A stretch of 64,000 bases of DNA from Tubulanus polymorphus (lineage: Eukaryota > Nemertea > Palaeonemertea > Tubulaniformes > Tubulanidae), in NCBI RefSeq assembly GCF_964204645.1, contig NC_134025.1:26132001-26196000 (forward strand), read 5' to 3'. Made by a program: the position numbers and the translations under genes. Shown here one piece after another: positions 1 through 64,000 of the stretch (positions are counted from its first letter, which is position 1; the number at the start of each line of letters is the position of its first letter). The notes below the pieces were generated by a model. It was not told the origin of the DNA and searched no databases. It worked only from the letters and a program-made list of their open reading frames with translations.

Positions 1-3000
1 TCGACTTTTGATTTGTCAATTTTGTCAACAGACGTGGTGCTATGGTTTTTGGTATTTTTACTATCAGTTGACATGAATGAACTGAACAGTCCGCCACTGC
101 TGCGCGATTTATTTGACGTTGATTTCATCATAGAACTGTGGGTTGAGCTTTTCTCGTCATCTTTTACTGGTTTACTTAGAGTTACAGTGATAGAACTGTT
201 TGTTTTAGACTTTTTAGTTATAAATGTAGGCAGATCGTTATCAGAGTTGGAAATACTGGCGACACTACTATTACTTCCATTAGAACTTTCATCACATTTA
301 GCAGTTTTTGTATCAGCATTATCTAATTTACTGGATGCAGAGAAATCACTGGTAATCTTGCCGATATTAGATTCCGATGTTGTTTTTGAAATCGGCGTAC
401 TTAAATCTGCCACTTTTTTCTCTTGATTTTCCGATTTAGATTTTAGAGATTCTGCATTGGATTTCTCCGGAGCCGGCGGCGAATCATCATTTTTATTTTT
501 CTTTGAGTCTGATTTACTGCTCTTTTCACTGGTGTCCTTCGACGAAGAACCCGAACTCACGCTATCAACGCTCTTGCGTTGTTTCTTCTTCGCGGAATTT
601 CCTTTATCGGCGACGCGTTTGCGTTTTGGTTCAGATCTTTGCTCCGAGTCGCTCAAAATTTCGTCATCCTTTCCACCGCCCTCTTTAAGATTAGTCGGCC
701 TCGCCGCGCGTCCTTTTACTTTCGAATACATATCACATTCGAACACGTTGATCTTGCCGTCTTTTAAATCCTCCCAGAACGTATCCTTCAGGGTCGTTTC
801 GTCATCTTCTATGTATTCAAACTTCGGTCCCTGTAATATACGTAGAACTGAAATTCAATCTCAGCAGCTGAATGATTGTCATTTCTATCACTGACAAGGG
901 AAAACCAAAATGGCACATCTCTAATAACTATGCATACTTGAGCATTTCTGATATATCTCATTACCCGTAAATGAAAAATGTTTAAAAACATAAATACTGT
1001 ATTCTCTGAGGTATATCCCCGCTGGCAACGTACCAAAATATAACTTCTTACAATAGGTTCATAGAATATCTTATAGCCTAACTGGCGAATTTGATAAAAA
1101 CTATTACCGCAAATGGAGGCTCTTGCCTGAGAGAATACAAAATATTAAAATAAACACAACTGTCTATTAAACAAAATAAGTTTACCTGAATCGAATTTGA
1201 TTCCTATAAAAGTGAAATAACCTAGCTACATTTGGAATACAGAGGTTTAATGGTATATGATGGCATTATGATGAAATCGCAATATACGACACAATCCTCT
1301 GTACGACTCATGCAATATGCCTGATAAGTAACAGAAGTTTGTACAGATTGTAATTCAGCGATCATACAGAAAATTCTTATTTTGACATTAAGCCAAATTT
1401 AATCCGAGTAATCCATTTTCCAACAGAGGCGGTTATATTTGAATTCATCTATCCGTCACAATAGCGAATCCAATTCTATGATATATAGCCTATTTAGATC
1501 AAGGTTAATCTAAAATCAATTTTACAACAAAATTTTTTTTAGTACAACAAGCAACATAGAAAAAGTGCAAACCTTAGCAATTGATGATTTCTTTTTATCC
1601 TGAAATATAAAACTGAGGAATAATTGCACATGCATAAAGCAACAAAGAATGAAATAAGGTGCTGTGAGAAGACACTATTAGAAAAGCCTAGATGAGTGCA
1701 ATGCAGCCGCCCACAGCGAAGTCGAAGTAACGGCATCATTTCAGAAATAGTTCCACCACCCCATCAATACAAGACATAGCTTAACCAGGTCCAGAGCCAA
1801 ACATGGGTTTACATATCATAAAATATGCAAGATATATTTTACTGACCGACATTCTTCTTTTCACGGCTTCATCTTTCTTCTTCTTAGCTTTTTCCTGCTG
1901 TTGCTTTTTATAAGCGTCAATCATGTCAACGCAGCTCATAAGATTTTCGTAAGGTTCCCAGGTATCATAGCTCGGGTTGTAGCCTTCCCAACGAACTTTG
2001 TACATTTCCTTACCCTGAAATGTGAAAAAAATTGTTTATCAAATAAGAATAGATCACTCCAAAAAGTAAATGTTTTTATTGCATAAGCTCCAAAATCCAA
2101 CAAACCATTAAAGCCTACTCCAATCAATTTAGCCTATTGAAATTCAAAATTGACTTAAGGCCTAATCTAATTTAGTAGGTTCAAGGGATGATTGGTTTCA
2201 GATTCAGTTTGGCAACATTTTCTGTTTCTGTTAATATACATTGCTGAAACAAAATTTGGTATCTAAGTGAAAAAGGACTTGACAATCGGGGCGGATCTAG
2301 TCAGTTACCTGCCTGTGGTTTAGTTTCACGATCGAATATTTTCAAAGCCCAACCGATTATCAAAGCTTACCACCAATGATTAGGTAACTAACTAGGGCGG
2401 ATCCAGCCTAACGCTACTACCGCTTGAGCAGTACTCACGAATGCAGAAGTGCCCTTCTATTTTTCAAGTTCTGGTAATTAACAAAACATGGTCAATTTAA
2501 ATGAGAATAATCGACAATGTGTAAACTTCTTATTCCTTCTTAATGATTTTTCTTAAACATGTCAAAATGTCATATTCTGTCGATGCAGAGAAGGACTTGA
2601 TGCCCCAAATTGACTCAGATTGCATCTCGGAGCCCAAAAAATTTAAAATTTTCTATGACATAGGTGCCTTTCTACAGCCGAGCAGTCAGTAGGCTGACTC
2701 AAAAACCTTGACTAGATCCATCCCTGGTGATCTAAAACTTTGGTTTGCTTAGCGATGGTAGCTTCAAATTTTTTTTTTCCAAAAAAGGCTGTTCACAATT
2801 CATTGATAATTCAGTTTCGATAATTCATATTTCACAAATGAATAAATAATTGAATGACATATGATGAAAACAAGATCAGTTATCTTTTGTGGGATTGTAT
2901 GCTTCTGAAAAAAAGTCAAGTAAGCCAGCTGCTACAAAATGAAAGTATCTGACAGGGATCTAAGAATAAGATAGAGCACTCAGCTAAGCCTGGAGCCTGG

Positions 3001-3211
3001 CACACACAGCGGAGGATAACTGTTAATAACAATCAGAACAAAATAATCTTACATCGATCGTTGATATTCCGACTATTTTCTCTACTTCAAAAATATCTTC
3101 GTTGTCATCTTCTTCCTCATCCTCACTCGATTTAGGATCGTTTTCAATTTCCATTTTCGTCTTAGAACTAGTAGAACCACTGACATCAATTCCCTCTTCG
3201 AATTCGGCCAT
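1..3211 (-). CDS. MPHOSPH8: MPP8-like chromodomain protein (3' end beyond window)
   Basis: Exons, in transcript order: 3211-3053, 2014-1847, 830 to beyond 1; all junctions are phase 0 with GT-AG ends. The ATG at 3211 opens an acidic N-terminus of about 37 residues. It is followed by a chromodomain (about residues 38-100) that starts EDIFEVEKIVG and continues YKVRWEGY...DTWEPYENL. The aromatic cage expected for binding methylated H3K9 is visible as F41, W62 and Y65; the 21 and 3 residue spacings equal those of human MPP8. A lysine-rich helix (KKQQQEKAKKKKDEAVKRR) follows. Exon 3 begins GPKFEYIEDDE and is then a long Ser/Lys/Asp-rich disordered stretch with basic KRKR and KKKQRK patches. In vertebrates MPP8 is a nuclear HUSH-complex subunit with C-terminal ankyrin repeats; here that part would lie outside the window. 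HP1/CBX paralogues are less likely because no chromoshadow domain follows closely and the tail is long. Family assignment is firm, the exact orthologue moderately so. Confidence 0.75.
1847..2014 (-). other. Second half of chromodomain (exon 2 of MPP8-like gene)
   Basis: The exon is 56 codons. The acceptor is TTTCAG before GGTAAGGAA and the donor is GTCAGT. It carries the W and Y of the methyl-lysine cage and the C-terminal chromodomain helix. The intron splits the chromodomain at the turn after the first beta strand. Confidence 0.8.
2285..2728. mobile_element. Decayed hAT-like MITE in MPP8-like intron 1
   Basis: The right end reads ACTAGATCCATCCCTG, whose reverse complement CAGGGATGGATCTAG has the look of a hAT terminal repeat. 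The left end GGGGCGGATCTAGTC shares GGATCTAGTC. Further inverted copies lie inside (AGTTACCT near 2304 and AGGTAACT near 2381; GGGCGGATCCAG near 2395). No ORF is present and no clear 8-bp target duplication can be read, so this is a degenerate non-autonomous copy. Confidence 0.45.
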
Positions 3212-3650
3212 TGTATCGACGGGTCTACATATGCGCGGGTGAAAGAGGTTGTATGAATATTGGGTACAATTCTAATATTCTATCATTGGTAAGCAGGTAT
3301 TATTACAAATGATAGGTAATTTCATTTTTACGATTTTATTTGATAATAATACAAATTTTTATGTCTAAGAGTCAGATTTTGTAACATTTTTTGCAGTAAA
3401 TAATAAAACGCATTATCATTGTCAATAGTGGACTAACCCATAATAAACATGACCTAGATAGTAATTAGATCATATGGTTAGGTGGCAGCACTTTCTAGTG
3501 TTATCCAAAATAAATCTTATCGGGAAAATGTCTCATTAATAAAACTGTCCTCGTGATAAAGGTGTGATGGAAAAAATCCCTTCGTGATAGATACGATACC
3601 AATAGCAACAAAAACAAAAAACTACAATAAGCACCATTTCAGTATCAAAT
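3212..3650. other. Intergenic: 5' flank of MPP8-like gene
   Basis: This AT-rich stretch lies between the ATG of the MPP8-like gene and the end of the neighbouring transcription unit. It must contain the MPP8-like 5' UTR and promoter. No TATA box or coding potential stands out. Confidence 0.4.
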
Positions 3651-3655
3651 ATTGA

Positions 3656-5004
3656 TTTATTTTTCACTTTTCATCTATACAGAATCCTATTTAGTTCTTA
3701 AAACATAATGAGTTACTATATCAATTCACATGGACAATACATAGGGGGCTTGTTTTCAAACAATACCACATCTTACAAAATAAGACAACAAAATATAAAA
3801 CACAAAAACTAAATCGATTCTCCTTGCCAAAAATTACATCAAAGGCAAAGTTGCAATATCATACAAACTTTCAACCTTTTTTACGAAAATTGATTAATTT
3901 CATACATGATCATCAATGCAAAAACGAAAAGTACCATTCCAAGCACTGGAAACTGACAAGGAGAACATACACAGTATCAAATGGAATTTGCTGACGCTAA
4001 ATTATTAAAAAGACAAAATGAAGTACAAAGTTATGTTTTATCAAATATTAACATGGAAAATTATCAGACCTGATTTTGTGGAATGTTTCTATCGTATTAA
4101 TACAGCACATATATATTAATAATAAACATAAACGTTGATAAATATTATTAAATAAGAGTTTAATGTACATCATGGTAAACACATATCACAAATTGCTTCT
4201 AGATATAAAGTGAAAAAAAAATGATGCAAAATGTCCACTATGAATTCAATAAGGACGGATATCAGATTTCATTTTACAAAACTTGCAACAATTTCAACAG
4301 TTCTGAATTAGATCTAAGTCAGATTAAGTTCAATTTCTTTGAAACTCGATAGCCAAAAAGTTCAATTTCTAACTCACAACTGTGAAACCGGGTCCTGTAA
4401 TCATTTGGAATGTTAACTTATATAATTGTAGCTTATTCAATTTATTTTCTCTTCAACTTAAGTTTGTGACTGACTAGGCAAATATTTTGCCGAATTTTGC
4501 ATAGTGTGCCTAGGGATGCGATGCAAATTTTCTAGTTGCCAAATCGACTTGCACGAATCAAACATACTGACGATTATCTTCCAATTCTTAATCAGTGATT
4601 GTCAATTCACCCTGTGAGTGCCACCTTTACTGAATAAATACAGTAAAACAATACTCATGAATCATGCGATCCATTTCATCAGCGTATCAGTTGTTTTCAC
4701 CAAAGTCACCTAAATGTGTCAACCTTGGTCATACCAAAGAAATTTGCCTAGTCTGTAACAAGCTCTTAGAGGTAGGGATATATAGACATTTGCCAGAATA
4801 AAGAGGACCATTCAAAAATAGATAAAATCATTTCTATAGAGACATTTCATTTTGTCTGTAATTATTTACACTAGTTATCTATTGGTTCTATGTTCAAGGA
4901 AAGACAACTTATATCTATATATACTTTATATACCGGGTATATATATATATTACTTAGATCATTTCAAATCTACTCTATAAAAAAGTTAAATTATACCCCC
5001 AAGT
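3656..5004 (-). terminator. 3' UTR and poly(A) signal of the CAP-Gly gene
   Basis: After the stop at 5005-5007 the minus strand has no further coding signal. A canonical AATAAA (TTTATT on the plus strand at 3656-3661) would give a 3' UTR of about 1.35 kb. The interval includes an AT microsatellite near 4915-4950 and a MITE-like end near 4378-4398. Confidence 0.5.
4378..4400. repeat. MITE-like terminal repeat fragment
   Basis: CAACTGTGAAACCGGGTCCT closely resembles the arms of the inverted repeat at 58777-58851 (AACTGTGGAACCGG). It is probably a fragment of the same dispersed element family, lying in the CAP-Gly 3' UTR. Confidence 0.4.
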
Positions 5005-5371
5005 TTAGTACTGAGCCCATGCCATAACCACTTTGTTGAAAGTCACGAAGACACCTTTGTTCGGTTTGCTGAAATAGAAAATATACAATTGATCAGCTTG
5101 GAAAAATGATTGTAAGCCTAGCTCATTTTCAGATTCTTACCATGAAAAATATCTGACATTGTTATAGGTTCCATCATGTTTACCATCTTCATTTTCCAGT
5201 TCTAATCCAAGATATGTATCATCTCTACCAGGGAGGTGTCCAACAAATCTTACCAATCCACGGCTAATCTGACCTGTTTGACGAGAGAATTTCACAATCG
5301 AGCCTAGTTGCACATCTGCTGGACTCCTCGGAACGTATGGCCGTTTACCAGATGTTGAAAGTTTACTTTCT
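5005..5371 (-). other. CAP-Gly domain exons (12 and 13)
   Basis: Two exons (5371-5141, 5068-5005) encode the domain. The usual GKNDG groove motif is GKHDG here; the His variant also occurs in TBCE-type domains. Flanking glycines and the aromatic strand RYFSC are intact. The protein ends 12 residues after the last beta strand (VTFNKVVMAWAQY, then TAA). Confidence 0.85.
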
Positions 5372-8300
5372 CTGAAACATGAAAAGAAAATATTCTAGAA
5401 CCAATGCTTACAAGTCTCTCGGAAGGTTAGGTAAACTCATATAACCATACATACCTTGGAGATGTGATTAAACTCTTGTTATGCTGTGTTGCAACTGGTT
5501 TCGGACTGACACTTCGAAAACCAACTGGTGATAAAACACGAGGTGACAATGGTGGTGATGAAGCAGATCTTCTCTTGCTATGAGATGCTACAAATAAAAT
5601 GATTAAAAATCACACCAATGTATAGCTACTACTACACTGCCGTTACAATATATAAAACGAAACTTACATCGGGTGCGTAAATGTTTAGTGGGAATACCAA
5701 TTTCTCGTTCAACTTCGCTTAGAATCGACGATGTGGAATTCCCATCATCGTCATCATCTTCATAGTTTTTCAGGTTAAAGCTGTCTGTGAGATTTGTTCT
5801 TGGTAACGGTCGACTGCCTTCAAAATTTTCATTATGAGTTGAACGCGGCGATCGAACGTGAACGTCATCAACAACGCGGTAACTTGTTCGACCATTACTC
5901 ATTGCATGACCTGCAATATTATGAAAGGTTTTTAGATAATAGGCTAAAAGATGTAGTTATGTAGCACTTTTTCACATTTAGGGAGCAATGAATGAGCCAA
6001 TTCCAACTGAAGAAAGAGTGGAAGAAAGTCAATACGCTTGCTTGATTAGAATGGTTATGGTACAACTGTAGGTTAGGTAGTTAACGAATAACGCAATTGT
6101 ACCTCTAGGTTTAATTGGAGGCATCTTCTGGTTGGTACCAGAACGCGTTGATGGTGGATAGGGATAACGTTTTGGATATTCCGCTAACTCATTATCATTA
6201 AAATCAATCGGTTCAAACATTCGCGTGAAGAGATTTGATGTAAGGAATGCTGTTGAGTCACTTCGGTCAGTAAGTAATTGTTCACCTTTCGCGTCTAAAG
6301 TATCAACTGAAAGGAACATTGTGCAAACCATAAACCATACATGTATAACATAGAACATCAGTGCTAAAATATGACAACAAATTTGCGTACATAAAATCCC
6401 CATAAATTTGCTAAACTAACTGTGTAACATAATAATATCGTCACTATTTATTCCCCCTGTGAGTGGTGATTTGGTTCATTTGTTTCAATTAAAAGAACGA
6501 AAAGCGCATTAAAATAAAACAATGAATTCCAGAGGGTAACTAACAGTAACTAAGTGAGTACATAGACAACAAATATGTGTACTTGTTTCACAATGAGACA
6601 TGCATAAAACCGCCCTATATATGTGAACCTTACATATCGAATAAATGGTACTACATTGTATATGCATAAATACAAACTAACTCACTTTCATCAAGGTTGA
6701 GATTTCTTCTAGCTCTACTAGCACCGGCACTTCGCAATTGGTTGTTGAAGTGTGAATAACTCGGGTATGGTTCAGCATCAGTTAAATCATCACCATCTAA
6801 GATATACAAAAACACAATGTACTAATTTGACAAGTGGAAAATGTGATCAATTCATTTTGATAATGGATTTTATAGAGTTACCAGTCAAATGGCAACGAAA
6901 GTAACTGTATTCAATTCAGACTATATAATCAAAGAAGTAATGACCACATGAAACTGATACTAAATGAAATTATCCGGTGAATGTAAGCTACATATTTCAT
7001 TGGAATAACATGCATTTAACGTATGTAACCTAAGGACACAAGCTTAACACGCAAACATACATACATATAGAGCACACAAATAAGGAATTATACCAGCAAG
7101 ACAAAGCATTAAATATTCATTCAATAGCCAACATTACATGCGTTTGCTTGAATTGACTGTTATTTTGCCATACCTACTGAACCATGAAATATTCAGTCAC
7201 AGTAAGCTCTCCATAACACGAAACATAGCAACAGTCCCTTAAAAACTCACTCCATACCTAGACGGTATATACACCGCTTTATCACAAAAAGCCTAGTTTA
7301 AACATTATTCTCTATGCTTCAAAAGGCCTTCTACAATTCATGAATATAATAACAGCAGACACAAGACTTCAAGTGAATGCAAATGAATGATCTCATTAAT
7401 GCACTGCAATGCTATACTCTGTCAGGAAGCCATCAAAAACAGTAACATTAAACTCTATTCTTACCAACTAAACTAATATGCTAAATGGCGCAACGTATCC
7501 AGGAATGAAGTTACCGGTAGATTAATTTCGCATAGCCTTTCAATAGTACCACCTAAGTTTATGTAGCTACTGGCAACCATTGAATATGCAGCAATGACAG
7601 ATAACGCTTAGCACTCTCACATATACACACACGCACATTTTGTACATGAAGATTAAAATGAAAAGAGTATTTATTTGTCGTACCTGCCATATTGCTTGTT
7701 AAGTTGTGAGACTTTTGGCCATCATATATAGTGCTTTCCGTCGCATAAGTTCGATTATCCTCTAAATACTTTTCAACTTTCTTCACACGATCAGAACTAT
7801 CCGCTAAACTTTCAACTGGTGCCATACCTAAAAACCATGCGCAATTAACCATTAAAATCTGACGATTATCAAGAATAATGATGGCAACAGCAATCACGTG
7901 ACTTACTAGATCTTTCAAATTTCTCCTTTGAAATTCTTTCTTGGTTGATCGAATTATGGTAGCCATTTGTCAAAGCAGACGCATCATGTTTAACTGCTCT
8001 TCTTTCGGCGCGTAATCGTAGCTCGGTTAACTGATCTCTTAATTTCAAATTTTCTTCATTCAGTTCACTATTTCTGTCACGCAATGCTCTCATATCAACG
8101 CGTAGCAATTTCATCTCTTCTCTCATACGATCTGAGGAATCATTGAGGTATTGAGTGCTTTTCTTCTTTAAATCTCGTATCTATAAAATCGAAGACAAGA
8201 ATCCTGTGTTAACATCTAATCAAAGAAGCGATTGAAGGAAAAAAGTTACATAAGAATTAAAATTGTACCTGTTCAGCGAGATATTGATTCTCTGCTTGTA

Positions 8301-11300
8301 CATCTTCAATGTTCATTGAATTAGCAGTTCTCAGACCATCATTCTCTTGAGTTAATTCTGCAATCTTCTTTTCTAGAGCGCTGAATTCTAATGCAGCGCT
8401 TTCATGCGCTTCTTGTAAATCCTGAACTTGGCTGCGTAATTCCTCTGCAAATTTAGTAGTTTCATAGATGAGTATCAATAATTACAATCGATAATCGATA
8501 ATCAAGATTAAGAAGGCTTTATTGTCATAATGCTAACCATTTTTACGTTTCAAAGCATTTGGATTATCGGGTGAATATCTATCGATAGAATTGTTGGATT
8601 CGCCAGAGTCAGATTGTCTTTGTTCTGATTGTAATCTATCGAGTTCAGCCTTCAATTTTATCACTTCTGTAGCCAGTGTTTCCTTCTCGGCGATCACTCT
8701 GTTGTAACTACTCTCGTCTTGATGCTGAAAAATAAAAGCATTCATAATGAATCGTACAGATCTTATCTATGTTAGGAAATAAAATGTTTTATGAGAGCCA
8801 GCGTAGTTTATCTATCACGTGATCGTTTCTGTTAGTATTCTATCAGTTCACATTTGAGTTCATTAATCTAAAGAATTACAATTAGCTTACTCCATCCATT
8901 CTCAGTAATATCCTGATGGAATATGAATAGAGTCAGTTTTGGAACATACTTCTACTGACAGCAATGAATTATTAACTCAATATCATAGTTTTCCGATAGA
9001 AGTGAAAGTACGTACTGTAGTCAAAGCCGGTTTCCGCCTTTCTCTGTCAACTTCACGCATAAGGACACTGTTTTCAGCTTCAAGGTCTTGAATCTGATGT
9101 TGCAATTTTGTGACTTCGATATCTTGATCTTCTAAACGTTGATTCGCGTTGAACAACTCACTTTCAAGGAATTCAACTCGTTTTTCAACAGTCGTTCTCT
9201 GTAATCATATAAAAATCAATCACTATTTGAGGAGGTTATTCTCGGTATAACAAAAGCAATAAAGATACAGCGATTCTTACCTCAATGGGTGTAGGTGCAT
9301 GAAAAGCATCTCCATTTGCTACTTTTGGAGTCAGAGTGCGCGCAGAACTATGTGTTGACAAAGATGTTCTTGATGTAATTAATGGCGATTTCATGTTTGG
9401 TGGTAATCCAGCGTTTGAACGATTATAAGTGTCCGGTGTCATACTTCTATCATCATAAGGGGTATATTTAGCAGGTGTAGTTGGTGTTGGATTGCTGTGA
9501 CTGCTACCCACTCGATAAAACGGCACATCTGAATTGATCGGTGCATTCAGTACTTGTTCGCTCGCGTATTTCACATATTCGGGTTCGGGTTTCTTCAACT
9601 TTTCGCTATGATATTTACTGTTAACCGGTAAATCGCCTTGTGACGACGAATGACTACGCGGACTCATTTTCGGATGATTTTCGCTAGTCCTACTACCCGT
9701 ACTTCCTAACCGATCGATGCTGCCACCGAACCTATCTGCACTTTTGTAAATCGCCGAAGAAAGGTGTGGACTCTGTTGAGGAGAAATCCGATCATAACTT
9801 CCAGCCCTGTGCCCACGCAGCGATCCATTAGAGGCATGCACGGGTGAAGAAGCAGTCTTCTCAATTATCATTTCATTTAGTTGTTCAGCAGATCCTGATT
9901 TATGCATTTGTTTCTGCAGAAGTGCCTCGATTTTTGACGAATGCTTAATAGCTGCCATCGCACTGCTACTCTCACGAGGATTTCTTAACATCGCTTCGTC
10001 TTCTTCAACATCAGGCGCTACCTTATAACTTCCTTCATCTGGATCTAAAAAATTCAAAATTTTCGAATCGATTATTGGCCTGTTGCAATATATTTTCAGT
10101 GAGCGCCAGTGATAGTTTACTCATAATATATAGGTTATCAAAAAAAAAATATTTGAAATTTTTTCGTAGTCAAGTGCCTGATAGTCCTAACATTTTGATA
10201 AGCTATATCAATTTATATAGCTATTCTAGAATCCAAGCAAATATAGATAAAAATTTTCCCCGAGACACCAAAAAGGTAAATCACCACCTTTGTCCGGTTT
10301 TCGCAATTTTTCAATACCGATACACACATCCGTAGACGAACAAATAACACTGATTTCTGTATTTCTGATACTTTCAAAATATCTCTCCATCATTTTGCGA
10401 ACTTCCATCAGATACAACCGGGCACATAGTAATAATAATACATGCTTGTATAGGTGGATTCTCATTAGGTATTCATTTATCGACCTTCTCGGTTAACTTT
10501 ACTCACATTGTTCATTCATTCATTCATTCATTCATTAAGCCGTTCATCAATTCGGTCCAATATAATGTAGCATTTCTATGTTTCTATATATAAAGCTAGC
10601 AAGTGATCATTGTTAAGAAGATCATTGTCAAGAGAAATTGACTGTACGCGATATATTCCTATATTCAGATTCTACTGTTTAGATCTATGATTCACCAGGC
10701 CACGGACATTTTATATGAAAATCAGCAAGGGGGCTTTCCTGGTTCGATTCAATGTATGAACTGAGGTTAAATCATCCAATAACACAAAATGTCACTGCGG
10801 TTACAGGTGAGATACACTGTAATAAACTCAGGAGTCTGATCAATGCTCAGTTGTTATCGTTTGCACCTGTTAGAAAAGTGAAATCAGGACAAAAATTTAT
10901 TATGTCCACTACAGAATTTCGATACATTATCGTTCGAACTTTCATGAATCAAAAATAAACGTTGTTATGAATGTGATAACAAAAAACTTGAAGAAGTGAA
11001 TAAAATAGAAGTTGGATATTTTACCGTTATCTAATTCATAAGAATACTGTCCTAACATCGTTTTATCTCCCTGTATATATCCAGAAATGGTATGTTTTCA
11101 ACATGTAAATACCGAGCTAATGTCTTTACAGAACAAGTATTGGTGTATCCATATGAATATAGACACCCTGTAGGAAATGTTCATTCACCCATTTACCTGT
11201 TATACACGAATGCTAGAAAACAAGACTGAAATCTGTTTTTGGGAATTCACTCATGCATAAAAATCAGACATACCAACCACGCACAATACAGAAGTTATTA

Positions 11301-14300
11301 ACAGAATTTCAATAGCATACAATGCCCCATTTCAGATATTTAATGCCAATTACTGCGATATTTAATTACCTCTTTTGAAAAGAAATATTTTGAATCGGGT
11401 GTAACAAATTTATGATCGTTACACATATCATTGAATGAACTGTTTGTGTTGGCTACATAACAAAAACAAAAGATCCTTAGAAATTATCCATTCGTTTACG
11501 GTAACTGTTTTTCCATTTTTCGAGTATAACAAATTTAAATCTATATTTTGAGAAAATTGTCGAAGAGCAAATACAGCATACACCTTACCATCGGATAGAT
11601 ATTCATCCGCGTCAACAAACTGAAATTGTACTACAGGACGCACGTACTGATGACTCGGTAACGATTGATAGATATTTTCCGTCACAATCGGATAATGTAG
11701 TTCTGGCAACACAGGTATTAAGATATCAGGATGAGTTGCCAGTCCGCAGGTACAATGAACCGGTACATTGCTAGCTGTTTTGTTACAATATGCGGGAATT
11801 GTAGTCATTTTTTTTCGATCGGAGCTAATCCATTCAATGAGTTACACTACGCTGATATCAGTCAAATAAAAGATTTTTCAAACAGAATTTTCAATACTTT
11901 CGTTATCAAGAATATTTCGCAAAATTTACAAATCAAATAATTGTGCTTGATTTTGATTCAACAGATTAAGAGAAATAATTAGCATACATAAAAAAATATA
12001 TATTGTTTATAATTAGCAGAATTACGGTTATGGAATTGTAATTACACATAAATCAACATAATATATATTTGGTTATCATAATTAGATTATAAACTTTTTA
12101 AAGTAATAGATAACTGACTGATATCAAATATGATGACAGCAGCAGCAATAGACCAATACGCATAAAATCCTGAGACGATTGCTATACATTTTGCAGGCAC
12201 ACGTCGGCAGTATTCTACAGTACTTTCATTGCGAGCGAGACATGCATGAATAGACAACGCTAAACAACCAAATGCAAGCCAAAATAATTATTCATTCGTA
12301 ACTTGTTCTGACTGGTTTGACAAAAAACTGTTTCCTATGTAGGACACTTTGACTGATCACTTCATAGGTAGTTTTAAGGGATCAGTTACCAAAAGAATTT
12401 AACTCAAAAGTCATTAGACAAATAAAGTCAAATTTCGTTCCTATAACAGGACATTACATTTTGTTATAAAGACATTACATTTTGTTATAAATTTTTTGTT
12501 AATTTCCCAACATTCGACTACTTAGTTCAAACATTTCAGATAAATGGCAGAGACCTAAAAATACCTGACAATGGTCTCTAGACATAGTTCAAAATGCTGT
12601 ATCATTTGTTTCAAATTTTTGTTAATAAATTTCATTTAAAATCTTTTGAATTTGTAAACAGTGGGTATTACACATGATAAAGGCTAGAAAACAATCTTGG
12701 ACTAAGAAACGCTCCCTCCAATAAACCCTAGTTTGATAAATCATAGAAAAACAGAATAATGGATACAACTTTTTTTCTATTTCTGAAAGAGATGTAGATG
12801 CTCTAATTCAGTTCCTAATTTTCCTTCATATTCTAAATGACCTACAGGTCTAAATATTTTTGATAGTTGAATGCCGAATAGTTAAAATGGAGGTTCCTCA
12901 ATACATAAATAGGTAAGATTCAAGAATAGGGGACTAGTGGTTAGGTTTAGGTCATTATATATCATCATTACTTATTTGATTACTATCACTACATATATAT
13001 TGCTATAGTCTCCTATTCTTGAATCGCACCCATAAATACATGTACATATAAACACAATTTTTAGTATAACATACCTGATGAAACAAGAGAGCCAAAAATT
13101 ACATTAGTAAGAACACTAGCTGCTACAACTACACCGGTCATTACCACATTCACCTTGACTTAAAGACAGTTTTTAAAGCTCTAAGGAAGTGACTTGAGAT
13201 ATCTGAATCACATACTCCACACCGGTATGCACCAACATTCTTAAACAGCTAGAAATTCTAGAAGACGCTCATAAAAAATTTAATATGTACATTATTCTCG
13301 GAACAGCATATATATCGAATATCAAAACAGATATGCCTTACTCTCCGAGAAAGCCAACAATGAAATAAAATCGCCACGCATGAATAGGTTCAGATTAACA
13401 CTCAGCAAGCAACCAATTCCTGTGGTTTACTTAATTGAGCACCAGAAGAGTTAATCCTATTACATCAGATCTGTTCAATGCATGTCAAAACATCGTAACA
13501 AATATTCATTAAAATCCTGTTTTCAAACATGATTCAACTAACATAAATCTTTATCTATGATACACTCATCTATCTCCCGTAGGCTATGTAAATGCTACAG
13601 GCTGATGGTTGTTGGTGACATTTTAATTGAGCTAGCTACAGGTGAAGTACAACACGCAAGGTAAATTTGGTACCATGACAACTACACTTTACAATAAGTA
13701 TACGTTTCCCATTAATAATCGGATTCTAGCATCGAGAGAGAAATAGATTGGGTTTAACCGAGGGGGTATCGATTGAACAAACCTGTTTTCAAATGCTACA
13801 CTTAAGCCAAATACATTCGAATCAAAAGCATTGATTCCGATTCAAAAACTATTTTGCACAAATTGTTCTGAAGACGAAAGTATTACAGAAGAAGTATAAA
13901 GTCTTACCCGAGTCCAGAAAGCAGATAATGTTTGGAATTCGATCTCATAGGCAACGAATATCTTTGAGATAGGATTCCATGAGTCCATTATAATTATTGT
14001 GGACAGTAGCATACAAGACATTATGCTTATTCAAATATTTACTTAGCCCCCTGAAAATTGAACTGGTCTTCTCTATTTGAACATTAGAAAAACAAATTTG
14101 TCCATTTACAACTGACCAAAGTCAATAATTCTAGCTCAAACATAGGTTAGTGGAGTTATACATTATGGGACTTTCAATTGGAGTTAGTTAACAAAGACTA
14201 AAACAATTGTGGCTTTTCGAATGTTTAATATGAACTATCGCCATCAAGCATCTAATAATTCCGAAGTCTCCTATGTGATGTATGAAAAGATACAGCGCTA

Positions 14301-15405
14301 ACTTACCAATCTGAACCGTACTGATAATATCCTGAATATCATCAGTGGACTCTTCTTTCAAAGTTTCATCTGGGCCAATAATTTCCTTCACAGCATCAAT
14401 TATTCCTTGCACTTCTTGTTCTTCACTTTCGGAATCAGCAGCTACAGCAACAGAGCCTTCATTCGCAGGATTACCATCATCAGAGCCTCCGGCAACAACA
14501 GTTACATCATCTTCCTCAATCTCAGAAACCTTTGCATCATGGATTATTGATGTAGCCACTGATGTCTCATCATCATTATTTTCTAAATCTTCAGTAATCG
14601 TGTCATCACATACAATTTGATTATTTCCAGGTTCAGGTGTTTTTATAGGTATATCTGATTCTGTTTGTGCTTCAATCTGCTCCTTCATTTCATCAGTTCC
14701 CATCACTGCACTGGCCTCAGATGACTCAGCTGGAACAGTTTCTACTGGTTCTTCAGCTTTATCAGGGGATTCGGAAGTTCCATTTACTTCAGTTGTTTCT
14801 TCATTATTTTCAGCAACAACCATATTATCACTTTCTGCAATAGATTCTGTTTTGGTTTCTTCATCGATTTCGCATGACTGATCTGGGGCATCTTCATTAT
14901 CAACTTTTTCAGCCGGATCGTCAGGGCATTCAGAAGTTTCAAATTCCTCATTCTGTAGTTCACTTTCAGCAACAGCCAAGTTTGAACCATCTTCTATGAC
15001 AATTGGTTCTGCGACAGCATCATCAGCATTTATGTCTGATTCAGGTTCAAGGTTTTCTATTTCTTTCACAGAATCTCCTTTTTCTTCTTCAACTGTCTGT
15101 CCCTCTGATTCTACTAATGAAATATTACCGGATGCTTGTGATACTTTTTCCCACGCAGCAAGGCGTGTTCCTGATGCTTGATCATCAGACTCACACTTGG
15201 TATTTTCCACCAGTTTCTGGATTTCCTCCGACTCAATACTATTTGAACTGACGTCCATAACTGGATTCGCTGTCATGCCGTTTATCGCCGCAACTTCTCG
15301 ATCTTCGTCGGTAGTTGATTCAGACCTAACATCAACAGGTCTTATGTCTCCTACATCTGAAGTGTGTTGCGGCTTATCCAATTCAATCTCATCAGCTGCA
15401 TCCAT
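5005..15405 (-). CDS. Coiled-coil protein with C-terminal CAP-Gly domain
   Basis: Proposed exons: 15405-14307, 10044-9281, 9198-9016, 8724-8538, 8444-8269, 8180-7907, 7827-7684, 6796-6686, 6306-6103, 5910-5668, 5587-5455, 5371-5141, 5068-5005. All junctions keep frame, giving 1270 residues. The ATG sits in a strong context (A at -3, G at +4). Residues 1-366 are highly acidic and low-complexity. Exon 2 is a Ser-rich disordered region with SP sites. Exons 3-6 (about residues 622-865) form heptad-rich coiled coil. Exons 7-11 are a disordered SP-rich tail. Exons 12-13 encode a CAP-Gly domain at the extreme C-terminus (GLVRFVGHLPG, LGLELENEDGKHDG, RYFSCKPNKGVFV). CAP-Gly domains bind tubulin or EB C-terminal tails, so a microtubule-associated role is inferred. 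No known family with this layout is recognised (CEP350 and KIF13B differ). Joining exon 1 to exon 2 across a 4.2-kb intron is the least certain step. Confidence 0.6.
7907..9198 (-). other. Coiled-coil exons 3-6 of the CAP-Gly protein
   Basis: Four exons (9198-9016, 8724-8538, 8444-8269, 8180-7907) have continuous leucine/isoleucine heptads rich in E, K, Q and R, for example VEFLESELFNANQRL and EENLKLRDQLTELRLRAERR. A Ser-rich break lies at the end of exon 4. They probably form a long parallel dimer. Confidence 0.75.
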
Positions 15406-18400
15406 TATTTCCACTCTTATTCCCCTTAACACTTTGATTAGAAAATATATAAGTGAATGTAAGAACCGTGTGGTTTTTAATCTCAATAGGTCCGCATTTG
15501 GTGCTAACAATACAATATATGCCTTTGAGCCTCAATACACTCTCACACTGCACGTTGAGGCGTAACATAAACAAGACATTTTAGAAGAAAGAATACCGGT
15601 CTTACACCGCGATCGAACCTCGTATCAGAGCTTCATTCGCCACCCTAACAAATAATTTATAACCCTATCGATAATCTGCCGTTATTGTCACTAACAGACG
15701 TGTTATCTCATGTTTTCGTTCACTGTCACTTTAGCGTATTATACTAGTCGCGTTTCTGAGAACATAGAGCACCACAGACGTACACACAGTTTACGAGTTG
15801 TTTGCCAGCAGTGGTCTACCAATTCATAACCATAAAAATATTTATCTATTCAAGTGATAATATCTGCCGGTATATCCATACATCAATTATCGGCAGTTAG
15901 AACCGCTGTCTGTGTTGAATTCACACGGTTGTCAATTATCGATATGAATTGATAATCACCAATTGGTTTACCCAAGGGAACTATAATATGCAATGGCCTA
16001 AACTGCTAAGACAATTTCTAGAATATTACGCTGTTATCCTTTTTAAATCTCACGAATCGTTTTATGGCCAGAAGTAATACTACAATGAGGAGCTACAATG
16101 AGGAGAGCTGAATAGTTATGATCAACCATTAGACCAATAAATCCTGAGAAAAGTCACGACGACCATTCAACAGTGCCTTTTATTCGTATAAAAATGACAC
16201 TTTCAAAACTAACTGCTTCAAGAGATAGTGCTTATGTCTAATAGAACAACGACTGTATAAATTTACTAGCTTAAAAGGCTACTCAATATGTACTCAATTA
16301 ATGTCTAAGCCACTGTTTACCGGTTTTTGTAAGTTCCTGTGACCGCGTTATTGTCATCGGCAATGTTTTCGAATTAGAAATTTGTTGATAAATGCAAAAG
16401 GTTTCAAATTGAAATCATACGTAGGGTACCGATCATAAAGTAACAACACCATTATCCATAAACGTAAACCAAACCGGAAGATTGTATCCACAATACAAAG
16501 TGAATGAAGCTAAGTGAATGAAGCAGGCCGCTCATGCTCCCAACTCAACAATAAACTCATGACAATTGTCATGTAAATTAAGGTCCTTGAGACGAAAAGC
16601 AGCCAACAGCATCAGGTGAAGTTTATTAGGTTTCATTACGACTATTATTAGCGCAGATTAATAATTCAGCAATGTAAATAGGGAGCTGAATGAAATATGC
16701 TATGGTACTCTATGATGTTGTAACTGAAGGAGTTTTAAAGTAAAGTTGTGGTGATTTATATTACAGCTGTCTATGAGCGGGTATTCCTTTTAATGTCATT
16801 GCACTTATCATAAATGAGTTATACTACTTGATGTTAGTATTTTTACATGATAGCATCTAAACTATTCCAATTCATTAATAAGCACAGCAAAAATAGGTAA
16901 AAGCAAGTTAAGAATAAGATAAGATAGCTTACACTCTTCAGATCAAGGATTTGTTAGTTTTGATGCAAAAAATTATCTCACCTCTTTTTGTCAATATTGT
17001 CAAATTTCATCATCTATCAAAATGATAGGTAAGAAACACTGATCAAAACAAAACTATAGAATGATTAATGAACCTACCCGTATAAAATTAGTATTCTTTT
17101 CAATTTTCTGAGATTGTCATATTCTTACCTTCCTCCTTAATGACTAGATTCACTTCAAACGTAAAACTGTTTACGTGGAATGTTTCGACAGCGTACGAGA
17201 CATCATCGATTAGCAGATGAGATGTATGACTTCCACAAGCAACAATCACTGGCAACGATTCGTAGATACCCTTAAATGAATTCCACGTCAGCGGTACATT
17301 CAACCCCTGTAAATTTAATAGAGTGACTCGGTACTTAAGCACGAAAGCTGTAATAAAGAAAGTATCTTCAAAGTTTCAAACTTACTCCAAATATAGTGGA
17401 ATGCGTACTCGGTACCTGTAAATAGATTTAATAACTCATGTTAATCTATCATATGATTCATACCTAATATTCGAGTTTCTTTGCTCTAGAATCATTGATT
17501 ATTTTGTATACGGGTGTTGCTCATGATGCTGTTTATTGATGATAAGCGTGGATTAACAATTTATGGGCAGCGACTTAAGATACTTTATATGAGAGCAAAA
17601 AATCAATGATGCAGTCGTGACAAAATGAGGAAATAGCTCCTCAATGCCTCCTAAGCATAATGATATAGGCCTAGGAATGTTCTCTGAAGAAAAACAAAGT
17701 GACAAATATAGGCCTCGAGAATGCATGAAATATTACTCACATGTAAGAAATCTCCTTCTAAATACAATACACCAGCATGAGTGCATACAGTTTTCGCCCA
17801 ACGGAAAGTACAACTCACATGAGATCGGCGACAAGTGGGTAGCATATCCTTCTTGTATCAATTATAGAACATCCTTAAAGAACAAAGTACAGTATGAATT
17901 GTGAGAAAATTGTCAATTTCTCTTGCAGAAAATCTGTATTTTCATATACATTGATGTTCACACAATTTTAAGACATATAACTACAAGATCTGATAATTCC
18001 ATCACGATTGAAGTTCCTGATTCATTATAGATAGAAAGTACTGTCTTTCTAGGTCTACTAGTAGGCTAATATCGAGTATCTCAATACAAACCAATGAGAT
18101 AGAGAACAGTCAGGGAGAGCAAGGCCAGAGCCTTAGTGAAATGAGTGCTGCTGATGACCCAAATGAGATCTGTATCTGGAAGATAATCACACAGCATCCG
18201 TTACACCACCACTACCACAGCTATGGTAATCTCATCATCCCCACATCGAGCATTCATTACATACAGTCAATATGACAAAGCCATAGAGTTGAGATTTATT
18301 CATTTTTCCCGGAAAAAAAGTCTATTCTCATACAAAAAAAGCAAGACTGAAAAGAGAGGAGGGACGTCAGCTTAACTTACCCTGCAAAGATATGTGGTAA

Positions 18401-18438
18401 ATACAATTACCGAGTCCAAAATTCGTTCACTGTCAAGC
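10226..18438 (-). CDS. Unrecognised gene, at least eight exons (5' end unknown)
   Basis: Exons chain in frame on the minus strand: 18438-18381, 17851-17741, 17415-17386, 17306-17129, 11774-11589, 11452-11370, 11070-11025 and 10401 onward. Phases agree at each junction (0,0,0,1,1,0,1). The product reads through HAGVLYLEGDFLH, STIFGGLNVPLTW, YESLPVIVACGSHTSHLL, CTCGLATHPDI, VLPELHYPIVTENIYQSL, QFQFVDADEYLSD and SVICSSTDVCIGIEKLRKP: a mixed, globular-looking, Cys-containing composition. The last exon either runs to a stop at 10226 or splices at 10274/10273 into the coiled-coil exons (phase 1 fits). I recognise no family. The 11.4, 11.07 and 17.1-17.4 kb exons are the strongest; the first two and the 10.4 kb acceptor are weak. 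It overlaps the CAP-Gly gene: the acidic exon lies inside its 17129-11774 intron. Confidence 0.45.
10511..10536. repeat. (TTCA)n microsatellite
   Basis: About six and a half uninterrupted TTCA/CATT units within an intron. Confidence 0.9.
12450..12491. repeat. Perfect 21-bp tandem duplication
   Basis: GACATTACATTTTGTTATAAA occurs twice without a gap, in an intron. Confidence 0.85.
12917..13025. repeat. Fold-back inverted repeat
   Basis: GATTCAAGAATAGGGGACTA at 12917-12936 pairs with TAGTCTCCTATTCTTGAATC at 13006-13025 with one mismatch, around a loop of about 69 nt. It could be a small MITE or a local inverted duplication. Confidence 0.7.
14307..15405 (-). other. Acidic first exon of the CAP-Gly gene
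   Basis: One 1099-nt exon encodes 366 residues dominated by E, D, S, T and A, with a predicted pI far below neutrality and no aromatic core. It ends phase 1 at ATTG before GTAAGT. A TATA-like stretch lies just upstream on the minus strand (around 15440-15450). Alternatively it could be an internal cassette of the unrecognised gene, entered at an AG just after the ATG, where the phases also match. Confidence 0.65.
15406..17128. other. Upstream region of the acidic exon; no gene seen
   Basis: No coding potential was found. It should hold the promoter and 5' UTR of the CAP-Gly transcript and is at the same time an intron of the unrecognised gene. A small duplicated motif (ATGAGGAG...CTACAATGAGG) lies near 16083-16105. 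Confidence 0.4.
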
Positions 18439-19478
18439 CTGAGGTCTCATTGACAAAAAGATTTTCGGGATAAAGCATATGTCAAAAATTCATAATCAGC
18501 CATCATACATGCGTAACATGCGGAAGTAAAGATGCTGATCACCTGCTAGTGAAAGTAAGTTCGAATCCCAATATTGCTCACGAAAACATATGCTAATTCC
18601 ATAGGAAGTTTAATATTTTGTTAGAATATAATGATATATTGCGATTTGTAAAATAAATCATCTTTTAAAATTCGGGAAATGGATATTTACTAATAAAAAG
18701 TGAACGATAAAATTGGGATTCGAAGCGTTAGAATACTGAACGTACGCGGGAGTCTTTGAAATAACCCCCAGCGAATAGTGTTTGGCATCGACTAAAGTTA
18801 AAATTAATTGATGGCAAGGTGGTTATATCTATATCCTTAAATCTGATATAAAACCTATTAACATCGATTTGTATATTAATATAATCAAATATAACTTTTT
18901 AGATAAAAGAATTATCCAAATTTATTTTCAGATGATAAGGAAAATGTTAATATAACATTGCTCGTTTCAGAAGATTGGTTTTTTGAATGTGACATGTATG
19001 ACATGTACATGTAGTGTTTAACTTTATATATACATGCATGCCGCATATAGCACATAACCATTTGTACTAGCGTTCATCAAGCTCAGTGAATTGTCAGATA
19101 CCGTTCAAGACATGAGCACATAAACGTGAAGTGAGTACAAAAATAGTTTGAAATTCGAGGCATTTGAACGCCTATTATTATGACGTCAATATATTTTTTT
19201 GTGTGTGTCAGTTAAAGTGAGTAGGTTTTAAAATAATGCATTCGATTCAGCATTGAGTAAAAAAGAGGGCCAGCTGTTGATAATAATTTGTAGGCTTAAC
19301 TTGTCTAGTTGACACTAACTCGTCGGTGTGATTTAGCATCGTTATCAATTGTGTAGGAATTCCTGAATTAACAATGACCTTATTATTTTCAGATACGGCT
19401 TGGTGGTACCTATGATTCTTGAAGCGGTACTGAGTGCATTTCATAGGCTAAACCTTTTGACCAGTGTTGATATCAATC
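18439..19478. promoter_or_regulatory. Head-to-head promoter region and FLVCR 5' UTR
   Basis: This region separates the minus-strand exons from the transporter. On the plus strand a TATA-like TTTATATATA lies at 19023-19032. A candidate 5' UTR intron runs from GTGAGT at 19131 to TTTTCAG ending at 19392, just before the coding exon. ATG codons upstream of 19479 are short and out of frame or in the presumed intron. Confidence 0.4.
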
Positions 19479-22400
19479 ATGAAGGTGGAAAAAGATTCCT
19501 CCGAGGCGGAGAAGTGCATTAACTACGATTACGCGAATGGAATTTCTGATCATCACCAAGACGAAAAACCGATCAACCATCCACTGGTATCTCATAAAGG
19601 TTTTAAACACCTCGATTCGGTTGAATCGGCTCCTATTACTCCGGACAGCGATTATTCGGCGACAAAGAAGAAATCCGTAACAAGGCTTTATAAAAGACGA
19701 TGGATGATGGTGGCGCTGTTCGCAATATATTCAGCGAGCAACGCTATGCAGTGGATACATTTGAATATTATAAGTAACATTATAATGAAATATTACAATG
19801 TCAGTCTTCCCGGCGATGAATACCAAAAGCAACTAGGTATCGACTGGCTGTCTATGATCTACATGTTGGCGTATATTCCTCTCATTTTTCCGGCTACGTG
19901 GCTCTTGGATAAACGTGGACTTCGAGTCGTCGCGTTGTTTGGAACTCTGTTGAACGCAGTCGGAGCGTGGATCAAATGCGGAGCAGTGGCGCCCGAACGA
20001 TTCGGCGTTTTAATGTTTGCGCAGACGATTTGCGCGATTGCCCAGATATTCATTCTCGGTATACCGGCTAGACTAGCTGCTGTTTGGTTTGGACCAAATG
20101 AAGTATCTACTGCTACTTCTCTAGGAGTATTTGGAAATCAGGTAGGCGAAAAGTCTTAAAAAAATTGCTCTTCTGTTTTTACTTGAAAGTTATTTTATTG
20201 CATTCCATTTCTTCACAGGTTGGATGCGCTATTGGATTTTTGATACCTCCGTGGATAGTCCCTAATTCTGATAATCTCGATGAAATAGGAAATAATCTAA
20301 GTTATATGTTTTATGGGACAGCTGCTGTTACTTCAGGACTCTTCATATTAGTCTGTATAGGTAAAGCTTGAAATATCGTGATCTTCTTGAAGATGACTGT
20401 TGCCATTTTATAGGCCCACTTAGATGCAAAAACTTAAACTTTGGATTTTGAACAGATTTCTGGAAGTCACGTAGAGTAGTAGCTTACGTATATTGAACTT
20501 TGGTTAGTTGTACATGGTTATTGTGTACATGGGCATTGAATTCATTGAAAGACATTAAACCTTTAACCTGCTTTCAATAGCCGCACTAGAAAGCACTGAA
20601 GTTCATATTTATATTATATTTGTTTATGATACTATGGACTCTTTTTGTTGTTCAGAATAATTTCAGAGTCTGAAAGGTCGTTTCTGGTTTTATCAATCAG
20701 ATGATTCGATTAGTATATACGGGGATCCCTTTTCAGAGCGATATGATATCTTAGAAGTTTGATATTCGTAATGAATCTTGTTTAAAATTGGTTTGAATTT
20801 TTACATAGTATTCAAAAAGGAACCACCTCATCCGCCGAGTCTTGCGCAAGTTGCTGCAGTGGAAGCTGCAACACATGAAGATTACAAAGCATCGCTTTTA
20901 CGTTTGTTAAAAAACTCAAACTTTCTCCTACTGACATTGACATATGGTACATACATTTCGCATTCCAGTCAAATTTCAGTCGGCAAAAAAAAAAGAAGAA
21001 AAACTGAAAACTGATATTAAAACCCTTCTTCCTTCTAGGTATTAATACTGGCTGTTACTACGCGATTGGAACACTGTTGAATCCTATAGTTTTATTTTAT
21101 TTCGAGGTAAGACTTTTATGTGGGGGACTTTTTATATCACTTGAAAACTGATGTCTGATTGTCGGGTCTTGGACTGATCGTTTTTAAGCTGAATAAACAG
21201 TTGTGCCACTTGTATAGGAATTCGTAGAGAAAAAAAGAGTATAGAAATCTGTCGATACTGATTGAATTGTGCAAAATAAAATTTTTTCACAAGCAATTTT
21301 GGTAGTTGCAGCTGTTTTCAGGCAAATGATTATTGCCATGTGAATAGTAATTTTGCATCAGTTAATTGTTCCTGACCTGACGAAGTGAATTTTTAAACGT
21401 ATAATGTTGTATCAGCAGGCTCTACATCAAATTGGTTCATTACTGATTATGCTAGTGATACCTCGAAATTGTTATGTGCAGTAGGCCTAATTCATCACAT
21501 TACAAACCAATACAGATTTTTCAATTGGTCGACTGACTCGCCAGTGCTGCAATCCTATCAAATTTTCCAGTCCTATTTCTATCGGAATAGTGTTTATATG
21601 AAAAATGTTTAACAATTCGAGCAAGTTCGGTGAATTGTTCCACGCACAAGACTTAATGACAAAATTAACTGCGATTATGCTAGTTGTAGTACTATTATGT
21701 AAATAAAAGTTGATGAATGTTTGTCGAGGTCGAATTACGCAATAGATGCATTAATTTGTTTCTGATTTTCTTATTTACACAGAACGAAGAACAAAATGTA
21801 GGGCGCATTGGCCTTACCCTGGTACTTGCGGGTATTCTCGGGTCCATTATTGCTGGCATTTGGTTAGATAAATCAAAGAAATACAAGTAAGAAATGAATA
21901 GATACGTGGTTTTTTATGATATTAACAATAATCAAGACCACCCACGACATCATGTTTGTCATTATGGGGAATTCTAAGCGGGCTTTAGGTTTGTATACCT
22001 TCATTGCATTTGTTGATGAGAAAATAATTGGTTCAAATGTCTTTTTTCAGAGAAACGACAGTTGCGATTTATTTTCTTTCAATGGCTGGCATGGCTGCGT
22101 TTACGGGCATTTTGCATGTTAAATTGCTCTGGTTGGTGTTTATAGTAGCTGGAATGTTAGGGTACGTATGAAATACTGAATTTTTCCACCCTTAAGCGTA
22201 TCTGCGCTACATAGTTCGATATGTATTGTATGTTCTTGTATGAACTTATTACTCCCAAGTTATTAATGAAATCAGTTTATAAATGCTGATCTGACACACC
22301 CAGTGCTATTACCTCACTAAGTAACGCAATGAACTCCACCTTACTCAGAAAGGTCTACCAAGTTAGGCAATAAGTATGTCTATTGGTCGCTTCAATCGAT

Positions 22401-23820
22401 CCAATTCTTAAAACCATTGAACATTGATCAGTGGTGATTTATACTCAATAGTTGTAAAGGAAAATCTACAGCTGGAATTGTTCGTTATTTACTTAAGTTT
22501 CATGTTTATTTTGAGGAAAAGTATGTACATAGATAATAGTCATCTGAATGAAACAGATGTCTGATAACTAAAATTTTTGCGAATTCTGGTTTGATGGAAT
22601 CACGCTGAATAACGTACTAGCAACAGCTTGTGATCTGTTTATTTAACATCATGTTCTGGTCCCCGGACTTTTATGATACACACATGCTTATCAGCTGTCT
22701 ACTAAATTTAAGATTATTTAAAAAATTATTTATAGCCATACTCATTCTCAACGTAACTGTCAGTATATTTGACGTAAGTAATTTCATGTGTATGGTTATT
22801 GATTTGTTGATGCTGGGCTCGATCAAAACTTGAGAACATTGGTTATTGATTACGCCTGTTGGACAGCTGATGTAAGCATTTTCCAATCACAAATACCATA
22901 CTTCTGTTAGACATTCGTACAATTGAACTTGTCAAATTTCATGAATAATTTCTTAAGAAAATAAAATCTTATGTATAATTGTTCTCTGGTTGTGTTTGAT
23001 GTATTTCTACATGTTTCTTGAGGCTTATTTTTGAATTTTCAGATTTTTCATGACTGGGTATCTTCCTGTCGGGTTTGAATTTGCTGCTGAATTGACATTT
23101 CCAGAATCTGAAGGAACATCGTCAGGATTATTAAATGCGTCAGCACAGGTCTGCCACTTGCCTGACCAAAATTTTACAAAATCATTTTTAAATGGTACAT
23201 TGTGAAATATGCACTTTTGAAATTTCAGTTGTTTGGCATAGCTCTGACACTTAGCGTTTCATGGCTAAATCAGACTGTTGGTATACTAGCAGGGAACCTA
23301 ACACTATCTATAGCTCTTTTATTAGGAACTATTCTCACAGGTAAGCGTTTGATTCTAATGACTAAATTTGAGATGATCATGTACGAATTTAATAGTCCTG
23401 CTATTGACGTGAATATTTTTTATTTTTAGCTATCATTAAATCAGATCTCAGAAGACAAAAAGCAGGCCAACAGGTAAAAAGTGTACATTTTCTTAGTAGT
23501 TTTACATGGGCATGTATCAATTTTGATTGATGGCAATTTTGATTGATGACTAGATGGATCATCCGCTGCAATGACTACAACGTTGTACGAGGGAAGAGTT
23601 GCACCCGTTCACAATATCAAAATCTTCCACGTGGAATATTTTGGAATGAATTCAACATACCAGCACCTGACTATAATCAAGTAGTTTTGATTAGAATTTC
23701 TAACTTTTTACTCTTCGTCAAAACACAAAGGGTTTAAAACACTCTATACATTTTACACAGGATACATGGGAAGGTGAACATGAAAAACTATGTTGTAAGT
23801 TAAACGTGCATGATGCCTGA
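19479..23820 (+). CDS. FLVCR: FLVCR-family MFS transporter (choline/ethanolamine or heme)
   Basis: Ten exons: 19479-20141, 20219-20360, 20809-20946, 21039-21106, 21783-21886, 22051-22161, 23043-23148, 23229-23340, 23430-23473, 23761-23820; 515 residues, the usual family length. The start is the first ATG with a long hydrophilic cytoplasmic N-terminus (about 70 residues); an upstream in-frame GTG is not a plausible start. Twelve membrane spans are expected: TM1 is [19 protein letters not shown], then the MFS loop with DKRGLR, and a second half with LDKSKKYK. The TM1 tryptophan (NAMQW) and TM5 glutamine (GNQVG) correspond to W125 and Q214 of human FLVCR1, reported as choline-binding residues. 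Human members act at the plasma membrane or ER/mitochondria and move choline or ethanolamine; heme export was the earlier proposal. The sequence does not separate FLVCR1 from FLVCR2. It is the cellular transporter family, not viral sequence. Confidence 0.92.
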
Positions 23821-24947
23821 ACATTTATGAATCCTTGATACATTCATCTACATATCTTGAGATGAAATCCTGGCTATATCCCTTCCACTGTGCATGTGTA
23901 CAAAGGCATCGGGGAAATACCTTTTATTTCAGTAGTGCCACTCAGACATATATCTGTACCAGTATATGGAAGTTCATAAAACTAGGAATTAGTTTACTGG
24001 AGACTGGCAAAATCTAATACTATACTTATGCTTATTACTGGATAACATCTTTTACGAGAGAAAGAATTGTGTAGTGGTATGATAATATTATTATTAACAA
24101 TCATATTAGACAATTATAAATTGTATTTCCATATGCTGATACCGAGTGAAAATAATTTGCATTCCTTCAGAACAACTGTTCCTTGAGTGTTACATTCTCA
24201 AAGCTTAACATCCCCGAAAATTTAATGCAATGCTTCTATGCTAAATCATTGATATTATAATGCTTTAACATTAGAATACTGTGCACACTTCCTTCATATT
24301 TAATTTTTCACCTACGCAAAAATATGGAAAAGCTTCAGAATTTTTAAATTGGCCAGAAATTGGTACATGTATTTCCAATTTTTTTAACAATTCAATAAGC
24401 ATATTTTTAATATATTTATGATTTTCATTACATTTTTAACATAATTACTCTTTTCATTACATTTTTAACATAATTACTCTTTTCATTACATCTTTATAGC
24501 TAATGACGCGAGAGTTTGAATGTTTGGTGCCGCAGGACGTGCTCTATATCACAGATGTTGTATCAGTACTGTAGATGAGACATGTGCTTGAAAATGGCAA
24601 GCTGTTCAATCATGGTTGAATGAGATTGCTGGATATGTCCAAGCATTTGTTGCAAGCTCTTTAGTCTGTTTACATCATGTTACCCATGGATGGTTGTAGA
24701 GAAATTTGTATATAGAAATAGAAGATTTGCCCCATATTTCAATGATATGTACTTAAGTGGTGTATTTTCAAGATTTTGTTTCAGAACTCTGAAGCGTGTA
24801 ATGGTAATGCCCATGTTAGAATTCCCACTAAGGGTTGTATAACTAAGTATATTGATTCTGTATATTAAGGCAACGGAATATTTGTCACTTAACTGGGCCT
24901 GGGATAGGTTCATGTTGATAGTGAATTGATTTTTTTAATCAAATAAA
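23821..24947 (+). terminator. FLVCR 3' UTR with poly(A) signal
   Basis: Non-coding AT-rich sequence runs from the stop at 23818-23820 to AATAAA at 24942-24947. A 29-bp tandem repeat lies at about 24422-24497. Confidence 0.55.
24422..24497. repeat. 29-bp tandem repeat, about 2.6 copies
   Basis: The unit TTTTCATTACATTTTTAACA plus TAATTACTC is repeated almost perfectly, with a partial third copy, in the transporter 3' UTR. Confidence 0.85.
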
Positions 24948-25849
24948 GCGGGTTATTGATACATGTATCTGCATTTAGAAAGGACATGCTTACGGTTGCA
25001 GCCCATGTTTAATGAAGTAATATTCTAGTACAGTCAGCTTTATTATGGATTTTCTTTTTTGTTTTGAGGTGAACTAGTCAGGGATGGTTATTCAGTGAGA
25101 TATCAATGCATAATATCCACATTCCATGTCGAGTCTATTTTGTAGGATATTTATTGGAAACTTCTGCATATTTTATACAGATTCCTGTTGTGCTAGAGCT
25201 AAATTATTGAAAATGAAATAATTCTAACTAGGCAATGAATGAATATTCAACTCTTATTCAATACTACTGTGGAAAACTGTAGTTTATTTCCAATCAATCA
25301 AGTCTATATACATATATTGTGTTCTGCACTTAACCATACATACTGTAGCTTTTTAAGATATGTTCATGTACATCTTTATATTTCAACTCTTCCTGGAAAT
25401 GTTTTAGTAATTTTTTTCAACATGACCATCTTTATCTTGAATAATACAAGTATTTGTACTTGGTGTTGATATTTATATATTCTTGTAATTTGCATTATTA
25501 TTTGCAATGGTGCAAAATTGTATATGTGCTACCCCTTCTTCCATTCTTTATATGCCTTCTAGTGCTATGTTGTAATAGATGTGTATTTTCAATGACAAAT
25601 CCTTGTTTTCCAATAATTTCTATCGGAAGTTCAACTATTCTCGTGTAGGAATTGGCAATATTTCAGAAGCCCTAAACCTCGACCAAAAATATTGAATATT
25701 GAACTCCATTCTACTGTACCATGTTGTACACTAATAAGTCTCCTTCAGGGTACTCTGTCATTTTGATGATTGTTTAAGGAGAGGACAAAAATATCAATAT
25801 CGGTGCAGGACCATTGATGTTTGTTCCAATTAGGTGACGGTTGGAAGTG

Positions 25850-26093
25850 TTAGACAATGGAATTAAATTCATGGTTCTTCAGATCCGTGTGCGTAAGATA
25901 ATTTGACCTTAAAATTTGAGGCAGCTGTATATCCAAGAACTTTGATATCGAGGGAAGCTGAATGGGCAAAGGTACCAAACCAAGTCTAACTGCAGTCTTG
26001 TCCAATATTTGGTTGTCATACTCTGGAAACATTGAGTCCAGCTTTTCTGTCTGTCCAGTCATACAAGCATTTATGACGATAGGATAAAATCCT
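25850..26093 (-). CDS. Possible isolated terminal exon, unrecognised
   Basis: An 81-residue open frame follows a good acceptor (GGTCTTTTCGTTCAG) and ends in TAA. Its composition looks protein-like (GFYPIVINACMTGQ, FPEYDNQILDKTAVRLGLV, PLPIQLPSISKFLDIQLP). It could be the last exon of a gene with undetected upstream exons, an alternative ARID1 3' exon, or a relic. No partner exon was found between here and 27272, and no family is recognised. It may be chance. Confidence 0.25.
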
Positions 26094-27271
26094 CTGAACG
26101 AAAAGACCAAGAAAATGCATCGTTATTCGGTATTAAACATGTTTATATACATTTATTTATCTTCAGACATATATGATATAAAGCATTTGCACAAGTTATA
26201 TAAAGATTATCATCATCTGTCTTAACTACAGACACTAATTTACATCATCAGAGGATGCATTTTTATACATTACAATGTTTAAGCTGTGCTTGCCCTTCAG
26301 TTCATGCATACAAATGCTTCTCGACAATGGTGTTAGAACAACTATTAAATGCATCATTTCATTTAGCTCCTTATATGTACTCCAATGCTCCTCAAAAGAA
26401 CGTTTTGACTAACAAAACTTCAAGATGTTGTCTTTTCAATTACAGACGGAAAATACACTAAATTATATTTACATATATAATGAACAGGGCTGTACAAACA
26501 CATCCTCTGAAAATCACTACATATTTCAATCCACGTTTTCCTCCTTCTAATGTCGCCGTTTATTTATTTCTATTTACAGCAGTGTGGAAAATATCAACAC
26601 TAAAGGTATCATTTCTAATTCAAAAATTTAATCAATCTTCGAAATTCCAGATTAATACATCAATTTGATTCGACGCGTGCGCATTTTCCAAAAAACACGT
26701 CTTTTTTTTCGAAGGAAAAATCTAGAAAAATAAATAAAGGTTGTACCAGCAGTCTTTAAAAACGTGTTGTAAATTTACGTTTAACAAACATTCGATGTGT
26801 GACTAAGCCACTACAGTCAACTTCATATTCAATCACAACATAAGGTAATCATCATCATCATATCATGATACAGTAATATCAAACAGAATCAACCCTTTTT
26901 CTTTTCTTCACAGCGAAACCATAAATGCAAAGAAACACGTCAATGTTCCGTCATTTGAATGGTTCACTCAATTCACAAAGGAGTTAAGTAAAAAAGGGAA
27001 TATAGCACCTCCGATGTTTTGAAGTCCGATTATCGGCTTCGGAACAAAAATGCTGCATGCAACACATTATACTTCTCTATATAATAATAGTCATCACCAC
27101 AACGATTTATTACGCATGCAATAATATCAAACAGATTTTCATCAATTTTTTCACTTCACATTATTATTATTATTATTATTTATCATCAATATAACAAAAC
27201 TTCAGTGTGCTGTCACAAATGAAACAATATTCACAATATGTATACAAACACCAGCCTTATCACACTATTCA
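26094..27271 (-). terminator. ARID1 3' UTR
   Basis: This is non-coding sequence downstream of the ARID1 stop. Minus-strand AATAAA signals lie at 27106-27111 (proximal) and near 26152-26158 (distal). A (TTA)n microsatellite spans about 27162-27181. Confidence 0.45.
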
Positions 27272-29547
27272 CTACACGACAGGAGCCTCGTCCGACGAGA
27301 TTTCGTACAAACAGTCCGACAGAATTTGAGCAACGTGCTGATCTAGAATTTGGGACATGACTAGTGATAACAGACGACTTTGACAAGGTATGAATATCGT
27401 CCGATTTTCGGGAACGCGAGCGATGTGCAATAACGTCATCGCCGCCCGACGCAACATGTCCAAACTCGTACCCATCATTTCCGGATTATCGCGCAGCATG
27501 TTTATGCCGTGCGTGTTCGCGACTTGCATCGCGTTCTGTTCGGCCGTCTCGACGAAGTCCAACAGTAACGAAATGCTCGGGTGTTGAAGAGCGACCGCGC
27601 GCGCCGCGCTCGATTCACCGCTAGCGACTAAATGCGACAGTAACACAACGGCGAACTCGCGAAGCACTTGCTCTTTCTTGTAGGCGAGAATTTTGTTCAA
27701 GGAAGCGAACAGATCGACAATACGACGGAACGGTGGCGTCGCCAGTAGCAAGTCAACGTTCGCCTCTTTTATACAAAGACGACACAGAGCTTCGAGTACG
27801 AGTCGCTGCGGTGAAAGGACGGATGACGGCGGTAGATTCGGAAACGGGTCTTGCGCGCACGACGACGGACAAACGGCCCAGTGTAATAATCCATCCATGA
27901 GAGGCATGCAGATTTCTTCGGGAAACTGCGACAAGTTGAGCTGGGAACTTATATTCGTGAATATGACCATTGCGTTTTCTCGCAGCTCGATCAGATAATC
28001 CCACCACCATTCGTCGACGTTGTAATTCGTGTCAACGTCGTCGACGTCGACTTCTTCGCGATCGAATCGTTGAACCGGACGAGATCTCACTGGATGATGA
28101 TGCTGCAGAAGTAACAACTGTCCCATAACGTACAAAAATCCGGGATGTTTCGACAATTCCAAGTCGTTGCCGGGAACGAACGATAAACTGCGGAAAATGT
28201 TTGAAATGCACACGCACCGTTTACCGATTTCGTCTTGGGCGTCGGCGATAAGATTGAACGAACAGTCGTCGCGTTGATAAGATTCTTCTTCTAAGTCTTG
28301 ACGTTTTCGTTTACGACTCGTGCCGCCGGTCGACAGTATCGACGTATCGCTGCACAGGCTGTCGTTCAAACGAGTTGAATCTAAATCAGATAGGCAACTA
28401 GTATTCGGGTTGTTTCGGCCGTTGATTTGACAGCTAGTGTCCATAGATTCAGTTTTCACAGTCGTTTCAGGCTCCGATTTGTTCGCGTCTTTTGAGGCGC
28501 CATTCTCACCGTTCATTTCTTGCGTCGACGTCGAGCTGCTCGATTCATTTTTCGTACTATCAATCGATGATTCAGTTTTAACGCTGCTCCTCGATTCGCT
28601 GCTATTGGAATTGGATGAAGGTTCTTCTACTTTCGCAGAAAGAGAAGTCGACGAGGAATCTTTCGTAGCGGGTGAACTGTCGTTTTTCTCTGATTCAGGT
28701 GTACAAGCCTGCGACTTGGAATTAACGCATTCGGGCTCGGCCTTGATTGTGACATTTGAGGTATTTTCATTGTTCCGACTGGAATTATTCATAGTATCAA
28801 CTTTTTCACATTTACAGCTATTTACACTTGAGGTACTACTATGGTCACAGTTCAAACTACCAACACGGGAATTCAATTCCTCCCTGTTTTCAGTGACAGC
28901 ATTATCATTCGCACTTTTAAGCAGCAGCTTAGCCGCCGCTCGAGTGTCCAGCACTTCACTGATTTCCTCACCGAAGAACAGTTTACGATTGAGAGCATTC
29001 GTTTGCTTACTTTCCATATGAGCAACAACGTGTTGAGATATATCTCCGAGTCCAATTTCCCATTTATCGGTGCCACTTTCAAACCCATCATACACATCCC
29101 ATATTTTATCATCTAGTATCACATCCTCATTGCTGGAAGTTTCTTCAATTTTTACAGGTTTTCCAGTACGAGTTGTGAGCGTATAGTTCTTTTCGGCAGT
29201 AACAAATTTCGGGCGTACGAACACTTCGTGAGTTTTACGAATACTAGCACCTGGATTGCCCTTCTCACTTTCATCCGATTGTTCTTTCAGTTGGGCTCTC
29301 TTCTCTTCCGCGTCGATAATATTGCTATATCCAATTTCTAGATCTTCGAATATTCCGAAAATATCGATCAAGCACCGCCGAAAATGTTCGAGCAATATTT
29401 CGACTAGGCCGGGTAAATGTTTCAAGTTGAAATGTATAACTGCGGTGTCATCATGCAGTAATACATTTAGAACATCTAAAGCCCATGTGCTTTCAGCTAG
29501 TAATCCCGATTTCAAACTCAGCATTATTCGCCAACCCTCAACCGGTC
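27272..29547 (-). other. BAF250_C domain exon of ARID1
   Basis: A single 2276-nt terminal exon encodes the C-terminal helical domain in two conserved blocks: GPVEGWRIMLSLKSGLLAES up to GIFEDLEIGY, and RCVCISNIFRSLSFVPGND to the end. They are separated by about 300 residues of Ser/Glu/Asn-rich disordered sequence. The end motif is HVAQILSDCLYEISSDE. Confidence 0.9.
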
Positions 29548-32500
29548 CTAAAAATGACAATAAGTCAATCAAGCTTCAAAACAAGTTGAGAGTTGATTGA
29601 AAATTGAATGAGATGAATTATTTACCGATGTCCTTCGCTGTAAGTTTCTTTCTTTTTGCTAGCCACGGCTGAGTTGATTCAACACAGTCTGAAGGGAATG
29701 ATATCTCTCGTTTCTGCTGTGGATACTGGGCATTCGACATCGACGGATGCTAGAATGAAAACGAAATAAACATACAGTAAAAACTTACACCGAAGCACTT
29801 AAGAAACTATAGATATCACGGGTATACTTACAGGCATTTTGCCAGGTGAACTATACTGCGGTTTATCCTTGTGAGGAGACATGCGCTGATTTCGAACATA
29901 GCCAGCCATATGTGGAGGCATGTTTGGTGCAGGATATGGCTGTTGATTGGGATATCGCGGAGCCAGTGAAGGCTGCCATTGAGATGGGTCTCTTGGTCGA
30001 TTATCTGAAAAATTCAAAGTGACTTGAAATCAATTTTCTATGGACAAGATACTATTGTAAACCGAATAGGGAAGGGAACAAATTTTAATTATTGGAAGAA
30101 AATGGCTCATGAAATAGCCTGTATTATATATTCAAGTGGCGTGAAGTATCAATGATCTTAAGCGAATAAAGACTATATGTGCTAGTATGACAAACACAAA
30201 TACAGATAAATCTGAATTGATAAAATATTGATAGTTCAACTGCATCTGGAAGGAAACTTCTAACATGCAGGTATTTATGACATCAATGCTAACATTGATA
30301 GATACTGGAGGAAGTTTGTTCCAAATATTTTGCTTCACCTCGTGTAGACAAGTGTCCAATTGAAAATGAACATTTGTTTTTGGGAGGATCCACATATGGT
30401 AGACGAAAAGGTAAATGTAATAGAAGAAAACAAAGTAAATCGGACCAAATATATCTAGCATGCAGACGCATATAATAATTTGAAGACAGCGCTTAATTAA
30501 TAAAACATGATATATGAGATGACTCTCAAAGAAACAATTATATAGACTAAATATATTCATATATACGGTACACATAATATGATAATATATAGATAGGATG
30601 TTTACCGGCCATTGATATTGAGTCATTAGACATCATGCCCTGTCGAGGAGAAGAGTATGGGTATGGAACTGCGCGTTCTCCCATCTGCTTCTCCCCATAC
30701 GCTGTAATAAGACACAGTGGAGAAACCGTGCTTAGAACATTATACAATACACATTTCGCATGTAATTTGAAAAATATCCGCCAATGAAGTTAGTCATGTG
30801 TTCATTTAACATTCTTTATACTTACGAGGAGGCAGATTGTATCCATCTTTCTGATCAGGGAAGCGCTTCTGTCCAGGACTGCCATACATATCAGGCCTCT
30901 GGGGGCGATACATCGGTTGAGGAGGGACTTGTTGATTCATCACACCATGCTGCTGATAGCCGGGATAGTTATTCGCATACATTGGACCAGGCCCCTGATT
31001 CGGCGGAGGTCCCTGCGGCGGAGGATATTGGCCGGGCATCATTTGTTGTTGGTCAGGAACGGGCGGCCGAGGCACCATTGATGGCGATGGATACCGTGGA
31101 TAGCTGCTCGGATCTGAAACTACAGGTGGTGGTGCCGGAGAAGACTGATTTGGAGGCATACTAGTAGGCGCCATTGATGCTTTAATCGGAGTAGATGTTG
31201 GTGTAGGTACAGGCATCGTTGAAACTGCAGTCTGCGGAGGCCCAACACTCGTAGGAGGCATTTGCTGATTACTAGCCTGATTGGGTGGCGTTTCAACTCT
31301 GAAAGATAAATACAACGTAATTACATTTCAGTTATTTCTTTCTCCGATACTGAAGAAGTCCAATCGTCTTCGACAACTATCATATTCTACCTACCGTTGT
31401 TGACTGTCGAAGTGTGGACGATAAGGCGGCATGGGACCGGAGTTCGGGGTCGGCATTCGATTAGAATACTGACCAGGAGCCTGATTGGTCATTGGAGACG
31501 ACGATTCAGATGAAATGTTTGCCGGCGGTGGTGGCCCTTGATTCTGTTGAACAGGCGGTCGTTGAAATGATGAATCTCCGCTCGGTTGTTGACTAGGAAT
31601 TCGATTTTGTCCGTCCGGTCCGTACGAATTCATCTGTTGTTGCTGTTGTTGTTGTTGTTGTTGTTGAGCTGCGTATGGCGGAGCTGATGAAGTAGGTGGC
31701 ATACCCGGTCTTTGATTGTACATGCCGTAAGAATTGGGCATGTTCGGCTGCATGGCTGAATATGGTGGCATCTGATTAGCCATGTTTGGTCGCGGGTAAT
31801 TGTTCGCATCATCGGCGAATGGATCTTGAACGCTAATGCTGTCATTATTGTTCGGCATGTTTGGTGGAGGAGCTCCGTGCATCATTTGATTGTGAGGCGG
31901 CATATTAGCGCCGTAGTGGTTACCCGGCGGTCCCATCTGAGGAGCCATGTGCGGAGGCATCCCGCTCATATCATGATTTTGCATTGGCGGCCGTTGTCCG
32001 TACGGATCCATCATATGGGGTGGACCGTGTGGGGCGCTGGGCGGTCTAAATGCATCTTGCGATCCTTGAGAGCCAGCTGAAAAATAGCGAAAATCACAAA
32101 TAATGAAAAACTAATTTTTTTGTGGAACATTTCAGCAAAAGGGCATGACTTATGCTTTTTAGCTGACCTGGTGATGGAACTCTCGACTTTTTGTCTTTTT
32201 TCGATAAAAAACTTTCCATCTGTAGAAGGAGAGGAGCGGGATCGGCTCCACAACGATCGTAACGACATTCAAACGCGAACAAATGTTTCACATAGTTTTT
32301 ACGGCACGTATAAGCAGCACTGGCAGAACCGCTCACATTGATCTCCGAACAGATTTCTTTCCATTTCTTCGTTTTTGTCACCTAAACACAAACATTTCAT
32401 TCATGAATACTTTTCTACCAATTTCGAGATTTTGAAACTTTGAATGGATTAAACATTTTTTCATATCTCACCTCTAATAAGCCTCCGCGTATACGCACAG

Positions 32501-35500
32501 AGTGATACAACTTGTAGAGATCGACTTGTGTTTTACTAATCATTGGAATACTATTCAAAACGATGCCCTTCTCTTCCAGTAGAGCGAAGTATCGATCGAG
32601 GAACATTCGGCGATCCGGTTCATCTCCCAGTTCGTACAGACGCGATATATCATTAGGACCAGTTTTCTGTAAAAGGTTTACGCAAAAAATTGTTTTTACA
32701 AATTGCCATCTATAATCAAAGGTTAAAAACATGCAGAAAATGAAATTCATTACGAATACTACATCATTCTCTTGACTCGATTATACCATGGTGGTATTTT
32801 TACTGAATCTGCTTTTTTCAAAATATTTTTTCAGAGAAATATAGCCCCACGACAGAAGTAAGGCCAACTCAGAACGACAGAATTACATAATCTATTATAT
32901 TTTACAACACGAACAACTGGATCGGGATATCAAATTTCGAGGTAACATGTGCACCATATAGAAATAGTGAATAGACACCCTCATGCACTTGTGTAATACA
33001 ATGAACTCCAAAAAAACAATAGCTAATTTTACGGAACCAAAAAGGTTCGGATTAAACTCCAGAACATGCATCCCAGCCAATATGAAGAAAGATTTTAAAG
33101 AACTGCTATCAATGCTCCTTTTAACTTATAATTGGAAGAATTTCTGTAAACCGTGACCAAAGTCAATGCTCAAAATGTTTGAATTAAATTTTTAGTATCA
33201 TTTAGAATTTGTTAGTAATTTTGTTTCTGTGTTAAATTTTGAATAACGACAACATCATTGCAACAAATCATCAACTTTCATAGATTTTGCCAAATGTTAT
33301 GAAAATCCAGCGCAGACACCTATCTATATATTCAAGCCACCATAAACTGCTTTGTTGCAATGATGTCGTACTGGTTTACAGAATAAACAAGAATATAGCA
33401 AACCTTTTCCTTTACGGGTCCCATACTGTTTCCGTGCATTTTCAACATTGGGTCACTCACCGGAGTCCCGGGCCAGCTGGGACTACTTATATTTTCTGTT
33501 TCGTCATGGAATGATGATAAACTTGCAGATGGTGATGGAGCTATTGGAGTAGGCGGATGAGACATATTCTCCTGAAAAAATAAACCAATTGTTCGTATGA
33601 ATTTCTGTAAAAACAAACCATCATTTTTAGTGATATCATTACGTATAAACAGGACAAAATCAGGGAAGAAAACAATCAACGATGAAATTACCTTGATTGA
33701 TTTGGCATTATTGATCATACGATCTTGACTGTCTTCGCTAGCAATGCTACAAGTTGGAGTCGAATTTTCGCGGACTTGTTCATTGGCGTTAGAGATCATA
33801 TCCATATTGCTAGGCATTGATGAATTCATAGCATTATTACCCGCATTGCCTGAAAAAGGTATACATGATTCTTTATTAGATGTTTCCAATTATACTCATG
33901 TTACTGAAGGATTAGCTAAAATGCCAACGTGCAGATCGTATATAACTTATGTTGCCTTGAGCAGTGTTTACCCGCGTTCACATTACTAAACAATTGATCT
34001 GCATCCTGAAGTTAGTATTCAAGCCACAAATCATCGCGTAAAGTGTAAACCGATTTATCTTTGAGTAGATGATAATCAAAGCTAATCATTATCGGACTAT
34101 GTTTAGCTAGCTATAAACGATGTTTCATTGACCTAATCAGAGGATAATAGAATGCCTTATCACGCGGTTAATTGACTCATAGATAAATAATTAATAGCTT
34201 AGGTTTTCAAATAGGAATAGCAAATATCGTCTATCATCACAATAGTGTAATAGCGCCGGACTAGTAAATTACTCAGCTGATTATATCAGTCAGACTAAAG
34301 GAAAATTACATATTTGATCATTCAGAAGTGAATTCTTACCTGGCATGGAATTAGGAGCCATAGATTCAGGCTGTTGCGAGTTTATCGTTGGACCCATACT
34401 CATTTCACCGGTCGAATTATTCCTAGCAGCAGCTGCGGGAACGTTGTTAGCATCCATCGGTTGACTGTTCGGAGCACTGTTACTGTTCGGGGTACTACAC
34501 ATGGGAGGCCCGCTGCCCGAACTAGGCGCCGGAGAAACACTTGCCGAAGGAGGCATACTATTATGTAAAGCATTAGGTGTTGGCATTTTGTGCCCCATTG
34601 AGTCCACGTTATTCATCATACCGGGCATCATTTGATTGTGTTGAGCCATCGGAGGGCCGTTACCACCCATCGGATTTGATTGACTACTATTCGGCATTTG
34701 ATTTGAATTCGGCATCATTGAGTTCATCGCGTTCATCGGATTCGGCGCGTACATTCGCGGCCCGGATTGAGGAGGAGGCTGCGGAGGAGCGCCCGATGAC
34801 GGCTGATTCATCTGCGGTCTCATGAACGGCGACGAACCACGACCTCCCGCTGAATTCGCGGCAGCCATTAAAGCGGCGTGGGCAGCCGCTTGCGCTCCTG
34901 TTTTTCCTGACGGCGACATATTCTGGTTGTTCATTGATGGCGGAGTGTTCATAGAATTCATCATAGCTTGATTCGGCATGCTATTAGGGGGCATGTTTTG
35001 ATTAGGTCCGTACGCGTTATTATAATTGCCGTACTGATTTGGAGGCATGTTGCCTTGACCGTTGTTATATCCACTGTACGCCGGATTCGGCGGGATGTTA
35101 CGATTCGGCATGCCTCCATACATGTGATTAGGTCCCATCTGATTTGCATTGTTGAATGGTTGCTGGGTCATGTATCCCGGCATTCCTTGTTGCGGGGTTG
35201 GACCGCGAGGACCATAATTTCCTGAAATATACGACAAAATCATTAATTTTGCAATTCTTTTCGACAAATAAACTTCACTTTAAAATATGTCTCAACGACT
35301 CATTTAGGTATGAAGGTTTTACCTCCCTGGAAAAGAAAAAGAAACTCGGAAGAAAATATACCTTGAGGATATTGAGAGTTATATTGTGGCATTTGTTGGC
35401 CTGGCATCATTCCGGGGTGACCCATCTTACTGGGATAACCGGCCATTTGATTCGGCCCCATCGGAGGGGGCATCATCTGTTGATTGTATCCTAGAATAAA

Positions 35501-38500
35501 ATTGATTTTGTGCTTTAATTTTCATCGACAAAAAAGAGTAGACAAAAACAAATCAAATGTCAGGACAATTTACCTCCTTGTTGACTAGCCATTTGTTGTT
35601 GATTCATAGAATTCTGGCCTTCTACATGACTGGATGGAGGCCGAGGGGGCATGGGACTACCAGCTTGGTTTCCTAAAAAATCAGAAACCATTTCAAAATT
35701 TTCAAATAGGTGCTCAGATGTTTTTAATCTAGAGGTGCGATAATAGAAGCTTTGAACGAAGTATTTTTACATATGATATGGATTAATGATCCATATGTAA
35801 AAGCAGACATATGCTATTAAATGTTTTCATCTAACAGTAGCCAAGTCATCAGTATTGATCTCAATATGAACTAATGCCCGGGGCATTTTAACCGACTGCT
35901 TTTCCTGTAGTATGTATTTGTAAACAGAAATTTCTCGAATGACAGGCGATAAGAAAATATTATCATCAAAAACCGAGCCGAATTTATGCTAGAAATCATA
36001 AAACTTAGCACTTTACTTTTATTCGTAAAACGACATGATTGTTTTGTCAATCAGACACAAGATCAAAAACGCGAATGACGAAGACAAAGAGGGGAAAGTG
36101 ATGACCACGCCCATTCGAGTGAACGAGGAACCAGTTTTATAACGGTAATAGGAGATCAAAACAATTTTCAAAAGTAGACCGATAAAAACAGTTAAGTTAC
36201 CGTTTAAGTGCACATATTACATAAAAAGGTTTGATCACACCGCACATACAATGACTATGGAACTTACCTGTAATAGATGCGGGCGTATTAGAACGAGAAC
36301 CTGTTGATCCAGCAGGTGAAGGAGGGGGTCGCAGGTGAGACGGATGTGGAGAATTTGGAGTTCCCGCTCGCGCCGAACTGTTTGAATCGGAGTTATTCAC
36401 GTCGTCGGAATTGTTCGTTAATTTCTGAAAAATAGAAAAAAAATAACGAATTATGAATTAATCAATGAAAATGATGCGAAAAATAAACTGTAAGAAATAC
36501 TAACAAACTTACTACGCCATATTAAGAAACATTATTTTCTATTCAACTGTAAAATTTTTAGCTCCAGATATAAACATTAACAAGTATTTATAAATATTTT
36601 TGGATGCTATCGCGAATACGTCCCAACTACACACCAGATGGCAGCACCGGCTTACTTCATGACCCAATAATAGATTGTACATTGGCAAATCCTTGACATG
36701 AACTGCACTCGCACACAGTGAATAGGATAAAGCATACAAGCTGTGACTCAGCCAATTGCATAGACTAGATCGAACAACGTTATATGCTTTACTACAGGGA
36801 GATCAGATCTCAACTCCCGTAAATATCCATCACCCCAAAAATAATAAAATCAACCGGGACCGTGTTCTAAAGTCTGTCCGACGAAAAAAAATTCTTCTAT
36901 CATTGATTAGTTAGCAGTTATGAAGAGTTTATTTCTCGATAAAATCTGCATTAACCCTTTCAAAGCGATGCGTGAAATTCAGCCACTCAAAAAAACTTCA
37001 TCAAACTTCGAAACTTGTAGAACGGGTGTCAACACGGATACAGAAGTTGTACCAAACTGAATTTCATCGTGATTTCCATATCTAGGAGTGGCTGGTCAAG
37101 CGTTATCGCGAAGATTGGGAAATATTTTTTCAAAAATCATCGCTATCAATTTCGATGTATTTCAAGATGAAACGAGTCGAGTAACTGATTGAAAACTATG
37201 AAATATCACGTGTACGAAGTAAATAAATGGTTTTAACGAAAAAGTGGGCGCACTTCGGGCATTTTTCAGCGTCGGTGTCTTCTTCGGAATAAACATGCTA
37301 TACAAACTGTACTGAAGGGTAGGCTGTATTGAAATACGAAGCATGTTACTGAAAAATGTTGCCTTAATACCGATTTCAGGCACTGTGAATTCATGAATTT
37401 TTACAGAAAAATGTCACCAAAGGTCTGTACGATCTATGGTACTATAGATGCTGACATGGGAGAGGGGCTTTTTTTAAATGTCAGTATTGTCATGAAAAAT
37501 TAATGCACATATATCTTCATCTCGTCGATATACGGACTACGTATATCGTACGCTTTATTCAGCCTGGTTCAATACTACAACGTCTACTTTCGACCGAACA
37601 AACTTTTTTTTAATCCACTCAAACAGCTCACCAAATATCATGTGTAATTAAAAATCAATCATCATTTCTATCGATTGTAATTGAAAATGGATTAAACTCA
37701 GAGCGCGCGTTTACGAGCCGAATAATCGTCAGTCATATAGACCAATACATATCGTCTCAGTTACAAATCCGGCCGAAAGCTCTAAATTAATAAGTACGCC
37801 ATCAACCGACGCGATAGGCTGTCAAAAGATGGGACGCCCAGTCATCAAAAAGGTTCAGAAACGCGGCATGGAAATTATATCCCGAGATAATGAAACGCAT
37901 GGCGTCTCGTATTAGTTCGCTGACGGTCGGGCGGCTCCAACTCTCTTTTACAGCCGAAGGGAGCCTAAATGCCAGGTGCAGTAACCATGGCAACGCATTA
38001 GTCAACTATTCCTGTCAGCTCTTGTTTCCAGGATCGCGTAAACAACTAGCAGCAATATTCAGAGGGAGAGAGGGAGGAGAGAGCGCCGACGACAAGAGAA
38101 AGCGAAGTCGTCGCAATCGCATTCAGCAGACAGCGACGACTGATCCGTGAATTGTCATTGAAACCAGAACAGAGTATGACAGGTGGCTTTATGACAGAGT
38201 CGTCGGCTAAAAATAGACCGGAGGTACTTTTCTTCTAGGAATTATATAATTGATGGCTTATTGAATGACACGCCGGGAAAAAAAGAGCAGTGTGAAATGA
38301 CACCGACAGATAGCAGCAGGTTGAATAATAGAATCATTCAAAAAGCAATTCAAACTCGCGGAAGCCGGCAATTTATTCGCGAACATAAAAACCGATTGGA
38401 GAACGATTTATTAGCTATTTTCAGGCACATTCGAATTTTCTGGGAAGCATTTCTCGGATTGAAAATTTACATTAAATATTCCGCGTAGTATATTTCCACA

Positions 38501-41500
38501 ATCGAAGCCGTATCAATGAAAGTCTTATTTTCATTGAAACGCATGCACGACTGGCAAGAATTGATGGAGTTGATTTACAATTTACGATAAATAGTTGACC
38601 AAATGATTGAAAGACTATTTGCAACTGTTTATTTAATCTTTTTTTTATGATGAGCAAAAGACTTTTAGTGTAATTTTAACATCATATTCTGACATCAGAG
38701 AGCAGAGACTTTACAATAATCTTTGAGAAGAGAAGAGTCCCCGAATCAGACAAAAGACACTTTTCAAAATTATTATCAATCAAGGGCACAAGACAAAAAA
38801 GTTCGGAAAGATATTTCCATTTCCAACATTGCTCCATCAGTTTCCGACTGCCCTCGACAACCAGGGATGGGGAACCGATTCAGAGATTGTCCTCGACTAC
38901 CAGCAGATTCAAGGACTGTCATTGACAATAAGGGATAACAGGACAATATCAGGCACTGTTCCGGACATCGGGAATTGCATAAAATTTTCAGGGACCAGGA
39001 AACAACAGGAAAATACACAAATACAAGAGATTTCATAACTCAAAACGAGATGATCGCTATCAATCCTTACAATTATGGAAGTTTCATAAAAACTGTCATC
39101 AAGCATTCTCAAACTTATGACAACATATCAACATCCATATTCTAAGACATGGAAATGAAACAATTGACATAAGATCGATACGAAGCAGATCGAAACCAAT
39201 CAGCGACGCACGATTGTTACGCGTATAATCTACAAGGGTATCGTATGAATTTCGTATTCGCTCACATGAGCAGTCATAAATTCATTCGCCCCGATCGTCG
39301 ATAAAACGATCCAATAGAAGAAAGTCGTCTTCGCGCCGCTGGGGGAATCGAAGTCGCCGAGCGTGAGAGCCGTTTTACTACGATGTTACGAGAGAGAGAG
39401 TACAGCTGACTGGCAATTATAATTGAGTTGCGATGTATGACGTGTGTGGATTTTCAGATTTGTATTCATGCCAAGAATTTCTGGGAAACATCGGAAAAAC
39501 ACTAGCGGTCACGTGGTGTGAACTATTCGCAATAACTGCTGCCAGGAATCGGGGACGGCAATGAAGGGCTATTAATAGTGAAGATCTAGAGCACTTTAAT
39601 AACAACAATAACAGCTGAAGAAAGTGCAATCAGGCGAATCAGTGCCGACTATTCAAAGTCTCGGTGATAACTAACAGACCGGGGGAAACCCGACTCAGCC
39701 AGCTGAATAACCGCGGTTCTCGTAGTATTTCAAACAAATTCTCAGAATTAAACACCTCAGATTCCGAGGCAGGAATCCTTTTGTTACCTATATGATTTTT
39801 TTTTCTCAACTCTTTAGAACAGATGAGAAACTTGTACGGACCACCCGCGAGATACCGACTTCCGTTCGAACCACCCAGACCCATTAACAGAACAATACTT
39901 GTTTTTTCCGACGGGGCCAACATCAACCCACAGAATCAGTCCGAACGTATCATCAAATTTCTCAGTTAAGATACAGGGAATAAAATTACTGAAATGTATT
40001 TCAGTATCTTCGGATGGTTCCCGATTCCCATGCGATCGTTAGGATAAAGAAAAACCTTCTACTCTTTCCCGTACATACAATCCCACACCAGCCATTTTGC
40101 TACGCATAAAAAGCATATTCAGGTTAACAATTAAGACTACGTTGAAATGGTTTTATAGAACCCTCTATTATAATACAAATATATGTGGCTCCCTTTAAAT
40201 ACATGCAGTATGTAAAGTGCCTGCTTCTACAATACATCGAAATGAGAACAAGCCTAAGCCTATGGTATTATTATCGACCAGACCAGAACACGCATTCACA
40301 GAGGTCTCCCCATACTACCGCATTGTCTGTCGTGGAGAATGTACAAAGCAAACAGGCCATCTCCACATAGTAGTAGTGGTTGATTATATTAGTGCCAGGA
40401 AATAATTACCATAAAAACCAAAACAACACACAATATCAATATCTCAAACACTTTCACTGCTTGTGATTTTTAACCAGTAGATTGCGGTGAAAGAAGCCAC
40501 CTTGTGATAGAATAATGAATGCTTTTTAAACAAAAGACCGCGATACTCTTGTCAATAAAGGCCATTCAATCCATGTGTCATTCATACACTAACTATTGTG
40601 TATTCAGTTCAGCTGGGTGTCCACAACAATTATTCTGCTGGCAGTTGTTTCCAAGAAGTTAATTACATAAGCGGCTGCCAGGATTAAAAACCAGGTCTTA
40701 ATTTGAATGGGAAAACCAGTTTCAATAACCTCCGTTATGCTATTAACAATAAATCCTATTCATATTCATTAATCAATTAGTATCTGTGAATATTGAATGA
40801 GGCATTGTTTCACCTTTTCGTCATATTCTTCATATCTTTGAAAAATATTTTTCTTGTTGGCCGTAAAATATTTACTCAAAAATGTCCGATAAGAATTTGT
40901 TGGCGGGTTCTTCACTAGGTTCCACTCACCGGAGACAATTCAAATCTTCGCGCAAACCAATGAGCTTCTAACAGACTAAGTCTTTCAAGTCACGAATCAC
41001 CAATATTCTTTTACCCAGCATGGATCGCTTGCCGTTAAGTTGCGCCAGTTGGTTTTCTAGTCTGCGTACACACACCATGTGTGCGGGAGAGCTCAGCAAA
41101 TTGAATGTTCGTCCATATGCAGAGCACATAACAAATAGGCAAGAGCCATTTACATATTCGCTCCCTACTGAATAAGCAATGAGCCTCGCCACCATTGTGC
41201 TGTTTATCACATGCACACACAGTGCGTCATTGCCTAGCCAGGGGTTTCCTTCGCTGAGCTTCACTGAACTAGAAAAGCAAGGGCTTATTGAAGGGGCATG
41301 ATCGAGGCAGGGGGAATGAATTCGCCCAATTTTCGACAACAAAACCCGCGCCCAATTCAACCGGTTTACAAAAGTTCCCATTTCACCCAGCTGTATAATG
41401 GATTTATTTTCTAAGAGTGGATTTCGCATTTGCATAAAAGTAGCGCAAGCAGCGCCTGGTGTAAGCTAGCAATACAAAGACTAGCTGGTTCAATAGAAAC

Positions 41501-44500
41501 TAGCTGTGCGCAGAACGCGGCAACATATTTCCGTCGAATGTTAATTTCGAACCGCGAAACGTCGAAAAATTTGGTTAAATCGGTAAACGACGGTTCGAAA
41601 TACACACGAACTAAAAGCGATACATCTAAACGACGTATTTAGTGAATTTCCGTTGAAAACGACGACTAAACAGCCGCAAAAACGAACGCATCGCGTTTAA
41701 AACACCGACGATAATTACATGCGCCAATCAATAGCCTGCCAGGCAATTACGCTGTAATTTCGTCTGCTCAATTTTCCTGGCTGGGAATTACCTTCGAAAT
41801 TGGAGATGTCACAGCTGAGTAGCCTATGATCATCCATCTCGGAATCCGTATGAATGGAGCACAGGGATACACTGAAAGTTTTTGTTCCGAGACGGGGAAC
41901 TATTTCCCTCGTGGATGAATATAACATGTGAATATGACAGAACAGGCGGCGGGCGTACTGCAGGCGGCTGTCGTCGTTTTATTTTGTTCGAACTGAACAA
42001 CTGCTTTTCCCCCTCGATAATCGGCGAGATCTCAGCGAAACTTCAGATCTAACATTTTTCAATTATTCAAAACACTCCTGAAGTAGGAATGGAGGTTGAT
42101 GAACACAATGTAACACAATCTAAAATTCAAGACCTACGATATATCAATTTTTCAAATGCTCTGATGTCAACTATTTTTCCTTATTCGACAAATACACTAA
42201 AAACGCTGCCCGTGACCATCTCTTTTCAGACTTACAATCAAGAGAACCCAGATATCATTGTCTGCAAAATGAATCGTACAAAAAGACTATGACGATAGTT
42301 TTTGAGGGAATAAAAACCTCACAAAGGAACAGTCCGCGTAACCCAACAAAGCATATGAAAGGTACGACTGTTTGTCTATTCAAGAAAATTAAACATTCAA
42401 GGTTAAGTGAAATCCTAGAAACTGATTTACGAGACCTACTTCCCATTCAATATGAAACACAGTGGGGAGAGAAGGGTACACATTCATAGCTTCCCCTCAT
42501 CAAAACCATTGATCGCGAAAAACTATACAAAGACACGTAACATATCTCAAACACATCGTCAATAGAATAAGAAGCAACTAAGTATGCATGGATGATGACC
42601 TGATTTTTAGATACTTCTGAATCTGAAGAAAAACCTTGTCGCTATTAAATCCAATGCGTTAAGACAATCAGTGAACACTGGCTTCATATTTTACTATAAA
42701 AATAGTGAACAGCGTGAAACTCTGCCCAGCGGCATTGATCAGCTGATAACAACGAAGAATTCCAGGCATTGAAACCATGGCAACTATGTACACTGATTTC
42801 CGGAAGGTTGATCGGCAGGTGCCACATGTTGATCAGTGGCTTATTAGCAGTCAATACGATATCTCAAAGCGGGAGGCCGATAAGTGACAACAACGGCGAA
42901 AAACACTTCAACGCACAACAAATGACACAGTATCAAGAGACATCTATAAAAATATCATACATCAAAAGTTTTGTTTATCGAAGACTCGTTTTTCAATATT
43001 ATCGCCGAGGGAGTTTTTACGTTACGCACTACGGCTAGATTTCTCTGACTCGGCTACCTGGTACTTCCTTCGAGAGTAGTTTCCACAACTAGCAAAGAGT
43101 TAATCGACATCAAAATGTAGGTATAATCGAAATGAACTCGAAATAATTCCGCTTTGATTGATATCTCAGAGCATACCTGCGTTCCTAAATTGTAGAAACT
43201 ACTCTCAAATAGGGGTAGTAGTCTATTATCTAGGGGGAAGCAAACTTGATTCACACTTTAAAACTAATTTTCAAATGAACCAATATCGTACTGCTCGATG
43301 TACTTTTCGTCAATTTGATATTAATTGAGCTTTTATAAGTTTTACTACAATATAGCTTACCTGGGAGTCGCGTGAATCATCTTGCTGCATCATTTGCTGC
43401 GACTGTGAGCCCGGTGTATGTGGGGCCTGTTGCGGTGATGGTGAAGGCTGCTGTGATGTGGAATCTTGTAGTGACTGTGTTGGTTGTGGTTGAGGGGATG
43501 CTTGTGACTGCGGCGGTGGTGGTGGTGGTTGTGGTGCGGGACTCGCCTGTTTATTCATAGGACTCCGACCATAACCCTGCAAGTACACGACATCGCGAAA
43601 CGCATGATGCTATGTTTTTGGACGCGACCCTTTTGAGTTTTTAATCCCATTCGATCTATCACACATAAATCTATATAGAAAACATCTATTACAGGAAACC
43701 GGTACAACACTCGATAATCAGACCCAAGACCTACAATTCATGCCGGCTGTCGAGGGCTGGTTGTCAAAGTGGATATTTCCGAAAAGCACGAGAAGTGAAT
43801 AGCCAGCGAAAGTGGGACTCTGATTTATCTGCAGACCAGGTCATGAAATAGGGTGCTGTGACTAGCCATCAAGATTTCTACATCGAATTGACAAGCGTGC
43901 ATTCAGTGAACTTGATTAACATTAAGTATGCTACAGTATGAAAACTTTATATTCAGAAAACTGATTAAATTATGAAGCATTAGTGATTGCAAGACTTCAT
44001 AAACCCTTTTTTCAGAGCTACCTGATCATAATTTACAGCTGAAAGTAGGATATTTGAATTCTGGCTAATTGCCGAAGTCACCGAGCCAAAATTGGTTTAG
44101 ATAAGTTGACAAACAAGCACATGCTTAGTAAGTAGTGAGCATTGGTCGCCAGATTATTGTAGGAGCCCAAACCCACTGGATATAACAGCATGCATGCATA
44201 TAGACTAGACTTATATACAACATCAAATTGTAGTTATTTTACCTGAGAAAGAGATTGTTGTTGATGTTGGGGCTGTTGCATATAAGACTGCTGCGACTGC
44301 ATATACTGTGGATTGTAGTTAGGAGGGTGATGGCCATAGCCCATCTAAAAAACAACCCATCAATGATATTGTAGTCGTAGCATTTGGATAACAGGGACAA
44401 GAGCGGGAGTCTCCAGTCATTGGATCTCTTCTTTCTACGCGGCAAAGATCCGTCTCGGACACATATCCGAGATTGTGCGGCCCAATAAAATTCGAACTAG

Positions 44501-47500
44501 CAAACGATATGTTTAAAATCACACAAGACACCATGCCATTTCATGTGAAATAAAACGTTAAAACAGGTTATCATATGAACTAATATTACAAACTAAAACT
44601 ACCGATATGATAGGTTTCGATACGTACTTGTTGGTTCATTGGATGATGAGACATCTGATTAGGCATCGGTCGGTTTGGTGAAGGCATTGGTCCGGGATAC
44701 CGCTGGCTTGACTGAAATTGTCCGGGATACTGGCCTTGTTGTTGTCCTGGGTAGCCGGGTGCCATGTTCGGTTGTCTTCGCCCTTGGCTTGGATCATACA
44801 TCGGATTGGGCTGGAATTGTAGAGAAGTTTCATATAATTAACCGCGTTATGAAGAAGGCTGTTGAAAATCACCAACAGTTCGGAAAGGAAGGATAAGATT
44901 TATCCAAGCATTTATACAAGAAAAGTCATCAATTAACTTCAGCTCAAAACTGCTCCGTTTGCAGCCTATCAGGTCAACTGTATGGTATTTACTGAAATAG
45001 AATTTCCATGGATTAATTACGATACGTTTTTAGAGATTGACAGGATATCACCGAACACATAGCTTCATCTCGTAGAAAGAAGTAGAGGTTATATTGAGCC
45101 AACAACTCCCTTCTCTTTTTGGATTATCGTTAGTCTCTCAGGGGAAAAAGCCTACCATTGATGTACGGAAAAAATAATTCCTCGCAATATGACCCGTCAG
45201 AAGCACTGAGAGAAGCGATCCATGAATGATATAATTATATTAAAATAGAAATGCCTTCTAGGCACCAGCTATTAATAGTCGACACTTAAAAGCATTCAGT
45301 TCCGTAGTACAAAGTCATTACACGAACAAAAACCATAACACTGCATAACTTATACACACCGGCACTTTCAAAACGATTGAAATGACCTTGTGATTTAATG
45401 ACTTTTCACCTTCACCAGCTGTTTGTCTGTTTCCTAGAAGTGGTTGCCTCGCTCGTTTGATTCGGTTCCGATCAATGTAAATCCATAATAGCCCGGAGGT
45501 CAATCAAGTTCACGCTGATTCAATCAATGTCAACGTAAACAATCAGCATTGATGGCTCTCGTCTAGTGACACACATCAGCAGATTACACAATTACGACGC
45601 CGCGCACACCGGTTCGTTCACTCACCGCTTCAAAGCCACGTTCGGTAACACGCATGGATAATAACCCATAATACAATCACCATCAACTACACGTGGCTAC
45701 GACGACTTCGATATATATATGTTGCAAGTCGTAGTCACATAGTCACTAGTTTTTTTCTCGATCAGCCGTCGTCTCAATGAGAAAAAAACTCGGACGAAAA
45801 ATCAGCATTCGTTTGACGATGGAAAAAAAAACCGCTGATTACCGCGCTGAATGTATTAATCAGTACCGAATTTCACTGATGTGAGTTCAATTAGGGTATT
45901 GTACACTCCTAGTTAAACTGCGTATATTCAAATGAGAACGAAACGCGTGACGAGACCGAATTGTATAACAATTTCCTATACAACATGGCTCCACAAAAAC
46001 CATCCTAGATCACAACTAACATATACTACTATATCAACGTATCTCAAAACGAAGTAACCATAAAATATCCAAAATAGAAAAACAATATCAAATCATCAGG
46101 ACTCAGTTTTATAGACTGGGAGCTACCCGGGTTAAAGATAACACATGGCTAAAACACTGGGCCCTGGAACCTCATATCCATTTCCTCTTTCTAGACTTCT
46201 CCCTTTTAAATTTTTTCGGCTAAAAAATCTTTCAAAAAATGTAATCATATATTCCAACAAAAACATTTCTTTCATTGAATGGGAAATTCAATTACAACTC
46301 GATCTTAAATCTGTCCCCCACGCGAGAGCAAATGTCATTTCATTCAATCTGTAGGAAGGTTATATTAAAAAAAGAAGATTTTTCTTGTACCGATTCGCTT
46401 TTGGATATCTCGCGCTTTCACGAAATAGTGAGCCATCTTCAATAAAATATGAGGCATATTCGGTAAAACCCTATGATAATATGTTTCATATAAAGCCTCC
46501 TCCGTATATCTGCTGGTATACACTCCGCCATACTGGCATCATCGTTGATCAAGCGCGCTAGCTCTAGCTCGTTTCGTTTTCGCTACGCCGTCAGCCGTTG
46601 GTTCACTCTCCTACACAACAGCATACAACTCCACGTAGAAGCGAGCAGGAAAATCAATGGCAAGGCTCAGATGATAGCACAATATGGATAGGAAGGCTAG
46701 GTGTGTTTCAATACACTCGTATATGCCTGAAGATAGCGTCATTTTCATCTCGCCGACTAATTCCCGTCATCAACGTCGATAACATAAATATTTCTAAACT
46801 AGTAACTTTGCGAGATAAAAACGCGAAATTCTACCCGACTTCCATTATGAAAATGATGTGAACAGCGCGCCGCGAATAAAACGAGGATTGCCGCCGATAC
46901 AAAAATATCGTAACCTTAAACGGGGTACGGTCGTCGTGAAGCTCAAACTTTCAAACAACAATCGTTAGAAATACGCAACGAACGCACGTGCTGCGAGTGA
47001 AATGAAATTTATATTATCGGCATTGATAAACACAAGTCCGCTGTATGTATCTACTACCAATGTATTTCATATATTCCGATACCAAACACCGTCTACGCCT
47101 TAGAGCAGAAAAAGTGATTTTCGCCCGGGGATAAATGAAATTACAATAATCGGACCGTTAAAACACGGTATTTAACAGAAAAAAATCGATATAAAATTCT
47201 AAACCGATAAACAAAGAAGATGACCAATAGACAGTTGAAACGCGTACACTGTCAATACAGTAGGTTTTATCAAGCCAGGTTTTTTCCGGTAACGACGATC
47301 AGGATATGTGTAGTGCGCCTGTACAGTCCTAAGGTCAACCCTGTCGTATCTCAAAGGCAAAACTACCCGACATTCATTGTTAGATGACCTAGCCTATATA
47401 ATATATGCGTGTTGATAAGAAGCATAATAATGATATGATAGTATTTCTGTTATTCAGGGAACGTATAAATTAATTTCGTCGACAATATTTATATCAATGA

Positions 47501-50500
47501 GATTTCTTTTTTCGTCAGCGATGATAAATCTCGCTACAAGTGACGTCATGCGAAGTTAATTATGGATCTTTAAATGCAGTCTTCGTCGGTCATAGACCGC
47601 AAATAAAAACAGCCAAACATCTGCAGACATAGAATTAACGGTTATTTATACTCCCAACGATTATAAACAGCGCAGCCGCAGAAATATATACCGAAAAATA
47701 TTACCACCAGCTCGCGTCGTAGTAAGGTACAAGACAGTGTTTAGAAGCGACGAGGCACAGACACGCGCGAAGACACTACGAGCAATGTATCATTAAACAT
47801 ACAATTACAATGAGATTTTAAGCGCAACTGAATGGAATATCGATCGCGACATGATTATAAGCCATTATAATCTCATTAAATTCCCATGCACTCCATTACA
47901 AAAATACCACTCAATAGAAAATCCAATAATCTCGTGTGACCTGAACGAATGACGTTCATCAATCAACGAACCTGCAATCATTATAGTATGTGCAGACCTT
48001 CACCCTGAAAATTACCAATGTTTACATCTATAAATAGACAGCTGTAACAACTAACAGCCAAGAAATGGATTGGCACCGTGCCAATTTGACCGGGACAAAT
48101 GAGATATTATTTATAGTGGAGCCGATCAATTACATAATACAAGTGGCGTCTGCTAGGAAAGTCTCTGAGCACGTGTGTTTCAAAGCACCAATTCAATTTC
48201 ATCAGCACTGCCAAGAAGCTGTCAAATCAGCGCTATCAGGCAATCCTCTACACACAATGACAATCATCTGTCTGAACCTTCCTCAATCTCTATGTTGAAA
48301 TATACTGTTAGCACATCCAGCATGAAATTTCTTGATATAGCACCAAAAATCCCTGATTGGATCATAAAATATCTTCAGTGGGACCTGTCTTCCGTCAAGA
48401 AGTTTCTGTACTATTCATTACCAGCAAGAACAACAAGACCAGACACAAAAGATTCAAATACCCTGACGTTTTCCTCCTTCAAGAAAAATCTGAATTTCTT
48501 GAGCAAGGAAAAACAAATCTGGAATTCTCTGATTTCCCTGATCTACAAAAACCCTGCTTAAAGAAATAAGATTGCCCAAACATCACAATAACTGCATTTA
48601 CCCACCAAAATCAGCGCTATAAAACACCACATGTCATAATGCATATCTATAACAGAATTAATTGGCAGCGATGTGCCCTTTCCGCACAATACCCTTACAT
48701 TTTAAACACTTTCACTTTTCATCAGCTGTGACCTAACCAAGCCAAGGCAAAATTAACAATACTGTCTCCTGATAAGAGGTACCCTACTACTCCTTACCAG
48801 CAAGAACAAGACACCAAAATTCAAATACCCATTTCCCCATTCGTCAAGAAGAGAGTCTGAATTCCCTGAATTTCGCAGCAGGGTAAGATAAATCAGGAAT
48901 TTCATGACCTGTTCGAACTCTGCTTTAAAAATAATTGAGCGTAATAGAAATAGCCTCAATAAGTTTGCCTGTACTGTTATTAGCAAATTAATTCAACACT
49001 ACGATTTTTCAACTATTGTAAAATAACTGCAATTACCCACCAAAATCAGTGCTATATAAGGCCCTTTGCAACCCCTATAATTTTCCAGGACTAAATGACT
49101 TATATAGCAGTATTAATTGGCTACACAATAATTAGCTCTTTTGGCACAACTGCTCCCACATTTCAAACATTCTCACTTTTCATAAGCCGTGACTTATCTA
49201 AACGAAACGTAGCGAAACCGAATAAAAAAGCCAAGACATAAAAGAATGAATAGAACGCTTTCATAAATCAGACACTGAATGAAAATCACATTAAAACGGC
49301 ACCGTACGCCAGCTGCACCTTACAATAACTACTAACCGGCATCTATTGCACAATAACAATAGTAAGGTCAACTAGGACAGCTCAAAGTACCGTATTATTA
49401 TAAATAAAAAATGTTTGGAATGTAGGCTACGCTTAACAGGTGTTTTGTTTCCAGGAATGTATTGAAGGTGCTTTTATTTAGATAATATCCAGGAAGTGGT
49501 AGTAAACATAAGCTGTTGATAAATTCCCTATTGCTACATTTATATCGACTGTTTTGTACTATACAGATAGATAGGTTTATCACATCACCTGACTCCGGGA
49601 TACAGACTCGATAACCCAGACAACTCGACCGCACTGAAAGAAATCTCCTTAATTAATTATCATAATCAACGTTTCCTGCTTCTCATTAAAGGACAAACAA
49701 CTACCTGAAATAGATCTTATCAATCATCATAAAGCCTCGATGACCAGATTACATTAAGCTGAAGCCTGAATCTGAGGGCATACATATAATCATCATGTTA
49801 GACGGATGAAAAATTTGTTAAGTTCAGCAATGAAAGTTCGATTCCAAATTGATAACTCACCTGACGATACATAGGATTGTTCATATTGTTCGCTCCCGAG
49901 CCCTGCTGAGGATAGGGGCCGCCCGGCATGCCAGGAGGTCGCTGCTGTCCCCAGTTCGGATTGTTGTAAGGATGATTCGGTCCGCCATTACCATCATTCG
50001 ATTTCTGCATGTTCATACCGTAATCGGCGTTAAAGTTCGGATACCGCTGAGGCGGCGCATTCGTAGAAGTTTGTAACAGTTGGTTTAAAGTCGGTGTCGG
50101 GCCGCTTTGTTGCGATATACTTTGTCCGCTCATCATTCGTTGCGACGGATACCCGGGCGGCTGCATCATATTACCAGCCATTTGCTGCATCACCGGTCCC
50201 TTCCCGGGCGGATAACCGGGACGCATTCCCTGCGGGCCGAACTGGTTCATATACTGGTTCTGAGGCCCGGCGCCGTACTCCGAGCCGGCCGGATGGTGCT
50301 GATCCGGAGGTGGCGGCCCGCCGTATGCGCCGTGACCGTAACCTCCGCTATTATAGTTCGACATCGGACCACTTGGAATGTTTTCATTCATTCGATTATA
50401 ACCGTCATTCGCGACCATCGGTTCGTTCATATTCTGACGCGAATAATCGGCGTTCACTTCACGTTTCATCGACGCGTTCTGTTGCGCCGACAAATCATTC

Positions 50501-50676
50501 ACTGGAATTGGTTCCGATTTCACCATACCTGGATGATGATGATGTCCTAAGTCTTGCTGCTGTTGTTGGTTTGCGTTCATCATCGAATGACCATCCGAAC
50601 CGTGTTCCATTTTGACTTTAGCATTTTCTGTTATCGAATTAGAAGAAACTTCAGTTTTAATACCAGTTGTTTCCAT
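27272..50676 (-). CDS. ARID1: ARID1 (BAF250) subunit of the BAF SWI/SNF remodeller
   Basis: Eighteen coding exons: 50676-49861, 44810-44628, 44344-44243, 43576-43361, 36424-36268, 35672-35574, 35490-35362, 35221-34340, 33849-33692, 33571-33404, 32666-32472, 32381-32168, 32076-31395, 31298-30826, 30701-30606, 30004-29832, 29749-29626, 29547-27272. Frames agree at every junction, giving 2380 residues (human ARID1A has 2285). The start METTG has A at -3 and G at +4. The N-terminal half is a Q/P/M/N/G-rich disordered region with the conserved PTPTLNQLLQ motif. The ARID DNA-binding domain spans about residues 971-1106, then a further Q/P-rich region, then the BAF250_C helical repeat domain (about 1623-2380; SLKSGLLAESTWALDVLNVLL). 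The protein nucleates the canonical BAF complex in the nucleus and binds DNA with little sequence preference. One gene stands for vertebrate ARID1A/ARID1B. Introns of 6.9 and 5.0 kb near the 5' end probably carry regulation. Confidence 0.95.
31630..31670 (-). repeat. Polyglutamine tract in ARID1
   Basis: Twelve consecutive Gln codons, mostly CAA with a few CAG, encode Q12 in exon 13. The CAA/CAG mix should make it more stable than a pure CAG run. Confidence 0.9.
32168..32666 (-). other. ARID domain of ARID1 (two exons)
   Basis: Exons 32666-32472 and 32381-32168 encode the AT-rich interaction domain: MFLDRYFALLEEKG, PMISKTQVDLYKLYHSVRI, GGLLEVTKTKKWKEIC and AAYTCRKNYVKHLFAFEC. Helices H1-H7 are complete. 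The intron cuts at GGLLE/VTKTK. Confidence 0.95.
37981..37994 (+). promoter_or_regulatory. RFX-type X-box in ARID1 intron
   Basis: GTAACCATGGCAAC fits the consensus GTNRCC-NN-RGYAAC exactly. It lies in a CpG-richer patch within the 6.9-kb intron. RFX factors bind such sites in ciliary and other enhancers; function here is inferred only from the match. Confidence 0.45.
38845..38975. repeat. Decayed minisatellite, about four units
   Basis: Related segments CTGCCCTCGACAACCAGGGA, TTGTCCTCGACTACCAGCAG, CTGTCATTGACAATAAGGGA and ACTGTTCCGGACATCGGGAA follow each other at 30-39 bp spacing. Confidence 0.5.
44811..49860. other. ARID1 first coding intron (5.0 kb), no gene seen
   Basis: No exon was recognised. 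CpG-richer patches lie near 45.5-45.8 and 46.5-47.1 kb. A diverged two-copy repeat occupies about 48400-49210. Open frames at 48065-48569 belong to the repeat and are not coding-like. Confidence 0.5.
48400..49210. repeat. Two diverged tandem units of about 440 bp
   Basis: Landmarks recur in the same order: TTACCAGCAAGAACAA (48418, 48797), ACCCACCAAAATCAG (48600, 49035), and a CACTTTTCAT..GTGACYTA block (near 48711 and 49175). The units are strongly diverged by indels, so this is an old duplication or two copies of one transposon family. Confidence 0.6.
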
Positions 50677-52884
50677 AATAAAAATCTTACCAACGACAAT
50701 ACCTCCGGCTTGTGACAACAACGGGGTCCAATCTTAGAAACGTAGGCCTGGGTTTTATTAGATCCTCCGACCTCTCCGGCTTCAAGCTAACAATGCCAGC
50801 AATAATAATGGTGAACTGTAGTAGTATAATAAACGCTAGCTTACACACCCAGCGGTAACCTACCGCAAAAAGGTCCAAATTGACCATGAAGAATCGAGCA
50901 TTAACGTCATCCGTCCAGTAGAGTCTTTAGGAAAGTTCGTCAAACTGGCTTTACACCGATTAATCGTTTAAAATAGGGTGAAACTTAGCTCGATGTCAGC
51001 ATGTTCTTATCATAAACCACCATTATACACTGCTACACTAGCGGGAATACGCCGCACTACAGCTCCGGGTTAAATACCTGCGCGATACTAGATTTCAGAA
51101 TTTATCCCAAAGCCAGATTATGCTACTAGATACAACAATACGACAAATTTCATATGCTGAAATCGACAAGTTGAACTGTCGATACGTTTTATCTCTGAAA
51201 TAAAGAGTTTGGTTATGCACTATTTCTGGCGTCGGCCCTCGCTTCGCACATGAATACACTCGGCTAATGCTTGGTCTCGATTAATTTGGGCTGTTCCCTC
51301 ACTCTCCCTCCTAAACCTATTCACATTATAGAATAACTATAGAGATCGCGCAAAAATGTAGTTTCCTCATCTAAAGTGAATATAGTTTTGGTTTCTTAAG
51401 CGAACATGGCATATATGCTAGAAATCCATGCCAAAAGTAGGGATAAACTTTAATTCGATATAATCGAAGAGAGAGGGTTAATATCCCAAGCTGTCCAATT
51501 ATTGTGTTTATTCATTTTTACGCGGCTATTCAAGTGAAGCAAACCGAGCTGTCTGAAATTTCCCCGTCGCATTGCTCGTGGTGCCTTATGATTTTAACGT
51601 TACAAACTGAGAAATGGACTCGTTTATATTTTTACAAATTAAAAATGGATAAATAACATTTTATGACATGCTGCCAATGGTATTCTCGTCCCAAAACAAC
51701 ATCCCACTGAATAGGCAACGGAAAGTTCAAGTTAATTCTATTAATGGCCACGATGTAATGGGGGCGGTACTGTACCGATTGGAGCAAGAGATAATTTTCC
51801 CCAAGATTCGAAAGATTATAAGTCAGGTCGAAAGAAATGTCTCAAATTATGCGGTTCTTCCAAATTAGCTCATTTGTTTGTATTTCTGCATTTGAGATCC
51901 TCTTCTTACGGTTCATCTTCTGTGTCCAATTCTTTTCAGTTGTTTAAGCTCCCCATAAACATTTTATCCTAATCAAAATACATAATTAATCCCTTTTTTG
52001 TTTGTATCTTTATATGTACCGGTATCTTATGATATATCTTTTCTATGAGACCGGATGACGTTTTTTAAACGAAAAGCAAATTTTCAAGGATTTGGTTATG
52101 AGATTTATCAGTGAAATAAATAAATTTATGATTGAATTTCATTAACTTGTAGCGTCCTCTGCCCGGTTTATAAGTTATTTCCGGGTTGTGAAATATCAGT
52201 TTTTTAGCAAGTTTCGTGTTTTAACTTGCGTTTTTTTGTGTAAGACAATGGATTTATAACTGACAGTTTGTATTTACATTAATGAATTGATAAACAGCAT
52301 TTGATTCACGAGTAAGTAGCGAACGGAATTGATTCAGTTATGCTTTGAAATCGAACGAACATGAAAAATGCTTCGTCTGCTAAAATTTAAATTTTATTTT
52401 AATTAAGAAAACAATTGACGGATTTCTGGCACTGCCAGCCAGAGCAGTGCCACCAAAGCAATGCAACACATTACTTCTGATATTCGTATCGTATTGACAA
52501 CATAAACTGCTTTTATAAACTACACTTGATAAAAAGCAGGACCAGGGTTGTTACATTTTTCGTACATTTTTTCATAGCACAACTAGAACATATGAGATTT
52601 GATGTGACCCTGGCCTTCTTACACCTACCCCAAATTCACTATTATACAATCATATTTTACCACATCATTCATTCATAATAAAATCAAATCAAAGATTGAG
52701 AGAGTATTTATCTGCAGTCCCATGTATATCTTTGGCTTTGCAGCGTTCCAGGGATATTCTTTGGTTTGCAGTTTTATGTGTCCAACTAGTTGAACCAAGG
52801 CTGTAGTTGGCAGATCAAATGATTGAGCTTGAGGCTCAACACTGAGTAAGGTTAAGCCACTTTTCTCTAATTTCAGTTTGAATC
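50677..52884. promoter_or_regulatory. Shared 5' region of ARID1 (minus) and ASCC3 (plus)
   Basis: The start codons are 2.2 kb apart and face away from each other, so this interval should contain both promoters. ASCC3 has an acceptor (TTCTCTAATTTCAG ending at 52876) eight bases before its ATG, so an untranslated first exon lies upstream. On the minus strand a donor-like GTTG/GTAAG sits at about 50690, just upstream of the ARID1 ATG. The small open frame at 51668-51868 shows no family resemblance. Confidence 0.5.
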
Positions 52885-55800
52885 ATGGCAGTTCCGAGAC
52901 TTACTGGAGCAATAAGGGCATTTTCAAATGTATGTGCTCAAGATAATAGTAGTAGTGATGGTGACGAAAATAGTGGACCAAGTCAGGATCTTAAACTGAA
53001 GCAGAAATGGAGAACACAGCAGATTGCAGAAAATCAGATGTCCTGGCAAAAACTGGCGAGTAAAATCACTCGCAGAATCAAAGCTGACAAGGATAATGTG
53101 ACCGCTATTCTCAGAGAATTGACTCAAGTTGCAAAGTTAATAGGTATGTTATCTTGCGTATACATCTTGTAGTCTTGACTTGAGTTAGATTTGAATGTGA
53201 ATAGTAAATTAACTGAGTTTAACCACCATATTAATTCACAAACCTGGTGTGAGCTTTATAATTTGTGGCTTTAATTTTAGTTGGTGTCGACGCCTTTCCT
53301 GAAGTAATCGAAGGCGCAGCTGTTCATTTGTTTCAAACGTTTTGCAATTCGACCGTCGTAAAGAACGCTGAGACGAACAAACTCCGCGCCATATTTGGTC
53401 CGTTTCCTGCTTCAGCGGCTACGAAAGCTTGTCAAGTGGTGCAAAGAATCGTGGCTCATTTACCCGATGATATCATAGATGAACTATGCACTGTTGATGA
53501 TGAAGTGAACGTGGCGAAGGAATTTGGAAAAAATATCAAATTTGAAGCTGCCGAGTTCCCCATTGTCGGAGAGTTGGAATTCAGTTCCGATACTGATTCG
53601 GAAGATGTTAATGTAGAGTTTGATATGAAATATTCGAATATCGACCACGCTTCTGCCGTTAAAGTTAACGACCGGCAAAAAACGTACAGCAAAAAGTATG
53701 ATGCGAACTGGCTTTTGGCCCAAATAGAATCGGAATTTGATTCCGAAAGTTCTGTGTCGGCTCCAGAAATGTGCACGACAGTGTTGAATATCTTGGCCAC
53801 GTCGAAGTCAGATGACGAACTCCAAAACGAGTTGTTTGAGTTACTCGGATTCGATAGGTTTGAGTTGATTCAAGAATTACTGCAACGACGCTTGCAGGTG
53901 GTGAAGTCCGCTGCAGATATGGAGAACGCCCTCGCATTTGTTAAAACTGCCAGTAAGACTCTCTAAGAGACCATTGTCAGATGTGAATACTATCACGTTT
54001 GTTTTACTGACTTGTCTTTTTATCTCTAATTTGATTAATTCCACAAATTTCTTATTCATTTTAAAGAAAAAATATATATTTCCTTCCAGCTACGCAGAAG
54101 GTCACACCTGAAAATCGTCCCAACTACGGCTGCCAAGTTACTGTCCAGGTATAAAGAGCAGTGTCTTGTACTTCCAATTAGAAGTAATATAATTACCAAC
54201 TTTGATGTCTTTGATGATATAAATCCTCATCATAAATTTTGCAGACAAGCCAAGAAAAGCATGTCCAGAAGCAAATGCGAAAAGATGAGAAGAAATTATT
54301 GAAAGGCAACAATAAATTAGACTCTGAGGATATGGCAACAGCTGCAGCTCTTGGATTTGATCCACACGCCCTACGCGCTAGCAGGTCAAGTTAAAAACGT
54401 TGATCACGAAATATTTGCGACATAGATTTACTGAAGCCTGGCCTTCAATGTCAAGTGTATTCTAATTGTAGGGAAGCATCGTTGATCGCGGCTATGAATC
54501 GACCGATGTTCAGTAATAGTAAACCGTATCAACAGGCACCAGAGGTCTATCCCTATGTGTTTGATTCTATGGTCGAAGCCCGTCAAGCTTCAGCCTTCAT
54601 ATCCGGCACAAAGGTAATACATCAAACCAAAAACAATCAATCTATAGAACGGAGTTGTTTTAGGACTTGTTTCTGTACGTAAAAGTTTTGATGATATTGT
54701 TTCTAGATGTATTTACCTGCTGAGTTCAATCGTAATAATACGTCAATGTACGAAGAAATTGATATACCTCCATCTCAAGGTAAAAGCATAGCAGATGTTG
54801 GTCGCCAGTTGGTACCTATATCAAGTCTTGATGAGGTAAATATATCATGATAAACTGAAGAATTGATTGCATGGGTATATCAGTTTTGTTTGATAGAATT
54901 TTTACATTTTCATTCATATCAACAGATTGGTCAGGTGGCATTTCAAGGTACAAAATCTCTGAATCGGATTCAGTCAGTAGTCTTTGATACAGCTTACAAA
55001 AGTAATGAGAACTTACTTATCTGCGCTCCAACTGGTGCTGGTAAAACCAATATCGCTATGTTGACCATTCTTCACGAAATCAAGCAGCATTTATCTCAAG
55101 GGGTTATCAAGAAAGATGAATTCAAGGTAACTAAAGATAAGACAAATCAGTGATGATGTTAAGACAGTAATCATAGAGTTCAAAAGTTTTACTGAAAGTT
55201 CAGCTTATCAACAAGCTTAGAAAATATCTTTGATTGAAAAAATAGTTTCCAATTATTTTCGCCAAATTATGATTTCAGGTAGTATATGTAGCACCGATGA
55301 AGGCTCTGGCTGCAGAAATGGTCAGAAATTTCGGTAAAAGACTTCAGCCGTTGGGTATTGCTGTGCGAGAGCTGACAGGTGACATGCAACTGACTAAAAT
55401 GGAAATTCTTAAGACTCAGGTATGAATAGTTAAATTTTCAACCTCAGATGAGTTCGCAATTGGGAAAATGATATTATTTCTATGTCTTGCAATTACAGAT
55501 GTTGGTAACAACTCCAGAAAAGTGGGATGTTGTAACGAGGAAAACTACTGGAGATGTGGCTTTATCGCAGCTCGTTAAACTTCTTATTATTGATGAGGTC
55601 CATTTACTTCATGATGATCGGGGTGCTGTGATTGAGAGTTTGGTAGCTAGGACATTGAGACAGGTATGATTCATAAGTCTTCCACGTTATTGAGAAAGTT
55701 CAGATCTGGTGTATTGATTCATATCTGTCGTGAACGTTTTTACAGGTTGAGTCATCGCAGAGCATGATCAGAATCGTAGGATTATCCGCTACTTTACCAA

Positions 55801-58800
55801 ACTATCTCGACGTCGCGAGGTTCCTACGCGTAAATCCTTATAAAGGACTGTTCTTTTTCGATGGAAGATTTAGGCCGGTGCCTCTCGGTCAAACGTTTAT
55901 AGGAATCAAAGCTATCGGTCGATTACAGCAATTACAAGATATGAATAAAGTCTGTTACGATAAGGTTTTTGAACAAGTGAAGAAAGGAGAACAGGTAGGA
56001 GATATAGCAATACTTGAATCATAAATAATATGGTTCATTAATCTAGTTCCACTTTTTAACTGCTGTTTTATATTGTCTTGTTGTATTAAAGGTGATGGTA
56101 TTTGTTCATGCGAGGAATGAAACAGTTCGAACTGCCATGACTTTACGAGAGTTGGCAAAAAATAAAGGTGATATGGGATCATTTTGTCCCGCTGATGGTC
56201 CCAGATTTGGTGAAGCTATGAAACAGGTAGATACATCATTTGTATGTATTAGGCCAGGAAAAAGAAGGATTTATTTAGTTATCATTAATACTTTATTTTA
56301 TCAAAGGTTATGAGATCTCGTAATAAAGAAATGAAGGAACTGTTTGCGGATGGGTTTAGTATTCATCATGCTGGTATGCTACGCTCTGATAGGAATATGG
56401 TTGAGAAATACTTCGCTGATGGTCACTTACGGGTGTTAGTTTGTACGGCCACGCTAGCTTGGGGTGTTAACTTACCAGCTCATGCAGTCATTATTAAGGT
56501 TTGTCTTTTATGAGAATATTTTTTATTGTAAACATAAGTTTTAAGAGAATATTTACACTGGGTAATATGAACACAGTAAAACACGTTAGAAGCAGAAATG
56601 AGATTGGTTCTTGTTATATACTTTCAGGGCACTCAAATATATGATGCAAAGCGAGGTACGTTCGTCGATCTCGGGATTCTAGATGTAATGCAGATATTTG
56701 GTCGAGCAGGTCGACCACAATTTGATAAATACGGTCACGGTACTATTATTACCACTCACGATATGTTGTCGCATTATTTGTCTCTGATGACTCGACAAAA
56801 TCCGATTGAAAGTCAATTCACAAACAGTCTGAATGATAACCTGAATGCCGAGGTAGGTCTTTTGAGATTTGACTAAGAATATATGCAAATGTTTTATTGG
56901 TACTGTTGTAAAGTTCTATGCGTTTCTTGTTTACCAGATATCACTCGGAACAGTAACAAACATTGATGAAGCAGTTAAATGGCTTAGTTACACGTACATG
57001 TTTGTAAGAATGCGATGTAACCCTCTAGTTTATGGAATCGGTTACAATACCATCCAGGTATTAAAAATCAAATATACAATGTATATTTATTCCACATTTT
57101 CGTGGAGCGTTGCTTTTCTTTCCACATTTTCGTGGAGCGTTGCTTTTCTTTCATGGTATGGAATTGTTATTGTTGTAGGAGGACCCCACTCTAGAGAATC
57201 ACCGGCGTGAACTTGTAGTAATCGCAGGTCGGGCTTTAGATAAAGCTCACATGATAAGATTTGATGAAAGAACCGGTTACATGGCGTGTACTGATCTCGG
57301 AAGAACGGCTAGTCACTTCTATATCAAATACGAAACGGTTGAGGTAGGGGAACAGTTTCTCAACTATGACAATGTCTGGGTTAGATCACAATCTTGACTG
57401 ATTAGAACTGAATGGCATTTATTGTACACATTCGATATTTTTCTATAGGTTTTCAATGAAATGTTCGGCGCACTGATGACTGAGGCGGATGTATTCTCAA
57501 TGGTATCACAAGCTCAGGAATTTCAACAAATTAAGGTATACAATGTACATGTATTTAGTTACTGGGATATATTTCTCAAATACAGCCAACACAAACCATT
57601 CAGCTTAATATGAAAGACCAATTTGAGAATGAAGAATAGAGTCTGAAATGTTTCCTTAAGCTTGTTGTGTATTCAACATTTCGACTATATCCTAATAGTC
57701 ATCCTCGGCAGGAATTCTCTGATTCTTTGTGTAGGATTTCATATTATCATTACAAGATGGACAGCGCTTGCATCTGATTAAGCTTAGTTTAATTTAACGT
57801 CTAAACTTTTATTTATAATTAAAAGGTTCGCGATGAAGAAATGGAAGAACTAGAGTTTCATCATCACGATAGTTGTGTTATGCCAGCAGCTGGTGGAGTC
57901 GAAAATGCGCATGGAAAAGTGAACATTCTGCTGCAGACTTATATCTCCAGACGAGGTGTCGATAGTTTCTCATTGATTTCTGATCTATCTTACGTTGCTC
58001 AGGTAACAAAACAAAGTTTCTATATTTTTTGATACGTTTGAACAAATTTTCACATTCTCTCGTTTGATTACAGAATTCCGGCCGTATCACTAGAGCGCTG
58101 TTTGAGATCGCTTTACGGAAAGGTTGGCCGATAATGGCTGGACGACTGCTCATGTTGAGTAAAGTCATCGATAAGAGACTTTGGGAGTTCGAACATCCGT
58201 TACGACAATTCACCGTCTTATCTCCTGAAATCCTGCACAAAATTGAAGTGAAAAAACTCACTATTGATAAACTAAGGGAGATGGATTCTAAAGAAATAGG
58301 TAATTATAACGCTTAAAGAGTTTAGATTATCAGAATGCTATTCATTCATTTGATACATTATGTTTAACATTATAGGACATTTAATTCATCATGTAAGGAT
58401 GGGTGGAATGGTGAAGAAGTGTGTCGAACAGTTTCCAACTATTGGATTAGAAGCTACAATCCAACCGATTACACGAACTGTGTTACGAGTGCGATTGACC
58501 GTTACACCTGAGTTTACGTGGAACGATAAAATACACGGCAGCGGTTCGGAACCGTTCTGGATCTGGGTAGAAGATCCCGATAACAATCACATCTATCATT
58601 CCGAGTACTTTCTACTTCAAAAGAAACAGGTATGATTTAGATAATAAGTGAATTCACAATTGATGATGTTTAGATAGATATATTTTTCAAACATTTCAAG
58701 GTTTTAACTAAATCTTATCATCGGAGAAACAAATATTTATGTTTCTCTGATGGTGAGATTTAGTAATTATTAGGGCCCGGTTCCACAGTTGTGGGTTAGA

Positions 58801-60665
58801 GGTATCTCTTGAGTTTATGTCAAAGTTCATTTGCAATAACTGTGGAACCGGATCCAGAAGAATAGATTTATATGAGCCTAATTGATTGTGGGTTCATTTA
58901 TCATCTTCGAAATATCCGAGAATATATCAGTCGACCATTAGTTTACATTAGTAAGTTTAATTATGAGAGAAATGCTGAACAAGTTTGCATCATTTCGGAT
59001 TATATTTTAGGTCGTACAGCAAGATCCGCAGTCAATACTCTTCACAATTCCGATTTTCGATCCATTACCGACGCAGTATATAATACGAGCTATATCTGAT
59101 CGCTGGTTGAAATCGGAAACGACTCATGCGATTTCATTCCAGCATCTTATTCTACCCGAAAGGCATCCTCCTCATACAGGTACATTTTTGTTGTCTTTAC
59201 TCTTTTCTTGTGTAACATATTCTGACGAAATGAAAGTGAATTGATGACCTGTTAATTCTTTCTTTCTCGTAGAACTGTTAGATTTACAGCCGCTGCCGAT
59301 ATCTGCTCTGAATGACGTTCGATTGGAATCGTTGTATAAATATACTCACTTCAATCCTGTACAGACACAGATATTTCATACGCTGTATCACACAGACTGT
59401 AACGTACTACTCGGAGCCCCGACTGGATCGGGGAAAACCGTTGCCGCTGAAATGGCTATTTTTAGAGTATTCCGTATCTTTCCTAAAATGAAGGTATGCA
59501 TCACTGGATGATGTTCATTCATGAGTTATATCTCATTGTGAGTTTGATATGTGTTAGTTGTAATATATCTAACGTAGGTAGTGTACCGAAAATTCATTCA
59601 TATCTTCTTTGACCTTCATGTATTGTTTTATAGGCTGTTTATATCGCACCATTGAAGGCTTTAGTTCGAGAACGTATGGAGGACTGGAAAATACGAATAG
59701 AACAGAAACTTGGCCGAAAGTAAGTGTTTGGATGGATATTGTCACAATTCAAGAGTAGATTGAAATCATATTTTGTCTGAAGTTCTGCATCCTAACAGTC
59801 GCCATGATCTGATGGATAATTTAAAATATATTTTGCAGAGTTGTAGAATTGACTGGAGATGTTACGCCGGATATGAGAGCTATAAAAGCGGCTGATTTGA
59901 TTATTACGACTCCTGAGAAGTGGGATGGTATCAGTCGAAGTTGGCAGAACCGTAGTTACGTACAGGATGTCGCTCTATTAGTCATTGATGAAATTCATCT
60001 TCTCGGTAAGGAGTGCTTATTTGAATTAGACTGATTTTAATCAAATCATTTGAATTGATGTTGCCATTTATATCATATGTTCGATTACAGGTGATGACCG
60101 TGGACCCGTTTTAGAAGTAATAGTCTCGAGAACTAATTTCATATCATCTCACACATCAAAAGCAGTCCGAGTTGTCGGTTTGTCGACTGCCTTGGCAAAC
60201 GCTCGTGATCTAGCTGATTGGCTCGGTATAAAACAAGTAAGTTAGCGAGTAATCAATTGGTGAAGAGGGTCAGTGCTTTCAAAGCTATTTAATATTTTGT
60301 AATGATTTTCAGATGGGGCTGTTCAATTTCCGACCGTCCGTTAGACCGGTTCCGTTGGAGGCTCACATTCAAGGCTTCCCGGGGAAACATTACTGTCCAA
60401 GAATGGCGACTATGAACAAGCCAACTTTCCAAGGTATTCATCGCTATTTTTAGTATGATTTTGAAATATTGGGATTTACGGTGAAGTTTTTATTATGTAT
60501 TTGATGTATTTGTTAATTCTAGCGATCAAGTCTCATTCTCCTGTTAAACCGGTGCTGATATTTGTGTCGAGTAGACGTCAGACTCGATTAACAGCTCTTG
60601 ATTTAATCGCGTTCTTAGCCGCTGATGACAATCCTAAACAATGGTTACACATGCCTGAAGCTGAG
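52885..60665 (+). CDS. ASCC3: ASCC3 helicase, ASC-1 complex (3' part not in window)
   Basis: Twenty-six coding exons, all frame-consistent: 52885-53143, 53281-53952, 54090-54148, 54245-54384, 54472-54613, 54707-54835, 54926-55126, 55279-55419, 55499-55663, 55746-55994, 56092-56226, 56307-56498, 56628-56852, 56938-57057, 57179-57343, 57449-57535, 57826-58002, 58074-58299, 58376-58629, 59011-59179, 59273-59493, 59634-59719, 59839-60005, 60091-60236, 60313-60433, 60523-60665. They give 1597 codons; human ASCC3 has about 2200 residues. The start MAVPRLTGA matches the family N-terminus. Cassette 1 has APTGAGKT (about residue 503), [17 protein letters not shown] and [12 protein letters not shown], followed by its Sec63 unit. 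Cassette 2 has GAPTGSGKT (about 1349), DEIH and [12 protein letters not shown]3 is a Brr2-like 3'-5' helicase that unwinds DNA for ALKBH3 alkylation repair and splits collided ribosomes. Motifs V-VI and Sec63 of cassette 2 are absent from the window. Confidence 0.95.
54926..56852 (+). other. ASCC3 helicase cassette 1
   Basis: Seven exons (7-13) cover RecA-like domains 1 and 2. All catalytic motifs are intact: Walker A, TTPEKWD, DEVH, SAT, the HHAGM motif and GRAGRP. The cassette therefore looks ATPase-competent. Confidence 0.9.
57091..57150. repeat. Perfect 30-bp tandem duplication in ASCC3 intron 14
   Basis: Two identical 30-bp units, each beginning TCCACATTTTCGTGG, lie head to tail. Identity implies a recent event or an assembly artefact. 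Confidence 0.9.
58707..58764 (+). ncRNA. Candidate hairpin RNA in ASCC3 intron 19
   Basis: A 25-nt arm at 58707-58731 and a 25-nt arm at 58740-58764 pair along their full length if three G-U wobbles are allowed, around an 8-nt loop AATATTTA. It lies inside the ASCC3 intron at 58630-59010. It could be a young miRNA-like hairpin or a palindromic repeat relic; there is no evidence of expression. Confidence 0.35.
58777..58851. repeat. Inverted repeat, MITE-like ends
   Basis: CCGGTTCCACAGTT (58777-58790) and AACTGTGGAACCGG (58838-58851) are perfect inverted arms around 47 nt. A related sequence occurs at 4378-4398. It begins 12 bp after the hairpin at 58707-58764. Confidence 0.65.
59273..60665 (+). 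other. ASCC3 helicase cassette 2 (incomplete)
   Basis: Exons 21-26 encode RecA domain 1 with [28 protein letters not shown] and STALAN, and the start of RecA domain 2 ([14 protein letters not shown]). Exons stop at [10 protein letters not shown]. The HHAGL, motif V and motif VI parts do not follow in the next 3.3 kb. Confidence 0.9.
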
Positions 60666-61064
60666 GTAATAATTTTAGTTTCTATGTATCTGCTCAAAAG
60701 CTTTGAGGATACTATTGAGGCAGTAGCTAGGCTATACGTAGATTTAAGACTACTTATTGCTATATAAGCCAAGATCAGAAATTTCTGATTCGAAATCAAA
60801 GATATATTTGTTAAATGGCCTTGTACAGATATAATGTACAAATTTTACAAACTCATATTTTATATTTTAGTGATGCAATTTATTTCTATAGCAGTTATGC
60901 AAATTATTCAGACTCACTTGTATCTTCATATAATGTCTCTATAATCCACGTATTCACTGCTTTTTCGAGAATCGTGTTATTTACACTTTCTTTGATTAAT
61001 CTTTCCTTTGGATTAATTGCTTGTGATTCATGAATACAATGTATATTGGTTTATACGACAAAAC

Positions 61065-61211
61065 GATGGATAGTCAGATACATTTATTCACCAATTGACA
61101 CTAAATCAATGGCTAGTGAGATACATTTATTCACCTTTTATTCACCAATTGACCACAGAGTAATGGATAGTCACATATATTTATTCAGCTCTAATTAACC
61201 AATTGAATGAC
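61065..61211. repeat. Three-copy imperfect tandem repeat
   Basis: Units starting ATGGATAGTC, ATGGCTAGTG and ATGGATAGTC each contain ACATTTATTCA or ATATTTATTCA and then CCAATTGA. Unit length is 43-54 bp. Confidence 0.7.
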
Positions 61212-63274
61212 CATTTCAGATCATACTTTGATATAAAGCGCAGGCGTGTGTGGTGTCTATATTAAATACCGAGCAATCAATCTCGTTATAAACATTTTCA
61301 TTACCTCAATGCTAACAAACCGTGCATTAACGCATTATCAGATGTCCCTTGTAATGAATGTATTAATTACGTGGATTTGAAGGCAGAATATCTGAACATA
61401 ACGCGTTAACGTGATCGACAAAAAATTGCATTTTCGACGGCACGGATTGATTAATCCGGAAATAATATCCGTACTTTTTTCTGGGAATATTTCTCGTGGC
61501 CGATCTATTATATCATGTACCGTGATAGATTGTAAATGACAGTTTGCGCCGGCTGCAAAACGACGTTCCTAGTTATAGCAACCCCAGAATTGATGACCTG
61601 ATGAGAAACGGTTCCGGCATACAAATTATATGGATTTTTTTGTGTATTGTACCGCGCGACAGTGAGCCTTTTTGGTGATGAAGTAGATTTCATTTGTAGT
61701 CTCCGACTCGGCAGTCATTACGTAATTATTTCACGGCATATGCTCGGAGATGACAAGTATTATGCGCGGCTTCATTAGTCTTGACCGCATTTAACGACTG
61801 ACACCAGTTGTGTCTGGACTACGTAGCGGTACTTACACGGATAAATCAGTTCAGACCGGCAGAGAGTCTCTGAATAAAATACTCTCATTTACTGTATTAC
61901 TCATTTGAAGATATAACTGGATTACAGAAATGAAGGGTTAAAGAACCCATGGGGCCTGTTTAATACACAAAAACTAGTTAGACTGGAATATTTAACTGAA
62001 GGATCTCTCCAGCGGCTAGGCTAAGTTTATTGAGTACAGCTCTCGACGTAATTGTATAATGGATTTTGTAAAACATATTTCTCGCTGTTTTGGATGCTTG
62101 AAAAAGATAAGTTTGTAATCAACCCACACGCTTCATAGAGAAGGGTTTGTTAGGAATTTTTGTGTGAAAGCAGTAGCGCATTGCATTATCGACCTCATCA
62201 GCTTCTTCATTGACATTAAAACAGAATATTTCCGTGGCTTAATGGATTTTATGAATCAACTGAATGAATTCAACGTTGTGTGCAATTTTATCTGCATATG
62301 AAGCAAAACTAAAAATCTTTGTTTTATAACTTGTGGCGGAGTATGTTACTAAATGTAGAGATGATGCCATATAAGTACTCGTGTACAGAACAGTTCTTGC
62401 AGGGTTTTTTCTCGAGTCGTAGAGGAATTCTCATTGATTCGGCGGTGCAGGAAAAGGCCTGATGGCATTTGATCAGATCAGAAAACTCCGTGCTCGATCG
62501 TCGATAAAAACATCAATATTCATGTGTGTAATATTTTAGTATATCATATCTGGCGATGACATTTTGGCTTTGAATACCATAGTTACTTCGATGGACATTT
62601 TATGTACCAGTACTCTGATTAGAACTGTGTTTTTATCGAAATGTTTTGGTTTGAGCTCGCGGATTATACGCAGCTGTTTAATGGATAAACTCTGTTTGAA
62701 AATTGTTACAATCTTTGGTCGTTATTTCCAGTCGGGTTTGTCGCTGGCTTTTAGTTTTGTTTGCGTACACGCCGTCGAGAGAACGACATACTCTAAGTGA
62801 TTATCGTGTTTCCGAAGAAGTCTTTGCGATTAACTTTGCGAATTACTGTCGACGATATTTTCGCTGGATTTTTTTTGCGAAACTACGTATACTCGCTAAA
62901 AATTTGAATAATAACATCTTATTACTGAGATTCATCAACTAGAGCATCACTTTTCCGAATGGATCGTCACTACCAGCATACACGACAAGATCGCGGCAAA
63001 CAATTCGCTATTCTGCCATGAGGCATTATGTGTGACCGGATTTTTCAGAACGGAATTGATCATACGTGGTTGGATCCGAGAACGTTAATAAAGACGTCTA
63101 GCGATGACGCTGCACCTGAAAATGATTCCGTCTTCGTCTACACTTATGCATCGCGAAGCATTTGTTTTAATCAGACGGTGATTGTGTCTGACAACATTGT
63201 GTCTGATTTTCATTCGCAAGCAGATTAAGCCGGATTTGATATCGGTTTCATGTTCTTCTATGGGGGATACGTAT

Positions 63275-63600
63275 GTTTGCATTTTTCATAGCTTAGTTAC
63301 GGATACGGAGTGGTTGATGTCGAGTCTAGTGGAATAAACAACATCCAAGTATAACGTTGCGTCTCTGATGACCGAAATCATTTAAGCGATAGTAGATATT
63401 TTTACGATGCCGTTTCTTTTGTGTGCTTAGGAATTGTTGGAGATGCGTCTATTTACATTTTTTATAGCCCAGCTCTAATAAATGGAATATACCAGACATA
63501 ACTGTAACGTTGCGTGTGTGATGACCGAAATTATCAAAAGTGGTACTTAATATTTCAAAGATTGCGATCTAAGTTGCGCGATTAGGAATTGTCAGCAGTT
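63275..63600. repeat. Diverged tandem duplication upstream of terminal gene
   Basis: CATTTTTCATAGCTTAG...ATAACGTTGCGTCTCTGATGACCGAAAT...TTAGGAATTGT recurs about 150-175 bp later as CATTTTTTATAGCCCAG...GTAACGTTGCGTGTGTGATGACCGAAAT...TTAGGAATTGT. Confidence 0.65.
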
Positions 63601-63828
63601 CTCTATTAATTGCTGGTGCGTAGACTGTAACTGTATTATCGCGTAAGAATTATTACTGTAAGATTTGTACCCATAAAAGCTAATGAAGTGTCGTGGTGAC
63701 AGACTCACTATCCCGACAATGTCAAGTTATTGGTTTGTCGATACACTCGGTGATCGTTGAAGTGTCTGCTATTAATTGGCTCATCTCATCAGACGGATCG
63801 TTGCGTTACGGATAAATGATAGTCTAAA

Positions 63829-64000
63829 ATGCTGTTAGTCATGCGGAGAATATGTTTGAAATTTATAACGTTCAAGAAATTCGCTCTGTCAATCGTCGTC
63901 GTTTATTTCGTGATGCTTCTCTATTTTATGCGGACGTCGTTTGAAGGCAGTCGACTGTTCGGTGTTTCGGATTCGCCGCGGGAACGATACGAATCGAAGA
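63829..64000 (+). CDS. N-terminus of a type II membrane protein (cut by window end)
   Basis: An ATG at 63829 opens a frame that stays open for 57 codons to the window end. A short basic cytoplasmic segment (MLLVMRRICLKFITFKK) is followed by one hydrophobic span (FALSIVVVYFVMLLYFM) and then a hydrophilic stem (RTSFEGSRLFG, then SDSPRERYESK). This layout is typical of Golgi glycosyltransferases and sulfotransferases, but the catalytic domain lies outside, so the family cannot be named. Stops upstream in the same frame support this start. The gene is on the same strand as ASCC3 and follows its last visible exon by 3.2 kb. Confidence 0.5.
   Translation, partial: MLLVMRRICLKFITFKKFALSIVVVYFVMLLYFMRTSFEGSRLFGVSDSPRERYESK

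Follow-up and report, generated by a model that had tools for sequence, protein, structure and literature searches.

Dystonin, plectin and dynactin p150/p135 are cytoskeletal linkers whose N-terminus is changed by alternative first exons. At the locus described here too, several upstream exons could splice to one acceptor (10044, phase 1), but the CAP-Gly domain lies at the C-terminal end of the protein and is common to all models, and alternative promoters are putative. Overlapping genes on the same strand provide a second point of comparison. PMC2330155 reports fewer such overlaps than expected in five metazoan genomes, and lists 75 nested and 30 embedded arrangements of the parallel type among human overlapping pairs (n = 749). 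A gene nested within its host on the same strand would therefore be an uncommon arrangement, but one of a known kind. Same-strand nested ("parallel") animal genes likewise consist of a short multi-exon chain inside one host intron, as does the candidate gene discussed below (X), which differs from them in being predicted from sequence and in encoding an orphan protein. Embedded parallel pairs, the 30 human examples of PMC2330155, are what an interleaved arrangement of exons would resemble, whereas the splice junction that would produce interleaving at this locus is putative.

The window, i.e. the whole stretch of DNA that was analysed (64 kb, C1:26132001-26196000), belongs to a genome of 268 Mb in 77 contigs. 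The host gene, candidate gene X and a further exon, Y, are all located on its minus strand (Table 1). The 13 joined exons of the host gene yield 1270 aa without internal stop, with an acidic head, coiled coils and, at the C-terminus, a CAP-Gly domain. This domain matches PF01302 (E 4.6e-13, 49.3 bits vs a cut-off of 26.5), and the PDB sequence matches of the gene are CAP-Gly domains as well (CLIPR-59, CLIP4, CYLD, CEP350, dynactin and others; best 3.9e-10), so that the domain, judged by these matches, is genuine. The orphan exons, in contrast, show none of the features of the CAP-Gly protein family. The acidic first coding exon (15405-14307) lies on the same strand as, and between, the two blocks of unrecognised exons, just as the original prediction had it, and reaches a score of 62.1 when treated as an internal exon starting at 15325. 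It is followed by intron 1 (14306-10045, 4.3 kb) and by acceptor 10044 (7.8), which opens a long phase-1 coding frame. Exon 5371-5141 was divided by the chain search and was kept whole in the gene model. Further along the window lie what we take to be an ARID1-like gene (27272-50800, minus strand) and, presumably, an SNRNP200/ASCC3-like helicase gene (52882-63200, plus strand).

Table 1. Positions (in the window) and properties of the exons and neighbouring genes discussed in the text.
Feature	Position	Strand	Properties
Chromodomain gene	332-3224	-	PF00385
CAP-Gly-domain exons	5371-5141 and 5068-5005 (stop)	-	part of CAP-Gly gene
Other 12 CAP-Gly coding exons	5005..10044	-	12 splice-site pairs; coiled-coil and CAP-Gly exons
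Second coding exon, CAP-Gly gene	9281..10044	-	common phase-1 acceptor 10044, score 7.8
X terminal exon (candidate)	10847..10866	-	acceptor 8.0; five whole codons and stop
X exon 3 (candidate)	11025..11070	-	acceptor 3.9, donor 4.3; phase 0 in, phase 1 out; picked by chain search
X exon 2 (candidate)	11370..11452	-	acceptor 5.1, donor 5.2; phase 1 in, phase 0 out; picked by chain search
X exon 1 (candidate)	11589..11808	-	ATG 11808, donor 6.4, phase 1 out
Acidic first coding exon, CAP-Gly gene	14307..15405	-	ATG 15405, donor 6.4, phase 1 out
Exon Y	17129..17347	-	72 whole codons; phase 1 in, phase 1 out
Possible exon upstream of Y	17386..17415	-	30 nt; acceptor 5.6, donor 4.8; GC 0.44 (36-bp bin)
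MFS transporter	starts 19.46 kb, upstream of the unrecognised exons	+ (opposite)	PF07690

A codon-usage score derived from 48 ORFs of at least 200 aa, many of them encoding cadherins and GPCRs, failed to tell the known CAP-Gly exons from chance. Since codon usage was thus uninformative, exons were evaluated by a combined splice-site and coding score, with simulated DNA and reversed real DNA (287,368 bp) as controls. The splice-site matrix combines generic frequencies with those of 12 donors and 12 acceptors from the CAP-Gly gene. On this matrix, the sites of the CAP-Gly gene itself score 4.2-7.8 (donors) and 5.5-9.7 (acceptors), and the 99th percentile of all minus-strand GT and AG dinucleotides lies at 5.8 and 6.5, respectively. 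Coding scores were derived from three-periodic Markov models, the training ORFs of which include CAP-Gly exons also used as controls, and the intron-trained simulations include introns adjoining the tested region. An argument from CpG depletion (methylation) was abandoned, since the overall value for the window (1.03) shows no depletion. CpG and GC profiles likewise do not discriminate between shared and separate promoters.

Exon Y is very likely real. Its acceptor (17347, 8.1) and donor (17129, 7.9) are at the level of the sites of the CAP-Gly gene, and its GC content of 0.41 stands out from flanks of 0.30 and 0.27. The exon scores 21.4, compared to a maximum of 16.1 in four simulated 64-kb sequences read on both strands, where seven candidates reach 15; in the 287,368 bp of reversed DNA, four candidates score at least 21.4, none of them with both splice sites at 7.9 or above. 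An alternative acceptor at 17306 (8.0) would yield a 178-nt exon entered in phase 0. As exon Y contains no methionine codon, an upstream exon is needed, and the possible exon at 17415-17386 would be in phase 0 at both ends when joined to 17306. Chains upstream of 17347 are not above chance, with equally good ones found in 38/400 and 42/400 simulations. On its downstream side, terminal exons that would complete Y are available before 15.85 kb, with a best total of 20.8 (terminal exon at 15980). Polyadenylation-type AATAAA motifs are present at 16627 and 16184, both before this terminal exon, and suit only the weaker ones at 16723 (17.7) and 16509 (19.1).

The sequence TACCGAGT is present twice in the same sense in this region, 81 bases apart (17414-17407 and 17333-17326, minus strand), one copy at the start of candidate exon 17415-17386 and the other between acceptors 17347 and 17306, possibly as a small local duplication.

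The second block of unrecognised sequence, at 11.8 kb, contains an open stretch that ends in a strong donor at 11589 (6.4). An automated chain search assembled it with three further exons (11808-11589, 11452-11370, 11070-11025 and 10866-10847) into a chain that runs in phase from ATG to stop and would encode a protein of 122 aa. The chain scores 17.6, compared to a best value of 14.5 among 1000 simulated 2.1-kb tiles. Nor is it reached by any of 208 non-gene tiles from the real sequence of the window (best 15.5), these tiles overlapping one another and having been drawn around hand-set exclusion territories that cover the genes, X and Y. One of 208 reversed non-gene tiles does so, and 14/618 reach 17.7 when all reversed tiles, including reversed real coding DNA, are considered. 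The part from donor 11589 to the stop scores 13.7, which was equalled in 0/1000 simulations. Open stretches of at least 180 nt that lead from an ATG to a donor above 6.3 number 11 in the window, and only 11808-11589 lies outside the exons of recognised genes as provisionally assigned; the reversed control holds four in 287 kb (approx. 0.9 per 64 kb). The GC content rises from 0.27 to 0.42 at 11808-11589 and falls back to 0.30, as at known exons, with successive bins from 11786 to 11679 at 0.39, 0.47 and 0.47. This rise starts near 11858, as would be expected if a short leader preceded ATG 11808 in this exon.

The X exons have low coding scores (with model A, 1.0 for 11771-11591), so that the evidence for X consists of splice sites, phases and GC content. 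Taken singly, exon 11702-11589 scores 12.5 and is at chance level (four simulated 64-kb sequences contain 45 candidates of at least 12). No AATAAA or ATTAAA was found between 10847 and 10000. The original prediction had extended the gene to 10226, and this end had to be abandoned. A terminal exon at 10356-10226 has a score of -1.5, 10465-10229 as a whole does not resemble coding sequence (-10.6 and -11.4), and sub-exon 10364-10285 (10.8) is at chance level. Ending at 10847 instead, X forms a complete multi-exon ORF that lies wholly within intron 1 of the CAP-Gly gene and on the strand of its host, as same-strand nested genes do.

Both X and Y thus exceed their statistical controls and have compatible phases, and unrecognised coding exons on the strand of the CAP-Gly gene are supported statistically. 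Our preferred reading, which we hold tentatively, is that intron 1 of the CAP-Gly gene harbours a small nested orphan gene and that Y is a separate upstream exon. X (11808-10847, minus strand, 122 aa) would be a four-exon gene with its own transcription start just upstream of 11.85 kb, and would be removed as part of an intron from the CAP-Gly pre-mRNA. Exon Y would belong to another, partly seen transcript, which may end before 15.85 kb, and no exons would interleave. We infer separate promoters, translation of X from ATG 11808, and further exons as partners of Y.

It is unlikely, by comparison, that Y and/or the 11.8-kb exons are alternative N-terminal or cassette exons that are spliced to acceptor 10044 in phase 1, in which case they would presumably replace or extend the acidic head of the CAP-Gly protein. 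A single locus with alternative promoters had been the second reading offered by the original prediction. Such splicing would be compatible with the phases, since donors 17129, 14307, 11589 and 11025 all leave phase 1 as acceptor 10044 takes it, and the 11.8-kb exon provides both an ATG and a strong donor. A chain in intron 1 that starts with ATG and exits in phase 1 scores 15.7, which none of 150 simulations reaches, and passes through exons at 13948, 13248 and 10356 that are short and weak. Starting from 11589, the best phase-1 exit (7.5) is matched in 5/1000 simulations, and a value of 6.6 in 9/1000. When the acidic exon was left unmasked, the search, which allows a single gene only, linked everything in phase with a score of 272.3 (Y, the acidic exon, 11702-11589, 11452-11370, 11070-11025, 10356-10285 and the CAP-Gly exons). 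However, the strong in-phase acceptor and stop at 10866-10847 (8.0) would be left unexplained by alternative exons of this kind. The phase-1 exit from 17129, matched by 2/120 simulations, is also weaker than the exit by stop from the same donor, for which the observed chain score of 18.1 is reached in 0/120 simulations (best simulation 18.0). Finally, the phase shared by donors 17129, 14307 and 11589 and by acceptor 10044, which was predicted and is indeed observed, is weak evidence because phase 1 is the commonest intron phase in the CAP-Gly gene (7/12). A meeting of all these exons at phase 1 is roughly what one would expect, and the main lesson from this locus at present is that phase agreement alone is a poor ground for joining exons.

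The interleaving of two same-strand genes had been put forward because the two blocks were thought to join across clean GT-AG borders. These are found at 17347-17129 (8.1/7.9) and not at 11.8 kb, where the usable acceptors score 0.0-3.2 (12 known acceptors of the CAP-Gly gene, 5.5-9.7). Among the open phase-1 acceptors into the 11.8-kb exon, 11774 scores 0.0, 11702 scores 3.2 and 11630, which would leave 42 nt of the exon, scores 1.3, while acceptor 11851 (3.9) leads to an immediate stop. Use of 11702 would turn a GC-rich open stretch into intron; the 150 bases upstream of it have a GC content of 0.42, compared to 0.29-0.39 upstream of ten measured internal exons of the CAP-Gly gene, and are therefore not intron-like. 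Joining is still possible since donor 17129 is in phase with acceptors 11452 (5.1) and 10866 (8.0) as well, and the route from 17129 to 11452 totals 31.2 (17.5 for the Y part and 13.7 for the remainder). With the acidic exon masked, the best joined gene found by chain search scores 35.7 and comprises 17306-17129, 13795-13783, 13248-13223, 11702-11589, 11452-11370, 11070-11025 and 10866-10847, i.e. it depends on two additional weak exons (13795-13783, 13 nt, and 13248-13223, 26 nt). The two-gene model scores 38.4 (20.8 for Y and 17.6 for X), both totals including chance-level exons upstream of Y and the extra gene carrying no prior penalty. The difference between one gene and two is at noise level, and the models tie.

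An orphan gene made of the 17.35-kb exon and the 11.8-10.85-kb exons, whose intron would contain the acidic exon of the CAP-Gly gene, is in our view somewhat less likely still than alternative exons of the latter. The location of its exons on both sides of the acidic exon (17.35 and 11.8 kb), their fitting phases, the masked chain of 35.7 and the possibility to bypass the weak acceptor by splicing 17129 to 11452 or 10866 are consistent with it. These have to be weighed against the weak acceptors into the 11.8-kb exon (11702, 3.2; 11774, 0.0), the equally good score of X alone with its own ATG, and the under-representation of same-strand overlaps in metazoan genomes (PMC2330155). Of the two-gene proposal, the unrecognised exons have statistical support; the join from 17.1 to 11.x kb fits in phase but does no better than simpler models. 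An orphan gene straddling the first exon of the CAP-Gly gene, a doubtful prospect as just discussed, would mean one locus with two unrelated proteins, possibly also chimeras, and interleaved exons of compatible phases would represent a natural test of how the spliceosome separates two same-strand messages.

A recursive-splice-like motif at 13074-13075 (minus strand, 6.9/6.9), also located in intron 1 of the CAP-Gly gene, was set aside because motifs of this type are too common to be of note: the 64-kb window has 6 back-to-back acceptor and donor motifs with both scores above 5, and the 287 kb of reversed DNA have 17.

The protein predicted from X is an orphan without known domain. No match to Pfam was found for it at any E-value up to 10; Pfam searches with single and joined orphan exons gave no match over cut-off, and searches of PDB sequences with the orphan exon proteins gave none up to E 10, in agreement with the initial view that the exons belong to no recognised family. 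The idea that exon Y might be C2-domain-like was discarded for want of Pfam support. A scan of IMG/VR for relatives of exon Y found none. Searches of the genome with Y (as protein and as DNA), with X exon 1 and with the surrounding DNA returned the self-match only, each search having scored one candidate, so that distant copies could escape. A single-sequence AlphaFold model of exon Y had a pLDDT of 50.9 and was too poor for use.

This isolation would also be expected if Y were a lone relic or unused exon and the X chain a statistical accident, which we regard as the least probable explanation, with a small likelihood. The absence of relatives of Y and X exon 1 in the genome, PDB and Pfam (over cut-off), and of Y in IMG/VR, is compatible with chance or decay, as are the lack of a significant exon upstream of Y, the low coding scores and the poor model of Y. 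It is less easily reconciled with the splice sites of Y, which are at the level of known exons and accompanied by an open frame and a GC step, or with a score of the X chain above all 208 real non-gene tiles. If X is a real nested gene, as in the reading we tentatively prefer, it would add another orphan gene nested on the strand of its own host, of a kind easily overlooked by annotation.

Two observations were made elsewhere in the genome. Long ORFs in loci L001-L040, many of which encode cadherins and GPCRs, favour NCG codons for Ala, Pro, Ser and Thr. When scored for this type of usage, the nine tested exons of the CAP-Gly gene were negative and three exons of other genes ranged from about 0 to +2.5. 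The genome may possibly hold two codon-usage classes, the second of which was seen in one gene only. The genome-wide CAP-Gly matches also include pairs with identical or near-identical scores on two other contigs, i.e. C3:3536891 with C13:112484, and C3:3611946 with C13:185783. This pairing of scores suggests that contig C13 represents a duplicate, from the other haplotype, of part of C3.
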